From a virus, in IMG/VR virus record IMGVR_UViG_3300033146_003879, positions 54,990 to 118,989 of that record: a stretch of DNA of 64,000 nt; one strand, written 5' to 3'. Every line of letters begins with the position of its first letter. Positions within the stretch are counted from its first letter, which is position 1. The notes beneath the pieces are model-generated. The model was not told the DNA's origin and ran no database searches. It saw nothing but the letters and a program-made list of their open reading frames with translations. A program made the position numbers and the translations under genes. Shown here one piece after another: positions 1 to 64,000 of this stretch.

Positions 1-385
1 TGTTGAATGAGTGTGTTATTGTCACGGGTGAACCGCCTGTATCATCTACATTGAGTTCAATCCTAACAACAAGCTTACTTCCGCCTATAAATGAAGCATC
101 TACTGATGATGCTCTGAGACGCGGTGCTATATCGCTATAAACAGCACGTAGCGTTTTTAAGGCACTGTCAACATCGCTAGTAACCATAGCGCGGATATTT
201 GCACCCTCTTCTTTCCGAGCAAGCAATCGCTGGATAGCGGAGTCTGACGAGAAGAATACCCGGTAGACAAAGTCATTCATTATGTCCTGTAGTTCAAGGT
301 CTACGTTGCTTCCATCTGTATACTCTATCACAGGGTGTGTTCGGTCGCTTTCGGTATATCGTAAATCAAGCATAGTATCACTCAT
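1..385 (-). CDS. Virion-type protein of unknown function, C-terminus cut by window edge
   Basis: The ATG at 385 is preceded by AGGAGGGTGTT, a strong ribosome binding site, and the frame stays open for 128 codons to base 1. The visible part starts MSDTMLDLRYTES and is a mixed alpha/beta domain with a helix around residues 60-90 and strands after it (LRASSV, KLVVRIEL). A small baseplate protein of the gp25/W type is one possibility because of the 'PRLRASSV...LVVRIEL' pattern, but this is weak. It sits next in line after the primase gene on the same strand and has its own CTATAAT element 25 bases upstream. Confidence 0.75.
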   Translation of the reverse strand, partial: MSDTMLDLRYTESDRTHPVIEYTDGSNVDLELQDIMNDFVYRVFFSSDSAIQRLLARKEEGANIRAMVTSDVDSALKTLRAVYSDIAPRLRASSVDASFIGGSKLVVRIELNVDDTGGSPVTITHSFN

Positions 386-409
386 AACACCCTCCTGTAG
401 TACACCATT

Positions 410-415
410 ATTATA
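410..415 (-). promoter_or_regulatory. CTATAAT promoter element
   Basis: TATAAT on the minus strand (ATTATA on plus) inside CCTATAATAATGG, 25 bases upstream of the start at 385. It belongs to the recurring CTATAAT class, which shows no clear -35 box. Confidence 0.5.
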
Positions 416-418
416 GGC

Positions 419-3400
419 TCATTTCTTCTCTCTTGAGTCGTAATTATATGTCCTCTCCATCATGTCTGCTGTAATGTACAAATATGCCATAGGTAGGCCT
501 ATTGTATTTGACCTGTATTTGAGGCCTTTCTGAAGCATTGATGGGGTAAATAGGTTTGCTTTGTCTAGTGCTTTTATCTTCATCCGTATGAATTGGTTTA
601 TTTCAGCGATGTGGTACTTCTCAGACACCCACATGCGAGAATCAGATGATCCGATGTAACTCATGTTGTAGGCTTTGATGAAGGTCTTTGCTGTGAGCTT
701 CCCGCCATAAGTCTTGTCGATATGGAAGCAACTATCTATAAACTCATACAGACCGTTAGTTGCAAGGAGACGCTCCTCCATATTTCCGATCATATCAGGT
801 GTGACAAACATATCTACGCCTTTGTTCTCAATGGATAACCTATTTATGCGAGACGCAGTTATTATTTTATGCCATATACCAGGGCCCTCCTGTGAGACTA
901 TTTTGTCATGGAGATTTGGAACAACATCTTTTGGGTGAACTATATTTGTTAGTTGGCAGTAAAGTACGCGTCTCTTGAACGCAGTAGCTTCTCCGGTCAA
1001 CTGTGGTATTCTGTTTGTGTTGATGATGTGGCTTGATTTTGGGTAGACGTCTTCAGGCTGTCTGTAGAGTACTTTAACCGGGACGGGTTCGCCTGTCACT
1101 AATGTCTTAAATATACTCCCTAGATCTTCGCCTGAAGCGTCTGGTGTTATGTTAACAAGTTTATTATATACATTTGCTCTAGCCTGTGCTCCTTCATTAG
1201 TCTTTGCTGATAGTGAGTTAATATCAGCAACGGTCATTATTTCGTCTTTCCCGAGTAATCTCTCAAACACTCCCGCAAGCACGCTCTTTCCGTTTGACCC
1301 ATCCCCGACGAGGAAAACCGCCCTACTGTCACCAGCTGGATCGTACAACATGTGTGATACGAAATAAGCGATAATCCTCTTGAACTTGTTCTCTCCGTCA
1401 TCCATGAACTCCATAAACTTATTGAGAAGAGGTGTCGGCATCTTCATGTAAGATTGTGTGTGTCTGTCCAATAAGATGAGGTCTTGCTTCTCAGATCCTA
1501 TGGCAACTTGCATAACGGGGTCAGGTTCTGTCGGTAATGTCGCCCCTATATGATTCGCATTCGGCGCATCATAGCAGACATTTGTGTTGCTAAACCTTAT
1601 AAACTTACGTCCTGTACTCTCTTTCACACTGTTAAGTATGGACTTATCGAATCGCATTGTTCTTGGTAAGCTGAAGATACGTAATAAGGCGTCCTCGACA
1701 CTGCTCCCCATGGAGGAGTGTTTGTGTGTAGTCTTCCCGAGGAGCAGCTCGATAGACGCCAAGCCTCGCACTGCCGTAGACAGGCGCTGCTTTACTGTTT
1801 GAGTAATAAGCTTTGCTGGAAAGCCTAACTCAGTTGCACGTTGCCCTATAAATGCATCAATTTCTTCCTTATCGGAGAAACCGACACGAGGGGCCGTTCC
1901 GTAATACTCTGAATACGGGACATGCAGATTATTGTCAATAAGAAACACCTCAGGAACTCCTAGTTGACTTCCTGATGTTCTTATGTGGTAGATTAAACGT
2001 TGTTCTGCGAGTATGCTCTCAGCAAACAACTTTGCTATTGTGTTGTTGCGGCTCGCCTCGTTCTCAAATGAGCCTTTGCGGAAAAAGGGGAAATAGAATG
2101 ATTTAGGAAGGTACTCAACAAGGATTTGTATTGTCACATTTCCGTATTGTTCCTTATTCTTCTCCTTCGCAACAGCTCGTTGTATCGCATATCTGAGAAC
2201 TGCGAAGCTGGACAGAACGAGCTTGTAGTACTCTAGTGCGAATGGGCTTATTGGTTTCTTTCCTCCTTTCTTATCAGACTTCGATGATAGAAATATTGTC
2301 TTGTATTCAACAGGGGCTTGGTCTGCTGAGTGTAGATCGTTCATGTAAGCAATAAAAAAGAGGAAGTATTGGGCTTCATATACCGTTGTTGGTAACGAGG
2401 CGTAGAGCCCCAACCTACGTTTCTCGGAATCCAACAGCCGCATCACAAGAGACCCATAATCTTGGCTGTCTCCTGTTCCCCAATCCTGACATATCATCAT
2501 CTCATCACGCGACCAGAAACTCGGGTTACTATCCCCTTTGCGGGTCGGGCTCTTCATAGTTACAAAACCTTTGTCTGATGTCTGCTCAATAGTTGATATA
2601 TCGTGGTTTAGGAAAAGGAGTATCGACGAAATTGTTATGTGTTTCTTTATGTAAGAGTACATTAATGAGTTCCGCATAATATCAGGCATGCCATTGCGAT
2701 TAACACTGTTATTGTTTTTGTCGCTCATGTCAAGTAGCTCAAGAAGGGATCCTGTGTTTGTTGATGCTGTGGCAGGTGCTGATAAGTCCTTTGTTTGTGC
2801 CCGCACAAGGATATCGGATAAGAATTGGCTAGGCGCCAATAATGTGTTGTAACGTATGATCTCAACGGGTTTCTTCGGGGTTGATTTTGGGTTCTTTGTG
2901 AACGGCATACGGTTGTTCCTGGATATGTTAGAACAAGCCATGTCGTATACCACATGTTTCCCGGCAAACTGCATAACCTCTTGTGCAAACACTTCGTAAT
3001 GTCGTTTGTATGTATCAACACTTTCGGGGAAACTGCCGTCACAAGGGAATAGGTATACAATATGGTATCCGTGCCCTGTATATAGTACCATGTTTGGTTC
3101 CGTCTCATCTTGTACAGTATCGAGATCTACGAGGTGGTTTAGGACGCTTACGATTTCATCGGGAGACGCTTTGCTAACAACCCACTTAGCGAACGCTTCT
3201 CGTGAACCAAGATTCTCTTTCCCTACAGCTGCGGCCGCGGGAGGTGTTGACGCAACGAGTTCGTGTTGATCTTTCAGATCGATATCGATATAAAGCATCG
3301 GCCTGTACGTTATGTCAGTAGCTCGCGCTGATACCCGGCGTAGGTCGCTTGTTTTGGCGTAAGCCTCAAGTATAGCTGATGTGGTCATCTTATTGATCTC

Positions 3401-3697
3401 AACAACACTTGTGCCGTTATCTTCTTGCGCAGCAGAATTCCTAAGAATACGCTGCCTTACCGAATTACAGAACTTATCTGTGTCTGCAAAGGCATACATA
3501 AGACCGTTACTTGAGTACTTATCAATAATGCTAGCGACACGATCGGGGGTGAGGTCTTTTGCCTGCACTACCATTTTTGTCTCATGGGAATAAGTACTGT
3601 CTGAGAAAATTATTACTTGTTCTTTTTGGGAACAACTGCTTACGCAGGTCGAAAACTCTTCGCAAAATCTGCGAATAGGAATTGAAGGGGAAACCAT
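419..3697 (-). CDS. Primase-polymerase / SF3 (D5-like) helicase
   Basis: This 1092-aa protein most likely primes and unwinds DNA at the phage replication fork. The N-terminal part carries archaeo-eukaryotic primase motifs: the hDhD-type YIDID near residue 137 and TGHGYHI near 207, matching the sGxGxH motif. The C-terminal part is a superfamily 3 / D5 helicase: a Walker A GDGSNGKS near residue 800, then TPDASGEDLGSIFKTLVTGE and a sensor-like HIINTNRIPQL. Fused primase-D5 proteins are common in large phages and plasmids. The start has GGAG upstream, and a TTGACT-17-TATCAT promoter lies 42 bases before it, so it is probably transcribed by host sigma70 polymerase. It stands between structural genes, an unusual place for the main replication protein. 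Confidence 0.85.
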   Translation of the reverse strand: MVSPSIPIRRFCEEFSTCVSSCSQKEQVIIFSDSTYSHETKMVVQAKDLTPDRVASIIDKYSSNGLMYAFADTDKFCNSVRQRILRNSAAQEDNGTSVVEINKMTTSAILEAYAKTSDLRRVSARATDITYRPMLYIDIDLKDQHELVASTPPAAAAVGKENLGSREAFAKWVVSKASPDEIVSVLNHLVDLDTVQDETEPNMVLYTGHGYHIVYLFPCDGSFPESVDTYKRHYEVFAQEVMQFAGKHVVYDMACSNISRNNRMPFTKNPKSTPKKPVEIIRYNTLLAPSQFLSDILVRAQTKDLSAPATASTNTGSLLELLDMSDKNNNSVNRNGMPDIMRNSLMYSYIKKHITISSILLFLNHDISTIEQTSDKGFVTMKSPTRKGDSNPSFWSRDEMMICQDWGTGDSQDYGSLVMRLLDSEKRRLGLYASLPTTVYEAQYFLFFIAYMNDLHSADQAPVEYKTIFLSSKSDKKGGKKPISPFALEYYKLVLSSFAVLRYAIQRAVAKEKNKEQYGNVTIQILVEYLPKSFYFPFFRKGSFENEASRNNTIAKLFAESILAEQRLIYHIRTSGSQLGVPEVFLIDNNLHVPYSEYYGTAPRVGFSDKEEIDAFIGQRATELGFPAKLITQTVKQRLSTAVRGLASIELLLGKTTHKHSSMGSSVEDALLRIFSLPRTMRFDKSILNSVKESTGRKFIRFSNTNVCYDAPNANHIGATLPTEPDPVMQVAIGSEKQDLILLDRHTQSYMKMPTPLLNKFMEFMDDGENKFKRIIAYFVSHMLYDPAGDSRAVFLVGDGSNGKSVLAGVFERLLGKDEIMTVADINSLSAKTNEGAQARANVYNKLVNITPDASGEDLGSIFKTLVTGEPVPVKVLYRQPEDVYPKSSHIINTNRIPQLTGEATAFKRRVLYCQLTNIVHPKDVVPNLHDKIVSQEGPGIWHKIITASRINRLSIENKGVDMFVTPDMIGNMEERLLATNGLYEFIDSCFHIDKTYGGKLTAKTFIKAYNMSYIGSSDSRMWVSEKYHIAEINQFIRMKIKALDKANLFTPSMLQKGLKYRSNTIGLPMAYLYITADMMERTYNYDSREKK

Positions 3698-3738
3698 ACA
3701 AACACTCCATCAGTAAGGAACAGACTACACACAAGAAG

Positions 3739-3767
3739 ATGATAGTGTATGTGAAAATTTAAGTCAA
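3739..3767 (-). promoter_or_regulatory. Sigma70-type promoter for the primase-helicase
   Basis: Minus strand -35 TTGACT (3762-3767), 17-base spacer, -10 TATCAT (3739-3744), followed 42 bases later by the ATG of the primase-helicase. Confidence 0.7.
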
Positions 3768-3818
3768 GGAAATTCTGAAATTATTTAGTGTTTTTTGTAG
3801 AATGGGATTAGGTGGTCG

Positions 3819-4649
3819 TTAGACGAGGGGTGTTCCGTTAAGATAAGCTTTGTATTGAGCCATAAATCCGTTGTCTGACTTACCATAACTCAGATCATTG
3901 ATTATACTGAAGTTAAGTGGGACTTCTTTTGATGCGACGATATTAACGTTTGGCTGGAACTGAGATTGTCCACCCGCTCTCGTTGAATCATTCAGTCCAC
4001 CTTGTAGTCTACAATTCTCATAGTAGGATACAATAACTCCCTCGTTACCTTTTGTGAGTGTGATGCGAAGAATACCGAACTCCATTTCGTAGAACTCAGA
4101 GTGTGCAAAATTCATAAACAAGTCGTCTTTACTCATCGCTACGGGTTTGAATCCAGAAGCGGTATCCGTCCCACCATCACTAATGAAGTGATCAACAAGC
4201 GATCCGTTGTTATACTGGATTATATCATAGTACAGGCGCTTCAGTAGTGTGTACTTTGATGAAGGTGACTCTGAGCTTCCGGTTGTGGCTCCTGTTGATG
4301 ATGTAGGGTCGCCTGACACTAGGCTGTAGGCTCCTAGTCCGATTGACACAGAACCGTGCGTAGATGGTGTAGTGAACGTCTCAGGTGATCCGATTACGGG
4401 GTACTCCCCGCTGCCTGTCCTACTAGTTGTTACAGTGAACGTTGTGGAGAACGACAAAGGTGTTATTACGTGGTTGGTTGATCCTTGGGATGTTGCTACA
4501 TCGTCTAGTCCTAGTTGGTTTGTTCCCAACAAGGCAAATGTAGGTGGTCCGGAAAAGATCATTGTTTTGTCTGCTGTTGTTGAGCGAAAAGAGATATCTA
4601 GTCTATCCTGCTCGCTAATGTCGAAGTATTGTGCTAGTCCTTTTGCCAT
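3819..4649 (-). CDS. Tail tube protein candidate
   Basis: This 276-aa protein starts at MAKGLAQYF; the ATG at 4649 follows GGAGGCATAAG, which overlaps the stop of the sheath-like gene. It is rich in strands, Thr, Ser and Gly, with no enzyme motif. In contractile phages the tube gene directly follows the sheath gene, and that position is the main reason for the call. Another beta-rich virion protein is possible. The next gene downstream is behind its own promoter. Confidence 0.5.
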   Translation of the reverse strand: MAKGLAQYFDISEQDRLDISFRSTTADKTMIFSGPPTFALLGTNQLGLDDVATSQGSTNHVITPLSFSTTFTVTTSRTGSGEYPVIGSPETFTTPSTHGSVSIGLGAYSLVSGDPTSSTGATTGSSESPSSKYTLLKRLYYDIIQYNNGSLVDHFISDGGTDTASGFKPVAMSKDDLFMNFAHSEFYEMEFGILRITLTKGNEGVIVSYYENCRLQGGLNDSTRAGGQSQFQPNVNIVASKEVPLNFSIINDLSYGKSDNGFMAQYKAYLNGTPLV

Positions 4650-4650
4650 C

Positions 4651-7428
4651 TTATGCCTCCGTTGCAACTACGGCGTCTGTTACAGTCACGTAGTTATCAA
4701 TAGTTATTAGTTGATCCTGCGGCGATACGCCGTATCTGATAACAAGGCCATTTGGTATAATTGTTATCTCTGCAGCTGTTGCTTTTGCAAGAACTGTTCC
4801 GAGGTGTTTGTAGTAGCGGCTCAGATTTCTTCTGCGGAGAGCTTCAAGACGAAGTCTGATCTCCTGAATAACATCTTCAACAACGTTGTTTTTGCCAAGG
4901 AACTGTTTTGTAATGAAATAAATGTCTTTTGCGTACAACGCGACGGGTTTGATTTTGGGTAGCGTCCCATTCAGAGATGTCCCTTGTTTGAGGCCGCAGC
5001 TAGCATCCCGTATGCAGTATGGCTCAGGAATAGCTCCGAGTGTTGATGTGAGTACGTAGTACCCTGCTGACACTAGTTTGGTGAAGCCTTCCCGTGAGAA
5101 TACAGAGGTTGTCCCATTAACGCGCCCATACCCGAACCCTGAGATTACAACAGACGTGAGAGGCTGGTGTGGAGGAGTACTGATAGATGGGGCAAACATG
5201 AGTATTCCGCTAAACATGTTGTCTAAGCTAATCTGCTTTTCTGTATCTGATCCAACAGGTGTGTATTTGTATTCAATAGTTCCTGATAGGATCTTAAATA
5301 ACCACATGTTGTCTGAGTTCTGAGAGTTGTACATGTAGTCTGCTGTCTCTACGGAGTTCATGTGTTTTACAGCAGTTATGTGTGTTACAGGTCTTGCTGT
5401 GAACACTGAGTTTGTTTCTACAAACACAACATAATTCAACCCTATGTCAGATGACACTGTGAGGGGTGGTAGCGCTGCTCCTGTCAGTGGAGTGAGATTA
5501 ACGATCGATCCTGGGATAAGTTTTGCAGCAAGATCTACACCAGTAACACTTGTGGTGAACATGTAGTGATCACCAATTGTCGTGTCTAGTGTTCCGGCCA
5601 TCCCTTCGTTATTGAATATCACATCATCGGTAACTATTTTTGTTGGGTTCATCCCAATTCTGAATCGAGAGTTGTCAGGGTCGGCTTCTTGTTCCAACCA
5701 TGTATCAAATACACCTCGGTAATCATCCACAAGGAGGTATACCTGGAAGATATCAATGTAGTTTGACAGGATCCCTAAGCCGTCGTTTATGCCTTGATCT
5801 GTTGATGTGTCAATTGGCATAACGTACATTCGAGTCGTTCCTATCATATCCATTGATCGTTGACAAGCAAATCCGAGTGGGTTGCGAGGATCAGCGTATC
5901 CTATCTTGCTGAGGATATCACTATCGACGAGAATAGCGTTGTTAAAAATAGTGGGGTCGCGGTTCTCTGCAATATACCCAAGGTAAACATCACCTGTTAT
6001 TAACAAACCATCATCGGCGCCACACCAAGCAGTGTTGCAGAGTTCGTGGTACTGCCCAGACGCGTATCCTCGGATTATCTTCTTGTCGGTGTATGCGTTT
6101 TGCGTACCGTCCAAAGAGGCTTCTGTTGTTGTTGGATTTACAGTTGTGACGAGATCTCTAACGTCATCTGATTCTTCATCATATACAAAAGAGAACTGCG
6201 TTCTAGCGGTAAGACCTGTTGCAAAAGTTGATGTGCTTGAAAAAGGTTTGTCTGTGAGTGTTATAACACCATTAGCTTCGACAGACTTTTTAACTCGGTC
6301 GATTCTAGTTGTAACAAGTGTTCCTCCAGTATCAACCTCTCCTATAGTGGCTGTGGACTCGTTTGTAATGTAGGTGTGCAGAGCGGCTATGTACTCGGTA
6401 TCGCCAGCTTCCGTACTTGCTACATATGATGGTACGTAGGTCGCTGGTGCCACAGTTCCGGTTACAGCGGGAGCATCAAAAGTGTTGTCTGTTGTGGTGA
6501 ATAAGTCGCCGCCATACAGTCCCATAAGAACACTATGCACTTCAACAGAGGATGCACCTAGGATATCACTCGTACTGAGCCCTGTGTAAGCAATCTCGAC
6601 GGTTGATGTTGCGTCCATTATGTCGGTGGCTAATAGCGTTATTGACGCTTTCATATAGCCAGGTCCTACGTAAGGCACAGAGGAACTCATAAGTTCTGCT
6701 GTTGTTGGTGGTGATGTTGGGACGACAGGTGCCACAACTCCTGCAGCTGTCGCTGTGAACAACTGTAGCGTATTATTTGATATGGTTCCTGTGTTTGTTC
6801 CAGGTGCTGTGGTGAGATCGCGATCTGACAGTAAGTAGTGATCTACTGTTCCTCCGGCCTTTGGAGTAATAACAACTACAAATGACCCAGGCACGGCAAA
6901 GGCATCCGGCATCGGGATTGCTATTGTTAGCACGGATCCAGAGGTGTATAACACACCCTCAGATCCAGTAGCAAATGTATTTGGGTCTGGGGTTACGACT
7001 GTTTGTGAGGAGGTGTCTGTTACATCTTTGCTTGTGAGTACGCACGTTGAGTAAGATAGTGGAATAAGCGTGTGTCTATTAGTTGCTGGGATTACACTGG
7101 TGTTCAAAGACCGATACATAGCAAGGAATTGAGTTGATCTATCATACAACGAAACTGTATCTACGTCGACTTCTGAATAATCCCGGAGGTTTGGGTAGGA
7201 GGTTAGCGGGACTGTTATTGAGGTACTCTTGGTAACATCGTACTTTAGGTCTAAGTTTGTATCTGCGTCAGCAGGTACAAAGTGACCGTCGTCCTCGGCA
7301 GAGCCGGGAACAATGTGTAGGTCCTTGCTTTCTCCGAGAATAATACCCGAATAAGTGATTTGGTTGATGGCTACTGAGGCCGGCTTGTACTCTAGGTATA
7401 CTCTCGAGATCGGGATCAAATCATACAT
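4651..7428 (-). CDS. Tail sheath protein candidate
   Basis: This 925-aa protein is longer than the usual 400-700 aa sheath. The N-terminus reads like a virion beta domain (YLEYKPASVAINQITYSG), the middle is a long Thr/Ser/Val-rich beta region, and the last 130 residues form a helical plus strand domain (EIRLRLEALRRRNLSRYYKH ... VTVTDAV) like the conserved C-terminal sheath domain that ends in a strand exchanged between subunits. FGYGRVNGTTSVFSREGF before it resembles the insertion of a sheath core. CGGAGAATGCC precedes the ATG, and a CTATAAT element is 34 bases upstream. The extra length would be surface-exposed domains. The call rests on architecture and on the tube-like gene that follows. 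Confidence 0.5.
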   Translation of the reverse strand: MYDLIPISRVYLEYKPASVAINQITYSGIILGESKDLHIVPGSAEDDGHFVPADADTNLDLKYDVTKSTSITVPLTSYPNLRDYSEVDVDTVSLYDRSTQFLAMYRSLNTSVIPATNRHTLIPLSYSTCVLTSKDVTDTSSQTVVTPDPNTFATGSEGVLYTSGSVLTIAIPMPDAFAVPGSFVVVITPKAGGTVDHYLLSDRDLTTAPGTNTGTISNNTLQLFTATAAGVVAPVVPTSPPTTAELMSSSVPYVGPGYMKASITLLATDIMDATSTVEIAYTGLSTSDILGASSVEVHSVLMGLYGGDLFTTTDNTFDAPAVTGTVAPATYVPSYVASTEAGDTEYIAALHTYITNESTATIGEVDTGGTLVTTRIDRVKKSVEANGVITLTDKPFSSTSTFATGLTARTQFSFVYDEESDDVRDLVTTVNPTTTEASLDGTQNAYTDKKIIRGYASGQYHELCNTAWCGADDGLLITGDVYLGYIAENRDPTIFNNAILVDSDILSKIGYADPRNPLGFACQRSMDMIGTTRMYVMPIDTSTDQGINDGLGILSNYIDIFQVYLLVDDYRGVFDTWLEQEADPDNSRFRIGMNPTKIVTDDVIFNNEGMAGTLDTTIGDHYMFTTSVTGVDLAAKLIPGSIVNLTPLTGAALPPLTVSSDIGLNYVVFVETNSVFTARPVTHITAVKHMNSVETADYMYNSQNSDNMWLFKILSGTIEYKYTPVGSDTEKQISLDNMFSGILMFAPSISTPPHQPLTSVVISGFGYGRVNGTTSVFSREGFTKLVSAGYYVLTSTLGAIPEPYCIRDASCGLKQGTSLNGTLPKIKPVALYAKDIYFITKQFLGKNNVVEDVIQEIRLRLEALRRRNLSRYYKHLGTVLAKATAAEITIIPNGLVIRYGVSPQDQLITIDNYVTVTDAVVATEA

Positions 7429-7461
7429 GGCATTCTCCGTTTAATAACTGCTCACAGACCA

Positions 7462-7467
7462 ATTATA
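7462..7467 (-). promoter_or_regulatory. CTATAAT promoter element before the sheath gene
   Basis: Minus strand TGTGCTATAATTGG between the 7488-8126 gene and the sheath-like gene, 34 bases upstream of the start at 7428. It would let the sheath and tube be made from their own strong late transcript. Confidence 0.5.
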
Positions 7468-7487
7468 GCACAGGAGGCTAAAAGACG

Positions 7488-8126
7488 CTACAGGGAGTAT
7501 TTCTTGTAACCATTGATGTTGGCAGGGTCACTTGTTCCGAAAGAAGATGCAATTTCATTGTATCTTGTTTGAAATACATTTATGATGTTCCTGTAAGCCG
7601 CAGCTGCTGCGTCCGCGTCTGTAACTGTAAGAAAGACGTCAATCCGCATGTTCGACACAAAGAAAGGAGTATCTACTAACACAGGACAAGGTACGGCTGC
7701 TGTAGGACACACAATGGTCACATCTCCCAGTTCTAGATCTTTCGGTGCGATAGGTGTTCCTACTGCAGGATCCGTATTGGCAGAGGTTGGGAAAAACAGC
7801 CTGGGTGTTTTTAACCAAGGCTCCGCTCCAGCGCCAACCAGAGATCCATTATCTGAGAAATCTTCAACAGTAGCAACTCGTCCAGGAACCAAAGAATCCT
7901 CGACGAATTTAGAACTAGCTACTGCACCCCTACTCTCAATAAGGAACAGATTTAACAATGGAGAATCACCAGGATCAGTTGCGTGAATAGGTATCGTAGT
8001 CCCTTTTTCACGAACCTCAGAGATAACTGTTGTAACAAGGTAGTAGTAGCGAGAAGTTGCCCCGGAGCCTAACGTCACACCTTCCCTTCGCTGACTGACT
8101 GTATATTCTATCTCACGCATCACCAT
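7488..8126 (-). CDS. Unknown small structural protein
   Basis: 212 aa, start ATG at 8126 after AGGAGGTTGTGCT. No family was recognised. The sequence is strand-rich with short helices at the end (AAAAYRNIINVFQTRYNEIA). Gene order directly before the sheath suggests a tail completion or tail terminator protein, but nothing in the sequence proves it. A TTGACC-16-TATCAT promoter lies about 30 bases upstream, beside the iteron region. Confidence 0.7.
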   Translation of the reverse strand: MVMREIEYTVSQRREGVTLGSGATSRYYYLVTTVISEVREKGTTIPIHATDPGDSPLLNLFLIESRGAVASSKFVEDSLVPGRVATVEDFSDNGSLVGAGAEPWLKTPRLFFPTSANTDPAVGTPIAPKDLELGDVTIVCPTAAVPCPVLVDTPFFVSNMRIDVFLTVTDADAAAAAYRNIINVFQTRYNEIASSFGTSDPANINGYKKYSL

Positions 8127-8152
8127 AGCACAACCTCCTGCAGTTCACATAA

Positions 8153-8180
8153 ATGATAGCAAGAGGAAATGTAAGGTCAA
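8153..8180 (-). promoter_or_regulatory. Sigma70-type promoter reading out of the iteron region
   Basis: Minus strand -35 TTGACC (8175-8180), 16-base spacer, -10 TATCAT (8153-8158). It shares its exact -10 hexamer with the promoters at 3739 and 46313. Confidence 0.65.
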
Positions 8181-8277
8181 GAAAACAACAAAAAATAAGA
8201 CATTCCTAAAAACATCAATAATCCTATGTACGCGGGTGGCGCGGTATTAATTCTTACGCGCGTTCGCGCCGGCGTAA

Positions 8278-8342
8278 CTATTCTCTATATATTTTTTTCT
8301 TTCTTTAAAAAAGTTTTTTTCTGAGAGAAAACTTTTAAAAAC
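8278..8342. other. AT-rich tract with inverted repeat
   Basis: A 65-base tract of nearly pure A/T with AAAAGTTTT and AAAACTTTT as a palindromic pair around CTGAGAG. It borders the iteron array, where an easily melted element would be expected in an origin. It is preceded by a GC-rich patch (cgcgcgttcgcgccggcg, about 8258-8275). Confidence 0.5.
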
Positions 8343-8350
8343 GTGATTTT

Positions 8351-8655
8351 AGTCCCCAAAGAAGCTAAGTGTTCGATATTATTACAACCGGTTGGGGACT
8401 ACTCGGGGACTTACTCTAATATTCGGGGACTTATTCCTCTTATTCGGGGACTTACTCCCTTATTTCGGGGACCTCACTTTTGCAAAGTAGCATTAGTTGT
8501 ATACTTTAATTATCACCTTTTACAAAACACTAAGTTTTATTAAGTATACATTTCAAGGAAGTAAACGGAACGTGTGCAGAAAATAGCGTGTTTTACAGAA
8601 CACTCAGTCCCCGATTTTGGTGAGTAAGTCCCCAAATATGAAAGTTACTCCCCAA
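8351..8655. repeat. GGGGACT iteron array in opposing orientation (origin candidate)
   Basis: Five direct copies of a 20-21 base unit with core TCGGGGACTTACTC occur at 8391-8475; TCGGGG recurs at 8403, 8423, 8444 and 8465, about two helical turns apart. After an AT-rich spacer, three inverted copies occur at 8603-8655 (CAGTCCCCGA, GAGTAAGTCCCCAAATA, GTTACTCCCCAAAA), and one more inverted copy (AGTCCCCAAA) at 8351. Iterons with an AT-rich tract are typical binding sites of replication initiators or partition proteins. The whole 8127-8713 gap has no convincing gene. Confidence 0.75.
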
Positions 8656-8713
8656 AATCTACACAACAATCCCTAGATTTTTGGCGTATTTCTCTTTATT
8701 TCGTAAAGTATTC

Positions 8714-11158
8714 TTACAGAATTGTGTTTGTATTTATTCTTCTTACGTATATTTTGTTCTTGTTTCCTTTTTCTATTATGGTATCCAGTGCTAGCATTAG
8801 GTCTTTGTACTCTATTTCAGTTTCCGGTGGACTCTGACCGTTAGACATTTCTAGCATTGCTACTCCACGCCTTGTTATGGTTGTCCCTTTACTGTCTTTT
8901 ATTTTAGACAATGCTTCTTTTGCGGACCTCTCCATATTCTCAGCTCTCGCTTCCAGCCTCTTCTTAGCATCGCTCCATTGATCACCTATATTGTCTGCTT
9001 CTTTCTTCACTTGTTGAGCTAATGTGCCGATTTCATCTATCGCGGACAACATGTTTAACATGGTCTTAAGCATGTCTGACCCTCCCAAAAGAAGGACCCC
9101 TCCATACACGTATCTCGTCATGTTATTTTCAGCAAACACTTTATTTATTAATGTCTTAGCTTCTGTAGGATCTCCGTTTATTACACCTGCAACCATACCC
9201 ATCCCAGGCATATCTAACGCGTCCTTCATTCTTTTAAGAAGATCTAATAAATAGTCTTTTAATATGCGGTTTATAAGCGCCCTAACCATCTCTGTGATAG
9301 ACACCACATCCTTTGTTATGTCCATAGCATCGTCTATAATATCTATCGCAAACTCACCTACTGCGTTTATATCATCGACAATCTCGTATATAGTCTTAAC
9401 TACCTTCTTATTCTTACCAAGTAGCTCCTCCATTGTAACAGATGCAAGTGATCCTCCTCTCCAGCGTTTTGCACTGTGGTCGTCCGTCCACATATTGCTT
9501 TCTTCATCAGCCTTTTTGTTGTAACCAGCTACAGGAATAGCATAGTAATTACTTACAGGGGTGTACTCAATCCGATACTTGCTTGCGTAGTTCTCCATAT
9601 AGTCCGTCACGAGTGTTACTATATCATCCTCACTGATCTCATCACCCTTTAATATAATGTCGCTAGGTAAGGCATATTCTTCTGAAGGCACCACATGTAT
9701 AGCAACACTATAGTCGTAGTCTTCCAACTCAAGTTCTTCTTTATCGGTATCTGATAGTTGTATCGAGAATTTAGAAGGTGTGTAGCCTGAAGGGAGTAAG
9801 CCGCCTATAGCGATCTTCTCCTGTATATCACTATACTCGAATGACAACTTGCGTGTGTAGTATGAGGCGTTAACGTCACTGGGGTTAGACCCCATTTCCA
9901 ACAGTGTTAACCACGCTTTTGTTTGACTAAATGTAGTTATTGCCAACATATGCATTATCTCTTCTATATACTCATCAGCGAGTTCTGCATCAACCTCCAT
10001 ACTCGCTGCTCCTAACTGCGTCGTTATTCTACTAAGGTAGTACCCTCTCTCATCAAACGTAAGGTTTTCTGTCGTTGCTACCGCTAGGTCAACAGGAGGA
10101 AGTATCGCCATAATGTCATGTTGCATATTTCTATATAATACTATCTTCTTCGTCTTACTAGAGTCTTCCTTTCCTACCCCTACGAGTGTTATTGCCGTTA
10201 TTGTAACTTTAGTATTATCCGGCAACACCAATGTCACATCAAATGTGTTCGAGGAAGCCACATACTCAGCTTGTTTCTTAAGCGCATTAACAGATACATT
10301 ATCAACAACACCGCCGTCTGCACCGACCTTTATTGCACTTCTATTCTTATAAGACAACAAAACAGATTCCCCAACATCAGCGTCATTTTCTCGCACAGTA
10401 TCTATGGTGGTAGATGCGTATGTTCCTGTCTTAACGCTATCAACCAGTACTTCAGCCATCTTAGCGATAGCATCTTTCCTTTCCGCAGCTAAACGCTTCT
10501 GTTCGTTACGCAATCTTGACCTATCCTCTTCGGTTAACGCACCTTCTAATTCAGTATACGTCTCCTTTAATCTAGCACTGTGTTTCTTTAACATTTTAGA
10601 TATTTTAGCTATGTCATTTGTTACCATATTTGAAGCATCGTCAATGGCATCCATTAAAGCATCCGTGCTAAATGCCGGGAGATACAGTGGAAAAAATACA
10701 AAACCCCACACCCTATCGCCGGATGGTTTATTCTGCCACTCGGTAAGAACCTCCTCTAGGCGAGGATCAAATCCCCTAGCCATAGGTATGCCCCACCGGT
10801 TCTTCTCTGCAACGAATGCAGTAACCTTTATCTCTCCTCCTGCCTTTATGCTCATAAACATAGCAACTGCTTTATTCATGATTGCTAGCACTGTTTGTAT
10901 TGTTGTTTTTGCAAGGAGTAAGGCAGGGTCCGAGTACGCCGTTATAGCATCCTCTACCATTAACAACGCTGCATTAGCTTCGTCAATACCTAACATGAGC
11001 ACGTCGATTGCTTCCGGCGCCTTGTCAATAAGTATTGTCAAGGGACCCAACAAACCCTTCTTCACAGCTTCATTCAAGATTTTTCCAGCGGGGTCAAAAG
11101 ACACCCACTCAGAGAAAGACTCAAGATTACCTTTACTTAATTGATCTCCGATTCCCAT
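8714..11158 (-). CDS. Large virion protein of the baseplate block, function unknown
   Basis: 814 aa; ATG at 11158 after AGGAGGCGAT. No family was recognised. The N-terminal 110 residues are hydrophobic and helical, a Lys/Glu coiled coil lies near residues 185-245, the middle is beta-rich, and a second coiled coil lies near residues 725-765 (KKEADNIGDQWSDAKKRLEA). It is the last gene of the 14190-8714 transcript, 8 bases after the spike-like gene. A tape-measure-like or baseplate-associated role is possible; it is shorter than most tape measure proteins of myoviruses. Confidence 0.7.
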   Translation of the reverse strand: MGIGDQLSKGNLESFSEWVSFDPAGKILNEAVKKGLLGPLTILIDKAPEAIDVLMLGIDEANAALLMVEDAITAYSDPALLLAKTTIQTVLAIMNKAVAMFMSIKAGGEIKVTAFVAEKNRWGIPMARGFDPRLEEVLTEWQNKPSGDRVWGFVFFPLYLPAFSTDALMDAIDDASNMVTNDIAKISKMLKKHSARLKETYTELEGALTEEDRSRLRNEQKRLAAERKDAIAKMAEVLVDSVKTGTYASTTIDTVRENDADVGESVLLSYKNRSAIKVGADGGVVDNVSVNALKKQAEYVASSNTFDVTLVLPDNTKVTITAITLVGVGKEDSSKTKKIVLYRNMQHDIMAILPPVDLAVATTENLTFDERGYYLSRITTQLGAASMEVDAELADEYIEEIMHMLAITTFSQTKAWLTLLEMGSNPSDVNASYYTRKLSFEYSDIQEKIAIGGLLPSGYTPSKFSIQLSDTDKEELELEDYDYSVAIHVVPSEEYALPSDIILKGDEISEDDIVTLVTDYMENYASKYRIEYTPVSNYYAIPVAGYNKKADEESNMWTDDHSAKRWRGGSLASVTMEELLGKNKKVVKTIYEIVDDINAVGEFAIDIIDDAMDITKDVVSITEMVRALINRILKDYLLDLLKRMKDALDMPGMGMVAGVINGDPTEAKTLINKVFAENNMTRYVYGGVLLLGGSDMLKTMLNMLSAIDEIGTLAQQVKKEADNIGDQWSDAKKRLEARAENMERSAKEALSKIKDSKGTTITRRGVAMLEMSNGQSPPETEIEYKDLMLALDTIIEKGNKNKIYVRRINTNTIL

Positions 11159-11166
11159 ATCGCCTC

Positions 11167-12381
11167 CTAAGGCAGTGATCCGTTAGGTACAAATGAAGGT
11201 AGTTCGATGTAACTATTAACAACAAACGGAGCATTCGCATTGTAGTTTATAAGGAGTGTTTTTAGTGGGTCTAACGCTGACAGTGGGGCGCAGAGAGGAT
11301 TCTTTGATGCCGCACTTATCGCAGTAAGCATAGCGTCGACTGTTTTATATAATGAGTCGAGTGATTTCTGCGTCGCATCACCATTGGCAACATGCTCACC
11401 CTTACCAAGCAGCTCCATACTCATACCTTTAACTTTAACAGACCCATCCATCCCTTTGAATGACATCCCACTTAACATACCCGCCTTCATATTAATATCA
11501 CCACCACTCCCGTTATTACCTTTTGCATTTATAGCTATGTTCTGGCCATCAAGCCTAAGGAGTACGGTTCCCATAAGGGACATCGTCTGCCCGGTTAGTG
11601 AAAATACCTTCATCGCCGACATTATAATACTCTGACCAGATAACGCAGCCTCCCCACCCACCATAACAGTAAGCCCCTCCTTAATATCAATAACAGCTTT
11701 CACAAGTTGTGATCTAAGTGATTTAGCCAGATTGACCGCTATGCTATCGTCTGCTATACTGTGGTTAAACACTTCATGCCCAAACATTGATGCTACTATA
11801 CCGCTCTTTGTAACCGTTAGTGATATCATCTCGCTATCCAACGCTATCTTAAGCATGGAATTCGTATCACTGGAGAACTCTAACTTACCTATCTTCATCT
11901 TTACCACAGGAGTAGTATTCCTATCACTCAATACCGACACATCAATAGAGTCTCCATCAAGTATTCTCATCTTGCGAGCAAACAGAGTAACCGCATCTGC
12001 TGTACCATCGAAGAGTATTCTACTAAAAAGGGACGCTCCGATAATACTCTTAAACCCTCGTAGTAGATACATGAACCCTGTTCCTGGTCGCTGGAACAAT
12101 TCATCACCTTCCCGCACAGCGGCAGACTGCCTATTATCATACACAACAGGGGCAACGCTTGCTTTTGCTCCTGGAACAAAGTCCTCACCGAGACAATTGC
12201 GTTCGTACGCAATAACAGCTGTCACAATCCTATCCTTCGGATCGTACGCAACAACACAGTCTTTTGTAACCCCTTGCACATTTATAGGTACCGTAAGATT
12301 AGCTACCTGTGTTCCTGAGCTAGTATCAACAATCGTTACCATACGACTCTTAACTTCTGAGTAAAGTACTATTCCAATCAT
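11167..12381 (-). CDS. Baseplate central spike-like protein
   Basis: 404 aa from ATG at 12381, which forms an ATGA overlap with the stop of the preceding gene and follows GAGGG; the longer frame to 12420 has no ribosome binding site. Residues about 1-90 look like an OB-type domain (VTIVDTSSGTQVANLTVPIN). The middle and end are short repetitive strands (NIAINAKGNNGSGGDINMKA, then MSFKGMDGSVKVKGMSMEL), as in the beta-helix of gpV/VgrG-type spikes that puncture the outer membrane. No metal-binding HxH tip is visible. Neighbours on both sides are baseplate candidates. Confidence 0.6.
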   Translation of the reverse strand: MIGIVLYSEVKSRMVTIVDTSSGTQVANLTVPINVQGVTKDCVVAYDPKDRIVTAVIAYERNCLGEDFVPGAKASVAPVVYDNRQSAAVREGDELFQRPGTGFMYLLRGFKSIIGASLFSRILFDGTADAVTLFARKMRILDGDSIDVSVLSDRNTTPVVKMKIGKLEFSSDTNSMLKIALDSEMISLTVTKSGIVASMFGHEVFNHSIADDSIAVNLAKSLRSQLVKAVIDIKEGLTVMVGGEAALSGQSIIMSAMKVFSLTGQTMSLMGTVLLRLDGQNIAINAKGNNGSGGDINMKAGMLSGMSFKGMDGSVKVKGMSMELLGKGEHVANGDATQKSLDSLYKTVDAMLTAISAASKNPLCAPLSALDPLKTLLINYNANAPFVVNSYIELPSFVPNGSLP

Positions 12382-13202
12382 GTAACGTACCCTCGATGTA
12401 CCGTTGTATTTGCCTCCCATAACGGAGCATAACCACTATACACAGAATTAACAAGGAACTCAACTATATCATCCCTAACTTGATCTACATCACCTTTTGA
12501 ATGGGACATAAGGAACTGTTCTGCTAAGAGATCTTCAGGCAATGCTCTCCATATAGGAATGCTAACCGCAGGCATCCCAAACTCCCCAGGATACATGAAC
12601 AAAGACTTCTCTACCAAGTAGTCTTCAAGCATACGCGCTGAGCACCCATTCTTATATATATAATTACGCGCGCGCGCTTTATATATAGAGAGTACATTTA
12701 ACATTGCGAAGAATCCATAATATCTAAGATCGCCGGTATTTGGTGAAATGAAGGATCCGTCTACCATATTAAGCAGGTAGTTATTTGCGTCTAAACCCCC
12801 TTCAATGAGGTCCTTCACGGCCGGAGTAGCACCATTGTTTCCGTACGTATAATACCGAATAGAGCGCTCTTGATTCTTGTACATAGGCTCTTTCTCTGTT
12901 ACTATATAGTTCATACTACCAAGCACAAGGAGACGCATTGTGGTGTCTCCTCTGTAGATAGGGAACACCGAACTACTGCTGATAGGAGAGGGACCACGAT
13001 AATCAACATGGTTTGCATACATAGGTACCGACACCCCCGCACCAAAGGGCGGCCTTACATCTACAATCCTACATACACCGTGGGAGTACACATTGTTTGA
13101 TTTGCTTGCGTAGGGATAAAATAAAGACACCCGTATAATCATCTCGCCTTCGGGGTGCTCAGAGCTCCCACGATACACGCCCTCTCTATATACATTAACC
13201 AT
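12378..13202 (-). CDS. Baseplate-block protein, function unknown
   Basis: 274 aa. ATG at 13202 follows GAGGCAGTG; a GTG one codon earlier is also in frame. No family recognised. It contains a helical second half (residues 150-260) and strand-rich first half. Coding is translationally coupled to the spike-like gene through an ATGA overlap, so the two products are probably made together and may bind each other, for example as hub and spike. Confidence 0.75.
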   Translation of the reverse strand: MVNVYREGVYRGSSEHPEGEMIIRVSLFYPYASKSNNVYSHGVCRIVDVRPPFGAGVSVPMYANHVDYRGPSPISSSSVFPIYRGDTTMRLLVLGSMNYIVTEKEPMYKNQERSIRYYTYGNNGATPAVKDLIEGGLDANNYLLNMVDGSFISPNTGDLRYYGFFAMLNVLSIYKARARNYIYKNGCSARMLEDYLVEKSLFMYPGEFGMPAVSIPIWRALPEDLLAEQFLMSHSKGDVDQVRDDIVEFLVNSVYSGYAPLWEANTTVHRGYVT

Positions 13203-13212
13203 CACTGCCTCA

Positions 13213-14190
13213 CTATTTTACTATATCACTCAATTCAGTGTTTTCGCTGGTATACACGATCGAGAATGTTTCAACATCTTTATGGTTATTGGTAAGACGC
13301 GGAACAGACTGCAGCACCATATCCTTAAACACATAGTCCCCAATAACAATATCTACAGGAGGATTACCAAATGAGTACCAGGTATCAAAAAAAGAGGTGT
13401 ATATATCAAGCCACTGTGTGTCGTATGTATTAAATGCGAGGTTATCTGTCAGTATGAGGGATGGGTTTGTCCTTCCTCTTGTTACTTGCAGTAACCGAGC
13501 ATGGCTCAGTGGGTGCATAGATGACGCAGTCCTCGGTGGGTTAAACTGCACAGCTCTTGGGTACAATTTAATATAAATACGAGAGTCGTCGCGGTTGTTT
13601 CTATCCGTGTTTCCTAGGTCCTTGCTGGGATCCGGCTTGTAGAACCCCCCATCAATTGTACTATCCCGTAGTTTCTTAACCCCGCTCTCATACACGCGGG
13701 ACACCACACCACTGCGAACCAATGCTGTCATTATGGCACTTCCCGATGTAATAGGAGCTTCGTTATGTATCATCCTAGCAGACTTCTTAGTATCTATGCG
13801 AGAGTGTTGGTAAATAAACATAGATGATTGTGATGCCACATTACTATAGGTTTGCATCAAGCTATCTAACTCACTTATTTGAGCATCTGACAACTGACTA
13901 CCGGACAGCATGAGAGTTACACCGCTCTGATTATTCTTCTTTAATATCATAGGCTTAACAAACTTTGTTATTTGAGCAAGCGCTCGAGAACTAGTGAGAT
14001 CAACACCATCGCCTGAGGAATCACCATCACCCCACAAGTAGCTTGCATAATCTTTCTGAAAAGCAACCACCCTGTTTGCAGAGTTAAGGGTTAACTTCTT
14101 AATAGTTGTACCTGTTTTACTATCGGCACCGACGCTATCAAGCAGCGGTGAACCTGTTGTAGTCGCCACCCTCGGATACAGTATATGCAT
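13213..14190 (-). CDS. Baseplate-block protein, function unknown
   Basis: 325 aa; ATG at 14190 after GAGGTGAGAA. First gene of the 14190-8714 run, with a CTATAAT element 42 bases upstream. The C-terminal 70 residues (DIVIGDYVFKDMVLQSVP) resemble the strand-rich end of tail hub or baseplate adaptor proteins that keep the LysM-carrying partner; this is a loose resemblance. The middle has a charged loop with many Arg/Asp residues. Confidence 0.7.
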   Translation of the reverse strand: MHILYPRVATTTGSPLLDSVGADSKTGTTIKKLTLNSANRVVAFQKDYASYLWGDGDSSGDGVDLTSSRALAQITKFVKPMILKKNNQSGVTLMLSGSQLSDAQISELDSLMQTYSNVASQSSMFIYQHSRIDTKKSARMIHNEAPITSGSAIMTALVRSGVVSRVYESGVKKLRDSTIDGGFYKPDPSKDLGNTDRNNRDDSRIYIKLYPRAVQFNPPRTASSMHPLSHARLLQVTRGRTNPSLILTDNLAFNTYDTQWLDIYTSFFDTWYSFGNPPVDIVIGDYVFKDMVLQSVPRLTNNHKDVETFSIVYTSENTELSDIVK

Positions 14191-14231
14191 TTCTCACCTC
14201 GAAAAAATAAAGGACCTCGATTGCTGCTTTA

Positions 14232-14237
14232 ATTATA
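14232..14237 (-). promoter_or_regulatory. CTATAAT promoter element before the baseplate block
   Basis: Minus strand ACTCTATAATTAAAG, 42 bases before the start at 14190 and directly after the hairpin that follows the ThiF-like gene. Confidence 0.5.
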
Positions 14238-14242
14238 GAGTA

Positions 14243-14265
14243 AGCCCCCTGCATTGCAAGGGGCT
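14243..14265 (-). terminator. Hairpin after the ThiF-like gene
   Basis: AGCCCC (14243-14248) pairs with GGGGCT (14260-14265) around TGCATTGCA, just after the stop of the ThiF-like gene. The T tract on the minus strand is weak, so termination may be partial. Confidence 0.5.
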
Positions 14266-14271
14266 AAACTC

Positions 14272-15876
14272 TTAAGACGCTTCTTTGATCTTCTTTTTCT
14301 TCTTGGCGGTCTTAGCAGTAGCAGCCTTCGCCGTCACTACTTTTGCCCTCTTTTCCTTGTCTTTATTCGCCTGTTCACGTGCTCGTTCTTCTGCAGCTTC
14401 CCGAGCAAGTGCCGCTGCCAGCGTATTTCTCATACGAGCATACCCCGTTGCCCCTTGCGCAATGACTTTTGAGTGTATGCTCGATCCGTGGATAGATATA
14501 CCATCAGTAACAGCTTCAACAACAGGATCGAGGTCCCAGAAGGTTGCCATATCATCCTCTGTTGTTCCAGCTTCTGCTGCAAAGAATTCCACCATGTTAA
14601 TAGAGGCATCCACATCAAACTCAGTAGTTTGATCATGTTCAGCTGCTAGCTTCCCAGCCAGATCTATTACCTGCTCGTCGGTAACATCTCCATCAGGTAT
14701 CGTGAGAAGTACTTTCCTGATAGCACCGCGCGTCCTTCCTAGTTTTCTTTCAGGTATGGCGGGAAGGCCGTGATTTCTCAGGGTATAAATCCCAGAGATA
14801 GAACTTCCTGTTTCATCTCTGAGCTCGTTAATGCGTGATATATTAGTACCCATTGCCGCTAGAATAGTTTCACGATGAACTCCTTTAGCAGTACTCACGC
14901 CACCTAGCTCTGCAATATTCCACAATTTCGCAATCCATCCAGCAACAACCCCGGTGAGGTGTGTGGCCGCCATCATATTCATGGTAGCTGTCTGTGGAAC
15001 CGGCGCTGTCTCTTCCGTGACAGCACAACTATGTAGCGCATCAGGTACAGTCAAGTCGGCGTTATACACATGCGTATAGTCAACAAGGGGTGTATTAACA
15101 GCGCCATTTATAGCAAAGTCAACATCATCATTACCAGCATCGATGTATGCGTAAGATGCGCTAGCGCCACCTCGACCAGCATTCGACAATAGTACTTTAA
15201 GCCCTTCTACAGGAAACAATCCAGACGCGTTTATATTGCCGTCGGAATATCTTGTAACCGCCCTGACGTGAGAGGCCTCCTCGTCATCTATGAAATAAAC
15301 TGCGGTGCGAGCGTCAAAATCTTTTTCCGCCACCGCTTCGATTATCTCTTTGACAGGTTCGATAGATTCAGCAAACCTATCAAATGCAAATTCTCGAGTT
15401 TTGCTTACATGTTTATGATAGTGCTTCTCAAGGGTCTTCCTTGTTAGGTTGTTGTCTACACACATTACAGTTATCGCGGCAGCAACTTGCTCGGGGAATA
15501 ACATCTCCTTAAGGTCCTCGTCAAGATCCCCGTCCGCATTCTCCAACACCAATCTCTCGACCGCCTCTATCCTAATTGCGGGCATATAACCATTCCCAGT
15601 ATTGAGGTGAGGGTCTGTTTGCACTACCGCGGCTGCGAGTATGCGTTCGAGCTTCATGCGCAGATAATCAACCTTCGTCATGCCTATGGATTCCATACCA
15701 AGAAAATGCTGCCGCACCAGGTTGCGTAACTCAATACGATCGTTGTCTATCAAGTTGATAAGCACGGCGCGATCCTCATCTTCGTGGCGCATCCCAATAA
15801 CAGCTCTCAGTATTTGTTCTGAGAACCAGGCGCCGGTACCCCCAGCGCCTATGATGTTTATAGTAATCGCGTTCAT
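14272..15876 (-). CDS. E1/ThiF-like adenylyltransferase (PRTRC-like)
   Basis: 534 aa, about residues 1-320 form a ThiF/E1 adenylation domain that would activate the C-terminus of a ubiquitin-like protein with ATP. Visible marks are the nucleotide loop GAGGTG (10-15), the segment LIDNDRIELRNLVRQ with D44, D46, R51, N52, R55 and Q56, K68, and D141 in CVDNN. SCAVTEE (Cys284) followed by a Gln and MN at 299-300 matches the S-C...Q...N pattern that I know from ThiF proteins of PRTRC cassettes, and Cys284 could be the thioester site. The tail after residue 500 is very Lys/Ala-rich. Its start overlaps the JAMM gene stop (TAATG), so the two are coupled. Confidence 0.8.
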   Translation of the reverse strand: MNAITINIIGAGGTGAWFSEQILRAVIGMRHEDEDRAVLINLIDNDRIELRNLVRQHFLGMESIGMTKVDYLRMKLERILAAAVVQTDPHLNTGNGYMPAIRIEAVERLVLENADGDLDEDLKEMLFPEQVAAAITVMCVDNNLTRKTLEKHYHKHVSKTREFAFDRFAESIEPVKEIIEAVAEKDFDARTAVYFIDDEEASHVRAVTRYSDGNINASGLFPVEGLKVLLSNAGRGGASASYAYIDAGNDDVDFAINGAVNTPLVDYTHVYNADLTVPDALHSCAVTEETAPVPQTATMNMMAATHLTGVVAGWIAKLWNIAELGGVSTAKGVHRETILAAMGTNISRINELRDETGSSISGIYTLRNHGLPAIPERKLGRTRGAIRKVLLTIPDGDVTDEQVIDLAGKLAAEHDQTTEFDVDASINMVEFFAAEAGTTEDDMATFWDLDPVVEAVTDGISIHGSSIHSKVIAQGATGYARMRNTLAAALAREAAEERAREQANKDKEKRAKVVTAKAATAKTAKKKKKIKEAS

Positions 15877-18521
15877 TACTCCGCTTCCTCCGTTTTAGAT
15901 TGTCCTTTCTCAGCCACTCCCTGAGCAAGAACTGTGTTCTTGTCAAACAGCACCTGCAGTCTGTCCTTCCAACCAACAAGTGCTCCTCTAGCACTCACAT
16001 CATGAGCTGCGGTGTCTAACAACCTACAGATGATTGCAACAGTAAGGAGTATATTTGCTGCATACATCGCGTCAGCTATAGTATGTATTTCCAACTCGTC
16101 AGCAAACTCCTCAATAAGTGGTCTCGGAATAGGCTTAACCAGGTTAGTTGTGAGTGCGGGTGGTGCAATAACTGCTTCCGAATCCGTCGAATAATGTGTA
16201 TACAGCATACCAGCAACCTTAAGCATATTATCATTCATGACTTTTTCGACAGCACTCCAAGGACGTAAGTATTGAGTTTGCTTAATAAGAGCCTCAACTC
16301 CTGGGTGGATTGCATAATGCATAGCGAGGTTGTACACGGTTCCGTAAGAAACAACTTTAGGGTCGATACCCTCTGCACCTACACTATACTTCTCGTATAT
16401 GTCAACCTCCATCAAATTCGCTTCATACATTGCAACCAGTTCAGCATACACTTCTGTAGGGATATCTTTCGCTGCCCACGAATTCTGTGCCATAACACCA
16501 GCAACCGCTTCAATAAAGAGGATATCTATAGCTACAGCATGCACTTGCTCTGTGGCATCAAACTCAGGAACGGCATATCTTTCAATAGCGTCATCAACAA
16601 CACTCAGCGATACAGGGTAGAACTGCGCGGTGTAATCCTCAACAGGTTTTGCTTCGCCTGTTGCTGGCATAATATCTGCCATCTCCTCTATGTACTCTTC
16701 GACAAAGCTCGCTTCTATCTCAAACAGTGTTTCCATGTGTTCCTCAGCAGCGTCAAGTGTCAGTTTGTCTATAGAAAGCTTTTCGTCATTAACACACGAC
16801 TCTGCTATACCTATGAGGTTAGCAACAACAGAATCTATCGCATCGCCGTCAACGTGAGATTTCACAACGCTCTTAATCGGTTCCAGTTCTGCAATTTTAG
16901 GAGCTGGTGTAGTAGCAGTTCTTAACGCAGGTGCCGTGGTGTGAGGCGAGGTTCTTCCAGCGCCGATAGAATCGAACATATCGACTCCTGCATATTGCTC
17001 CCACGCGGTTCGATAACCACGATAGTTATTCTGGTAGTTTCCGGTGTATCCTGTGTACCTTGGTGCGTGGAAAAGCTTGTACCCCTTATCTTCAAGTGGG
17101 GACTGCTTCAAGAACGCTCTGTGCGCTCCATTTACATTACGAAACAGTGTAGTGTGATCAATCCGCAGGTTTTTGTCGAGATATTTTGATGTTCCAGGAA
17201 TAAGCGTATATGCAGAGAACGTTGACGCCATGATATCGATGTACAATGTAAGCTCTACCTTTCGCTCAAGTTCGTCTCTCTCCATAAGTGCCAAGCCAAT
17301 AGGTGCGGTCTCTCCTGACATCTCAAGCTTACTGTCTCCTTTGTGAATATGAACGAGAATCTTAACACCATTGACTACAAGAATCTTTCGTACAGCTGTG
17401 AGGAGTTCAACCCCCGCGTTACCAAATCTCGATAAACCCATTTCGGCTTCCAGCTTGGTACGAAGCTCCATAACGTCGAGTGAGTTTGGGACAAAAGCGC
17501 AGTCGACAACATCAACATCATTACGGAAGAAGAATCTACCATCGCTACCTTCAATCGCTTCTGCGTAGGATTTAACAACAGCAGCCTTAGGCTTTATCGC
17601 ATTAGCCGTGTACCCTCCTGTAGCAGGGACCAACAAGGCATTAGTTGGCTGCTTAAAGGACTTGCGTTTATACTTCTTCTTGTGCCCGCCAATAATTCTG
17701 TGTAACCACGATCCGCCTGTTCTCTTCAACGCAGCTTGCTCAGCGGCGACGCGTGCGTCTTTTACTTCTTTGTGGCGCTCTATAACAGTATTTATATGCT
17801 CAAGAGTAAGCTCATCCAGTGCTTCCTCTGCTGTCTCGGTGAGACGCCAATGCATGTCTGGAACACCGTTTGTAAATGCATCTTTCGGATCAAGAAATTT
17901 CTTAACTCCAGACAATCTTACATTCACACCACCAAACTCGTTGCTACTAGGAGAAAACGTAATGTTACCGTAGTAGCGTCCATTCATCTTCTCTGTTGAG
18001 GCCTGATCGGGACCGGAAAACATTCCGGGGGCAACACCGAACGGGTGGCTGTGAAATTCTCCAACAATTACTGCATTTGGATAATGCATAAACATGCGCT
18101 TAATTGCGGGTATCTCAACCGTATAAAATGCGCCTTGTAGATCTTGATATTCAGGACACACAACAAAGTACTCCCCAGAGTCATTGTCTCGCATAACAAA
18201 TGCGCACGCCTCTGTGCCGAGCTCGGCAGAGATTTTACCAATAACTTGACGTACTTGAATGAGCACTTCTGTAGGAAGCTTTTCTTTTATCCATGTCTTG
18301 ACCGGAACCTGAGCTTCTTCTGGAACTTTATACCACTCACCGTCGTGCGGTATAATTTCACTATAGTTGCGATCTGCCTCAATCATGTTAAGTAGCGACA
18401 CTCCTTCTTCAGAAGTATCAAGCACAACTTGCGGCGTTGACTCAAGAGTGTCTGCTACAGGATACTCTGATATTGCGAGCTCTGATACGCAGGTTACTGC
18501 GATGTTTTTCTTTTTTAGCAT
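15876..18521 (-). CDS. JAMM/JAB-domain peptidase with long C-terminal extension
   Basis: 881 aa from MLKKKNIAV; the ATG at 18521 follows GGAGGAAATCCCT, the same leader used by two other genes of this cassette. A JAB/MPN metallopeptidase domain lies at about residues 85-220. The metal site is E155, H157, H159, S169 and D172 in GEFHSHPFGVAPGMFSGPD. The H-to-S spacing is nine residues, longer than the usual seven. Known JAMM proteins next to E1-like enzymes process or remove ubiquitin-like modifiers. The following 650 residues have no recognised domain and include acidic helical stretches. A basic patch (HKKKYKRKSF) follows the catalytic domain. Confidence 0.8.
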   Translation of the reverse strand: MLKKKNIAVTCVSELAISEYPVADTLESTPQVVLDTSEEGVSLLNMIEADRNYSEIIPHDGEWYKVPEEAQVPVKTWIKEKLPTEVLIQVRQVIGKISAELGTEACAFVMRDNDSGEYFVVCPEYQDLQGAFYTVEIPAIKRMFMHYPNAVIVGEFHSHPFGVAPGMFSGPDQASTEKMNGRYYGNITFSPSSNEFGGVNVRLSGVKKFLDPKDAFTNGVPDMHWRLTETAEEALDELTLEHINTVIERHKEVKDARVAAEQAALKRTGGSWLHRIIGGHKKKYKRKSFKQPTNALLVPATGGYTANAIKPKAAVVKSYAEAIEGSDGRFFFRNDVDVVDCAFVPNSLDVMELRTKLEAEMGLSRFGNAGVELLTAVRKILVVNGVKILVHIHKGDSKLEMSGETAPIGLALMERDELERKVELTLYIDIMASTFSAYTLIPGTSKYLDKNLRIDHTTLFRNVNGAHRAFLKQSPLEDKGYKLFHAPRYTGYTGNYQNNYRGYRTAWEQYAGVDMFDSIGAGRTSPHTTAPALRTATTPAPKIAELEPIKSVVKSHVDGDAIDSVVANLIGIAESCVNDEKLSIDKLTLDAAEEHMETLFEIEASFVEEYIEEMADIMPATGEAKPVEDYTAQFYPVSLSVVDDAIERYAVPEFDATEQVHAVAIDILFIEAVAGVMAQNSWAAKDIPTEVYAELVAMYEANLMEVDIYEKYSVGAEGIDPKVVSYGTVYNLAMHYAIHPGVEALIKQTQYLRPWSAVEKVMNDNMLKVAGMLYTHYSTDSEAVIAPPALTTNLVKPIPRPLIEEFADELEIHTIADAMYAANILLTVAIICRLLDTAAHDVSARGALVGWKDRLQVLFDKNTVLAQGVAEKGQSKTEEAE

Positions 18522-18572
18522 AGGGATTTCCTCCAATATTTACAAATGTATTTCCAAAAAATAAGCGAGGAG

Positions 18573-18610
18573 GAGCCCGTTTATATCCGCCAGCAGATAT
18601 AAACAGGCTC
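18573..18610 (-). other. Intercistronic stem-loop between the 100-aa gene and the JAMM gene
   Basis: GAGCC and GTTTATATC pair with GATATAAAC and GGCTC, leaving one C/A mismatch and an 8-base loop. No T tract follows on the minus strand, so a processing, stabilising or attenuating element is more likely than a full terminator. Confidence 0.6.
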
Positions 18611-18620
18611 ACTCGTTAAG

Positions 18621-18923
18621 TTACGCGACGGCGCCGGAAGCCTTAGACTTCACGGCCGTACTTGCTACAATCTCCTCTTCATAGGTACGATCTTGTGCAC
18701 CGTATGATTGCTGAACAACAGGGCTTGACTCCCCTGCGCTGTCGGGAACGTTGTTCGCAAACTCGCGAACCTCCCTCAAGTTCATGCCGTCAAGATCGGG
18801 TGGCATCTGGTCGCCTCTGGATTTTGCAGCAGCAAAAGCTGCAACAAACTTTGATGTAAAGTTAGACCCTACACCTTCAACAGTCACAGTACGAGATCCG
18901 AAACGGAGCTGGTAAGTTTTCAT
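18621..18923 (-). CDS. Small protein, possible ubiquitin-like modifier
   Basis: 100 aa from MKTYQLRFG; the ATG at 18923 follows TTGGAGGAAATCCCA. The upstream frame to 19001 has no ribosome binding site. The first 20 residues suggest a beta hairpin (KTYQLRFGSRTVTVEG) followed by a helix (FTSKFVAAFAAAKSRG), the order expected of a beta-grasp fold. Residues 75-100 look like a disordered tail ending in SGAVA rather than the Gly-Gly of ubiquitin. The call as a modifier comes from its place between a ThiF/JAMM pair and two partner genes; it could also be an unrelated small protein. It has its own GGTATAAG promoter. Confidence 0.75.
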   Translation of the reverse strand: MKTYQLRFGSRTVTVEGVGSNFTSKFVAAFAAAKSRGDQMPPDLDGMNLREVREFANNVPDSAGESSPVVQQSYGAQDRTYEEEIVASTAVKSKASGAVA

Positions 18924-18977
18924 TGGGATTTCCTCCAAGTTATGTACATAAATGGGACAATGCGCCCCTACCATATT

Positions 18978-18985
18978 CTTATACC
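18978..18985 (-). promoter_or_regulatory. GGTATAAG promoter element before the 100-aa gene
   Basis: Minus strand TGTGGTATAAGAATATGG, about 55 bases before the start at 18923. Same class as the elements at 22682, 39090, 46175 and 51099. Confidence 0.6.
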
Positions 18986-19016
18986 ACATCAGGTGCTTCA
19001 TTTTGCATTATGGTAC

Positions 19017-19916
19017 CTATCGTCTTGTGTGAATGATTACATTAATGCACGCCATTACAAGACTCATTGACGTATTGTTGTAAATGGTATACTGGCTAAA
19101 ACTACTATCATGTATCTTAATATCGTTCAGTATTGGTATGGAGTTTCCGCTAAACTGATACTCTTTCTCATTGAATGCACGACTCAGCATAGCGCGTATA
19201 TTATCGCGTGTCTCAGTCAGGATTCTCCCTGTCGCCCGAGCCTCCATAGCCCCATTTTGAGAAGAGATGTCCGCAGAGGCTGCGCCAAAGGACAGAATAG
19301 CACCGGCAATAGCAAACGCTATCTTAAAGTACGTCTCATCATTCTCCTCGAGAAGCTCAAACTTCTTGTTGTCTTCTCCTTGGCTATAGTATGTGCCTGC
19401 TAGCCATTTATGTATGTCTCTCTGGGCATGTCGAAGGAACTCTCCTGGAGGAGCATCGAACGATATCACATGGGTCTCGGCAACTCGACGAACGAGAGTA
19501 TCAACAGGAGGGATGAAGCCCCTGTTACCTTTATAGACAGTGACATCCGCAACAGGCAAGACAAGAGCCAAGCCCGTCTTACTTTCATACACTTCGTGCC
19601 ACAACTTTGCAAGCGTCTCAGGCGCAAGATTGCGCTCTTGCGTGCGGTATCGCACCTCTGCAGCGTCAAACTCTGCTAGTTTGTTAATATCACACACTTC
19701 TCTCCCTTGCGTAAAATTAACGCATAGGCCATTCCTGTATATAATGTCTGGCCTGAACGGGCTTGCGATAACATCGCTGAGTATCTGAACATCGGAGGAG
19801 AGGTCCGCAAGCGAGCTCATGATATCTTTCATATCCTTCTCTAACCTTGCCTGAGCCTCTCGCATCGCTTTTATATTAGCGCGTAGGTTTTTCTTCCTTT
19901 CTTTTCGGTCATTCAT
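19017..19916 (-). CDS. Cassette protein of unknown function, speculative E2-like partner
   Basis: 299 aa from MNDRKERKK; the ATG at 19916 follows GGAGGATACT. Residues 1-50 are a basic coiled coil. Then comes IIYRNGLCVNF with Cys65 and a second Cys75. E2-like proteins of PRTRC-type cassettes carry a similar strand-Gly-x-Cys segment, so this could be the carrier for the modifier, but the match is short and unproven. A hydrophobic stretch near residue 210 (IAFAIAGAILSFGAA) could be buried or membrane-associated. It lies 41 bases after the 895-aa gene in one operon. Confidence 0.7.
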   Translation of the reverse strand: MNDRKERKKNLRANIKAMREAQARLEKDMKDIMSSLADLSSDVQILSDVIASPFRPDIIYRNGLCVNFTQGREVCDINKLAEFDAAEVRYRTQERNLAPETLAKLWHEVYESKTGLALVLPVADVTVYKGNRGFIPPVDTLVRRVAETHVISFDAPPGEFLRHAQRDIHKWLAGTYYSQGEDNKKFELLEENDETYFKIAFAIAGAILSFGAASADISSQNGAMEARATGRILTETRDNIRAMLSRAFNEKEYQFSGNSIPILNDIKIHDSSFSQYTIYNNTSMSLVMACINVIIHTRR

Positions 19917-19957
19917 AGTATCCTCCGGTAACCGGGCAGCGTTAGCCACCCGGATAT

Positions 19958-22645
19958 TTAAATAAACATCTGCGCCGCAGACTCAGCGACTGCTTTCTCC
20001 ATAGAAATCGGGGTAACGTGCACCAATGCACTCATAAGCAGCGCCAACAACCTGTCGGAGCCATCTGATTCTATCTTAGCAACAACCTGATCAAATATAA
20101 CAGGATTAAACACGCTTAACACCTCGTCGACACCATTATCAATATATGGAAGCGCATCATCTTCAAGGGCAGCATTGAGTTCGTGAACTGTCTTCCCAGC
20201 CAGTGTGATATATGGAAGCGCATCATCATCTTCAAGGGCAGCATTGAGTTCGTGAACTGTCTTCCCAGCCAGTGTGTCAGGTATGCCTCTAAACAAGCTT
20301 GCGTTGTACGGGTCTTCAAAATAGAGGCCTGTGTCACGCAGTACTGTCGCCGTGGCAGTCGGAAGCATTGCGGCGAACAGAAAGTCTATGGGTCGAATAT
20401 AACTCGACATTGACGACACAGCTTCGATAATATTTTCCTTACTCTCTGGAGAGAACGCGATGCACTCACGTATTGTCCGTGCGTACATGTCCGTCATCAC
20501 ATAACGCAAGAACGTAATATATGAGAATACTACAAGTGTGACTTTCTTTGTGTGAGACAACGCCTTCTCTTCATCAGTGACAAATAATTCGTCGGCGTGT
20601 TTCTTCACAATCCTATCAAACAAGATATATGCAGGAGTGTCTCGTTTCTTCAACTGCCGCCACCCGTTGCTTGAATAACTCAGATTTCTCTCCATGTGCT
20701 CAGCAACATCAATGAGAGAGTAGTGCTCCGGAACAGACAGGGAAGCATCGAGCGTATTCTCATCAGTTCTTCCCTGGTAGTTTGATTGGCGTAGGTGGTG
20801 CGAAGGCCCAGTGGAACGAGTAACCCACCAAGAATCCATATCATGTAGCGTAACTTTATTAGCACCATCATCCTGCATTGTTATCTTTGTCTTTGTACGG
20901 ACTTCGCCAGTAAGCAACTCCCGAAGCCTTGCTATAGGAAACAACTCATACTCGATCACTACGTTTGAAATGCGGGCATGCGTACCCTCCGCCGCATACG
21001 CAGTAATGTCATTGTAATCTAATGGTGATACGTAGCGTTTATACCACCCTTCAGTGCGGCTCCTGATAGCTTCGAAGTTATAGTTACTTGGTATTACATC
21101 ATATCCATCGTTGGGTATGTCGTCGTACCCAAATGCGAGTGCGAGCAGATTTGATAAAGTAGAATTACCTTGCTCATTATCACCTAATTCGTTAATCAAA
21201 GGAGCACATACGAGACCATATGCACCTCCGTAAGAATCATATGTTATGTGGCGTAAACTTGTGCCGAGGTCTGCGTTCCATTGTTCAATCTCACTCTCCA
21301 GAACCTCCCGAGCCCGAATGGTATTTGCGTTACCTGTACAGATGCTCCGTTGTGCCGCGGGCGCGTGGAAATCATTCGCAGCATTCGTGTTTGCTCTGCC
21401 TACAACCGAAATGGTACGTGCTCTCGTGTACCCACGCAGTGTACCTGTACTGTATCGGTTTATGGTATCTATCACGCTACTGCTGATTCCGCCATGAATA
21501 TTACCCATGATCGGCTGAAAGTCAGTAGGTGTTATATATCCCCACGCGGTTAGGGTACCAGACCCCGTTATAAGGCCGTCCTGCGAATCATATGCGCTTG
21601 GAAGATCCGACAACGTTACCGACTTTGAGATAAAGACGTGTCCTTTTATTGAAACATATCCACCATCGGAATTGGTGTAGGAGTTACCGCGAACACCTTG
21701 ATCATTACCTTCAAGTAGGTGGTGTGACATGGCAAAGTGATTACGTATATCGGTGAGGTTAAACGGTGTTACTATATTCTCTTGGACACACATACGCCTA
21801 AGCGGCCTAGCGCAAACTGAAGCTCGCTTCATTATCAGGTGAAGGCCTTGCCCATAACTTGAAAGAACATTCTGATATCTACTTGAGCTTACTATCACCG
21901 TATTTTCTTGTACATATCTTGAATCGACACCGAGTTCAACCTCCTCGGACGATACACCGATAAGAGACCCAGACAAACCGAGTGATGTACGCAGAGCATT
22001 TCTATGCTCCTCGTTCTCTTCTCCGAGGAAATACTTCTCGAAGGAATTATCTCCAGGTAGAGGGTTAGCCATAGGTTCTCCGAATACAACAGCTCTCCAG
22101 AAAGCAACAACATTAGGATCAAAATCAACTGACCTCAACGATAACTTAAGAGAATCTCTTACACCACCTTGTAAACGCAGATACTCAGGAAACATAGCGA
22201 TAGGGTATGCGCCAAGTTGATACTCAGCTTCGCGCTGCGTGAGCGCTTTATCTGACATTGATGCTATGGTATTTGCTATCACATCGCCTTTGAGAACGAT
22301 GTTACTGTCATGCACTCTATCAAGCTTTTGATAAAGCTTAATAATAAGTGCTCCATTAAGCGGTCTACTCTCACGCCGCTCTCCGTCCCTGGCCTCTTCG
22401 GCAATAAACCCAGCACCACGAATAGCGTCAATTGCTGGTTCTCCAGTGAATGCTTGCTTCAAGTAATCAGGGATATCCTCTGAGTCAAGGAATTGTGCAA
22501 CTTCGGTAGGCATAACAAATACATCCGGATCTACTTCTTCTTCAACAACACCGTTTGCTCGCGTGACTCTCAAAGCTCCTCTAATCACATCTAACGGAAC
22601 GCCGTGCGCGTATACACCACGTACTTGTACATTAATTCTTGGCAT
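19958..22645 (-). CDS. First gene of the E1/JAMM cassette, function unknown
   Basis: 895 aa from MPRINVQVRG; the ATG at 22645 follows CTGGAGGAAATCCC. No domain was recognised. It opens with a short beta-rich part (INVQVRGVYAHGVPLDVI), and the rest is mixed. The C-terminal part contains a perfect tandem duplication (TLAGKTVHELNAALED...ALPYI twice, one copy with an extra Asp). A GGTATAAG element is 37 bases upstream. As the first gene of the operon it could be the substrate, adaptor or ligase of the modification system; a virion protein is equally possible. Confidence 0.75.
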   Translation of the reverse strand: MPRINVQVRGVYAHGVPLDVIRGALRVTRANGVVEEEVDPDVFVMPTEVAQFLDSEDIPDYLKQAFTGEPAIDAIRGAGFIAEEARDGERRESRPLNGALIIKLYQKLDRVHDSNIVLKGDVIANTIASMSDKALTQREAEYQLGAYPIAMFPEYLRLQGGVRDSLKLSLRSVDFDPNVVAFWRAVVFGEPMANPLPGDNSFEKYFLGEENEEHRNALRTSLGLSGSLIGVSSEEVELGVDSRYVQENTVIVSSSRYQNVLSSYGQGLHLIMKRASVCARPLRRMCVQENIVTPFNLTDIRNHFAMSHHLLEGNDQGVRGNSYTNSDGGYVSIKGHVFISKSVTLSDLPSAYDSQDGLITGSGTLTAWGYITPTDFQPIMGNIHGGISSSVIDTINRYSTGTLRGYTRARTISVVGRANTNAANDFHAPAAQRSICTGNANTIRAREVLESEIEQWNADLGTSLRHITYDSYGGAYGLVCAPLINELGDNEQGNSTLSNLLALAFGYDDIPNDGYDVIPSNYNFEAIRSRTEGWYKRYVSPLDYNDITAYAAEGTHARISNVVIEYELFPIARLRELLTGEVRTKTKITMQDDGANKVTLHDMDSWWVTRSTGPSHHLRQSNYQGRTDENTLDASLSVPEHYSLIDVAEHMERNLSYSSNGWRQLKKRDTPAYILFDRIVKKHADELFVTDEEKALSHTKKVTLVVFSYITFLRYVMTDMYARTIRECIAFSPESKENIIEAVSSMSSYIRPIDFLFAAMLPTATATVLRDTGLYFEDPYNASLFRGIPDTLAGKTVHELNAALEDDDALPYITLAGKTVHELNAALEDDALPYIDNGVDEVLSVFNPVIFDQVVAKIESDGSDRLLALLMSALVHVTPISMEKAVAESAAQMFI
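20143..20277. repeat. In-frame tandem duplication inside the 895-aa gene
   Basis: Two adjacent units of 66 (20143-20208) and 69 bases (from 20209) starting tatatggaagcgcat are identical except for one extra CAT in the second. In the protein this doubles a 22-residue segment. The near identity means the duplication is recent. Confidence 0.85.
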
Positions 22646-22681
22646 GGGATTTCCTCCAGGTAATAAAAAAGTTTCCATCTA

Positions 22682-22689
22682 CTTATACC
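22682..22689 (-). promoter_or_regulatory. GGTATAAG promoter element before the E1/JAMM cassette
   Basis: Minus strand TATGGTATAAGTAGATGG, 37 bases before the start at 22645, in a divergent control region with the plus-strand element at 22739. Confidence 0.6.
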
Positions 22690-22738
22690 ATAAAGTTGAC
22701 ATTAAAATAACGCGAGGTGTACGCCTTGTTGTTTGCTC

Positions 22739-22744
22739 TATAAT
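22739..22744 (+). promoter_or_regulatory. CTATAAT promoter element for the plus-strand block
   Basis: GCTCTATAATTAGTATG, 67 bases before the start at 22811, divergent from the cassette promoter. Confidence 0.55.
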
Positions 22745-22810
22745 TAGTATGTTCATCCGATTGAGTTGTATTCAGTTCGGAGTTGTTATGTAATTACTGG
22801 AGGTGTTACC

Positions 22811-23668
22811 ATGGTTGGTATGCGTGAATTAGAGCAGTTATTGTCAGGATTGAGCCCAAAACAGTTAACAGCGCTGCTTGCAGCTGTTGGTGCTGGTGGA
22901 GCGGCGTTAGGCGCAGGCGGAATTGCCGGGTATAACGCAATGCAGCCAGAGCCATCCGTGTTAGATAGCCTCACCGGTGGAATATCCGATGCTTATAACA
23001 ATACAACTGATTATCTCGGTGGCGTATTTGGTACGGAAGAGCCATCAATGTGGGATAACTTCGCTGATACTGTTGGTGATGTCTATGACAACGCAACAAA
23101 TGGACTAAGTAATTTGTTTGGCGGCAATGGAGATGCGGAAGCAATGGAAGCATTTAAAATTGCTGCAATTCAACAAGACTTTATCAAGCAAGCCGCTCTC
23201 GAAGTAGAACTCAGAAAGGTGGCTGACGAAGCGATGCTTGAATATGCTATATTAAAGGAGGCTGGGTTAGCTTCGACGCTGAAGTCAGGCCTTAAGGCAG
23301 GCGCAGAAGCGGTAAAAGATAAAGTAATACCTACAATCAAGGACACTGCCAAAAAAGTAGCAGATAGTCCGTATGTGAAAGAAACTATTGCCGACGCTAA
23401 GGTGCAGGGCAAGAAGCTATACGATGCAACAAAGCTTACCGGTGAAGTAGTTGGTGATAAGGTGCAGGAAGTTGCTGGAAGAGCCCTTTCTCCAGAAGTA
23501 AAGCAGACACTTAGTAGATATAAAGATCTATTGCAAGGCAACACCGCAAAATCTCTTGCCTCCGGAGGAAGCCCTGAAGCACTTAAAAAAGAGCTTGCGA
23601 AAGTATACGGAACAAGAGCAGCAACGGCTGCTGGTGTTGGTGGATTAGCATACGCAACTCGTGACTAA
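22811..23668 (+). CDS. Glycine-zipper virion-type protein 1
   Basis: 285 aa. ATG at 22811 follows TGGAGGTGTTACC; the frame open to 22766 is not supported. It has an N-terminal Ala/Gly-rich hydrophobic helix (LLAAVGAGGAALGAGGIAGY), two copies of a 'DVYDNATNGLSNLFGG' type segment, then amphipathic LLKxA-type helices ending in EYAILKEAGLAS. The same EYxxLKEAGLAS string is in the 26079 gene. These features suggest a protein that is packed in the virion or inserts in membranes, such as an internal or ejection protein. Function not identified. Confidence 0.8.
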   Translation: MVGMRELEQLLSGLSPKQLTALLAAVGAGGAALGAGGIAGYNAMQPEPSVLDSLTGGISDAYNNTTDYLGGVFGTEEPSMWDNFADTVGDVYDNATNGLSNLFGGNGDAEAMEAFKIAAIQQDFIKQAALEVELRKVADEAMLEYAILKEAGLASTLKSGLKAGAEAVKDKVIPTIKDTAKKVADSPYVKETIADAKVQGKKLYDATKLTGEVVGDKVQEVAGRALSPEVKQTLSRYKDLLQGNTAKSLASGGSPEALKKELAKVYGTRAATAAGVGGLAYATRD

Positions 23669-23684
23669 TTACGGAGACAGGACG

Positions 23685-24317
23685 ATGGCAACAACTATGC
23701 TTACATACACCTTAGAGATGCTATCCAGGAAACTACAGAAGAAAGCTGCAGGGATGGGCCTGTTGGACGATGGGCTACGCTACATCAGTGCAACAGCACA
23801 TGGTATGTCTGGTGGAGGGTTTGCCCGGAACGCTAAGAAAGCAGTATCGCACATACCCGTTAAGCAAGTTGCATTAAGTGCAGATGAAATAGCATTACGT
23901 AACGCTTTGCATTCCGCTAATAAACAAACGAGAGCCAGCATAGCCGGAAGGATCGGTGAAATGATACCAACACCTCCTAAATCAAGAGCCCTTGTTTCAG
24001 TCAAAGTGTTACCCGCACCTGCAGATTCACCTACAGCAATGCGCATAATGCAAGCTGCCGGACTAATAGGTGGTGGCTACGGGTTATCTCGTATCCTGTC
24101 CGGAACACCGCGTGAACGTGATAATTTTGACAGAATGCGTGATATGTACGAAGATACAACGGATTACATGTCAGAATTGTTCACCCCGAGGCAAAGAACA
24201 CCGATGGAGTACATAGAGAATCTGTTTACTCCAAACAAAGATATATTTGATAGATCGCGAGATGTGTACGAAGATACAGCAGATTACGTATCTGATCTTT
24301 TCTCGCGAAATGAGTAA
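23685..24317 (+). CDS. Glycine-zipper block protein 2
   Basis: 210 aa from MATTMLTYTLEML; ATG at 23685 after CGGAGACAGGACG; a GTG at 23661 overlaps the preceding gene and is less likely. It starts with an amphipathic helix ending KLQKKAAG. The C-terminal 70 residues hold two copies of a segment like MYEDTTDYMSELFTP / VYEDTADYVSDLFSR, related to the repeated segment in the preceding protein. Paralogy with gene 1 is visible; the role is unknown. Confidence 0.75.
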   Translation: MATTMLTYTLEMLSRKLQKKAAGMGLLDDGLRYISATAHGMSGGGFARNAKKAVSHIPVKQVALSADEIALRNALHSANKQTRASIAGRIGEMIPTPPKSRALVSVKVLPAPADSPTAMRIMQAAGLIGGGYGLSRILSGTPRERDNFDRMRDMYEDTTDYMSELFTPRQRTPMEYIENLFTPNKDIFDRSRDVYEDTADYVSDLFSRNE

Positions 24318-24319
24318 CG

Positions 24320-24325
24320 TATAAT
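24320..24325 (+). promoter_or_regulatory. TATAAT element
   Basis: ACGTATAATGTAATAACC, 33 bases before the start at 24358, just after the preceding stop codon. It could give this gene and those after it a separate transcript. Confidence 0.4.
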
Positions 24326-24357
24326 GTAATAACCAATATACCTTGGAGGGTATCATT

Positions 24358-25182
24358 ATGAACGAAAGAACAATGCTCAAAAGAGCAATCATGGAAGAGT
24401 TGTACATGAATGACTTAGTTAAGGAGGCAGCTGCAAAGCAGGAGTTGCTTAAGAAACAAGCCGCAGCTATTGAGCTTGATGCTCTCCTTAAGCATGCTGC
24501 ATCAGAACCAGGATACGGCGATTACGCACAGGCTGGGGCTGCTCTGGGCGGCGGGGGCACAGCACTTGCAAGTGCTCTTATAGGAGCCGGTGTGGGCCAC
24601 GGACTGAAACAAAGAGCGCTGTTCTCACTTATGGGAGGACTCGGAGGAGGTGCCATCGGTGGTGGTTTCGGTGCCCTATCTGGGCTTGCGCAGAAGAAAG
24701 TTAACAATTGGATTGACAGCGGAGATAAGAGCCTCTTCCTGAATAGGAGTCGCCTAATGGATGCTGCTGCTCAAAAATTCTCCGCATCAGATATTGACAT
24801 GCTTATTAAGCAGGCCGCTATCGAAGAAGCAATCTTGCAGCAAGCAAATATTACACAAGACAACATGGCTGACGCTAATGCAGCTGCCATGCAAGCTCTT
24901 GTACAACTTGCTGGCGGAGGCGAGAGCCTTCAGCAAGAAGCTGCAGAAGGTGAGATTCCACCAGAATTATTGCAGCAGATAATGGCAGAACAAGGCGGCG
25001 CTCAAGGAGCACCTCAAGGCGGAGAGCAGATTCCACCTGAGATTCTTGCCCAACTTGCTGCAGCACAGCAGCAAGAGCAAGCTGCTCCAGCACAAGCTGC
25101 TCCAGCACAAGCTGCTCCAGCACAAGAAGAGCAAATTGAGCAGAAAGTAGCAAGCGCTTACTTTGATATCCTCAATTATTAA
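24358..25182 (+). CDS. Glycine-zipper block protein 3 with Pro/Ala/Gln repeat
   Basis: 274 aa from MNERTMLKR; ATG at 24358 after TGGAGGGTATCATT. The first 50 residues carry three LxKxAA-type amphipathic turns (LVKEAAAKQ, LLKKQAAA, LLKHAA). Residues about 60-115 are a Gly/Ala-rich membrane-type stretch (GAALGGGGTALASALIGAGVG). After another SDIDMLIKQAA segment comes a Gln/Gly/Pro-rich tail with three APAQA repeats. It ends in VASAYFDILNY. Unknown function; the tail is probably flexible. Confidence 0.75.
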   Translation: MNERTMLKRAIMEELYMNDLVKEAAAKQELLKKQAAAIELDALLKHAASEPGYGDYAQAGAALGGGGTALASALIGAGVGHGLKQRALFSLMGGLGGGAIGGGFGALSGLAQKKVNNWIDSGDKSLFLNRSRLMDAAAQKFSASDIDMLIKQAAIEEAILQQANITQDNMADANAAAMQALVQLAGGGESLQQEAAEGEIPPELLQQIMAEQGGAQGAPQGGEQIPPEILAQLAAAQQQEQAAPAQAAPAQAAPAQEEQIEQKVASAYFDILNY

Positions 25183-25242
25183 GAAGGTGGTGGTATAAAG
25201 GTGGCTGCTTCGGTGGCCACCGATTACTCTAGGGGGTACGAA

Positions 25243-25623
25243 ATGTCAGAACGTAAGACATACAATAATCTCAAGGATATGACTACAGATTTACTTATGA
25301 CAAAGAAGGCATTCTACAACCCACTACCGATGCTCACACACACACTTGGGGGAGCCGGAATAGGTGCGGTGGCAGGAGGCCTTGCAGGCGGAACAAAAGC
25401 TCTTCTTAATGGACGAGATGCTGCAGACGGCGCAGCTCGCGGAATGCGCATAGGCGGAGTTCTTGGAGGCATTGGTGGATTTGGTCATGGTTATGGGTAC
25501 GCGAAGATGACAGATCCCAAACGTATCGCAGAGATGGTTAAAAAGAATCCCGGCGCTGTATCAAAATGGCTTAGTAGATTAGGTAACAATGGAAAACAGA
25601 CACTCCAGACATTGCGCCCATAG
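25243..25623 (+). CDS. Glycine-zipper block protein 4
   Basis: 126 aa if started at MSERKTYNNL, where ATG at 25243 follows TAGGGGGTACGAA; a GTG at 25201 in the same frame is also open. Residues about 35-85 are a Gly/Ala zipper (LGGAGIGAVAGGLAGGTKALL ... GVLGGIGGFGHGYGY) that can form two closely packed helices. It is basic at the end. No family recognised. Confidence 0.65.
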   Translation: MSERKTYNNLKDMTTDLLMTKKAFYNPLPMLTHTLGGAGIGAVAGGLAGGTKALLNGRDAADGAARGMRIGGVLGGIGGFGHGYGYAKMTDPKRIAEMVKKNPGAVSKWLSRLGNNGKQTLQTLRP

Positions 25624-25624
25624 G

Positions 25625-26077
25625 GTGCATAAATATGCACTCGGCGTGCTCGATGTAGTAACTACGTCAAGTATTCATGACAAGTACTCAGATAGAGGTA
25701 CGTGGCAAGAGGCCGCAGGAGGTGCGCTTGGCGGAGGGACACTCGGTGCTATTGCTGCTGAGTTGCTTGGCAGGGACGAGGATAGGAGCTACTTTGCATC
25801 AAGAGGAGCAGTAGTCGGAGGAGCACTAGGGCTTACAGGTGCCTTAACAGACCCGGAGAAAGCAGTTAATATGGCTACGGGTGGAGCTGTTGGCGGCGGA
25901 GTTAGTTTATTAGCAGCACACCTTGCGGCTAACCTGCTTAACAAAGACGCTGACACCACGAAAGAGTGGGCTCAGCTAGCAGGTGGTGCGGGACTTATAT
26001 CAGGTGTGATTGCTGGAAAGAGCGGTATGTTTGATATAAAGGACTTATTTAACTCAATAATGAATAAGGAGATTTAA
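25625..26077 (+). CDS. Glycine-zipper block protein 5
   Basis: About 150 aa. The start is uncertain: a GTG at 25625 lies right after the preceding stop (TAGGGTG) and gives VHKYALGVLDVV, like other proteins of this phage that start with a KYA head; an ATG at 25589 in the same frame would overlap the preceding gene. Three Gly/Ala-rich hydrophobic stretches (GGALGGGTLGAIAAEL, GAVVGGALGLTGAL, GGAVGGGVSLLAAHLAANLL) suggest membrane or tightly packed helices. Confidence 0.6.
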   Translation: MHKYALGVLDVVTTSSIHDKYSDRGTWQEAAGGALGGGTLGAIAAELLGRDEDRSYFASRGAVVGGALGLTGALTDPEKAVNMATGGAVGGGVSLLAAHLAANLLNKDADTTKEWAQLAGGAGLISGVIAGKSGMFDIKDLFNSIMNKEI

Positions 26078-26078
26078 C

Positions 26079-27764
26079 ATGGCACCTACAGGAAGGCTTC
26101 GGCAGTATCTTGCAAGAAGAAGTGCTAATGCGATAAGTAGATCTGTTAATAAGATGTATCGAGCCGCTGGTGGAACCCACACAGGGACAAGTGACTTCAA
26201 GGATATGTTACGGGATTACCTCGAGAGCGTTCCTAAATTACATGATCCTAAAGGTCTCTTTAACGTGTTATCCGGACGTGAGCTTTCTTCTGTTAACAAA
26301 GCAGCAGCTTCTGAGTTGTTTAACGGAGTAGCTCCCCTCGGACGAAATGTTATTGATTCGATAATAGATCACTCCGCAAACAGACAACTTATGACGAGAG
26401 CGGCTACGGGATTATTCGGAGCAGGAGTACTTGGCGGTACAGGTATGTATGCAAACAGTAAGTTTTCCGCTTCCGGATCTGATTTCGAGAAAGAGATAAA
26501 GAAAGACATGGATGAAGTGCAGACTACAGGTAAGCCGAAAGTACCAAGCAAAGCTCCAGAAGTTCTTGCTAACGGAAGTAGTTTCGTTTCCCCCGAACTT
26601 ATTAATAAGAAATCATTTGAGAATGCGTACACAGCATACGCAGCAAAGGAGAACGCTATGAATAATGACCTACTGGAAATTGTAAAAGAAGCAACACTTG
26701 AATACAACATGCTTAAAGAGGCCGGGCTCGCGTCAGGACTAAAGCGCTATAAGAATCTGTTGACTGGAGGAATTAAGCACGACGCCAAGGTAGCAGCAAC
26801 AAAACTGAGTAGTGCGCTCAAAGCAAAAGGGATTGAGAATGCAGGTTTAATACCAGGATATAAAGCACAAGCAAAAGATTTAGTTGAGTTGTACACAAAG
26901 AATGATATAATCCCTGCGAACTTGACACCTAGCTATTTAGATGATCTTATTAAGAAGACGGAGGATCTTATTCAGTCGGGTAACATTGACGGCTCTGACT
27001 CGAACGTAATAACAGCACTGGATACTATGCGGAATAATCATGGATACCGCGAAGCATTCCTAGGAGCAGATAATGTGCTTGATGCTAATCTAGCTGGGAT
27101 CGATGAAATGGTGAGGCAGGCAAATGCTAAAGCAGCAAAACTAGCATCAGAATCAAGTCTTGCTAATAAAGCATACAACAAAGCGGTACGAGACACACTA
27201 ATTACCCGTTTAGGTACAGGGGCTGCTGGACTAGGGGCGCTTGGCGCAGGTGGGTATGCCCTTGGAAAAGATGCCGCTATCGGAGCTAATATGCTTAAAA
27301 AGGCCGGGTGGCATGAAGATCGGTTCCCAGCCATGGCTGCTATGAAAGCTGATAATGATTACTTTCTTTCAGGAAGATACGCAGCGGATAGATTGGCTGA
27401 GAGAAAAGTCGCTCGAGAAGCGCAGCAAGAAGAAGCAGCCCTTCACAGACAAGCAGTAATGGATGCTATAACCAACAACGTTCTCCCACAGAAAATAGAT
27501 CCAGCTCTCATACAGAGCGCAATTGACGCTACACCACACAGCGACATAACACCAAACAGCGTAATTACAGGAGCCTTATTAGGAGGCCTCGCAGGGGGAG
27601 CTGGAGGAGCATTACACGGTTACGGAGTACCTTCACTCAATCCTTTCCACGATAGAGGCGAGGATACTAAACAAGCACTTATTGAAGCCGCTATCGGATC
27701 CATCCTTGGAGCCGGAGCAGGTGGCACAGCAGGATACGGACTAAGTAAACTAATTGGCGATTAA
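26079..27764 (+). CDS. Glycine-zipper block protein 6 (largest)
   Basis: 561 aa, ATG at 26079 after AAGGAGATTTAAC. It has a basic N-terminus (RLRQYLARRSANAI), a hydrophobic Gly segment near residue 110, a KEATLEYNMLKEAGLAS segment near 205 that recurs in the 22811 gene, a second hydrophobic segment near 380 and a final Gly zipper (ALLGGLAGGAGGALHGYG ... GSILGAGAGGTAGYGLS). Long helical linkers lie between. It looks like an assembled set of the same modules as its smaller neighbours. Function unknown. Confidence 0.8.
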   Translation: MAPTGRLRQYLARRSANAISRSVNKMYRAAGGTHTGTSDFKDMLRDYLESVPKLHDPKGLFNVLSGRELSSVNKAAASELFNGVAPLGRNVIDSIIDHSANRQLMTRAATGLFGAGVLGGTGMYANSKFSASGSDFEKEIKKDMDEVQTTGKPKVPSKAPEVLANGSSFVSPELINKKSFENAYTAYAAKENAMNNDLLEIVKEATLEYNMLKEAGLASGLKRYKNLLTGGIKHDAKVAATKLSSALKAKGIENAGLIPGYKAQAKDLVELYTKNDIIPANLTPSYLDDLIKKTEDLIQSGNIDGSDSNVITALDTMRNNHGYREAFLGADNVLDANLAGIDEMVRQANAKAAKLASESSLANKAYNKAVRDTLITRLGTGAAGLGALGAGGYALGKDAAIGANMLKKAGWHEDRFPAMAAMKADNDYFLSGRYAADRLAERKVAREAQQEEAALHRQAVMDAITNNVLPQKIDPALIQSAIDATPHSDITPNSVITGALLGGLAGGAGGALHGYGVPSLNPFHDRGEDTKQALIEAAIGSILGAGAGGTAGYGLSKLIGD

Positions 27765-27789
27765 CAACAACAAGCATAAGGGGAAGACA

Positions 27790-28221
27790 ATGTTAAACAA
27801 GTACGCACAGGCTATCGCAGTAGAAAGACTTATTAAAGACGCAGCAACACAAGCGAACCTGCTTAAGCAAGCAGCCATCGAACAAGAAATGTACGTCGAA
27901 GCTCTTATCAAGCAGGCTGGATTTGACTTTGGTGATGCGATGGACAGCATCGCAGAATCAGATCTTGTCCAGAATCTCAAAGAGAAGTACGGGGAACATG
28001 GTAAGACAATCCTCAATGACGCCCTTGCAGGAACACTTGCTGGAGCCGGGATTGGCGGAATGGCTTCTCTCATGGGAGACGGAAGTTTGTTGAGCGGCCT
28101 CGGAAGAGGAGCTATGCTCGGTGGAACCGGTGGAGCTATTCTTGGCGGACTAACCGCTGCAAATAAAGAATACGCAGATTCAGACATGAGAGATCAACTT
28201 CTTGAGTTGCTCAAGAGATAA
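27790..28221 (+). CDS. Glycine-zipper block protein 7
   Basis: 143 aa from MLNKYAQAIAVERL; ATG at 27790 after GGGGAAGACA. Residues 1-45 are amphipathic with LIKDAA, LLKQAA and LIKQAG. Residues about 60-130 form a module (VQNLKEKYGEHG ... LAGAGIGGMASLMG ... GGTGGAILGGLTAA) that is nearly repeated at the C-terminus of the next gene, so the two are paralogous over this length. Confidence 0.75.
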   Translation: MLNKYAQAIAVERLIKDAATQANLLKQAAIEQEMYVEALIKQAGFDFGDAMDSIAESDLVQNLKEKYGEHGKTILNDALAGTLAGAGIGGMASLMGDGSLLSGLGRGAMLGGTGGAILGGLTAANKEYADSDMRDQLLELLKR

Positions 28222-28238
28222 TCGAAGGAGAAGCAATT

Positions 28239-29519
28239 ATGAATACTTACATGAACAATCTGCAGAAACGAGCCAGCTCAATAGCAGCAGCATTAAGTAA
28301 GATTACAAACGGTGAAGATTTAACAAGAGCTGACTACCTTGAGCAGAAAAGAAGAGAGGGAAAGATCGCATCGTTTAAATACGACATGCTATTGAAAGAG
28401 GCCGCAAAGAAAGAACAAGACGATAAACTCATAGCTGCCGCAACAAAGTACATAAAGTCTCACCCAGAAAAAGGAGGCTTGCGCGTTGGCAGTGATGCTA
28501 AACGCATCGCTCTTGCTAAAGATAAGATCGTCAATAAAGATGCGCGCGCTGCAAAGAAAGCAAAAGACATTGCTGATTTCAAGAAGAAGTATGTTGCAGG
28601 TGCAAGAGATCCTAAGACAGGTTTGGCTAGGATGGTTCGTAGAAAAGTTGCAGCATCAGGCATTGACAGTCTTCTCAAGCAGGCAGGGCTTCTAGGAGAC
28701 CCGCGGAGATCATTAGACAGAGCATGGGTAGATTACACACAGGGTCTCGGCACTGGCGGAATGATGCTAACACACCCTATCACGGGCCCGACAGTAATAG
28801 CAAATGTACTCAAAAACCTACGAATTGAAGATTTAACAGAACCACGGATCCTAGCATACCTGGCGGGAGTGGCAACCCCAGCCGCCGCCGCTGGTTACGG
28901 TGCATACAAAGGCGGGGAAGCTTTACTTAATAGTGACTTCGTTCAAGATAAGCTTGCAGCAAACGTACTTGACATGCTTCGTAAGCAAGCTGAGGGGGAA
29001 GTGCTTCCTGTAGAAGAACCTGTTGTTGAAACCCAGGAGATGGTAACCGTACCTAAGGCCGATATGATTAAGCTTCTTCGGACATTATCAAACCTCAGCG
29101 CAGGCCGTCAGTACAAGCAGACCGGACCTCAAGATGGTAGTGGACCTGGTGTTTATGCTGCGGAGAAAGCAGCTGCCAATACACTTGACATGCTTCGCAA
29201 GGAAGCAGAGAAAAATGCATTCACTGACGCCTACAATGATTTCATGGGAAGCGACTTCGTAGATACTATAAAAGATAAGTACAGTAAATACGGAGAAGAG
29301 ATCGGTAAAGATGCTCTCGCAGGATCTCTTATTGGTGCTGGAGTAGGAGGTCTAAACTCTCTGCTGAGTGGTAATGGAACACTTCTTGGCGGGGTAGCTA
29401 ACGGTGCTCTTGCGGGAGGAACCGGAGGCGCTATCTTAGGCGGATTGTATGCCGCGAAAGATGATCCTACGGTTACTGATTTTAGAAATAAGCTTGCTGG
29501 AATGATTTCAACTAAGTAG
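28239..29519 (+). CDS. Glycine-zipper block protein 8
   Basis: 426 aa, ATG at 28239 after AAGGAGAAGCAATT. It has the amphipathic motif four or more times (MLLKEAAKK, SLLKQAG, MLRKQAEG, MLRKEAEK), a central basic region and a hydrophobic segment near 205-225. The C-terminal 85 residues (VDTIKDKYSKYGEE ... GALAGGTGGAILGGLYAA) match the module of the preceding protein. Last gene of the plus block; it converges on the SNF2-like helicase gene with 23 bases between stops. Confidence 0.75.
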   Translation: MNTYMNNLQKRASSIAAALSKITNGEDLTRADYLEQKRREGKIASFKYDMLLKEAAKKEQDDKLIAAATKYIKSHPEKGGLRVGSDAKRIALAKDKIVNKDARAAKKAKDIADFKKKYVAGARDPKTGLARMVRRKVAASGIDSLLKQAGLLGDPRRSLDRAWVDYTQGLGTGGMMLTHPITGPTVIANVLKNLRIEDLTEPRILAYLAGVATPAAAAGYGAYKGGEALLNSDFVQDKLAANVLDMLRKQAEGEVLPVEEPVVETQEMVTVPKADMIKLLRTLSNLSAGRQYKQTGPQDGSGPGVYAAEKAAANTLDMLRKEAEKNAFTDAYNDFMGSDFVDTIKDKYSKYGEEIGKDALAGSLIGAGVGGLNSLLSGNGTLLGGVANGALAGGTGGAILGGLYAAKDDPTVTDFRNKLAGMISTK

Positions 29520-29542
29520 GGCGTTCCAATAATGCTGTGATA

Positions 29543-31048
29543 TCACTTCTTCAACTTCAAATAACTCCTAAACATCATATCTTTCAAGTTGCCTTTAGTC
29601 TTAACAATATACTGTACTCGCTTCTCAACGGAATCTCCTGAAGCGACGTAGTATTTGATGAAGACAGGGAGCTCCTGTCCTTTACGGTATATTCTTCCAT
29701 TCGCCTGTTCAACAAGAGCGAAGTCAGGTGTCAGTTCGTACCAGAAAATATATTGTGTGTTTCCTGCAAATAGGTTGAGGCCTGTTCCGAGAGTCTTCGG
29801 GTGAGCAATTATATACATGATATCACCCTTTGCGTAAGCTTCTAATATCTTTCTACGTTTCTTTAGTGTTGTCTTTCCTGTTATAACAGAGAACTTGTCT
29901 TTTAGAGTTTGTGATCGTTCAAGAACTGATGCGACACGCTCTGCAGTTTTTGTGAAATTTATCCACACAAGTGCACGTTGGTGCACAGCTTCAAGATTCT
30001 CGAGGTCGTGTACGAGGAGCTCTTCTTTTTGTATAGGCGTGTCCGCATCTTCCCTTAAGTCAAGTTCGATCTGCACTCTAACTTCATCGTCTCTCATAAC
30101 AACAGGGAGACCTGTATCGAGATCCACCTCATCCCCTTCGGACACTTCCTTAATGTTCATACTTGCAAACCCACTGCACATCTGCTGCATGAGCAACATT
30201 CTAATTGCAGGACTCTCAACTTCAACTTGTTCTTCTTCGTCCTCCGCCTCGTTCAATGCGTAACCCTCTGCTTTCAGTATATCTATTGCACCAACCTGCT
30301 TAGGTGACAATGCATACCTTGAAGTGGTCTCTGTTATAGGAGGGAGCTCTATTGCATCGACAGCTTTCTTGAATGAGGCGTACCGCCTCACCATGTTGCG
30401 TAAAACAGGGAGCATATCTTTCTGCGGCAGGTACGTGTGTGCCCCCGCATACTTGAGCTTTTCAAATGTTATTCGGAAGTCCCGAAGTGAGGAAGCAAGG
30501 TACCCGGGCTTTATAACCATGAACTGCGAGAAGAAGTCCTCCACACCTGAAGGTATCGGCGTACCGCTTAGTAACAACACTTTATCCGTTGATCGCACCA
30601 TCTTAACTATTGCACGCAGTGCTTTCGAGTCGGGATTCTTTACATTATGGCTCTCATCGAGGATATACATGTCAGGACGGGGGTATGTTCTCGCTCGAAA
30701 CAGAGTGTATGTTGTTATTATTATTCTCGGTTGCGGGTGATCTACGAGATATTTATCAACATGCTCTTGCATAACTCCTGCACGAATAACTAACATGTCT
30801 TCCCACGACGTAAATCCAAGCTTTGTCATATCATCTTCCCACATATCAATAATGATTGCAGGAACTAATATAAGAACTGTTGTTAGCTTCTTAGCTCGGA
30901 ACAGCATCTTCGTTGCGTGTTGAGATAAGTATGATTTTCCAAGCCCGGGCTCAAAAAAAATACCGCCTCTGTACCCGTTCTTCCGCCATTTAGTGAGCGC
31001 TGCTTTCTGGAAGTGGTAAAACACTTGCTTCTCTTCTGGTACTGTCAC
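29543..31048 (-). CDS. SNF2-type DNA helicase/ATPase
   Basis: 501 aa. It has the SF2/SNF2 motifs in order: Walker A in FEPGLGKSYLS (about 35-39), the DESH box near residue 129 (ILDESHNVKNP), LLSGTP as motif III and QANGRIYRKGQ as motif VI near 450. Such proteins use ATP to translocate on double-stranded DNA and are common in phages, where they act in replication, recombination or remodelling. The start is a GTG at 31048 after AGAGGTATCAG. A TTGACT-17-TAGTAT promoter is directly upstream, after the terminator of the non-coding RNA. Confidence 0.85.
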   Translation of the reverse strand: MTVPEEKQVFYHFQKAALTKWRKNGYRGGIFFEPGLGKSYLSQHATKMLFRAKKLTTVLILVPAIIIDMWEDDMTKLGFTSWEDMLVIRAGVMQEHVDKYLVDHPQPRIIITTYTLFRARTYPRPDMYILDESHNVKNPDSKALRAIVKMVRSTDKVLLLSGTPIPSGVEDFFSQFMVIKPGYLASSLRDFRITFEKLKYAGAHTYLPQKDMLPVLRNMVRRYASFKKAVDAIELPPITETTSRYALSPKQVGAIDILKAEGYALNEAEDEEEQVEVESPAIRMLLMQQMCSGFASMNIKEVSEGDEVDLDTGLPVVMRDDEVRVQIELDLREDADTPIQKEELLVHDLENLEAVHQRALVWINFTKTAERVASVLERSQTLKDKFSVITGKTTLKKRRKILEAYAKGDIMYIIAHPKTLGTGLNLFAGNTQYIFWYELTPDFALVEQANGRIYRKGQELPVFIKYYVASGDSVEKRVQYIVKTKGNLKDMMFRSYLKLKK

Positions 31049-31079
31049 CTGATACCTCTATGTCCCGTTTCGGTGGTGA

Positions 31080-31108
31080 ATACTATACTATTCGCAAAGC
31101 TAAGTCAA
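31080..31108 (-). promoter_or_regulatory. Sigma70-type promoter for the SNF2 helicase
   Basis: Minus strand -35 TTGACT (31103-31108), 17 bases, -10 TAGTAT (31080-31085); TATAGT with 15 bases is an alternative -10. The -35 box overlaps the T tract of the preceding terminator. Confidence 0.55.
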
Positions 31109-31130
31109 AAAATAAAATCCCTTAGAGGGA
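31107..31130 (-). terminator. Rho-independent terminator of the non-coding RNA
   Basis: TCCCT (31118-31122) pairs with AGGGA (31126-31130), followed on the minus strand by ATTTTATTTTTT. Confidence 0.65.
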
Positions 31131-31363
31131 AGACTAGCAGTAGATCGCAACCAAGGGACACCAAACCCCTCGGTCACAATCCTGCGCATTCTCATACGAC
31201 TTCCCTTTTTGGGCATCTCTCCGCCTTCTTTCCACAGAAGGTCGTCCTCATTTTCTAACCCGGCAATCCGCAATGAGGAGCAGATAAGCCAAGCCTCGCA
31301 CTACAAGCACGAGGTTTCCTGTGCTGGTACACAGGTTAGCACATAATCACTATGTGCTCATTC
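31107..31363 (-). ncRNA. Structured non-coding RNA candidate, about 260 nt
   Basis: No reading frame with coding character fills 31049-31418. Instead the minus strand shows a promoter-like element (GATATAAGAATATG at 31369), a row of paired segments and a terminator. Pairs seen: AGCACATA/TATGTGCT (31338-31358), CCTGTG/CACAGG (31318-31335), CCTCG/CGAGG (31294-31314), CCTCATT/AATGAGG (31246-31278), an outer stem ACGAC/GTCGT (31196-31245) enclosing CCTTCT/AGAAGG and CCC/GGG, and ACCAAGGG/CCCTCGGT (31150-31174). The outer stem with two inner hairpins makes a three-way junction. No tRNA cloverleaf or known riboswitch core was recognised. A partner RNA of the upstream reverse transcriptase is one idea. 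Confidence 0.65.
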
Positions 31364-31368
31364 ATATT

Positions 31369-31376
31369 CTTATATC
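31369..31376 (-). promoter_or_regulatory. GGTATAAG-class promoter element for the non-coding RNA
   Basis: Minus strand TGTGATATAAGAATATGAATG, one base different from the GGTATAAG core at 18978. It sits between the terminator of the preceding gene and the first stem-loop. Confidence 0.5.
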
Positions 31377-31386
31377 ACATAATCAG

Positions 31387-31414
31387 AAAAAAGCAGGGGG
31401 TTTTGGGCCCCTGC
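31387..31414 (-). terminator. Rho-independent terminator after the 174-aa membrane protein gene
   Basis: GCAGGGG (31393-31399) pairs with CCCCTGC (31408-31414); the minus strand continues with TTTTTT (31387-31392). It begins 4 bases after the stop codon. Confidence 0.85.
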
Positions 31415-31418
31415 ATTA

Positions 31419-31943
31419 TCACATAACTAAATTAAACAGGTACTTCCCAGATACCACAACAAGAACAACCGCCACCGCGACGACTAAGATACCTATATTC
31501 AGCGATATGAATACTAATACAGAGTTTAGGATGAGAGACTTACCTCTGGACAGAACGCAACAGAGTCTAGGGTCGCGTTGATATAAGATGCTGTGTCGAC
31601 AACTACGTGCTGATAAATATAATAGCAATACTGCATATACTATCCAATAAACAAATAACGGAATCAACCACATGCTACGATATAGATACAATCTAACAAA
31701 CTCTTTATATGTTTGTGAAAATAATGGTAGTAGTAGTAGTATCTCAGGAACGACGAACGCCCCTAAATACACTACTCTCTGCATAAACCTTGTCACACCT
31801 AATGCTTGGTCACTAGTGCTAATAGGCAAGCCCTTCTCGGAGGCATACTTGTTGATTATGACGGTATCCTTTGATAACAGAGGGTGCTGCCTCAACATCT
31901 CCTCATTAACCCCGTATTTTTCGTTGCTATTAGAACAAAACAT
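31419..31943 (-). CDS. Membrane protein, 174 aa
   Basis: No family recognised. The first 55 residues are soluble. Hydrophobic segments follow at about 57-78 (VVYLGAFVVPEILLLLPLF), 90-112 (WLIPLFVYWIVYAVLLLYL) and a long one at 138-170 (VLVFISLNIGILVVAVAV), with Cys-rich basic residues between (RSCRHS, RLCCVLSRGK). It follows another membrane protein and lies downstream of the reverse transcriptase, so a membrane effector or superinfection-exclusion role can be considered. Confidence 0.7.
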   Translation of the reverse strand: MFCSNSNEKYGVNEEMLRQHPLLSKDTVIINKYASEKGLPISTSDQALGVTRFMQRVVYLGAFVVPEILLLLPLFSQTYKEFVRLYLYRSMWLIPLFVYWIVYAVLLLYLSARSCRHSILYQRDPRLCCVLSRGKSLILNSVLVFISLNIGILVVAVAVVLVVVSGKYLFNLVM

Positions 31944-31959
31944 AAGTAGCCTCCTTTTG

Positions 31960-32853
31960 CTAATCTATCTGTGGGCCACTAAGAACCCACAACATAAATA
32001 TGATTAAACCAATCTCACTTCCCCATAACTTAAGAAGGCTTATAGACCCCCTCTGGTACACTTCACTCCCCTTGCTACAAAACGCACTTACTAGCGCAAC
32101 AGCTGTAGCTGCGACCCCGTAAGCAGCGACAATCAACACCCCTATATGAAGTAGTAGTGCGTATATTCCGGCATCGTAGTTTGGACCAAGTACAGCTTCC
32201 TCTGCTATACGATTCAGTATATATGTTGTTGCTGCTGTGAATGTTGTTGCCAGAAACAGTAAGTCTGAGTCGTCTATTTTGCAGGGAGCCTCAACGTGAT
32301 GTGTAGGAATCTTCTTAATGTAACCATCGAGCATTCCTTTTATCACCAAGTGCAGTAGAGGATCTCTGCTGTACACATTCTGTAAATACTCTGTTGCTTC
32401 TCTTGGCTGCAGTACCGGAAGTATGCGCGCGGTGATGTCGCTAGCGCACGCGATGATACCAAATATATGAGCGAACGAACCTTCGTTGTCGTACCACCTA
32501 TCCGTTCTTTCTATCGAACATATCTTTAATGACTGCACTAATATCGACTGTACGGTGTTGTTCTTCTCGTCTCGAAATTCGATATCAGTAAATGAATTAA
32601 ACACACGGCTACTTTTGTGTAATTCTGCATTAATGTACTCTACCACATCGTCGTAGTACGTAGGGTTATCTTCGTATACGTCAAAGTAGGACTGCTCTGA
32701 CCGCGAGTGCCCCAGTGTTCTCCACGGGGATGTCCACTTTCTGTCTATGTTCTCTGTAAGTGCGATGTCCCTGCACTCCGTTAGGTGAGGTGCGTCTGGA
32801 CAGAAACTACCGTGACCTGCTATCTTTATAACCACCGCTTTATATGTTAACAT
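31960..32853 (-). CDS. Membrane-anchored protein with soluble N-terminal domain
   Basis: 297 aa from MLTYKAVVIKIAG; ATG at 32853 after GGAGGTCGAT. Residues 1-185 are a soluble domain with several Cys and His (GSFCPDAPHLTEC), not recognised. Three hydrophobic segments follow near 195-215, 225-255 and 270-290. A terminator hairpin lies immediately upstream and no separate promoter was found, so expression may depend on read-through from the reverse transcriptase transcript. Confidence 0.7.
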   Translation of the reverse strand: MLTYKAVVIKIAGHGSFCPDAPHLTECRDIALTENIDRKWTSPWRTLGHSRSEQSYFDVYEDNPTYYDDVVEYINAELHKSSRVFNSFTDIEFRDEKNNTVQSILVQSLKICSIERTDRWYDNEGSFAHIFGIIACASDITARILPVLQPREATEYLQNVYSRDPLLHLVIKGMLDGYIKKIPTHHVEAPCKIDDSDLLFLATTFTAATTYILNRIAEEAVLGPNYDAGIYALLLHIGVLIVAAYGVAATAVALVSAFCSKGSEVYQRGSISLLKLWGSEIGLIIFMLWVLSGPQID

Positions 32854-32865
32854 ATCGACCTCCAT

Positions 32866-32904
32866 AAATTAAAAAACAACCCCAGCCGCATAACGCGGCC
32901 GGGG
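32866..32904 (-). terminator. Terminator/attenuator after the 51-aa gene
   Basis: CCCC-A-GCCGC (32880-32889) pairs with GCGGC-C-GGGG (32895-32904), followed on the minus strand by TTGTTTTTTAATTT. It separates the reverse transcriptase genes from the membrane proteins. Confidence 0.8.
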
Positions 32905-32914
32905 ATAAAGTAGA

Positions 32915-33070
32915 TTACTCCACTTCCGCGCTAATGTTCTCTGATGCCACTTTTGTAGCAACTAGATCAATTAGTTTCTTTGGTTCTTGCTTAGACATGT
33001 AATCTGCTAGTGCCTTTGTAGCACCAATCGCAATCACAATGCCAAGCTCTCTTAAGAGAATTCTTAACAT
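32915..33070 (-). CDS. Small protein, 51 aa, downstream of the reverse transcriptase
   Basis: ATG at 33070 follows GAGAGGTGTGTT. The product has a hydrophobic N-terminal helix (MLRILLRELGIVIAIGATKA) and an acidic, amphipathic rest ending in ENISAEVE. It could be membrane-attached. No family recognised. The codon pattern and the ribosome binding site make it a real gene; it stops 11 bases before a strong terminator. Confidence 0.65.
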   Translation of the reverse strand: MLRILLRELGIVIAIGATKALADYMSKQEPKKLIDLVATKVASENISAEVE

Positions 33071-33135
33071 AACACACCTCTCCAGCTGAAGTTGAAATAA
33101 ATAGTAAGGGGGTGTGCGTCTTTCGCTTAGGACTT

Positions 33136-35364
33136 CTAAACGGATTTCTTAATGAGTTTCGGCTGCCGCGCCTTTTTGTCAGGCATGAACATCGTTTGGG
33201 AATACCCTTCACGCCCTACAGTCTTATTCCACTCAAGTAGCCCCGTAAGGCGTCTCTTGTCTTTCGCACTGTACGTTTGCCCTTTATAGTCTATTGGCCT
33301 ACCGCCAGACTTATGCAGAGCTAGGAGTATCTGATTTGTCTCGTACACTCTCTTTCGTGGCACTCTTATGTTACCGTTTTTGTCGAGGAGTAGGCCGAGT
33401 AATTTCTTATCGTCTCCAGATTGAAGGGTTGTCTTGTCAGGATTGATCTTAAGTTTAAGTTCTGTAACGGAGTCGCTTATAACTTGCATAACCTGGCTCT
33501 CAGCAATACTTAGCCCGGTTTCATACAGGAGCGCACGCCTTCGTGTCGGGTCAGCAGATCTATCCACTACATCGAATAACGCATACACGTTATCGCTGTA
33601 AATTATGGTGCGTAAGTTCTCGTAGTGTAGTACAGAACCACTACTCTCCATTTCTTTGTATCCTTTCTCAATGCGCTCAAGGAATGTGTTAGCCACCATG
33701 TTTGCAAGGAACGGGCTTGTAAGAGCGCCTTGCGGAAGCCCGTACGCAAATCTTGTTTTCACGGACTCCTTCTCATGCCGTGTCATTATTTGAGTTAACT
33801 CAATATACTCACCGAGACCGAGGCGCTTTGCTCTTATGTCAACTCCAAACAGTATCCCCTGTATCATGTTTATACTAACATTACTGTGCGCTCCTACCCA
33901 GTCACTGAGTATCTTGGTAGCTTTCTCTAAGTCCTCGTCTTCGTGCAGCAGCATATTACGAAGGACATGGCGGATACTGCGGTCACTACTTAACTCCGCT
34001 TTGTCGTACTGCTCATAGTTTAACAGTATTAGTGACGAAGTAAATGTCCGCATAACATCTTTATATAGATACACAATAGGGCTGAACACATGAGCCAGGT
34101 CATGAAGTCTCTTGCGTTCTAAACTTAGTATGTCAGACCCGTACCAATGCACAAGGTTATCTACATTACTTTCTCCTGCTTCCCGTAAAACGACGAGAGG
34201 CCCCTTCCATCCATAGCTATTCTTGCTGGAGGAGCTATGCATTGTCGCACGCATTGCCTGGGCATGCAGGAGTGTCTGCGGCGAGGAAACAGCTGACACA
34301 TGAGTTTCCAGGTTAGCCTGGGTGTTGAGCACTGTGAGCAACATGTCTATGGCACGTAGTTCCATAGAGCTCAAGTACTCTTCCAAGTGATACTTATTCC
34401 GCATGCGCTCAGAAGTACTCGGGATATCCTTCATTCGCTCAATCTCTACTCCGATAACACCTGCAACAGCCTCGTTCATTAGATATACAGCGTCATTAGA
34501 ATGACTGACAAGTACAAGATCAGTAGCAACCTGCAGTGTCCTTATAGCACTCTTCCAACTCTCCCCTTCTTGATAGTCTCGAGCTCCACCACTGGGGACT
34601 TTTGTAGCAACCATTGATGCTACAGTTTTCTGCGCAAGCTCAAGCAGCTTTGCAACGAACTCTGTAGAGTTGAATGCTGTGTTCTTCAGAGAGTTCACGA
34701 GAGAGAGTTCCCGCTTACTACCGTGGATCTGGTGATAGTAGTTTTTGAGGTCAACGCTTAGCATATGCTCTTGCGTTAACTTCATATCGCGGATTGCTTT
34801 CACAAACCCCTTTCCGGGAACATACGCAATGTTATCTCTGTGCGTAGCTTCAGCCCCTGTGTTGTCGTACAGTTTGTTGAGTATTGCTTTTTGCATGATG
34901 CGCATATCTTCGCTCGGTGCATGAACCATGCGTACTCCACCACTCTTCTTCGGAATGAGATGCATAGTGTACATGTGGGTTGCTGGCACTCCAGGTGAGA
35001 CACGTATTGCAATGTTACCTGCTCCTACAGTCTCCCGGAAGGCACTCGATGAACAACGCTTCTCGTTAACGCTGACTCTTCCACAGTCTGTATTAAGGAA
35101 TAAGGGAGGGATGTCGGTCGAATCGCTCCGGTCTGCACCTACAGGAACATTAGCCCACCATAGTAAATAATCCACAAGGGTTGTTGCGATAAGATCGAGT
35201 TGATCTATGCGCTCGTTGTTTGTTTTTGACGACTTCTTAGAGAGAACTCTAATGTTTGTGTACCTCCGACCGCGGCCCCTCTTGTACGTAGTAGATTGAG
35301 GCTGTAGTGCTGCAAGTATGCCGCTCCTAACTGTACGAAACTCTTTCTTCAATCTTCTTTTCAT
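33136..35364 (-). CDS. Divergent reverse transcriptase with long palm insertion
   Basis: 742 aa; ATG at 35364 follows GGAG and overlaps the preceding gene by 38 bases. Reverse transcriptase motifs: LIPKKSGGVRMVHAP near 136-150 (finger region), SVDLKNYYHQI with Asp205 (motif A), GLPQGALTSPFLANMV near 542-557 (motif B, close to the retron form PQGxPTSPxLSN), IIYSDN at 587-592 (motif C), LKINPDKT and LLGLLLDKNG (motifs D/E). About 330 residues separate motifs A and B, far more than usual, and motif C reads YSDN, so the second Asp is Asn592. The end (RLTGLLEWNKTVG) resembles the thumb of retron enzymes. It may be retron-, Abi- or UG-type; no template RNA lies immediately upstream. Confidence 0.8.
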   Translation of the reverse strand: MKRRLKKEFRTVRSGILAALQPQSTTYKRGRGRRYTNIRVLSKKSSKTNNERIDQLDLIATTLVDYLLWWANVPVGADRSDSTDIPPLFLNTDCGRVSVNEKRCSSSAFRETVGAGNIAIRVSPGVPATHMYTMHLIPKKSGGVRMVHAPSEDMRIMQKAILNKLYDNTGAEATHRDNIAYVPGKGFVKAIRDMKLTQEHMLSVDLKNYYHQIHGSKRELSLVNSLKNTAFNSTEFVAKLLELAQKTVASMVATKVPSGGARDYQEGESWKSAIRTLQVATDLVLVSHSNDAVYLMNEAVAGVIGVEIERMKDIPSTSERMRNKYHLEEYLSSMELRAIDMLLTVLNTQANLETHVSAVSSPQTLLHAQAMRATMHSSSSKNSYGWKGPLVVLREAGESNVDNLVHWYGSDILSLERKRLHDLAHVFSPIVYLYKDVMRTFTSSLILLNYEQYDKAELSSDRSIRHVLRNMLLHEDEDLEKATKILSDWVGAHSNVSINMIQGILFGVDIRAKRLGLGEYIELTQIMTRHEKESVKTRFAYGLPQGALTSPFLANMVANTFLERIEKGYKEMESSGSVLHYENLRTIIYSDNVYALFDVVDRSADPTRRRALLYETGLSIAESQVMQVISDSVTELKLKINPDKTTLQSGDDKKLLGLLLDKNGNIRVPRKRVYETNQILLALHKSGGRPIDYKGQTYSAKDKRRLTGLLEWNKTVGREGYSQTMFMPDKKARQPKLIKKSV

Positions 35365-36250
35365 TTGCATCTCCGTTTTTCGGCTCATGTTTCAGGATAT
35401 ATATCCCACAAAATTCTCTGTAACTGCAGCTTGAGCAATGTGCTCCAACTACTGTCTTTCCGGTTTTCGTTAAGTCTTCTCTTAGGCTTTTTGGGAACGA
35501 TTTGTGCGCGGAGTAAATAAAGCTCCGGAACTTTGTATCATACCACAGATCTCTCTCTGCCTTCGCTCTTGGTATGTGCAGCAGTTCTTCTGATGCTGAC
35601 CAGTATGATGGTATTACCATGTCTTGCGTCTCGTTAATAGCAAGTATCATTCCGATTGTAACCTGCTTGTCAGGATACTGCTGCAAGTTACTTAGCATCG
35701 ATATGTAGAATTCTTTCTCAATCCGTGTTATGTCACTCCGTCCTGACCTAACAAGAAATACGAACACTTCGTCGGAACCCTCTATAACGAGGTTGTTCAT
35801 GGTTCGTAGAAGGATGTTACCTTGGCTATCTCTAACATTCACCGGAACATTATAATACGTTGTTGCCTCTCCTGTCCTATCTCGCACTTCTTTCTGTATA
35901 TGTTCGATGTGTTGAACAATGAGTTTAAGTGTCTCTACCTGTACAATATTCCCAAGCTCTTGTACAATACTCTCAAGTATATAGTCATCAACCGGTAACG
36001 ATAACTTCTGCAACACATGTACAAGTGTTCCCCAGTGAGAGGCCTTTCTCTCAACCTGGTCCTTTGGAGCCCCTGACACTTCAAGAGCCGCGGCTACTCC
36101 GCAAGGATTCAGTATCGACGACAGGCGTCTTCCTCGGTAATTATCGATACATCTGTTGACTGTTTCTGTGTTCTTTTGTGCTTGTCCATGCTTTTTTAAC
36201 ATGTGGATAAACTCCGCCGTTACGGAGAACACTTCTTTATTCTGGCTCAT
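35327..36250 (-). CDS. RecB/Cas4-like Fe-S protein with degenerate nuclease site
   Basis: 307 aa from MSQNKEVFSV; ATG at 36250 after CGGAGGAAGAAGTGG. Four Cys form the pattern of a Cas4/AddB iron-sulfur cluster: Cys50 and, at the C-terminus, C272-x2-C275-x5-C281. GTLVHVL around His78 matches the first nuclease motif. The expected D...(D/E)xK residues cannot be found: the matching strands read NLVIEG and VFVFLVRSGRS. It is probably an inactive partner of the next gene upstream, with which it shares domain order. Confidence 0.6.
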   Translation of the reverse strand: MSQNKEVFSVTAEFIHMLKKHGQAQKNTETVNRCIDNYRGRRLSSILNPCGVAAALEVSGAPKDQVERKASHWGTLVHVLQKLSLPVDDYILESIVQELGNIVQVETLKLIVQHIEHIQKEVRDRTGEATTYYNVPVNVRDSQGNILLRTMNNLVIEGSDEVFVFLVRSGRSDITRIEKEFYISMLSNLQQYPDKQVTIGMILAINETQDMVIPSYWSASEELLHIPRAKAERDLWYDTKFRSFIYSAHKSFPKSLREDLTKTGKTVVGAHCSSCSYREFCGIYILKHEPKNGDANEKKIEERVSYS

Positions 36251-37316
36251 CCACTTCTTCCTCCGTTTCAACTGGTGGTTCAATTACTGCTGTATAATAG
36301 GGGCATCTCGTGTTGTAGTCACACGACCCACATCCGTACTTACTCTTTGCGACAGGAGCAATATTATTGTCAAGCATAACTCTCGCCATGTCAAGTTCTG
36401 CACCATACTGCGCATCTACGATAGGAGATGACTCAAACTCTTTTGTGTAAAGAGTTATCACAGGCTTACTAACTAGTACATCCTTGAGTGTTGTTTTCTT
36501 GTTGGCTTTATTAAGAGCTTTCTTGATGTCCGCTTTGTCAATAGTAATAAGCACAAGTCTGGTTACCACCTTCTCAATGGATGGTACGAAATACTTAATG
36601 TTCTCAAGAACAAGTTTCTCATAGATCCAGAACTGGAGTGTGGGAACCTTTATTTTCTTCCATGTATCAACCGATGCCGATGTCCACGCTGTCTTGTAGT
36701 CATCAATGTACACAGTCTTCAGGTCAGTAGATACTTTTATAGAATCACTGAATCCAAGAAACGGTAGGTTCTTCCCGAGGATTCCGCGCAACTCGGCTTC
36801 CTGCATAATTGGGAACTTCCCATCAATAGCAGCTTTCTCGGCAAGGTCCATCGTAATGAATCCTGCAAGATGGAATGCTATCTTCTCAAATAAATCCATG
36901 TCACCGATCTGGTCCTTAATCTTGTCTGCAACAGTAGGTAATAGCTCAGTCCCTGTGAGCACTGCTGTGCGGGTATCATTAACAAGATTTTTTGTAACAG
37001 CGTACTTCATCTTCTCGAATGACTCCCGTGTAAACACAGGAGCATCTATCTTATTCTGCATAAAGTAGAGCTTCCGCGCACCATACTGCTCAAGTACGCC
37101 GTGGAATATTTGTCCTAACTTTGCATATATGCTGTAGAATCGATACTGCTTTCTAAGGGATAGTTTATGGGAACATTCAGCAAGGTCGTAGATACTGCTC
37201 GCAGACAAATGCTCGATACCCCGCTGCATTCCTGAATACTTCGAGGTGATCTCCGAAAACGCCTTCCCAGCTTCTGCGATGTGTAGTGGTAGATCACCTT
37301 TCTTAAGTATTATCAT
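36237..37316 (-). CDS. RecB/Cas4-like Fe-S exonuclease (PD-(D/E)XK)
   Basis: 359 aa. Motifs in order: Cys48, GQIFHGVLEQ with His72, GFSDSI near 197 and IDDYKTA near 213, which supply the metal-binding Asp residues and Lys, and C329-x2-C332-x5-C338 closing an iron-sulfur cluster. Such nucleases degrade or process single-stranded DNA ends in recombination. The start overlaps the preceding stop (ATGA), so it is coupled to the 231-aa gene and followed by its degenerate paralog. Confidence 0.75.
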   Translation of the reverse strand: MIILKKGDLPLHIAEAGKAFSEITSKYSGMQRGIEHLSASSIYDLAECSHKLSLRKQYRFYSIYAKLGQIFHGVLEQYGARKLYFMQNKIDAPVFTRESFEKMKYAVTKNLVNDTRTAVLTGTELLPTVADKIKDQIGDMDLFEKIAFHLAGFITMDLAEKAAIDGKFPIMQEAELRGILGKNLPFLGFSDSIKVSTDLKTVYIDDYKTAWTSASVDTWKKIKVPTLQFWIYEKLVLENIKYFVPSIEKVVTRLVLITIDKADIKKALNKANKKTTLKDVLVSKPVITLYTKEFESSPIVDAQYGAELDMARVMLDNNIAPVAKSKYGCGSCDYNTRCPYYTAVIEPPVETEEEVDEPE

Positions 37317-38008
37317 CTCTTTCGTCTTGCTGGAGCAGCAGCGCGGTTTATCGGATCAACAGGAACTTTTTCAAGCGTGAGTGCCGGGACGTACTCACGA
37401 TCAGCAATGTACAGCTCTGACACTTTTCCTTCAAGGATGTCTTTGTACTCATGCCTAACTCCATCTTCACCAATAAGGACGTAGTTGTCAACACCTCTTA
37501 TTGCTTTTGTTTTTGGTGCAGACCCATCTCTACTCTTTGGCACAAACTCCATATGAGCAATGAGTTTGTTTGTTACTTGATAGACGACCTTCACTTTCTT
37601 GATGTCTACTTTCCGTATCGCTTCGTCAAGCGTCGTGAATGTTGACATCGGTCCTTCTTGCTTTTTTTCTTTGACAATAAACATGTTTGCCTCCGCAATA
37701 TGAATAACCAACGTACGCTTCGGATATTTATCCGCAAGCTCGCACACCCTATTGTATTTACAATAGTGTGCTGACGCATTACACCAACTCAGCGCGTGCG
37801 TCCTCAGAGGACAGTATCCGCTCTTTGCTACTCGCCTCCCTTTTTCCGGGATTTCCGTTACATCAGGTGGGAAGCTCGCTTTGAGTAATTTTATCTTAGC
37901 GTTACAGAATGTACGCTCACACGCAAGACATACGTGTGTTGGGACTTTTACTTCGGCGACCTCACTCCCATGTACTTCGGGGTACTTACATACGACCCAT
38001 TGTGACAT
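37313..38008 (-). CDS. Cys-rich protein, probable metal-binding
   Basis: 231 aa from MSQWVVCKYPEV; ATG at 38008 after AGGGGGAAACAAG. The N-terminal 85 residues hold many Cys (CLACERTFC, GYCPLRTH, WCNASAHYCKYNRVC), suited to one or two zinc or Fe-S sites. The second half is strand-rich without known motifs. Its position before two RecB-like proteins suggests a recombination or end-processing complex. Family unknown. Confidence 0.7.
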   Translation of the reverse strand: MSQWVVCKYPEVHGSEVAEVKVPTHVCLACERTFCNAKIKLLKASFPPDVTEIPEKGRRVAKSGYCPLRTHALSWCNASAHYCKYNRVCELADKYPKRTLVIHIAEANMFIVKEKKQEGPMSTFTTLDEAIRKVDIKKVKVVYQVTNKLIAHMEFVPKSRDGSAPKTKAIRGVDNYVLIGEDGVRHEYKDILEGKVSELYIADREYVPALTLEKVPVDPINRAAAPARRKR

Positions 38009-38030
38009 CTTGTTTCCCCCTGTCAAAATA

Positions 38031-38064
38031 CAATAAAAACAAAAGGGCGGACCGAAGCCCGCCC
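38031..38064 (-). terminator. Rho-independent terminator after the SSB-like gene
   Basis: GGGCGG (38045-38050) pairs with CCGCCC (38059-38064), with TTTTGTTTTTATT following on the minus strand. Confidence 0.85.
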
Positions 38065-38088
38065 AACCATAGTTCCTAGATGATTCCC

Positions 38089-38997
38089 TTAGAAGGGGAG
38101 ATCATCATCTTCTTCCGGCATGGCATCCGCAGGTGCGGGTGTAGTGTCAGGTGGCATAGGGGCTGGTTCGGCAGCGACCTCTGGGTCTGACGGTACTGCT
38201 GGAGAAGGAGTCGTCTGCGCTCCTTCAACCTTAGCTTTCTCGATAGCCATACTCAGTGCACGCTTCTCTGCGTATTCGAGTTTTGACTTAACAGCAGCCT
38301 TCTCAAATGCAAGGAAATCGACGTGCAGCGCCTTTACTGCATCTACTTCTTCAGGCGTTAGAGCTCGAACGAACTCAATCGCTTTGAAATCCATAATCGG
38401 CAACTTGATAGACTTTTTCCATGCGGCCGGAACAGCTGCTACATGAAAATCGAACACAGCAAACGCAAGCGTCGTAATACCATGTGCGTGAAGGTTTCTC
38501 CTTAGTGTGTTCAATGATCCCGAAACGTCCTTAATTGTTGCGTAGGACGCTTTGTAGGATGCTAGCTGGAACGGGTCATCGCTACCTGCTTCTCTAATAA
38601 GCAGATAAATCTTTTTACTGTACCCGCGCTTGTACACATCTTTGTCTTTGTAACTACATTCGCTACGACAAAGTAGGCCTTTCATTGAATACCCGTCGGT
38701 GTTCGTTGAATAGCACACATTCTCATCGTCACTAATGCGTTTTGCGCTACAAGACACAATCTTAGATTGGTGAAAGAAAATTACTTCTAGTCCACCCTTC
38801 TTCAATAGTTGTGTAGTTCCGTCTCCCATACGCAGAGATGCTTGATCTTGCGTTTCTCTCGAGATCTTCAGAGAAGGGATCTCGAGTGATGCGTAGGAGT
38901 TTTCCTCTAGTTCATCCGCCGGAATCACGAATTCCGATAGAGAAGGGATAAGGAGTTTTGAAGCTTTCGCTTCAGCAGTTTTCTTCGGTGTCGCCAT
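38089..38997 (-). CDS. Single-stranded DNA-binding protein candidate
   Basis: 302 aa from MATPKKTAEAK; ATG at 38997 after GGAGGCCAAA. The C-terminus is a Pro/Ala-rich linker ending in EEDDDLPF, nearly the same as the DDDIPF tip by which bacterial SSB recruits replication proteins. Several Cys in the core (VSCSAK, VCYST, LLCRSECSY) may bind zinc, as in the T4 gp32 type of SSB. The core does not look like the E. coli OB domain by eye. It is expressed alone, between a GGTATAAG element and a terminator, fitting an abundant protein. Confidence 0.65.
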   Translation of the reverse strand: MATPKKTAEAKASKLLIPSLSEFVIPADELEENSYASLEIPSLKISRETQDQASLRMGDGTTQLLKKGGLEVIFFHQSKIVSCSAKRISDDENVCYSTNTDGYSMKGLLCRSECSYKDKDVYKRGYSKKIYLLIREAGSDDPFQLASYKASYATIKDVSGSLNTLRRNLHAHGITTLAFAVFDFHVAAVPAAWKKSIKLPIMDFKAIEFVRALTPEEVDAVKALHVDFLAFEKAAVKSKLEYAEKRALSMAIEKAKVEGAQTTPSPAVPSDPEVAAEPAPMPPDTTPAPADAMPEEDDDLPF

Positions 38998-39089
38998 TTT
39001 GGCCTCCATTCAGGTTTGTTACTTACTTACCGTGGAGAGAAAGCTGTGTGATCGGTTTTTGCATCACAACAAACTCGTACCTTCATATA

Positions 39090-39097
39090 CTTATACC
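39090..39097 (-). promoter_or_regulatory. GGTATAAG promoter element for the SSB-like gene
   Basis: Minus strand TGTGGTATAAGTATATGAAG, about 93 bases before the start at 38997; it lies just after the stop of the 47-aa gene. Confidence 0.55.
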
Positions 39098-39103
39098 ACA
39101 TTC

Positions 39104-39247
39104 CTATTCCACCTTCTTAATCTCAACTGCGATCTCAGAGGCATCTTTAATTGCCACGAGTGCGTGGTAGCGGTACAGGTTGTAGTACTTAAAAAAAAGG
39201 GCATCTCTCCGTGTTCCTCTCTTTGGGGGTTCAGGGTGTGTTTCCAT
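39104..39247 (-). CDS. Small protein, 47 aa
   Basis: The frame starts METHPEPPKRGTRRDALF and continues KYYNLYRYHALVAIKDASE, ending in VEIKKVE. Its amino acid pattern is protein-like, with a basic start and an amphipathic alternating end. The ribosome binding site is weak (GGGCTC), so it may depend on the gene 33 bases upstream. An 8-T run in the coding strand could be a slippage site. No family known. Confidence 0.5.
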   Translation of the reverse strand: METHPEPPKRGTRRDALFFKYYNLYRYHALVAIKDASEIAVEIKKVE

Positions 39248-39279
39248 ATATAAGTGAGCCCGATACACACCGTACGGGT

Positions 39280-40050
39280 CTAGGAGAAAAAAGTGTTAGA
39301 CATCGAATCGAATTCATTATCAACCATCGGAGCAAAGTAGTTTATGATCTTTGCTGCATACATACCATCAGTCATAGCTGTAAATATATCAATATCGATT
39401 CTGTCCATAAATTCATCATCCTCGTACCCACCGTGAATTAAACGGGTAGTTGCATACGACAATATAAGGCTAATGTCTGCAGTTGTCGTTTGATAATCAA
39501 TAAAGGCAGCGGCAAGTATGCTTATCCTACGTGCGTTCTCATCAGACGGAAGAAACACAATGTTTCCTGAGGAACATTTCGGAGCTTCTATAACAACAAA
39601 CTCAGTCTCCCCCTCCATCAGCCTATCAAAATATTCTGTCATAGCACGCGGTTTGACAACGGCGAATCCATTCATGCAAGTATTGAATTCCTCTAGTCCT
39701 TTTATGGAGTCGAAGTCCTTCTTGCAAATAATGGTGTCGACTGATTTTGAAGTTTCTTTCAACAAAGTATCAATTATTTGCACGTACGTGTTAGTATACT
39801 TCGTTACTCGTGACTGATGCATGGCGGAAAGACGCTTCACAACTTTCTTTACAAGATCCTCCGTCAACTTCTCGCCAGTAACGGCCTCCTCTTTTAAAGC
39901 ACTCTCGAAGAGCGCCCCGAGAATAGCTGTATAGGGGATATGAGCAGGCTTGTCAGCAACGATAATAAGAAGATCAGATGTAGTTATAGTGACTACGCTC
40001 TTAATCTTTTCAATGTCCTCAAGGGTGTACTCTTTCTTTTTCTTTGCCAT
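39280..40050 (-). CDS. Unknown protein, 256 aa, behind a strong sigma70 promoter
   Basis: Start MAKKKKEYTLEDIEKIK; ATG at 40050 after GGAGATCGCTC. It is mostly helical, without known motifs; two Cys are seen near 118 and 134. The promoter TTGACA-17-TATTAT is 34 bases upstream, the best consensus in the window, which suggests early expression by the host polymerase. Confidence 0.75.
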   Translation of the reverse strand: MAKKKKEYTLEDIEKIKSVVTITTSDLLIIVADKPAHIPYTAILGALFESALKEEAVTGEKLTEDLVKKVVKRLSAMHQSRVTKYTNTYVQIIDTLLKETSKSVDTIICKKDFDSIKGLEEFNTCMNGFAVVKPRAMTEYFDRLMEGETEFVVIEAPKCSSGNIVFLPSDENARRISILAAAFIDYQTTTADISLILSYATTRLIHGGYEDDEFMDRIDIDIFTAMTDGMYAAKIINYFAPMVDNEFDSMSNTFFS

Positions 40051-40083
40051 GAGCGATCTCCATGATACGGTTAATGGTAAGCA

Positions 40084-40112
40084 ATAATACAACTATCAAG
40101 CAAGCATGTCAA
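40084..40112 (-). promoter_or_regulatory. Consensus sigma70 promoter
   Basis: Minus strand TTGACA (40107-40112), exactly 17 bases, TATTAT (40084-40089). Directly follows a terminator. Confidence 0.8.
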
Positions 40113-40139
40113 CAAAAAAGAGACGCCTTTCGGCGCCTC
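40113..40139 (-). terminator. Rho-independent terminator
   Basis: Minus strand GAGGCGCC-GAAA-GGCGTCTC followed by TTTTTT. It ends the transcript that comes from the genes at 43.0-40.3 kb. Confidence 0.85.
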
Positions 40140-40279
40140 TCCCTTAAAGAGTGCAATACTATTATTATAAGTTTTTGCATTTTTTATAGGTAGCAGTAAT
40201 AGTCCATACAGGTACTTTATCGGCATCTTGTTATAGGGAAGCGCGCGTTCAGCTTCCCCACTCTTCATCTCATCGATGA

Positions 40280-40696
40280 CTACTTGCATTTTACTTCCTC
40301 CATAAACTGCTTTAGGTTTTCCGATAGTAACTTGAACTCAGCAATAACTCGCTCAGCTCCTTTTGCAACTGCCACAATTTCTCCGCCAACTTCAGAGGAT
40401 ACGTCATCCTCGGTGTTTCTTTCACCGAGGGTAATGCCGTCTTCCTGCAACACATCTATCATGTTGCCTCGTGAAGCTATGAGTACTTGTCCGCTCTTTG
40501 TAATAAGAGCGACCTCCCCGTCTCGGAGATGGACTTTATCAACAGCCGTAACTAAGGTTCCTCCAGGGAGCCTATAGTTTCCGGTCATGTCTTCTTTAAT
40601 AGGGACATACGTTCTTTCGCAATCCCGCTCTTTGCCGAGGCGCGCAAGGCGTGTAGTGATGTACTGATACATGTTCTTGAATCCGTAGTTAATCAT
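40280..40696 (-). CDS. Unknown protein, 138 aa
   Basis: ATG at 40696 follows GGAGGTAATCG. The product is strand-rich at first (GTLVTAVDKVHLRDGEVALI), then ends in a helix (VAVAKGAERVIAEFKLLSEN) that could be a coiled coil. No family recognised. Its start overlaps the stop of the preceding gene by 4 bases, so it is probably coupled to it. Confidence 0.75.
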   Translation of the reverse strand: MINYGFKNMYQYITTRLARLGKERDCERTYVPIKEDMTGNYRLPGGTLVTAVDKVHLRDGEVALITKSGQVLIASRGNMIDVLQEDGITLGERNTEDDVSSEVGGEIVAVAKGAERVIAEFKLLSENLKQFMEEVKCK

Positions 40697-42279
40697 CGAT
40701 TACCTCCTTCTTTATTTTTCTCTTCCGTATACGGAAAGAAAGGATCGAGGTAGCGGTTCGCTGCCTCTATATCAGCAAACACTCTTTCTTCAGCCTTCGT
40801 GTCTTTGGGTGTCCTTGTTCGTACCGTCACCTCACCGGTGTCGGAAACAAGCATGACAAATGCCATTCCATTGTTTGGGTTGAAAAACGCCCATCTCGGT
40901 ACCTTCGGATCGTATGTGACACCGGTGTTCAAGTCGGTACGCTCAATATACTCCCCTTCGCGCAGCCCTGGGAACTTCTTCGCAAGACTATGGTAGTACA
41001 CCTGATCTCCGTTAATAAGCACAGTTGTATTTGATCTGCGGTCGTCCTTGGGGACACTCTTAACTTTCAGGACATCAAGTGTTACAGGGTGGATGAAGAT
41101 CTTATTAGCAATACGGAGCTGCCTACCTCTCTTCTTAGGCAACGCCTTCTCAACCCCGAGTAGACTACACACCAGCGTCGCAGCTGACTCAGAGTCGCTC
41201 AGTGTTGTGTAGATTGCATTGTCATCTCCCTCTCTCTTGTACGAGATATCAATGACGTTTGATCCTGGAACAGGAGCAACTTGCGTGCGGACAACAACAC
41301 CGGCATCTGTATGGAACGCGTGGCGCCCCTCACCGAGAAGTTCTGCGGAGACTGAGTACATATCATCAGGGTTTTCGAGAATCATCTCAAAATCATTTAT
41401 CATTGACTCAACTTCATGTGCCGACGCGCCTATGTGCTCTTCATCTTTAAGCACAGTGTATCGGGCCAGGTTTGTGTGTGACCGAGATACGACGACGACA
41501 TCGCACTTATCTGAGATGTACACACCATACTTAGGTCGAACGGACCGTATTGTCTTTGGGGGAGCCTTCGTAACCTTCTTTATGGTGCCGGGGCTGACCC
41601 ACAACAATCGACCTTGCTTCACCTCCTCTCGGAACTTATTACGAGAAACCCGTACCTCCTTTCCTCCAGTCACTGACAACGTTACCCAATTCTGGCGAGT
41701 GCTTTCAGGCATTCCGTCATTCACATAGGGCGTGTATACGCAGGTGTTTCCTGCAAGATCTCTATAGACGCCGTAGTTAGCACGTGTCACACGCTCACCT
41801 TTTGGTTTCGGAGTAGGCATAACTGTAATATCAGTAGCTTCCCTGTCTTTCTCGAGCAGATCTTCAGATACACTGATATGAGAAACGGGACCACCCTCTC
41901 CCTCAAACACAGAGGAGTCTGTAGTGTCTGCCTTAGCGTTGTACCTCTTAATGAGTGTGGTATACTTCAGCATAGTCTCCGTCTTTTCCTTATGGAGCTT
42001 TTCATATCGCCCCGGATGCTCCTCTCTGCCTCCTTCCGTAATAAACGCAAGTAGAGCATACATAGCCTTTGCAGCATCAGATTTCGCTACAATCACATCG
42101 AACTCCATGTTTACGAGTTCTTTTATCTGATCGGCATCAGAAGATTGTACTAACTCAACCTTCTCATCTACAGCTTGTTCTGGAAACTTCTCCGACACAA
42201 TTACCAAGAATTCAGCGAGGATGTTACCTACCGCTGTCCCAAATTGATTTGCTGCATCCTTGAATCTACTCTTTCTGCT
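40693..42279 (-). CDS. Unknown protein, 528 aa
   Basis: Start MSRKSRFKDAAN, ATG at 42279 after CGGAGGAGACG. The first 130 residues are helical with coiled-coil character; the rest consists of repeated strand-rich modules of about 60-70 residues with the pattern 'YGVYRDLAGN / YGVYISDKCD', two of which begin after TRANYG and VRPKYG. Function not recognised. It lies between two coupled genes in a four-gene run from 43258 to 40280. Confidence 0.75.
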   Translation of the reverse strand, partial: SRKSRFKDAANQFGTAVGNILAEFLVIVSEKFPEQAVDEKVELVQSSDADQIKELVNMEFDVIVAKSDAAKAMYALLAFITEGGREEHPGRYEKLHKEKTETMLKYTTLIKRYNAKADTTDSSVFEGEGGPVSHISVSEDLLEKDREATDITVMPTPKPKGERVTRANYGVYRDLAGNTCVYTPYVNDGMPESTRQNWVTLSVTGGKEVRVSRNKFREEVKQGRLLWVSPGTIKKVTKAPPKTIRSVRPKYGVYISDKCDVVVVSRSHTNLARYTVLKDEEHIGASAHEVESMINDFEMILENPDDMYSVSAELLGEGRHAFHTDAGVVVRTQVAPVPGSNVIDISYKREGDDNAIYTTLSDSESAATLVCSLLGVEKALPKKRGRQLRIANKIFIHPVTLDVLKVKSVPKDDRRSNTTVLINGDQVYYHSLAKKFPGLREGEYIERTDLNTGVTYDPKVPRWAFFNPNNGMAFVMLVSDTGEVTVRTRTPKDTKAEERVFADIEAANRYLDPFFPYTEEKNKEGGNR

Positions 42280-43030
42280 CATCGTCTCCTCCGACAGTAA
42301 CATTAGTTTCGCTTTCCTCTTTCGTTCCAGGCATCAATATACGCAGCGTGTTTATCGCATCCTTCAAGTTAGGGTGCACTGACACTACCGGCCTATATTT
42401 CATCTCTCCCTTCTCATTGTTACGCATACATGGATAGTATGCAATTACCTGCACGTGTTCATCCTTATCAGCAAACTTAAACACATGTATGAGTAAATCT
42501 TCACCTGAGTTAAAGAATGTAACGATCTCGTCTCCAGCAGCATATCTCTCTATATCTATAGAGTCAGCTCGAAACTCATCGATATTTATATACAACGGGG
42601 CGGATCCTTCCGGTCTAAGAACACACCCGCCCGGATTCTTCTCATACTCCTCGCGTTCTTCCTTTTGCTCAGGTGTCTCGAACCTGAGCGGGACACGCTC
42701 ATTTGCAAACTCCTTATCAAACTCTACGCCAGCATTCCCGTAGTGAATAGCATCTAATAAGCCCGTGTAGAATACAATATCACGCATTGTTTCAAACAAG
42801 GAATCAGTCAGTGTTGTGACCTTCTTATCAATAGTAAAATCAATACTCGGGATATACCCGTCTTCTCCTTCAGATTGCACGATCTTAAGAGGGTCAGAGG
42901 CAACCAATATAGCTATTCGTCGCTTGTCCTCTTCGAGTGCTTCGTTAAGCTGGTCTATGTGCTCTCTTAGTTCATACTCTCCAGCAGAGCCTCCAGTAAG
43001 TTCTCTTTCTACTCGATATGAAACATACAT
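42266..43030 (-). CDS. Unknown protein, 254 aa
   Basis: ATG at 43030 follows AAGGAGGTTGCTAG. Acidic; a coiled coil near residues 20-45 (LREHIDQLNEALEEDKRR). The rest mixes strands and helices without a known motif. Its end overlaps the start of the 528-aa gene by 14 bases. Confidence 0.75.
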   Translation of the reverse strand: MYVSYRVERELTGGSAGEYELREHIDQLNEALEEDKRRIAILVASDPLKIVQSEGEDGYIPSIDFTIDKKVTTLTDSLFETMRDIVFYTGLLDAIHYGNAGVEFDKEFANERVPLRFETPEQKEEREEYEKNPGGCVLRPEGSAPLYINIDEFRADSIDIERYAAGDEIVTFFNSGEDLLIHVFKFADKDEHVQVIAYYPCMRNNEKGEMKYRPVVSVHPNLKDAINTLRILMPGTKEESETNVTVGGDDEQKE

Positions 43031-43078
43031 CTAGCAACCTCCTTATTGCTTTACGTTAAATTGCCTCGCCGCTTTAGT

Positions 43079-43258
43079 TTAGTTTTTCAATAGAAATAAA
43101 CGACTTGCATCGCGCCGTGAATAGGCTAGATATACACGGCGAGGACTTGGGACAAGATGCTCTACCGCGGCCGGGGGAAGGCCGCGGGGCAGAGCAAAAG
43201 GAACACTTTCTTCTGATGGTGTATTCAAGGGCTTATCGGCAAGCATATAACCCAGCAC
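43079..43258 (-). CDS. Small protein, 59 aa
   Basis: A GTG at 43258 follows GGGAGTATC; an ATG four codons later (43246) is also possible. The product reads like a protein (EESVPFALPRGLPPAAVEHL, then RRVYLAYSRRDASRLFLL) with a Pro-rich middle and a basic end. The reading frame runs through two strong GC-rich inverted repeats (about 43162-43195 and 43113-43142), so an RNA element is the alternative explanation. Confidence 0.45.
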   Translation of the reverse strand: MLGYMLADKPLNTPSEESVPFALPRGLPPAAVEHLVPSPRRVYLAYSRRDASRLFLLKN

Positions 43259-43311
43259 GATACTCCCTACTAGAATACCGGCCTATCCAAATCAAAACTG
43301 CAGTAACCGTA

Positions 43312-43530
43312 TCACCCCCTTAGTGCCCATATTAGTACAGATACAACCGCAGCAGCTACAATGCTCGTTACAATAATCCGAGGTATGCACTCCAGCGGGT
43401 CTGTGAGGCAGCACCACACATCCTGTTTTCCGAGCCCTAAGTTAGCTACAAAAGTACCACCAACAACCCCGGTAACAATAAACGCTACAACGAGTAGCAT
43501 GTCTTGCACGAATGTTATTATGTGTGTCAT
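43312..43530 (-). CDS. Two-helix membrane protein, holin candidate
   Basis: 72 aa with two hydrophobic segments, residues about 8-30 (VQDMLLVVAFIVTGVVGGTFV) and 50-70 (IIVTSIVAAAVVSVLIWAL), separated by a loop with two Cys. Small size, two membrane spans and the position one short gene away from a secreted muramidase-like enzyme fit a class II holin, but there is no holin family match that I can name. ATG at 43530 follows GGGGGATGGTAAA. Confidence 0.55.
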   Translation of the reverse strand: MTHIITFVQDMLLVVAFIVTGVVGGTFVANLGLGKQDVWCCLTDPLECIPRIIVTSIVAAAVVSVLIWALRG

Positions 43531-43531
43531 T

Positions 43532-43749
43532 TTACCATCCCCCGTCTTTGTATAGGTGCCGGGAAGCGCATGCTCTGCATTGTTGTGTCCGTCCGCTTAC
43601 AAGCTCGTACTGGGACACATTGCGTGTTGTTCCACACTCGCACCTGCAGACCCATTTGTCCTTTGAGTCAGCAAACTTCTTCGGACTGCGGCGCAACACT
43701 TTCCATTTTCCTGCCCCTCAAGGTTAAGGGGTGCTTTCTTAACTGCCAT
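43532..43749 (-). pseudogene. Zinc-ribbon protein, apparently frame-disrupted
   Basis: The ATG at 43749 has GGAGGG upstream and encodes MAVKKAPLNLEGQENGK, the usual opening of small phage zinc-ribbon proteins. The rest of such a protein (GKWKVLRRSPKKF, then WVCRCECGTTR and QQCRAC) continues in another frame down to the stop at 43532. Insertion of seven bases (a second GGAAAAT) would restore one frame of 74 residues, so loss of one copy of a short direct repeat explains the break. Frameshifting or a GTG restart are alternatives. Confidence 0.5.
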
Positions 43750-43776
43750 GCTAGTACTACCCTCCGTTAGAGTTTA

Positions 43777-44118
43777 CTAGTTCCTAGTAAGGTACCTTAC
43801 TTTCTCAATGTAGTTCTTGTCTTCTGCATACGGTTTATTCACACCGGGTACATTCCTCAGTGCATTGTAAAATCCTTTCGTATCGGTTGGGAAGTCAAAC
43901 TCTCTCAAGTAGGTAATGCGGTTAGCTACCAAGGCTTCCATATTGCTACTAGATTTAGTTGTGAACCAACCTGTTTCGAGGATCAAGATGGATACAACAA
44001 TGTTAGAAACATCTTTGTATTCAGTCTTATCAACCTCGTAGGATGCATCAGCAACTCCCTCACCGGATAACGATAGAATTGCAAACAGTATGATTGCAGC
44101 AGCAATAAAATTCTTCAT
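43777..44118 (-). CDS. Secreted glucosaminidase-like lysis enzyme
   Basis: 113 aa from MKNFIAAAI; ATG at 44118 after GGAGGGCAA. A signal peptide is clear (hydrophobic core IAAAIILFAILSLSG, cleavage likely after VADA). The mature part has SILILETGWF with Glu48, like the LESGW catalytic segment of GH73/Bax-type N-acetylglucosaminidases, and ends with PYAEDKNYIEKV, like their conserved YAxDxxYxxKV. It is shorter than typical members. A secreted cell-wall hydrolase of this kind could act as an endolysin without a large holin pore. Confidence 0.6.
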   Translation of the reverse strand: MKNFIAAAIILFAILSLSGEGVADASYEVDKTEYKDVSNIVVSILILETGWFTTKSSSNMEALVANRITYLREFDFPTDTKGFYNALRNVPGVNKPYAEDKNYIEKVRYLTRN

Positions 44119-44131
44119 TTGCCCTCCTCTC

Positions 44132-44569
44132 CTAGTAATCTCCATCTGCGACTTGGACACAAGTCTTACCAATGTCCCTCCACATTTTACAAACTCCTGC
44201 TCGATCCTCGAACACAAGTTCAACATCATCAGCGAAGTCTTTGCATAGCTCTTCTTTGATGATATAATCTTTCCTGAAGTCTCTGTCTTTCCTCATATAG
44301 AGATCTTCGCTGTCTGCGTACATAGCATTAGCTGATAGCCATGCGAGTGTGTCCATACGAGTTCTCTCAGGTCTCCCTGTAACAAACACAATCTTCCAAC
44401 CAGATCTACGTAAAGCCCACAGAATACTGCGAATAGGCTCGTTAACCCTATCTTCTCTGACTCTTGCGTAGAAGCTGTCATAATCTTTTCGGCTTCCAGA
44501 TAGGCATTGAAGACGGTCACCCACAACGGCTAGCGTACCATCAATGTCGAATATTGCGAGGTGTGGCAT
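44132..44569 (-). CDS. HAD-family phosphatase, PNK 3'-phosphatase-like
   Basis: 145 aa. FDIDGTL at residues 7-13 gives the DxDGT nucleophile Asp8 and Asp10, FVTGRPE supplies the Thr of motif II, and ELVFEDRAGVCKMW the acidic end. This arrangement matches the phosphatase domain of T4 polynucleotide kinase (PseT), which removes 3' phosphates from nucleic acid ends; a kinase domain is absent. It could repair RNA or DNA ends or act on nucleotides. The stop and next start touch. Confidence 0.75.
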   Translation of the reverse strand: MPHLAIFDIDGTLAVVGDRLQCLSGSRKDYDSFYARVREDRVNEPIRSILWALRRSGWKIVFVTGRPERTRMDTLAWLSANAMYADSEDLYMRKDRDFRKDYIIKEELCKDFADDVELVFEDRAGVCKMWRDIGKTCVQVADGDY

Positions 44570-44883
44570 TATTCTCTCCTTGGTTTTTTTAGGTCGTAAC
44601 TCATAAGGTGGCCTGCACTGTTCTCCTCTATCAGCTGACCCGCCTCTTTTGCGATTATGTAAGCAACGTCCCGGTCGACGAATCTGCCGGCGCTTGTCAG
44701 GAAACCATTATCCATTTCCGATCGAACATAACGCGCGTGCTCTTCTTCTGTATCACAACGGTCAGCATTGAGGATGTCGTTCATTATGTTTGCGTGGGCT
44801 CTACCGGTGAATATCTCACCATCAGCACTCCCATCTAACACTCTAATTGCGGCGGTCTCAATGGTTTCCTTGTCAGGCTTCAT
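44569..44883 (-). CDS. Conserved phage protein, 104 aa, unknown function
   Basis: Start MKPDKETIETA; ATG at 44883 after AAGGAGGGAGCA. It contains FTGRAHANI and GFLTSAGRFVDRDVAYIIAK followed by AGQ, the hallmark of a widespread uncharacterised phage protein family that I know with the pattern GFxTSxGRFVxRxEAxxIAxxAGQ. No biochemical role is known to me. Confidence 0.75.
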   Translation of the reverse strand: MKPDKETIETAAIRVLDGSADGEIFTGRAHANIMNDILNADRCDTEEEHARYVRSEMDNGFLTSAGRFVDRDVAYIIAKEAGQLIEENSAGHLMSYDLKKPRRE

Positions 44884-45415
44884 TGCTCCCTCCTTTCCCT
44901 GGGAAGATAGTGTACCCATCTGATCCACCGGTATCTCCCGATTCTTCATCCGAACCTGCAGTTTCCTCCTCGTTATCATCAGGATTAGCCCCTATTCGCT
45001 TAAGCAACGCACTGAAGCTTCGTGCTACAGACTCTTTTGCTATATCCGCAATCGACTTTTCTTCTTGTACCTCAAGCAGTGTGTGTATGCGCACTACAGA
45101 TTCTGCCGCAAATGCGATATAGTCCTCGAGATTATCTGCGCCTGGCATATCTGATGTAGCACTCCGTATTGCATCTGGTATGTTTTTCCAGTCGAAGCAA
45201 AGCTGTAATACTTCTGACGCCTCTAATTGTCCATACCCGTGTTGATACAACATGGATGCGTTGTCATCCTGCATAAGCATTATTACGACTGTTTTAACAA
45301 TAATCCGTTCTTTCGCATCCCTATTACCAGGTAAAGCATCTATGCCATTAAACAGGTTGCGCAATGCTGCGAACATACTGTTATACGTCTCTTTCTGTTC
45401 CTTCATCCGTACCAT
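44873..45415 (-). CDS. Unknown protein, 180 aa
   Basis: ATG at 45415 follows GAGGAGAAAAACA inside the end of the preceding gene. The product is helical and acidic, ending in a flexible Glu/Gly/Asp-rich tail (DDNEEETAGSDEESGDTGG). No motif recognised. Confidence 0.7.
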   Translation of the reverse strand: MVRMKEQKETYNSMFAALRNLFNGIDALPGNRDAKERIIVKTVVIMLMQDDNASMLYQHGYGQLEASEVLQLCFDWKNIPDAIRSATSDMPGADNLEDYIAFAAESVVRIHTLLEVQEEKSIADIAKESVARSFSALLKRIGANPDDNEEETAGSDEESGDTGGSDGYTIFPGKGGSNEA

Positions 45416-45647
45416 TGTTTTTCTCCTCTAGTTGTTCGTAGTGTTCATTTGTCATCACCCACACTTTTCCGGTGAGCCTCCCTAGTTCTTCTTTGAGAGC
45501 GTGCACTTGTGCTTGTATCGAGGCGCATACGAATTTCTGCCGGTAAAGGCAACTGCTTGTCGAGTAGGACGCACTTGGGTTAAAGTTGCACTCGTCAGGA
45601 TTGCTTCCGTGTTCGCACAAGTATCCGATGTGAATGTCTTTAGACAT
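45381..45647 (-). CDS. Small Cys-rich protein, 88 aa
   Basis: Four Cys in the first half (YLCEHGSNPDECNF, SSCLYRQKFVC) could bind a metal; the second half is a helix (IQAQVHALKEELGRL). The start overlaps the stop of the preceding gene (TGATG). Unknown family. Confidence 0.7.
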   Translation of the reverse strand: MSKDIHIGYLCEHGSNPDECNFNPSASYSTSSCLYRQKFVCASIQAQVHALKEELGRLTGKVWVMTNEHYEQLEEKNNGTDEGTERDV

Positions 45648-46138
45648 CAGCGTCTCCTTGCCTTCACAGGCTGTACCGGGTTACCAAACAACTTGAAGCG
45701 TGATGAGTAATGCTTTGCAATATTACGCGCGACTTTGTCAACTTTCTTTTTGTCTACCCCTTCAGTGAAGGATGCAGCTTCCGGGTCATCTCCACAATCG
45801 ATGATACCCGCTATGTACAAAGCTCCATCAGGCCTCTCTAGTACAACTAACTCTTTCCCTTGCGGGTGTAAACATAGACGGTTTAGTTCTTGCAGCACCC
45901 CATCTTTGATGAGCGCTTCTATGGTTAAAAAATCATAACCGCTCGATTCCGCAACAGGGTCGTGTATTGTCGGTTCAGGCACAGGTTGCATTACTCGCCG
46001 AGGGCTACCCTTCCGATCTGCTCTCTTAGCCTTCGCCTCCTCCTTTTTCCTTCTTCTATTCTGCCTAACAAAGTCACGCGCAAACTCATTCTGTATCTGC
46101 GTCATCATTTTGTCGAGCATTGACTTACGTGGTGCCAT
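45647..46138 (-). CDS. Unknown protein, 163 aa, basic
   Basis: ATG at 46138 after AGGAGGACACATGCT. Residues 15-50 are strongly basic and helical (RQNRRRKKEEAKAKRADRKG), able to bind nucleic acid. A strand-rich part follows (LVVLERPDGALYIAGIIDCG), then a basic end. First gene of the 46138-43312 run, behind both a GGTATAAG element and a sigma70 promoter. Confidence 0.7.
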   Translation of the reverse strand: MAPRKSMLDKMMTQIQNEFARDFVRQNRRRKKEEAKAKRADRKGSPRRVMQPVPEPTIHDPVAESSGYDFLTIEALIKDGVLQELNRLCLHPQGKELVVLERPDGALYIAGIIDCGDDPEAASFTEGVDKKKVDKVARNIAKHYSSRFKLFGNPVQPVKARRR

Positions 46139-46174
46139 AGCATGTGTCCTCCTGTAGGTAGTTTATAACATAGT

Positions 46175-46182
46175 CTTATACC
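46175..46182 (-). promoter_or_regulatory. GGTATAAG promoter element
   Basis: Minus strand TATGGTATAAGACTATG, 37 bases before the start at 46138. Confidence 0.6.
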
Positions 46183-46312
46183 ATAAATCAAGAAAAATTA
46201 CTACGAATTGTTTGAGGCAGGCCGGCTGGTCGCCACCGAAAGGAGGTAGCAGACGATCGCGCCAGCGTGGGCCTTAAGGTCATCATTGGAGATCATGATG
46301 AGAATCACTCAT

Positions 46313-46341
46313 ATGATATTATATTACGTTGTTTGTGTCAA
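46313..46341 (-). promoter_or_regulatory. Sigma70-type promoter, second promoter of the 46138 operon
   Basis: Minus strand TTGACA (46336-46341), 17 bases, TATCAT (46313-46318). The leader of about 165 bases before the 46138 gene contains the GGTATAAG element, a GC-rich inverted repeat region (46225-46275) and a possible 31-aa frame without ribosome binding site. Confidence 0.7.
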
Positions 46342-46348
46342 GTAGAAA

Positions 46349-46378
46349 CCCCCTGCCTCTTAGAAAAAAGACAGGGGG
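46349..46378 (-). terminator. Hairpin terminator after the major capsid gene
   Basis: CCCCCTG (46349-46355) pairs with CAGGGGG (46372-46378); the minus strand continues GTTTCTACTT, a short T-rich tract that runs into the promoter. Confidence 0.65.
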
Positions 46379-46408
46379 GAGGAATGATGAGCTATGTGCC
46401 CGGTAAGT

Positions 46409-47590
46409 TTACAGGTACCATACATCCATGGCTGTTACACAATAAACATTGTGTGAGAGGTAGGCGAGGTCTTCGAGTGACTTGATCATAACGAAGCCGT
46501 TCTCATAACGGACGCTTGTTCTCAAGTCGGGATCATCGAGGAACATTTTTCCTGTGTAAGGTTCCGGTGCGTACACGAGGATACGTTTGAACTTACAGTT
46601 GGTCAGTGGTGTGGTTGCTGTTCCGCCACCTGTACCATCCCATGCGGTTCCATATACTGCGGCGTCGAATCCGTAGTCTGCCGGTGGTCTTGTAGTATCG
46701 TAGCCGAAGCGTGCGATATCTGCAGTTGTTCCACCTGGGAAGTGAGAATCGCCACTGTTTGCTCCATCATAAGTCAAGTATCTATCGTCGTCAAAACGAA
46801 GAGTACGAGCCTTAAATACTTCACTTGTAGCTTTGTCGCCAAAGCCGTTGTCCAAACCATCACGAGAGATGCCGTTTACAACATCTTGGTCGATGGTTAG
46901 GATATCCATCCACAAGTAATCCGGGAACACAATAAGAGCACGTGGCTGACGGTTACGTCTTGCTGCTCCGTGCAACTTGAAAAGATTTTTGATGTAGATG
47001 TGAGGCTCTGCTTCGTACAGGTCAGAAGGCACAGCGAGGATGCCTGTTCCTACAGCGAGGTTTTCCTGTGATGCGAGCAAGTAGTAATCCTTGAGGTAGC
47101 CAGCGACGTCTTCTTTGTCGAGAACTTCCTTTACGGAGTTTTCTTGAATAAGGCCGAGCAAATCGTAACCGTAAGTTCCGATCTCTTTTACCTTTTTAAT
47201 AATCTCTTTACTCTCGATGTGAGAGAACGTACCTTCAACAACGCGACCATTTACTCTTTTGAAGTAAGGTGATCCCCATGTCTGCATGATGCCTGCGGGG
47301 TTTGCGTGTTTCAAGAAATCCGGTTGCAAATACATTCTCATGAAAACTTTTTCATTCTCATGGTCGAACATTCTGCGAGGATCATCTGGTTTTACAACTT
47401 CAATGGTCTCTCTTCCGGTAAGTTCTGTATAGATCTGGCGTTGCTGACCGGCTACGTAAGCATAAGTCTTCAGCATCAAATCAGCTTTCTCAGCGATCTT
47501 GTGGAATCGGCTGATATCGTGGTTGCTTAGAGATGTAACGATGTTCTTGTTAATCTCATTGTAAGCAGCGGCATATTTCTTCATATCCAT
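46409..47590 (-). CDS. Major capsid protein candidate
   Basis: 393 aa; ATG at 47590 after AAGGAGAAGCATT. It starts MDMKKYAAAYNEINK, has a helical N-arm, then a compact alpha/beta middle (ALIVFPDYLWMDILT) and a strand-rich end (FKRILVYAPEPYTG). Length, composition, position after a decoration-like and a coiled-coil gene, and isolation by a terminator all fit an HK97-fold capsid protein. No cleavage site can be identified with confidence. Confidence 0.65.
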   Translation of the reverse strand: MDMKKYAAAYNEINKNIVTSLSNHDISRFHKIAEKADLMLKTYAYVAGQQRQIYTELTGRETIEVVKPDDPRRMFDHENEKVFMRMYLQPDFLKHANPAGIMQTWGSPYFKRVNGRVVEGTFSHIESKEIIKKVKEIGTYGYDLLGLIQENSVKEVLDKEDVAGYLKDYYLLASQENLAVGTGILAVPSDLYEAEPHIYIKNLFKLHGAARRNRQPRALIVFPDYLWMDILTIDQDVVNGISRDGLDNGFGDKATSEVFKARTLRFDDDRYLTYDGANSGDSHFPGGTTADIARFGYDTTRPPADYGFDAAVYGTAWDGTGGGTATTPLTNCKFKRILVYAPEPYTGKMFLDDPDLRTSVRYENGFVMIKSLEDLAYLSHNVYCVTAMDVWYL

Positions 47591-47618
47591 AATGCTTCTC
47601 CTTCGGTTGTTTGTTTAA

Positions 47619-48230
47619 TTAACATACCAATGTAACAAGGGTTGAGCCAGTCACGCTGGTAGTATCTACGCCTGTAATGATTCCCACAATGTGGTCTCCA
47701 GCTGCAGGTGCTGCGCTTGTAGCGACAGTCACTGCAAATGGGGTTGTTGCTGCCTGAATTACGACCAAAGACTTGCCGATATCTGCAGCAGTGATTGCTG
47801 TTCCACCCATCAGGTCTGCGATGAGGCGAGTTGCGTCAAATGTGATGGCTGCATCACGGAGACGCACATAAAGGTTCTCAGGGACCATGAGTCTGTCGAG
47901 TTGTGCCACAGCAACGCCATCGGTAAGATCAGGCTTGTTGTATGGTTCTTCTGCGCCTTGGTAAGTGATGTACAGGTTTCCACTCTCAATTGTTGAGAAG
48001 ATAGCAGGGATATCTGCAGTAGCAACGACGTTGGTGTCGTTGATGAGTTTCAACGGTTCCATAGCGCCTACACTATATTCCGAAGGTGTCCCTGAGCTTT
48101 TTGTGTTAATGAAAGTGAACTCATTTGCATAAGTTGTGTGTCCAGGTTTCCAATTCAAGGAAAGAGCTGAAGCTTCTGGTCTTGGAAAATACACGCCGCG
48201 GTGAATTTCAATCTTATTGTTAATGTTCAT
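47619..48230 (-). CDS. Capsid decoration/stabilisation protein candidate
   Basis: 203 aa, ATG at 48230 after TGGAGGATTGTT. Ala/Thr/Val-rich and strand-rich, with a Gly/Ala module (SAAPAAGDHIVGIITGVDTT) typical of small head-coating proteins. Directly before the capsid gene, where decoration genes are common. Not recognised by motif. Confidence 0.55.
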   Translation of the reverse strand: MNINNKIEIHRGVYFPRPEASALSLNWKPGHTTYANEFTFINTKSSGTPSEYSVGAMEPLKLINDTNVVATADIPAIFSTIESGNLYITYQGAEEPYNKPDLTDGVAVAQLDRLMVPENLYVRLRDAAITFDATRLIADLMGGTAITAADIGKSLVVIQAATTPFAVTVATSAAPAAGDHIVGIITGVDTTSVTGSTLVTLVC

Positions 48231-48249
48231 AACAATCCTCCATTAGTGT

Positions 48250-48774
48250 TTATATTGTCTGCATGGACTCAAGTTGAGCCATCAGCCTGTCTTCGTGGGT
48301 AACTGTTCTGGATGCACTTTTGTTCATGCGACCAGGTGTCAGTGTTCCAAACGTATCGGTCTGGTTAGCGCCGATCGTCTTAAAGACATCGAGCACCATT
48401 CCAGCTAGCTTCTCACCGCTGATAACTTCAGCAGCGTCAACAGCTTCTGCAAGTGTATCACCTGCTTCACTATCGATTCTTGATACAGCATCAACAAGGG
48501 CGTTCTTAGCGGCGTCGGATACAGCATCAGTCTCTGCCGGAGTGACGGCTGCGCTAGCACCTTTTTTAACTGCAGCAACAGCTTTCTGAACTGCTTCTTC
48601 AGATGCTGCTTTTGTTTCTTCTGTTTCTTTCTTTGCTGTTTCTACTTCTTCTTTCATTCCGTCCATTTCTTTTTCAAGCTCTGCGTACTTCTCAAGAAGC
48701 ATCTTGTACTGCTCTGTTCTCACAGCGTACTTCTTAAGCGTTGTATCAGAAGTGTTTGTTTTAGTCTTTGTCAT
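48250..48774 (-). CDS. Scaffolding protein candidate
   Basis: 174 aa. A long coiled coil at residues about 15-70 (LLEKYAELEKEMDGMKEEVE) is followed by Ala-rich acidic helices and a short basic end (GRMNKSASRTVTHEDRL). Small, highly charged helical proteins before the capsid gene are often scaffolds whose C-terminal basic part binds the capsid. It has its own CTATAAT element. Confidence 0.55.
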   Translation of the reverse strand: MTKTKTNTSDTTLKKYAVRTEQYKMLLEKYAELEKEMDGMKEEVETAKKETEETKAASEEAVQKAVAAVKKGASAAVTPAETDAVSDAAKNALVDAVSRIDSEAGDTLAEAVDAAEVISGEKLAGMVLDVFKTIGANQTDTFGTLTPGRMNKSASRTVTHEDRLMAQLESMQTI

Positions 48775-48820
48775 TGCATCTACCTCTCAATAAGGTCATT
48801 AAAAAAATCCCTACCCCATT

Positions 48821-48826
48821 ATTATA
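48821..48826 (-). promoter_or_regulatory. CTATAAT promoter element before the capsid genes
   Basis: Minus strand TATCTATAATAATGGGG, 47 bases before the start at 48774. Confidence 0.5.
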
Positions 48827-48834
48827 GATAACAC

Positions 48835-49875
48835 TTATGCATCATCTAAAATGGAGCGAACTGTGTCAACCAATGTCATGGATTCCGCTCCACCTGTACT
48901 TGGTTTAACACCCCTTAACTTATAATTTAAATACTGGTTAACTGCATCAGTGGGGTCGTCTTCCTTCTTTGCTGTTTCCCCTTCCTCTTTTCTATAACGC
49001 GCCTCTTTCTTTGTAAGCTTGCCGAGGGTTAGTACATCAATCAAGTCGGCGGCTTTTCGTGACCCGGGCAACATATCCTGAACAAAGGACAAATCAAGCT
49101 GCTTACCACTATCTATGCTTCTCTCATTCCTGTGTTGTATGTTATTTATACGTTGTGCTGCTTGTTGTGCTCTCATGAGTGCTCCTTGTGCTACTTGTGC
49201 CGCTGTTGTTTCTCGGTTGATAACACCACGCATCGATCTAACATCTTTCCTAGCAGGTGTCATACTCCACTTATGGAACATAGACATACTTCTACCTTTG
49301 TCAGCGGCAGCACGCTCTATGTTTGCATTCATTCGCTCTTGCACATCGGTAGGAAGTGAGTGGAAGTCTACGCCACCTCTCTCCATCTCTTTCTTAAAAT
49401 CCTTGCTGTAGGTGTACCTAGGAGCAAGCTTTTTGTAGGTAGCTAGGTTGTTTGACATACGCTGAGCAGCACTACTGTGGGATTGCATGTTTCCTGATAT
49501 CTGGCCAAGGATGTTCTGAGCGCTCCTCAATGTCTGTGCTTTCTGTTGATTAAGTTTGTCAGAGTTAGACATATTACGAACACTGCGCATGACTTCACTT
49601 ATAAATGGGGAGCTTTGAGCAGCAAGTGCCAATGCCTTTGGGTTGTTTGCAGACATCTGCATAGTTTGATTAAACAAAGGCGTGTTCTTCATGTCTTCAT
49701 ATAGAAGTTTATTAAACCCTGTGGTTCCGAGGGTGCGAGCAACAAAACGCTGATCTATCTCACCGTTTTTGTATGCATTTAGTAGCATAGGTGCCTGTGT
49801 CATCAATGATTGCATTGCATCAGGTTTCCCCGGTTCCGGCGACTTCAGTGCTTGTTGTGCATATTTAAGAAACAT
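48835..49875 (-). CDS. Unknown virion-type protein, 346 aa
   Basis: ATG at 49875 follows GAGGGTGAC. It starts MFLKYAQQALKSPEPG, like the other KYA-headed proteins of this phage. Largely helical and basic, rich in Gln, Ser and Asn with a coiled coil near 215-245. It could be an internal head protein. No motif found. Confidence 0.7.
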   Translation of the reverse strand: MFLKYAQQALKSPEPGKPDAMQSLMTQAPMLLNAYKNGEIDQRFVARTLGTTGFNKLLYEDMKNTPLFNQTMQMSANNPKALALAAQSSPFISEVMRSVRNMSNSDKLNQQKAQTLRSAQNILGQISGNMQSHSSAAQRMSNNLATYKKLAPRYTYSKDFKKEMERGGVDFHSLPTDVQERMNANIERAAADKGRSMSMFHKWSMTPARKDVRSMRGVINRETTAAQVAQGALMRAQQAAQRINNIQHRNERSIDSGKQLDLSFVQDMLPGSRKAADLIDVLTLGKLTKKEARYRKEEGETAKKEDDPTDAVNQYLNYKLRGVKPSTGGAESMTLVDTVRSILDDA

Positions 49876-49910
49876 ACGTCACCCTCAACGAAAAAAATAA
49901 ACTCATAATT

Positions 49911-49916
49911 ATTATA
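49911..49916 (-). promoter_or_regulatory. CTATAAT promoter element
   Basis: Minus strand ACGCTATAATAATTATG, 36 bases before the start at 49875. Confidence 0.5.
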
Positions 49917-49928
49917 GCGTGTATAAAC

Positions 49929-49961
49929 TGAGGGGGCAGTGGGCTGCCGCCCCCTCAGTGA
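49929..49961 (-). terminator. Strong hairpin terminator
   Basis: ACTGAGGGGGC (49929-49939) pairs perfectly with GCCCCCTCAGT (49951-49961), then TTTAT on the minus strand. It follows the Met/Gly-rich protein gene. Confidence 0.75.
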
Positions 49962-49969
49962 TTTAGGAA

Positions 49970-51007
49970 TTAACCGTTAACCTTTGGAGGTCTTCCGGTT
50001 CTCTTCTTTTTTGGTTTTTCTTTAGTTTCTGCGGCAGGTGACTTGTTGTCATCTACTTTAGTAAGGAGTGCATCCATCGCTTCAGAAAGCTTAACAACAA
50101 CACTGGCAAGTGCGTCTATTCTGGCATCATTAGAAGTAGGTGCAGCAGCAACAGGTGCAGCTTTGTGTTCACGATTGAACATTTTGCCAAACAGTCCGCC
50201 GCCTCCGTTTCCGCCGCGATTTCTCATCATAAGGAAAGGCATCATGCCGCCGTTTCCGCCGCCGTTTCCGCCGCCGAACAGTCCGCCGCCCTCACCCTGA
50301 TTCATCAGCAGCATCATCATCATGGGATCCATATCTGCGTCGCGCATGAGCATGAGAGGCATAAGTTGTTGCATTCCGCCTTCACTATCGTTTCCGTTGA
50401 ATCCACCGCTCATCATGGCAAGCATGAGAGGATCGATTCCGCCAAGGCGGCTTCCTGGGCGTCCAGCGTCACCACTTTGCATTCCACCCATCATCAACAT
50501 GGCCTTGAGACCCTGAAGACTTGGATCAGTGTTCTGCATTGCAGCAAGCAGGAAGATGTCGTCGTTTGCAAAACGCTCTGCCACGCTCACGATGTCAAAC
50601 AGTGAGATCACTGCAGAAACATACATGAAGTCACCGGTAAGTGAACGTTTCGGAAGAACGCTCTGTACCTGACCTTCCGGGGTAACGCCTTGGAACGGAG
50701 AAACACCGTTGACTTTCACAACAGCAGTGTCAGATCCGTAGATAAACAATGGCTTATCGTCATCTGTGAGGATAACATCACCATTGCGCAGGCTTGCAGG
50801 GTTAACAGGAAGAATGAAGGTGTCAATACCATCAAATTTCATTGAGGATACATCTGAAAGACCGTTAGGTCCAAAAGATACAAAGCTACCTCCAGCATTA
50901 AGAACAGCCAGGTTTCCGTCTACATCAACACCATACAAGCCGAGAGACTTGTCTGATTTTCCGAATTCAACATTTCCAAACAATTCTTTAAGTCCAAAAT
51001 TCATCAT
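49970..51007 (-). CDS. Met/Gly-rich virion-type protein
   Basis: 345 aa from MMNFGLKELFG; ATG at 51007 after AAGGAGAAGAAGAA. The first 150 residues form a strand-rich domain (LYGVDVDGNLAVLNAGGSFV). Residues about 185-285 are low complexity with runs of Met and Gly (LMLAMMSGGFNG, MDPMMMMLLMNQ, GGGNGGGNGGMM). A helix and a Lys/Pro-rich end (KKKRTGRPPK, an AT-hook-like motif) follow. The Met-rich part could be a sticky or phase-separating segment. Function unknown. Confidence 0.7.
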   Translation of the reverse strand: MMNFGLKELFGNVEFGKSDKSLGLYGVDVDGNLAVLNAGGSFVSFGPNGLSDVSSMKFDGIDTFILPVNPASLRNGDVILTDDDKPLFIYGSDTAVVKVNGVSPFQGVTPEGQVQSVLPKRSLTGDFMYVSAVISLFDIVSVAERFANDDIFLLAAMQNTDPSLQGLKAMLMMGGMQSGDAGRPGSRLGGIDPLMLAMMSGGFNGNDSEGGMQQLMPLMLMRDADMDPMMMMLLMNQGEGGGLFGGGNGGGNGGMMPFLMMRNRGGNGGGGLFGKMFNREHKAAPVAAAPTSNDARIDALASVVVKLSEAMDALLTKVDDNKSPAAETKEKPKKKRTGRPPKVNG

Positions 51008-51098
51008 TTCTTCTTCTCCTTCTTTAGGTTTGTTAATCATTAACATATTTGTATACAAGGAATAAAGACAGTCGCCCTAACAATCTTTGTTCCATAAT

Positions 51099-51106
51099 CT
51101 TATACC
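51099..51106 (-). promoter_or_regulatory. GGTATAAG promoter element
   Basis: Minus strand TCTGGTATAAGATTATGG, about 92 bases before the start at 51007. Confidence 0.55.
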
Positions 51107-51123
51107 AGATTAGATAGTGTGAT

Positions 51124-52188
51124 TTACAGAGGTAGCGCTACGCCGTTAAAAAACCGTATGTTGAGTATAAGCCGGTACTCATAACTGTCAAAGTCTGTTA
51201 CGAAGTTTACGGGAGGCTCTTCTCCTTCAGGTGTGTATTTAAATATAAGCTTCTCGTTTGATGACGATGTTAAGTCGTAGTGAGATAGAACGACTCCATC
51301 GAGCCCATCCTTCTTCCCGAACACAAGCTTAATATGGCCAAATAAAGGAAATACGTTTATTCCTGTTACAATAACCGTATCTTCTGTATAGGTAACTTCT
51401 GTTATTTGTACATCGAAATCACCAATGTCATATCTGTAGAAGGGGTCGTTAAGATCAAGCCTTGAGAACTGTGTCATCTGAGTCGCGGTCTTAACTGCAA
51501 CCATGCTATCAACATTTGAATTCGTGCAGATAAAACGGTAACCAAGATCGGGTATAACGAGGTAATCTTTAGGGAACACTTTTACGATTGTGGGAATAAC
51601 TAAACGTACGTGGTCGTACGATGTCGGTATGGGTGCATTTGCTACAGACTGATCAATCTGCTCGTCGTGGATTTTAACCCGTGTTGGTATGGGAGAGTAG
51701 TACCCTCCTACAAATCCGGTACCGTTACATATTGGGCAATCGGGGTTTGTAGGTGCGCGTAGCTCTCTTTGAAAACACTTACATTCGATACCTGAGTAAC
51801 GGGGCTTAACAATGAACGCGTCGTAAGACCAGCTCTTATTGCGCAACACGATCCGTGCAGCATACAACAAGTGGTTCCTCGTGTGATCGATTATCGGACG
51901 GTCGTTCTTTACGTTGTCCGGTATAATAAGCGTATCGACAATAGTGTCTGCAGCGTCGAGTGCAGTGAGTCGGTAGTACCTCTCCTCAAAGAATCGCTCG
52001 TTCTTCCTGCTCATGTAATCACTCATGAATGTATTGGTGGTTGTGCCTATAAGATTCCACTCAGCATCATCCAAAGGTGTATGGTATGATAACTCCAGCG
52101 TGAAGTGCGTAGACGCTGTTGGGAAACTTGACCAAGACAGAAACATCGATCCTGTGCTAGGGTCTCTATATGCAGTATCTATCTTCAT
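51124..52188 (-). CDS. Neck/head-completion protein with FN3-like domain and zinc site
   Basis: 354 aa. Residues 10-85 look like a fibronectin type III domain (SMFLSWSSFPTASTHFTLEL ... RYYRLTALDA). Then CKCFQRE and CPICNGTG form a zinc-binding knuckle like that of DnaJ. The last third is strand-rich. Position right after the adaptor-like gene and two genes from the portal suggests a head closure or neck protein. Each part is read by eye only. Confidence 0.55.
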   Translation of the reverse strand: MKIDTAYRDPSTGSMFLSWSSFPTASTHFTLELSYHTPLDDAEWNLIGTTTNTFMSDYMSRKNERFFEERYYRLTALDAADTIVDTLIIPDNVKNDRPIIDHTRNHLLYAARIVLRNKSWSYDAFIVKPRYSGIECKCFQRELRAPTNPDCPICNGTGFVGGYYSPIPTRVKIHDEQIDQSVANAPIPTSYDHVRLVIPTIVKVFPKDYLVIPDLGYRFICTNSNVDSMVAVKTATQMTQFSRLDLNDPFYRYDIGDFDVQITEVTYTEDTVIVTGINVFPLFGHIKLVFGKKDGLDGVVLSHYDLTSSSNEKLIFKYTPEGEEPPVNFVTDFDSYEYRLILNIRFFNGVALPL

Positions 52189-52189
52189 G

Positions 52190-52663
52190 TTACCTCAGAT
52201 TGTATACTCCGGAGCTAGGTCTGTTTGGTCGATTAAGTCCTGTATCGCGAAACCACGAGCTTCCTGCGTTGCGCGTTGTCATAGCCGACAGGGTGTTAGC
52301 TGCAACCTTGTCCGTCTTAACCTCTGCTGCAAATCTCTGAAGGTAGAAGTTCGATAAGTTCTGGTACAGTTGTGCTTCCTCCCCAACGGGTACATGTAAC
52401 CCATTTTCGTAAATTCCCGGATTGTAGTTTATTACCGCATTTATGTACTTTTGCTCGAACAGAATCCCTATTGCTCCGTACCTTATGATATAGTCAGGAG
52501 ATTGGCTTGACGTACCTAGTGGAGGCATTTGATTCGCTCGCTCCCGAGCATCGGTAATAGCAGACGCAATATTTTCGTCAGAAAAGAACTTATCATTGTA
52601 TTTCAAGTTGCTTATAGGGTTGTCGTGCATGTACTTGCGTACATCCTCTACTGTTAGCGTCAT
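52190..52663 (-). CDS. Head-tail adaptor candidate
   Basis: 157 aa; ATG at 52663 after AGGAGGGTATT. It begins with a helix-turn (TVEDVRKYMHDNPISNLKYN) followed by FFSDENIASAITDARERANQ, a helical layout typical of gp6/gp15-like connector proteins. Its placement between portal and neck genes agrees. Confidence 0.55.
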   Translation of the reverse strand: MTLTVEDVRKYMHDNPISNLKYNDKFFSDENIASAITDARERANQMPPLGTSSQSPDYIIRYGAIGILFEQKYINAVINYNPGIYENGLHVPVGEEAQLYQNLSNFYLQRFAAEVKTDKVAANTLSAMTTRNAGSSWFRDTGLNRPNRPSSGVYNLR

Positions 52664-52680
52664 AATACCCTCCTAAGTGC

Positions 52681-53352
52681 TTACTTCTTTTTTGAAGAAG
52701 CTTTAGTCTTTGGCTTCTTTGCTGCTTTCTCTTTAGCTTCCTTATCAGCAGCTTCTTTATCAGCCTTAGCTTTCTTGTCAGCAGCTTCCTTGTCAGCCTT
52801 AGCTTTCTTATCAGCAGCTTCCTTGTCAGCAGCTTCTTTATCGGTCTCAGCTTTCTTATCAGCAGCTTCCTTGTCAGCCTTAGCTTTCTTATCAGCAGCT
52901 TCCTTGTCAGCCTTAGCTTTCTTATCAGCAGCTTCCTTGTCAGCCTTAGCTTTCTTATCAGCAGCTTCTTTATCAGCCTTAGCTTTCTTATCAGCAGCTT
53001 CTTTATCAGCCTTAGCTTTCTTGTCGGCAGCAGTATTATCCTCGTTAGACTCAGGGGCATCCTCAAGATAATCATACCATGCCGTGAGTGTCTTTCTAAT
53101 CTTAATTCCGACACTCTTAAGTACCTTGTGTGCGTCGATTGCTTCTGCTTCTGTCTTGAATAACGCGATGTCGCCTTTGCGTAGATAGCGTCTCAGTAGT
53201 GATGAGTCAGGTAGTCCACGAGCAACGCGCGCTAGACTCTTTGGACGCGCAACGGATCCGCTGAGGCTTAATGTGTGTGATGTGTGATTTAAAAAAAAGG
53301 CTACGTTTCTGAATTTCCCGCCCTGTGATCTGGGTCTTAAACTTAATACCAT
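52681..53352 (-). CDS. Protein with Ala/Lys/Asp tandem repeat tail
   Basis: 223 aa; ATG at 53352 after AAGGAGAGTACA. Residues 1-100 are a basic compact domain (RKGDIALFKTEAEAIDAHKV). The C-terminal 120 residues are about eight copies of the 11-mer ADKKAKADKEA, some with short ADKEA inserts, which would form a long charged helix. It resembles histone-like or TolA-like tails. Next to the portal; role unknown. Confidence 0.75.
   Translation of the reverse strand: MVLSLRPRSQGGKFRNVAFFLNHTSHTLSLSGSVARPKSLARVARGLPDSSLLRRYLRKGDIALFKTEAEAIDAHKVLKSVGIKIRKTLTAWYDYLEDAPESNEDNTAADKKAKADKEAADKKAKADKEAADKKAKADKEAADKKAKADKEAADKKAKADKEAADKKAETDKEAADKEAADKKAKADKEAADKKAKADKEAADKEAKEKAAKKPKTKASSKKK
52735..53034. 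repeat. 33-base coding tandem repeats
   Basis: Near-identical 33-base units encoding ADKKAKADKEA, with two shorter 15-base units in between. Copy number differences between relatives are likely. Confidence 0.85.
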
Positions 53353-53362
53353 TGTACTCTCC

Positions 53363-55198
53363 TTATTGTTGTTGTTCTTGCTCTTTCATGTGTTTCTGAT
53401 ACTGCTCCCACATCTTGGTAACAGTTGCGTATAGTGCGTAATTCTGCTTACTGAGTTGATCAAATAACGACTTACGATCTCCCTCCTGCATCTCAGGTAA
53501 TTGTTGTTCGACTATTCCTTGTGCTTCCTTCTCTATTTCGTTTGATGCTGAAGTGAGATCAATTTGACCGTACTGAGACATAAGGTCTTGCTGCGCTACT
53601 TGGTCTGCCCTATCAGCACGCATCATTGCAGATTGCTCCACTCTATCCTGAGTACGCTTAATAAGATGCTCTTCCGTAATCTGCTTAAGTATTGCTTCAT
53701 AACTTCCCTCAAAACCAGCCTCACGATACATACGTGCTACAGGAGCCGCTCCATTCTGAGCAAGCTGCGCATAGGTTTGTGAGTTGTATGAGCCAGGAAT
53801 CTCGCGTATTGATTCCATAGTAAGGTGTCCTTTTCCTTCTGTTAGGTGCGTCTTTAGCTTCCCGTGCAGTGACTTAGCTACATTCTCCACGAGTGGTAGA
53901 AAGCTATTAGAGAAGTTGTTAAATACTCCAGTAAGGACCTCAAGTGACATTGGATCGGAAGCTACTCCAGCTTGACCTGCAAGTATGTTAGGGTTAATAC
54001 CAAGTCCTCCTAGGGAGTTATTAACAAACGCAGTCACTTCATTCAGCGTGAGAAACCTCCTCCCATCACCATATAGTGAATCTGCGCGGACCGGCATAGG
54101 CGAATACACAACACGGCCTAAGTCACCTTCCGCATGAGCACGCGTTTGCTCTAGTATGAATTCCTTATAAATATTCTCGTTTACCGTATCAAACCTACTC
54201 TGATCATGTCCTGGAGCAGCTTCTATGGGGGATATGATGTACAAAGGGTCTACCTTTGATGACGCCACTGCTTCATTACCTCTCTTGAGAACAGACACGG
54301 TCATAAGGTCATCCATGAGGGATATTATTGGAGGGACATCTACTTTATTTTTTGTGCCTATGATGGATTCGTATCTGAATACTGCAACTTTGTTCCGCTG
54401 TATCGTAGCTGCGATCTTCCCTCTGGTAGCATACGCGGTTACCAGCGCCCAGTGGACGCCTTCAATATCACTTGTTGTCATATCTGTGTCGAGAGCAATC
54501 GCCCCTTCGTAAGAAACAGGCTCAAACCTAACAGTATCAATCCCCGCGTCGTTTGTAGTTATTATGGTATATGCTGGTTCCAGAACCTTTAATATTCCTG
54601 AGGCGTTACTTTTCGTTGCCTTGCGAACAGGAACCACTTCAACTTTTTTCCCGCATGCCCCGCACGTGTACTTAACGCGTAAGTCTGGAACAGGTGAGAC
54701 ATGCGCGGTTCTGACTTTATGTGAACGGGCAAGCTTCTCTTTTTCCGTAGTCTTAAATGTACGTTCATGTTGTGTGAGCTGGAAAGTACCTTGGTACGTA
54801 TCATTAAGCTGTGTTTTTGCTTGACATTTCGGGCAATCGCAAGACACTGTCTCGGCTGGCATGTGAGCACACGCAATGCGTGGATAGATAAACATAGCTA
54901 CAATTATCTGACGAGATATCTCATTTACATGAAGATCGTCAACAAGAGTATTGAGAGCATCAACTACATTCGTATCACTTGTGTCTACCTGTATTGGTCT
55001 TGCGAGCAAGGCTGACAGCCTTGATACTGCTCCTCGTAGAGGACCATTAGACACATAGTTTCTGAGAAGGAAAGCGTAGTACTTCTCCTTATCATGCCAA
55101 GGCACAAGCGATCTGAAGTAGGAATCAAAGAAGTCGACGTAACTCCGCACCTTGTACGACAGGTCTAGTCTTCCTTGTGTTGATATAGTATCACTCAT
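53363..55198 (-). CDS. Portal protein
   Basis: 611 aa; ATG at 55198 after CAGGAGTTTAGATAA. It would form the dodecameric ring through which DNA enters the head. Portal-like features are the helical start with NYVSNGPLRGAVSRLSALLA, the central wing, a DLGRVVYSPMPV... FLTLNEVTAFVNNSLGGLGI core, LEVLTGVFNNFSNSFLP as the stem helix region, and a Gln/Glu-rich helical end. Unusual is an inserted zinc ribbon: CDCPKC near residue 120 and CGACGK near 185, which brings Cys pairs together. Next to neck genes on the same strand. Confidence 0.7.
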   Translation of the reverse strand: MSDTISTQGRLDLSYKVRSYVDFFDSYFRSLVPWHDKEKYYAFLLRNYVSNGPLRGAVSRLSALLARPIQVDTSDTNVVDALNTLVDDLHVNEISRQIIVAMFIYPRIACAHMPAETVSCDCPKCQAKTQLNDTYQGTFQLTQHERTFKTTEKEKLARSHKVRTAHVSPVPDLRVKYTCGACGKKVEVVPVRKATKSNASGILKVLEPAYTIITTNDAGIDTVRFEPVSYEGAIALDTDMTTSDIEGVHWALVTAYATRGKIAATIQRNKVAVFRYESIIGTKNKVDVPPIISLMDDLMTVSVLKRGNEAVASSKVDPLYIISPIEAAPGHDQSRFDTVNENIYKEFILEQTRAHAEGDLGRVVYSPMPVRADSLYGDGRRFLTLNEVTAFVNNSLGGLGINPNILAGQAGVASDPMSLEVLTGVFNNFSNSFLPLVENVAKSLHGKLKTHLTEGKGHLTMESIREIPGSYNSQTYAQLAQNGAAPVARMYREAGFEGSYEAILKQITEEHLIKRTQDRVEQSAMMRADRADQVAQQDLMSQYGQIDLTSASNEIEKEAQGIVEQQLPEMQEGDRKSLFDQLSKQNYALYATVTKMWEQYQKHMKEQEQQQ

Positions 55199-55202
55199 TT
55201 AT

Positions 55203-56618
55203 CTAAACTCCTGTTTCTTGTGGGCAAGACCCACTGACTTCAATATTAACTACCCATCTGTAGAAAGGTTGCTCTGGATTGAAGTTGGGTGCGTATTGTT
55301 GAATCTGTATTATGTAATTTGAGATATGTTCTGCGTACCCGCCCGTACCATCAGCATCAACTATAAGTTGATCCCGCTTCGTCTGTGCTGCGTCCATCGC
55401 TGCTTGAATCCTTCTCGATGAGGCAGACGTTGTCTGGATTACCCCGGCTAGTACTTTTATCATAGGTACAATCTGAGCCAGCATAGACTGCACGCCAAGT
55501 ATACCTGTTGCAGCTTTGTCTTTGTCAGCCTCGTAGTTACCTCGCATGGTTAAATGAGCAGGAGTCCCTAGTGAGAAATTTATCTGAGGTATATCTACTG
55601 TCTTTAGCGTTACAATCTCGTGGTTAGATGCACCTAAAGCAAACTCGATGCTCTCAAGTGCTGTGTCAACTGATGCGACATACGCCTGCATACGACTCTT
55701 GGGGGCGCCTGATGTGAGGTCAATCATTTCTTTACCGGAGGCGGCCAGCGTACTTCTCACCGTACTTGTCGTTGTAGTAGCGGTCTCTAATGCGGAATCT
55801 GTTGCTGTAACAGCGGACTCTATGCTTGGATTTATTTCGTGCGTCGCCTTATATGATGCGTCAAGCCTGTCCAGTGTTTCGCCGAACGTTTTAAAAAATG
55901 CTTGCGATTGTGCAAGTTGATCTGGTGTTCCTATCTCGTTAAGTGCGACGTTAACGAGCTTCAGATTATCCTCAGCTGTCTTTACTCTTGTATATACTTT
56001 ACCAAGAACCGCTATCTCTGCTTCGTAAGCAAGAATCATTGCTTTTGTTTGTAGATAAGCAGCTTTTGACTCGAGTAGTTTTTTAACGACCTCATCGAGG
56101 CTGCTATTAATGTCAGTAGGGATAACTACTGACTCATCGACCATGGCTTCTGTGGCTCTGTTAATAGTAGCGACGTTAGTGTATAAGGCATACAAGCTAC
56201 GTATAATAGTATCCCTTGCTACTTGAAGCTCTTGTATGTCATCAAACACCTTTGTGTAGTTGTTAGACCTATACCGGGTACCTGCTTCTCCATTTGATTC
56301 GGCAGGAAGGACTTCCATATCCCCTAGCACCATAACTTTTATAAATTTATCTGCGTCTTCACCTGCCTGTACTTCGTATATAAAGCAATACTCGGGGTAC
56401 ATCCCCTCGTAATAACCAGAGTACCCAGTAGGGTTCTTCGATGTGACTGATAGTATGTAACCGGAGCTTATATACTCCATGCGTACTTCAGCTGTTATGG
56501 TAGGTTGTGCTCTATTGTCTTCGTCTCCTGATATAGTTGGTATGAGTCGATCGTAGTCAACGAGCTGCAATACGGATGCTGGGACATCCAGTAATGATGA
56601 TCTACGTGTATTTGCCAT
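55203..56618 (-). CDS. Virion-type protein, 471 aa, unknown
   Basis: ATG at 56618 follows GAGGTAGTACT. Strand-rich first 120 residues, then long helices from about 135 to 440, with heptad patterns, suggest a fibrous coiled-coil part. It lies 4 bases before the portal gene, so it may be a head vertex or neck fibre. No family recognised. A CTATAAT element is 33 bases upstream. Confidence 0.7.
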   Translation of the reverse strand: MANTRRSSLLDVPASVLQLVDYDRLIPTISGDEDNRAQPTITAEVRMEYISSGYILSVTSKNPTGYSGYYEGMYPEYCFIYEVQAGEDADKFIKVMVLGDMEVLPAESNGEAGTRYRSNNYTKVFDDIQELQVARDTIIRSLYALYTNVATINRATEAMVDESVVIPTDINSSLDEVVKKLLESKAAYLQTKAMILAYEAEIAVLGKVYTRVKTAEDNLKLVNVALNEIGTPDQLAQSQAFFKTFGETLDRLDASYKATHEINPSIESAVTATDSALETATTTTSTVRSTLAASGKEMIDLTSGAPKSRMQAYVASVDTALESIEFALGASNHEIVTLKTVDIPQINFSLGTPAHLTMRGNYEADKDKAATGILGVQSMLAQIVPMIKVLAGVIQTTSASSRRIQAAMDAAQTKRDQLIVDADGTGGYAEHISNYIIQIQQYAPNFNPEQPFYRWVVNIEVSGSCPQETGV

Positions 56619-56650
56619 AGTACTACCTCGTAACGCGAACCTTCGCTTAA

Positions 56651-56656
56651 ATTATA
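56651..56656 (-). promoter_or_regulatory. CTATAAT promoter element before the 471-aa and portal genes
   Basis: Minus strand ACTCTATAATTTAAGC, 33 bases before the start at 56618. Confidence 0.5.
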
Positions 56657-56659
56657 GAG

Positions 56660-57223
56660 TTACTTCTTTTTCGTATGCCTTTTCGTCTTCTTTGTGGAAG
56701 ATTTAGTAGGGTCAGACTTTGTAGGATCCTCCCAGGATATACGCTCCTTATACTTGTTCTTAAGATCTTCTTTCGTGGCTGGGAAGTATTTATTAAGGAT
56801 ATTGAACCCCATAACAGCTGGTATTGTTACCAATAAAGTCTCTCTGATTAGAGATTCCAAAAGGATGGCTGGATCTATAGTGGTGTACTCAACGATTCTT
56901 TTGTACCGAACTTCCTTTGTATGCTCGCCTTCTCCAGTATACTCAATAACTTTCTCAAACGGGGTCTCTTCCGTAATGTTGTAAGCTACACCATTCTTTA
57001 TGCGAAGGTACTCATCGATTGTTTCTTGTTCTTCCATATCCATTAAATATAACTTGTGTACCTGGGATTCTTTTATAATCTTTGACATAGCCTCGCGCAT
57101 GATGTGGCTTCCGCCATCATCCTTCACTTTGTGCTTCTTATCTTCATTAGCGGATGCTGTGCCCATCATTCCGAACAGTGAACTTCTCTCCGGATCAACT
57201 GCTATTTGTTTAATGTCACTCAT
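56660..57223 (-). CDS. Unknown protein, 187 aa
   Basis: ATG at 57223 after GGAGGGACCCTCA. Mixed helix and strand, with a basic Lys/Ser/Thr end (TKSSTKKTKRHTKKK). One hydrophobic helix near residue 125 (LVTIPAVMGFNIL). Unknown; within the head operon. Confidence 0.7.
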   Translation of the reverse strand: MSDIKQIAVDPERSSLFGMMGTASANEDKKHKVKDDGGSHIMREAMSKIIKESQVHKLYLMDMEEQETIDEYLRIKNGVAYNITEETPFEKVIEYTGEGEHTKEVRYKRIVEYTTIDPAILLESLIRETLLVTIPAVMGFNILNKYFPATKEDLKNKYKERISWEDPTKSDPTKSSTKKTKRHTKKK

Positions 57224-57282
57224 TGAGGGTCCCTCCAGTGTCTCTAGTGTTCACATAAGAATAGACATATCGGCTATCCATG

Positions 57283-58086
57283 TCAACTATTTTCGTTATA
57301 GGATGTAGGTATTAGGGATTGCCTTCTGTTGCCTTTTGTTTTGAGTACCTCTTTCATGTCTTCGGTATCTGCAATGATGCCTGCATAGTCAGGGTCTTCC
57401 TTAGCCTTACCGGAAGCTATTTTTCCAACATGATCAGGGATCATGCCTGTAACAGGGCTGTGGTAAGCATCTAGGTCCTTTGTGTTGGCGTCGACATTCT
57501 GCTCAAAATCAAACAGAAGCTGATCGACTTTGTTATCAGAAGTATCCTTTGGAAATAACTTAGCGCCGTCACGTACAACGCTCAATAACTCCTTCATCAT
57601 ATTGGTAGACATGGTACGTTTCACCTCGTCCCCTGTCATTGTGAGAGCTTGCATCTCAGAAAGTTTCGTGCGGACTTCTCCGAGCGCATACATAGTTGCT
57701 CTGGTGTATGCTTCCTTTGCTACGTCTTCTATAACAATATTTCTGCCTCTATTGAGTATGAGGTCGAGAGCCTCCCACCCTTCGTCAAAAACGCGAGTCT
57801 TAACCGCTCTATCGTTTCCTGGTGGAAGACCTTGTAGGTAATTATAATAGTGTATTCGTGATACAAATGGACCTCGGTCAAAGAAGAAAGGTCCGTAGCC
57901 ATCTGCTTCCTCATAGGATATGGAGAATAGGTCGTCATATAGCTTTGCGGGAGCCCTGTTTCCATCAAGAATAAGTGCCTCTAATACGACCCTAAGGAAT
58001 GGATCTTTATATATCTCGACTAAGCTTAATGGAGCTTCCTTGAGCCCTTTTTCAACATTACGGTAGAGTAGTTCTTCCGTCAGCAT
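57283..58086 (-). CDS. Unknown protein, 267 aa
   Basis: ATG at 58086 with GGGGAA 9 bases upstream. Helical and charged, with a central region rich in Arg/Asp (RVFDEGWEALDLILNRGRN). No motif; it follows the 1.2-kDa-scale virion gene by 19 bases and is probably made with it. Confidence 0.7.
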   Translation of the reverse strand: MLTEELLYRNVEKGLKEAPLSLVEIYKDPFLRVVLEALILDGNRAPAKLYDDLFSISYEEADGYGPFFFDRGPFVSRIHYYNYLQGLPPGNDRAVKTRVFDEGWEALDLILNRGRNIVIEDVAKEAYTRATMYALGEVRTKLSEMQALTMTGDEVKRTMSTNMMKELLSVVRDGAKLFPKDTSDNKVDQLLFDFEQNVDANTKDLDAYHSPVTGMIPDHVGKIASGKAKEDPDYAGIIADTEDMKEVLKTKGNRRQSLIPTSYNENS

Positions 58087-58105
58087 ACAATGCGTTCCCC
58101 ATCAG

Positions 58106-61100
58106 TTAGTCAAGCATATACAGCTTAAGGACGAGGTCACCGAAGTCTGAATAAAGTGATTGCACACTATCGATAAGATCTGCGTAGGCGTCTGCCCCGA
58201 GCTGCTTCTCGTATTTCGCTGCCTGGAACTCGATAGAGAATAACATCTCTCCGAGTACTGTCAGCATGTCCTTAAATGTTCCTGCGTGTCGTTTAAGTGT
58301 AGCTGTAGCTTTAACTCTCGGTATAATATCAAGCAGTGAAGCCGCACTCTGCACGGTTACATTGTTTTTTATTTCAGTAGGTAGCTGAGCTACTGCCTCT
58401 GTAGTTGGCATCATTCCCTGCTGCTGTTGCTGTGGGCCGCCCATATTCTGTACAGCATCCGCTGCCTGTCCTTGAGACATACTGTTGTATGTATCTATGA
58501 GTGTCTGTACGAATGAAGGATCCTCTCCGCCTTGCTCTACAGCAGATCTCGGATCATTCAGAATCTGTTGTACGTACTGCAGTTGCTGCGGGTCTATTCC
58601 GTTCTGCTGCGCTACGGATGGGTCAAACAGTGCTTGCACAAGGATCTTTGCCATTTGGGTAGGATCTTGTTGGGGCTGCTCTGCGGCTGCCGGTTGCTGT
58701 GGTTGTCCTGGCTGCGTAGGTTGCTCAGGTCCCGGCACCGCTTGTCCCGGTTGCTGCGGTGGAACAGGTTCACCTCCCTGAGGAAGGCTCTGACCTGCTT
58801 GCATAATCATATCAACGTCAGCCGGTGTAATGCCTAACTGCTGCATCGCTTGCTGGTCACCTTGTATAGCAGCTTGCATCATTGGCATTGTTTGCTCGTC
58901 AAGGCCTGCTGCCTGCGCTTGTGAAGGATCGGCTAACGCTGCCGCAATGGTTTGCGCAGTAGCCATGTCAAGTGTAGGTGCTCCGCCTTCTGATGGCGCT
59001 CCGCCTTCTGCTGGCGCTCCGCCTTCTGCTGGCGCTCCGCCTTCTGCGGGCGCTCCGCCTTCTGCGGGCGGCATTGCAGCTTCCTGTGCTTGCTGAGTTT
59101 GTTCTGTCATCTGTGTGAGCATGTTCTTAACATCCTCAAGCTGAGTACCCATAGCTTCTACTGTGGATGATATCTCTGATATCTCTTTGTCCTTATCCAT
59201 AGTTACTTCTTTAACAGTCAACTCAAGCTGCTGTTTTAAGAGGTCGTTTTGTGTCTTCATATTATCTTGTACTTCACCTATCTCTTGTTTGATATAGGTG
59301 AATAGTTGCATTATCTCTGATCCCAGTTGGCTCTTGTCCTGCACAGGAGAAGGCGCTAGAGGTGCAGCTTGCTCTTGCTGCGGAGCAGCCGGCGAAACTG
59401 CCATACTCACAGGATCTGCACTACTTGCGACTTTCGTAAGGATAAGATTCGCTTGTTTTGTTGTCATTCCTATTGCGTGAAGGATGCTTGGTAAGTATCC
59501 TCCTTTAGCGCGTATTGAGTCACCGATAACTTGATTCCCACTGTGATTCGGAGTCATGTACATAACTTCAATCTCACCTTGAGTGATAGGTATAGTCTTA
59601 TCTACTCTTGTTACGACAACTGTGGGGCCTGATTCATGCGCTACGTAAGCGCTGACGTCAAACGCGCCGAGTGTGTGATACACTCTATCAACGGATTGTG
59701 ATATTCCGTAAAGCATGTCGCGAATCCAATCTGTGTGATCTCTACTCGATGGAGATGCTATCTGATAAAGGGCTACTTTTACGCTTCCGAGTGATGATTT
59801 AAACGAATATGTTATCGCTTCTCTCCCTTCTTCTTCGATACGGGCGGCTCCTATCTCTTCCTCGCTATTATTAATGCCTCTACTGGTTGTATACAGCGTG
59901 TCTCCGTTTGAGACCCACCTTCCAGTAGATCCATCCGAAAGGGTTACAACAAACTTCGTTACTTTTGTATCCTTCCCGCTCTTGTAGTAACAAGAGAAAA
60001 TGGGTACGTCAACACGACCTTTATAGTGCGTATTAGCGGTCGGTTTGTAAGTGAGGGTATACTTCATGCTCCCGTTTCCGAGGTCAACAATGGACTCCCC
60101 GACGGTAAAGGCATCGGTACTTTCGCGGCTGTCAATCTTTACAGTTTCATCGTAGTACTCATTCGCCGACGAGATGTCCCGTAGCTGGCTTATGCTTAAT
60201 CCTGAATACAGACGCTCCCCATCGAATAATACATAGAGGGGGCGCTTTGCTTCTCTATAGCTCGCTGCTCTTTTTTGCATGTACTCAACATCTGTCTTTA
60301 TGATTCTGCGCACAGCATCATAGGTGAGTTTCTCTGGGAACAGCTTCTTAAGTACAAGGCGGGAGCTCGCTCTTCCGGCAGTGCTGTATAGCAACAAGTC
60401 TGGAGTAAGGTCGTCGTCGTGCACGGACATACCGTTGCGAATAGCGTCAACATTGTTTGTCATACTTGCTTGAGACTCACTCCCATGACGAAGTGGCGAC
60501 TTAACAATGCTACGTGCAACAAGTTGAGCAAAAGGATCTCTCCCTGAGCGGAACGCACAACCATGTCCACCACTTACTTTTGTAGCTTTCTGAGGGTCTG
60601 TGTCTACGTTTGACAACACTTTGTTGTACATCTCAATACGTTCGTTGCCGGTGAGTACCTGCATAGGTAGCATTGAACCGGTAAGTAACGACACTGACTC
60701 ATTAGACCCGCCGCGTATTGTCGCTACACTTATTTTACCCGGACGGATTGAACCTGCGATAATTCCCAAAACGTCTTGGGGTGTACCGAGATCCATACCG
60801 TTCGAGAATGACATTGAATTAACGTCGGTAATGTCAGAGGTCTGCGTAATGTTATACTGTTCATTCGTGAATATCCCCGCCGAGGAATACTTACGAAGAT
60901 TGTAGGCGATAGTCTTGCTGTTTGACCCGGCGAGTTTAAGAAACTCTTTCGGAATAGCGGGGTATTGCTTACTCGTAATGTAGGGGTTCGGTGTAACACG
61001 TTCTGCTGTCTTTAAGAACGTATTGACTAGGTGAGCGTTCGCAGTTTTCTTGAGCCCTGAACCGTACACAGCTGCTCTTGCTGCAGAATTTATACGGCTC

Positions 61101-61726
61101 AAATTATGAGCACTGTTGAATGCAGGCAGCAAATGAAGTAGTTCTGTGTTTGATGCAGCGACCTTCATCAACTTCTTTGTGTAGTTCTTTGAAGTGGATG
61201 CGGCGATGTCTCTGATTGCACGTGTCATGTCAGCGGCACTTGCATAATTCCTGATTGAAGGACTAGACGACTCCCCATCAACGGTAAATAAATCTCGATT
61301 TGCAATGCCATCAGAACTATTATCAATCTTATTGCGTGTCGCACTAGACTCAGCCTCTGTATCGGTGAGGGTTGCGAACGTATCGTCTCCGGCTTCTCCT
61401 CTAGTGGAGATAGTATCGAAGTACTCTTTTGTGAACGGGAGCCACAGCTTGTTCTTTGCTGAGTAGAACCCTGGAACCGGTAGGATCTCACCGTCGTTGT
61501 ACACAATTGGGGCCTCAAGCGTTGTGTTGCCCGCCTGTATCGATATTATACCGACAGCGAAGCGTCGCTCTCTATCAATGTACTTGTCTATCCACTGTAC
61601 ATCTGAAATGCTGTCTCCAACCCAGTCATACCTTGAGCTGATATACTGCATAACACTCTCTGTTAAGTTCGACTTAAATGTCGGCTGATCAATCCCTGCT
61701 GTGTTCTCTGCAATCTTTTTCATCAT
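58106..61726 (-). CDS. Large virion protein with Pro/Gln-rich tail
   Basis: About 1206 aa. ATG at 61726 follows AAAGGGTAGCT; an ATG at 61744 in the same frame lacks a ribosome binding site. The first 120 residues look like a compact domain, then come several LKK-type segments (KKIAENTAG, LMKVAASN, GLKKTANAH), a strand-rich middle, a coiled coil near 830-910, five GGAPAE repeats, a long Pro/Gln-rich linker and a final helix. No enzyme motif. Gene order next to the portal suggests a head-associated or internal protein. Confidence 0.7.
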   Translation of the reverse strand: MMKKIAENTAGIDQPTFKSNLTESVMQYISSRYDWVGDSISDVQWIDKYIDRERRFAVGIISIQAGNTTLEAPIVYNDGEILPVPGFYSAKNKLWLPFTKEYFDTISTRGEAGDDTFATLTDTEAESSATRNKIDNSSDGIANRDLFTVDGESSSPSIRNYASAADMTRAIRDIAASTSKNYTKKLMKVAASNTELLHLLPAFNSAHNLSRINSAARAAVYGSGLKKTANAHLVNTFLKTAERVTPNPYITSKQYPAIPKEFLKLAGSNSKTIAYNLRKYSSAGIFTNEQYNITQTSDITDVNSMSFSNGMDLGTPQDVLGIIAGSIRPGKISVATIRGGSNESVSLLTGSMLPMQVLTGNERIEMYNKVLSNVDTDPQKATKVSGGHGCAFRSGRDPFAQLVARSIVKSPLRHGSESQASMTNNVDAIRNGMSVHDDDLTPDLLLYSTAGRASSRLVLKKLFPEKLTYDAVRRIIKTDVEYMQKRAASYREAKRPLYVLFDGERLYSGLSISQLRDISSANEYYDETVKIDSRESTDAFTVGESIVDLGNGSMKYTLTYKPTANTHYKGRVDVPIFSCYYKSGKDTKVTKFVVTLSDGSTGRWVSNGDTLYTTSRGINNSEEEIGAARIEEEGREAITYSFKSSLGSVKVALYQIASPSSRDHTDWIRDMLYGISQSVDRVYHTLGAFDVSAYVAHESGPTVVVTRVDKTIPITQGEIEVMYMTPNHSGNQVIGDSIRAKGGYLPSILHAIGMTTKQANLILTKVASSADPVSMAVSPAAPQQEQAAPLAPSPVQDKSQLGSEIMQLFTYIKQEIGEVQDNMKTQNDLLKQQLELTVKEVTMDKDKEISEISSTVEAMGTQLEDVKNMLTQMTEQTQQAQEAAMPPAEGGAPAEGGAPAEGGAPAEGGAPSEGGAPTLDMATAQTIAAALADPSQAQAAGLDEQTMPMMQAAIQGDQQAMQQLGITPADVDMIMQAGQSLPQGGEPVPPQQPGQAVPGPEQPTQPGQPQQPAAAEQPQQDPTQMAKILVQALFDPSVAQQNGIDPQQLQYVQQILNDPRSAVEQGGEDPSFVQTLIDTYNSMSQGQAADAVQNMGGPQQQQQGMMPTTEAVAQLPTEIKNNVTVQSAASLLDIIPRVKATATLKRHAGTFKDMLTVLGEMLFSIEFQAAKYEKQLGADAYADLIDSVQSLYSDFGDLVLKLYMLD
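58975..59070. repeat. 18-base coding repeats (GGAPAE)
   Basis: Five consecutive units encoding EGGAPA/EGGAPS, a flexible Gly/Pro linker. Unit sequence ggcgctccgccttctgct on the plus strand. Confidence 0.85.
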
Positions 61727-61770
61727 AGCTACCCTTTCTGACATTAGTACGCCACCATCAATACAATGCT

Positions 61771-61776
61771 ATTATA
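61771..61776 (-). promoter_or_regulatory. CTATAAT promoter element (leftward)
   Basis: Minus strand CCTCTATAATAGCATTG, 45 bases before the start at 61726. Divergent with the plus element at 61808. Confidence 0.55.
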
Positions 61777-61807
61777 GAGGGAACGTTGCGTATTTCAACA
61801 AACCGTC

Positions 61808-61813
61808 TATAAT
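61808..61813 (+). promoter_or_regulatory. CTATAAT promoter element (rightward)
   Basis: GTCTATAATTCAGTTG, 28 bases before the start at 61841. Confidence 0.55.
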
Positions 61814-61840
61814 TCAGTTGAATACAACGGAGGGACAACC

Positions 61841-64000
61841 ATGCTATATTCGGATGTAAGGCTAGTAATCTTTGGGAAAGAAGTCGAGTATGTGTCGCTG
61901 GATTACTCCGCAACAAGGCTCGATATTATACTAGAGCAAGACAACGCAAGGCTACACAAACTAACTGACATATTACATCACGAGGATCTTCCGGTGCAGG
62001 TGCTCGTTATAAACCCAAGGGCGGCTGCCCCAGAAGATATTAAAGATTACATTGTTCAGTTTGACGGATTCATACCTAAAGCATCTATAAATTCATCTCA
62101 CCTATCCTCGAGCTCACTCATACGACTGTATGCTACAGCGACACTAAAACAAACACTCTCGTCAATAAAGTACAACTACATATCATCAGGGTCATTATTT
62201 GCAGGAACTCAAGCTAGTATGTTAGAGAAGGCTCGAACACGCGCTGTTGTAGCAAGTAGCACAAACACAGCAATGGTAACGGTACCAGAAGTTCAGTCTA
62301 TGGCATACAAGATATTCATGCTTAAGAAAGTCGGTATAAACCCTCAGTCCGCTCGTCGTCCGAGCGACTTCTACGAGAATATGCTAAATGCAATGATGAT
62401 GCCTCTAAATGACACGCTCGCAGATCGAACAGAAAGGGCAACCGTGGCGTTTGACGCTCTTGTACCAGACACAGGGAACAGCAATGTTCTTCTTACTTCC
62501 TCTGCAGTAACGGCGCTAAACTCTATAATACAAAATAACAAAGAAAAGGACGATAGCGCATATGAAGATTCTCAAGGGATAGCGTTTACAGAGCAGTCCG
62601 TGTACACTATGTTCCAGGTAATAAGCCAGCAAGCGTACAATGGTATAAACGCGAGCGTTAAGAACGCGACAGATGTGTACAAGAGGCTCGCTGCCAACAG
62701 CCCCCCTATCAGAAAAGGCCTTCTTGCAAGTCACTACCTAGGTCTTAATGGTTCCACATCAGGCGGCGGTGTATTTAAGCACGTGCTTAAGAAAAATCCA
62801 AACAAACAAGTGTCTGACTTTGTAATGTCGATTGTTAATGCATTTGATATACTCCTTAAACAACTGACAGTGCTTGCGCTGTCAACTGCAGGTGTAGCCG
62901 TATTCCCATATTCCGTAGACTTAACTTTCCGCACGGTAAAACCCATACGAGGAACGCTGAGTGAGTATATGATGTCTTTATATAAAGGGTCTGCTCCAAA
63001 ACAATTCTCACTGACACCGGTTGTCGATGTTCCTGTTGGAAGGATACTACGGGAAGCAGAGCTTGCCGCTCTAGCTATAACGGAAAGGCATATGACAATG
63101 GTCTTAACAAATACAGGAGCTACTTACGGAAATAACTCTCCTAGTGAGATTGCTTCTGGAATTATGCATCTCATTTTTGATAAGATCCTAAGTGAGATAT
63201 TTAATATTGAGATATATAATGCTGACGACGTCCTTAACTTTAATGAAAGTACTGCCAAGAAGATAATCGTAAGTGGAGCATTGCAGTTAAAGAAGAAAGA
63301 AATGGAAGAAGAGGGCAAGAAGAAAGGTAAGGTAGATGATGGTCCTAACAAGAAAGGCGGAGATACTGCGGATGAAGTGTCTGTCCCTACCGATAAGGGA
63401 CCGCTCGGTATGGCTCCTCCAGATCTCGTCGGGTTAAGGGAGGCAACGGATAAGGTAGCAAAGAGTGTAAGGACATCTGATGTTGCGGTGAAGCTGCTGC
63501 ACGGAAACATAGCTTCTACTGACGGACCCACTGATGAAAAGTTCTCTGTAGCGGTACTGCATGATGAAGATGCGGAAGCTAAGAGAGCTGAAGCTAATAA
63601 GCTTAGTGAAGCGGAAGCCAAGAAGATGGCGGAGAAGAGCAGAAGCGACTTGGTTAAGAATCCAGCAGATTACTCCAATATGATAAATTGGCAATACCTA
63701 GGCGGAGATACTGACACCATACACAGTATGATGAAGGATTCGTACACAAATGCACTAACCGTACAGGCGAATACACACAAAGAGACCCCACTTGTTCTTA
63801 ACTCTAGTAACTTCGATGATTGGGCAGTGAAGATAAGGTGCGCAAAAGGTGTGTCTATTGACGCTATGTTGGCATTGACGAAGTCAAAGACTATTAAAGA
63901 TATAAGCATCTATCCTACCGTAGCCCTTATTATAAAAGCTTTACAGGATAACGTTTCTGGAGAGGGTGTAGAGGGAGCTGATGCTGGAGAGAGCCCGAAA
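61841..64000 (+). CDS. Large unknown protein, C-terminus cut by window edge
   Basis: ATG at 61841 follows CGGAGGGACAACC, and the frame stays open for 720 codons to the last base. It opens MLYSDVRLVIFGKEVEYVSL. The N-terminal 400 residues are mixed alpha/beta; residues about 485-515 are a Lys/Gly linker (KKKEMEEEGKKKGK) and 585-605 a Lys/Ala/Glu coiled coil. No family recognised. It is the first gene of a rightward transcript; the opening strands resemble virion 'LysM-like' or baseplate domains but not decisively. Confidence 0.8.
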   Translation, partial: MLYSDVRLVIFGKEVEYVSLDYSATRLDIILEQDNARLHKLTDILHHEDLPVQVLVINPRAAAPEDIKDYIVQFDGFIPKASINSSHLSSSSLIRLYATATLKQTLSSIKYNYISSGSLFAGTQASMLEKARTRAVVASSTNTAMVTVPEVQSMAYKIFMLKKVGINPQSARRPSDFYENMLNAMMMPLNDTLADRTERATVAFDALVPDTGNSNVLLTSSAVTALNSIIQNNKEKDDSAYEDSQGIAFTEQSVYTMFQVISQQAYNGINASVKNATDVYKRLAANSPPIRKGLLASHYLGLNGSTSGGGVFKHVLKKNPNKQVSDFVMSIVNAFDILLKQLTVLALSTAGVAVFPYSVDLTFRTVKPIRGTLSEYMMSLYKGSAPKQFSLTPVVDVPVGRILREAELAALAITERHMTMVLTNTGATYGNNSPSEIASGIMHLIFDKILSEIFNIEIYNADDVLNFNESTAKKIIVSGALQLKKKEMEEEGKKKGKVDDGPNKKGGDTADEVSVPTDKGPLGMAPPDLVGLREATDKVAKSVRTSDVAVKLLHGNIASTDGPTDEKFSVAVLHDEDAEAKRAEANKLSEAEAKKMAEKSRSDLVKNPADYSNMINWQYLGGDTDTIHSMMKDSYTNALTVQANTHKETPLVLNSSNFDDWAVKIRCAKGVSIDAMLALTKSKTIKDISIYPTVALIIKALQDNVSGEGVEGADAGESPK

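Follow-up and report, generated by a model that had tools for sequence, protein, structure and literature searches.

A candidate phage-owned ubiquitin-like conjugation cassette linked to a tail gene block

Gene content and transcription of the locus

The DNA analysed here, a stretch of 64,000 nucleotides hereafter called the window, is part of an isolated IMG/VR phage record (IMGVR_UViG_3300033146_003879, G000; 183 kb fetched). It carries a cassette of five genes linked to a tail and baseplate gene block. All five lie on the minus strand and encode, in reading order, an 895-aa protein (19958–22645), a 299-aa protein (19017–19916), a 100-aa protein (18621–18923), an 881-aa JAMM/JAB metalloprotease (15876–18521), and a 534-aa E1/ThiF-type adenylating enzyme (14272–15876). 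The 100-, 299-, and 895-aa reading frames named in a preliminary description of this DNA all exist, on the same strand. Elsewhere in the window, positions 4651–7428 and 3819–4667 encode sheath-like and tube-like proteins, which resemble structural proteins of the gp236 and gp237 types of Salmonella phage Arash. The record's terminase gene lies far from the cassette, yet it is related to the terminases of the related phages considered below.

The leader GGAGGAAATCCC, already described as common to three cassette genes, occurs in exact copies on the minus strand before the 895-aa gene (22646–22657), the 100-aa gene (18925–18936), and the JAMM gene (18523–18534). Every copy sits at a cassette start codon, the three copies in the window compare with 0.15 expected, and the remainder of the 183-kb record holds none. 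Between the 100-aa and JAMM genes, RNA folding predicts a terminator-like 17-bp hairpin followed by a T-run (18573–18610, minus strand; −31 kcal/mol, z = −6.06, 0/200 shuffles). This hairpin probably ends transcription between the two genes, and the cassette is therefore likely to comprise two transcription units with a common leader. The five genes had been taken for one run, a view that stands for their shared strand but probably not for their transcription. Together, the shared leader and the tail-block position suggest that the cassette is expressed along with the structural genes.

The five cassette proteins

The 534-aa protein had been read as a ThiF/E1-like enzyme from its GAGGTG, motif residues, and cysteine, and this reading is borne out by Pfam (ThiF, 4.9e-10) and by invariant columns among phage E1s. 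The ATP-binding GAGGTG occupies residues 10–15; when the enzyme is aligned to six further E1s from phages, residues D44, D46, N52, Q56, K68, D141, R146, and C284 are invariant, and R55 is also found. The Rossmann GxGGxG and the D/R/Q/K/D residues of the ATP site are thus complete, and C284, invariant in 7/7 phage E1s, is the predicted cysteine of the E1 catalytic or sulfur-carrying position. Pfam recognises one ThiF domain only, with the match starting at residue 5, and the last ~200 residues, which include a Lys/Ala-rich tail, have no assigned domain. The best NCBIfam model is PRTRC_ThiF (TIGR03736), at 4.3e-8 and 32.8 bits, which is below the cut-off of 144.75. The Arash E1 is matched by blastp at 1.6e-5.

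The divergence of the window proteins is considerable. In the E1 tree, the window enzyme forms a long branch whose placement is not resolved, and phmmer returns no match to it in the PDB. Single-sequence searches of IMG/VR with the E1 and the JAMM protein, direct tblastn searches of INPHARED with these two and the 895-aa protein, and a search of 40 related records for direct homologues of the JAMM and 895-aa proteins likewise gave no match.

The stop of the JAMM gene overlaps the start of the E1 gene by one base, such that the two adjacent genes span 14272–18521. The assignment of the 881-aa product as a peptidase with an E–HxH–S–D motif holds: Prok-JAB of Pfam matches at 0.0019, under the gathering score, and when eight more JABs from phages are aligned to it, residues E103, H157, H159, S169, and D172 fall in register, H/H/S/D being invariant. 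This E...HxH...S..D motif, a putative zinc site of the JAMM/JAB type, falls inside a JAB domain of approximately residues 80–260, which is followed by a Tyr-rich segment and a long C-terminal part that has no assignment. The HxH-to-S spacing is two residues longer than that of the Arash JAB. Searched against the PDB, the phage JAB family profile matches AMSH-LP (4e-5) and RPN11, and phmmer with the window protein gives chance matches only.

The 100-aa protein is a candidate partner or noncanonical modifier. Its AF2 model, computed from the single sequence, predicts strands at residues 2–8 and 11–17 and helices at 20–36 and 49–57 (pLDDT ~88 over residues 1–60), that is, a hairpin, a helix, and a short helix in β–β–α–α order, followed by a disordered tail ending in ASGAVA. 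The β-hairpin/helix start proposed from the sequence agrees with this model. The further proposal of a β-grasp modifier fares badly, as the predicted fold is an incomplete β-grasp, Foldseek finds no match to the model in PDB or BFVD, and similarity to phage ubiquitin-like modifiers (Ubls) does not rise above shuffles: of the 1950 shuffles reported, 244 reach or exceed the score of the real sequence, which ranks 69th among the record's ORFs.

The 299-aa protein has a coiled-coil-like stretch at its N-terminus and no convincing family. Its strand–Gly-x-Cys segment is literally present (RNGLC) but lacks family support; the suggestion of a UBC/E2 protein met with no family match, and no signal was found for an E2 or for a homologue of the relatives' 325-aa protein. 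The 895-aa protein, also devoid of family matches, holds FHAPAAQRSICTGN (Cys436), a candidate E2-like motif, and its ICTGN resembles that of Prok-E2_D proteins. A position-specific scan for E2s lends the motif no statistical support, ranks this protein 56th among 916 ORFs, and picks another site, although the scan is insensitive because other candidate E2s were missed too. Weak alignment at a different cysteine, about residue 286, is given by hhalign, and the single-sequence AF2 model (pLDDT 32) was discarded as unusable. Profile searches detect no Ubl or E2 anywhere in the fetched record, inside or outside the window; among the record's ORFs they find no small β-grasp-like Ubl with a C-terminal Gly, nor is there a convincing candidate elsewhere in the record.

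Cassettes in other phages

Linked Ubl and E2 genes are found next to terminase/tail genes in Salmonella phage Arash, Vibrio phage D69, and five IMG/VR records, whose kinship with the window phage is defined through terminase, sheath-like, and tube-like proteins. Homologues of the window phage's TerL reach phages whose cassette adjoins TerL. The full cassette of the relatives comprises a Ubl, two unknowns (325 and 80 aa), an E2, a JAB, and an E1. The JAB is PRTRC_A-like (7e-19) and the E1 PRTRC_ThiF-like (4e-17); the E2 resembles Prok-E2_D at 0.0018, or 4e-4 in D69, both weak Pfam matches. The Ubl occurs in one, two, or three tandem copies (two in records G018 and G019, three in D69), each with a TGTKG end, an arrangement that recalls a small polyubiquitin gene. 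Arash gp246c and gp248c, the E1 and E2 homologues, are each annotated by the depositors as 'structural protein'. Diverged versions exist in phages crAss001, Fpv3, and PhiXhv-12, the last of which has no adjacent JAB. The E1/JAB neighbourhoods of crAss001 and Fpv3 have similar counterparts in a gut scaffold and in records G001, G015, and G027.

Research on Ubl conjugation in bacteria deals with host defence and with plasmids. Full Ubl–E2–JAB–E1 sets beside terminase/tail genes in cultured phages (Arash, D69), with tandem modifier genes of a polyubiquitin-like kind, would imply that conjugation is put to use by phages themselves. ThiF and JAB proteins go unmentioned in a review from 2021 that covers 224 jumbo phages, and no papers describing such phage systems were found in the literature searched, which, as subscription papers and preprints fall outside its scope, is weak evidence of absence. 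Phage membership in Ubl-conjugation cassettes appears undescribed in that literature.

Competing explanations and known systems

As the relatives carry a complete tagging kit, it is probable that some phages tag proteins with ubiquitin-like modifiers of their own. For the window itself, we consider it somewhat likelier right than wrong that the locus is a strongly diverged, phage-owned cassette for Ubl conjugation and deconjugation, tied to the tail module. The earlier proposal that this phage has its own modification system stands insofar as the E1/JAMM pair is real and relatives have Ubl and E2, but not as to a Ubl and an E2 in the window. The E1 would adenylate the C-terminal Gly of a modifier, and an E2-like carrier, perhaps part of the 895-aa protein, would hand this modifier on to its targets. 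Trimming of modifier precursors and removal of the modifier would fall to the JAMM protease. In view of where the genes lie in several phages, the most probable substrates would be virion/tail proteins of the phage itself, or host proteins that it encounters while assembling.

Among alternatives, counter-defence seems unlikely. Here, the JAMM protease would strip tags made by host Bil, Bub, or type II CBASS systems from phage or host proteins, with the E1 as a decoy and no conjugation by the phage. Host systems of this type exist (BilABCD, PMC11354881), and a JAMM and an E1 with no visible Ubl or E2 fit stripping; yet related phages retain their own Ubl and E2, the cassette sits in a structural block and not among accessory genes, and a decoy E1 needs no intact conserved cysteine and ATP site.

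Quite unlikely is a role of the E1 in small-peptide or sulfur chemistry, as in MccB or ThiF, with the JAMM a virion maturation protease that is its neighbour by chance. MccB is the top PDB match of the E1 family profile, and the window proteins are far longer than their conjugation homologues. However, E1 and JAB are adjacent in most phage lineages examined, joined by Ubl and E2 in several, and family searches find no sulfurtransferase or peptide-modification partner among the five proteins.

A more elaborate version of phage-owned conjugation, in our estimate a long shot, has the 100-aa half-grasp replacing the β-grasp tag: the JAMM would mature it at Gly (...KASG-AVA), the E1 would activate it, and the 895-aa protein would contain an E2 of a new kind that passes it on to virion or host proteins. 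If true, the 100-aa protein would be a Pup-like, non-β-grasp modifier driven by an E1-type enzyme and encoded by a bacterial virus.

Superinfection exclusion, in which the cassette would modify competitor phages or host defence factors in the manner of a phage-carried defence island, is very unlikely: PRTRC-like JABs do occur on plasmids and E1–E2 families in defence systems, but the leader and tail-block position suggest expression with structural genes, and no effector gene was identified.

Lambda-type tail assembly proteins I and K combine Ub-like and JAB/NlpC modules (PMC1779556), so that JAB and Ub-like genes lie inside phage tail blocks there as well; the lambda set, however, has no E1 or E2, and the window JAMM has no NlpC/P60 match. 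In Acinetobacter phage ME3, a 'PRTRC system protein A' and a ThiF are annotated, JAB- and E1-like, but the genes are ~3 kb apart and a complete cassette is not annotated. Cap2 of type II CBASS is an E1–E2 fusion, and PADLOC E1–E2 models match the window adenylation domain at 1e-6, in the E1 part only; the window E1 starts at its Rossmann motif and therefore has no N-terminal E2 fusion, and no CD-NTase is found among the five proteins.

Bil acts on phage tails. The BilABCD enzymes have been described, BilA being a two-Ubl protein (PMC11354881). BubCD is one of the PDB matches of the E1 family profile. The phage cassettes follow the same Ubl, E2, JAB, and E1 logic as Bil and Bub, but are phage-carried, adjoin the phage's own terminase/tail genes, and have Ubl repeats with a TGTKG end. 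Unlike Bil, the window E1 has one ThiF stretch instead of two adenylation domains, and neither a Ubl pair nor a CEHH-motif E2 was identified.

The PRTRC or '6d' cassette of plasmids (Iyer et al., 2006, PMC1779556; TIGR03735–03738) differs in that phage Ubls form tandem repeats, relatives carry the 325- and 80-aa genes in addition, and no ParB gene was noticed in the fetched phage cassettes. The PRTRC_A JAB (TIGR03735) and PRTRC_C Ubl (TIGR03738) models have no match in the window record, and PRTRC_B E2 (TIGR03737) none there or in the relatives. PRTRC_A does match in six Arash-clade records (6e-20 to 6e-23, under the cut-off), and the G019 Ubl matches PRTRC_C at 0.012, over its GTKG end. The likenesses lie in the window E1, whose nearest NCBIfam model, matched below its cut-off, is PRTRC_ThiF, in the PRTRC_A-like JAB, Prok-E2_D E2, and small Ubl of Arash and other relatives, and in the TGTKG end of the relatives' Ubl, which compares with VGTKG in a PRTRC_C-like protein of phage BgVeeders33.

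Window cassette and genomic setting

The 182,989-base IMG/VR record G000, of which the window is positions 54990-118989, encodes a terminase, DNA polymerase A, NAD-dependent ligase and SNF2-type helicase, and therefore represents a large tailed phage; no close relative was found, terminase matches being mostly of 20-30% identity. ORF calling confirmed the five minus-strand genes of the preliminary description: an activating enzyme (E1, 14272-15876), a JAMM peptidase (15876-18521), and proteins of 100 aa (18621-18923), 299 aa (19017-19916) and 895 aa (19958-22645), with G+C of 46-51%, near the window's 45%. The cassette lies in a tail block, as homologues of structural proteins gp236 (4651-7428, minus strand, 8e-5) and gp237 (3819-4667, minus strand, 3e-4) of Salmonella phage Arash, likely tail sheath and tail tube, are encoded there. 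Elsewhere the window encodes a 1092-aa DUF5906 protein, possibly a primase-helicase (419-3697, minus strand, 1.1e-10), a series of small hydrophobic Ala/Gly-rich proteins (22766-28221, plus strand) and a 750-aa reverse transcriptase-domain protein (33136-35388, minus strand, RVT_1 3.6e-17).

The proposed common leader, GGAGGAAATCCC, is private to the cassette: its three copies in the record each stand immediately 5′ of a cassette start codon (895-aa, 100-aa and JAMM genes). The proposed single run, however, is probably divided by a 17-bp hairpin with a T-run between the 100-aa and JAMM genes; together, hairpin and leader suggest a pair of transcription units that share one translational signature. 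Many ORFs of the record have similar short LLKYA-like motifs at the N terminus.

Both enzymes belong to the families proposed and have intact active sites. The E1 matches Pfam ThiF (4.9e-10), and its residues G10, G12, D44, D46, N52, Q56, K68, D141, R146 and C284 are invariant in alignment with six other phage E1s. The JAMM protein matches Prok-JAB (0.0019), with zinc-motif H/H/S/D invariant across nine aligned phage JABs, itself included. The phage JAB family profile matches AMSH-like protease and RPN11 in the PDB; because the E1 and JAB profiles were built with relatives included, such matches support the family, and the window protein only through alignment.

Candidate modifier and carrier

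Phage modifier (Ubl) and carrier (E2) profiles found nothing convincing among the G000 ORFs. The suggestion that the 100-aa protein is a beta-grasp modifier was not supported: AlphaFold2 from single-sequence input (two of five models agreeing at pLDDT ~70; best 72.5, residues 1-60 ~88) gave two strands and two helices followed by disorder, lacking the remaining strands of a complete beta-grasp, and the model had no Foldseek match in PDB or BFVD. The 895-aa protein contains FHAPAAQRSICTGN, similar to SSGAICTGN in the E2 of phage BgVeeders33, but a position-specific scan, which also misses other candidate E2s, did not support it as an E2 motif. A 69-base in-frame duplication (20142-20276) repeats the segment TLAGKTVHELNAALED within this gene.

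Cassettes in other phages

Terminase alignment yielded 80 viral loci, and an E1-like ORF was present in 7 of 40 such records examined, only a few kb from the terminase in G012, G013, G014, G018 and G019. The neighbourhoods examined share the order Ubl, 325-aa, 80-aa, E2-like, JAB, E1, so complete linked gene sets exist in relatives, although the window itself lacks a recognisable Ubl or E2. The relatives' JAB and E1 have PRTRC_A (7e-19) and PRTRC_ThiF (4e-17) as top NCBIfam models, both under cut-off; their E2 matches Prok-E2_D at 0.0018 (Arash clade) and 4e-4 (Vibrio phage D69), against 2e-39 for the BgVeeders33 control. Arash E1 (gp246c) and E2 (gp248c) were both deposited as 'structural protein', and gp251c (locus L124 19682-19900; OQ632216 180500-180718) overlies the Ubl gene but was deposited in a frame differing from that gene's. 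The annotated D69 E1 start (locus L125 6821-7834, OZ195729) is apparently truncated, its open frame continuing upstream across the GCGGTG motif.

The relatives' modifiers, of 65-66 aa, end in TGTKG and occur in two copies in G019 (60/60 residues identical between copies) and G018 (53/60), and three in D69 (ends at residues 64, 144 and 258). We infer a beta-grasp fold from their strand-helix pattern and likeness to the BgVeeders33 PRTRC_C-type protein, which belongs to Prok_Ub (1.8e-27) and has VGTKG ahead of an extension.

A more distant set in G001, a terminase relative, comprises a 280-aa protein with HPHIKDNACFGN, a 401-aa protein, JAMM, ThiF (6e-25) and a 94-aa ThiS-like protein (0.0012); this record's RNA polymerase gene (L015 12608-18055) fuses beta and beta-prime parts and carries an intein and LAGLIDADG domain. 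Similar neighbourhoods occur in crAss001 (gp75-gp79), Fpv3, PhiXhv-12, a gut scaffold and its IMG/VR relative, and G015/G027; E2 is here a label given from Cys motif and gene position only. PhiXhv-12 encodes an 892-aa E2-like protein (L023 3238-5916) whose Cys-rich ends are zinc-binding-like and RING-reminiscent, a Ubl ending in GG, and ThiF, with no adjacent JAB seen. In elements of gut phages, the cassette E1 is followed directly by a gene for reverse transcriptase (L025 6939-8288; L026 8464-9696).

Proposed role and relation to PRTRC

Such a phage cassette would activate, transfer and remove a modifier, and may act at the virion or during takeover of the host. Its components have precedents in the PRTRC cassette of plasmids and in other bacterial cassettes (PMC1779556), and phage ME3 already has PRTRC_A and ThiF as individual annotations; the literature searched seems to hold no description of a tail-linked cassette with tandem modifiers that is spread across phages. 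The window locus is not classed as a PRTRC member, because the three defining models, PRTRC_A, PRTRC_B and PRTRC_C, match nothing anywhere in G000; its E1 is nearest to PRTRC_ThiF among NCBIfam models (4.3e-8, scoring far under the cut-off).
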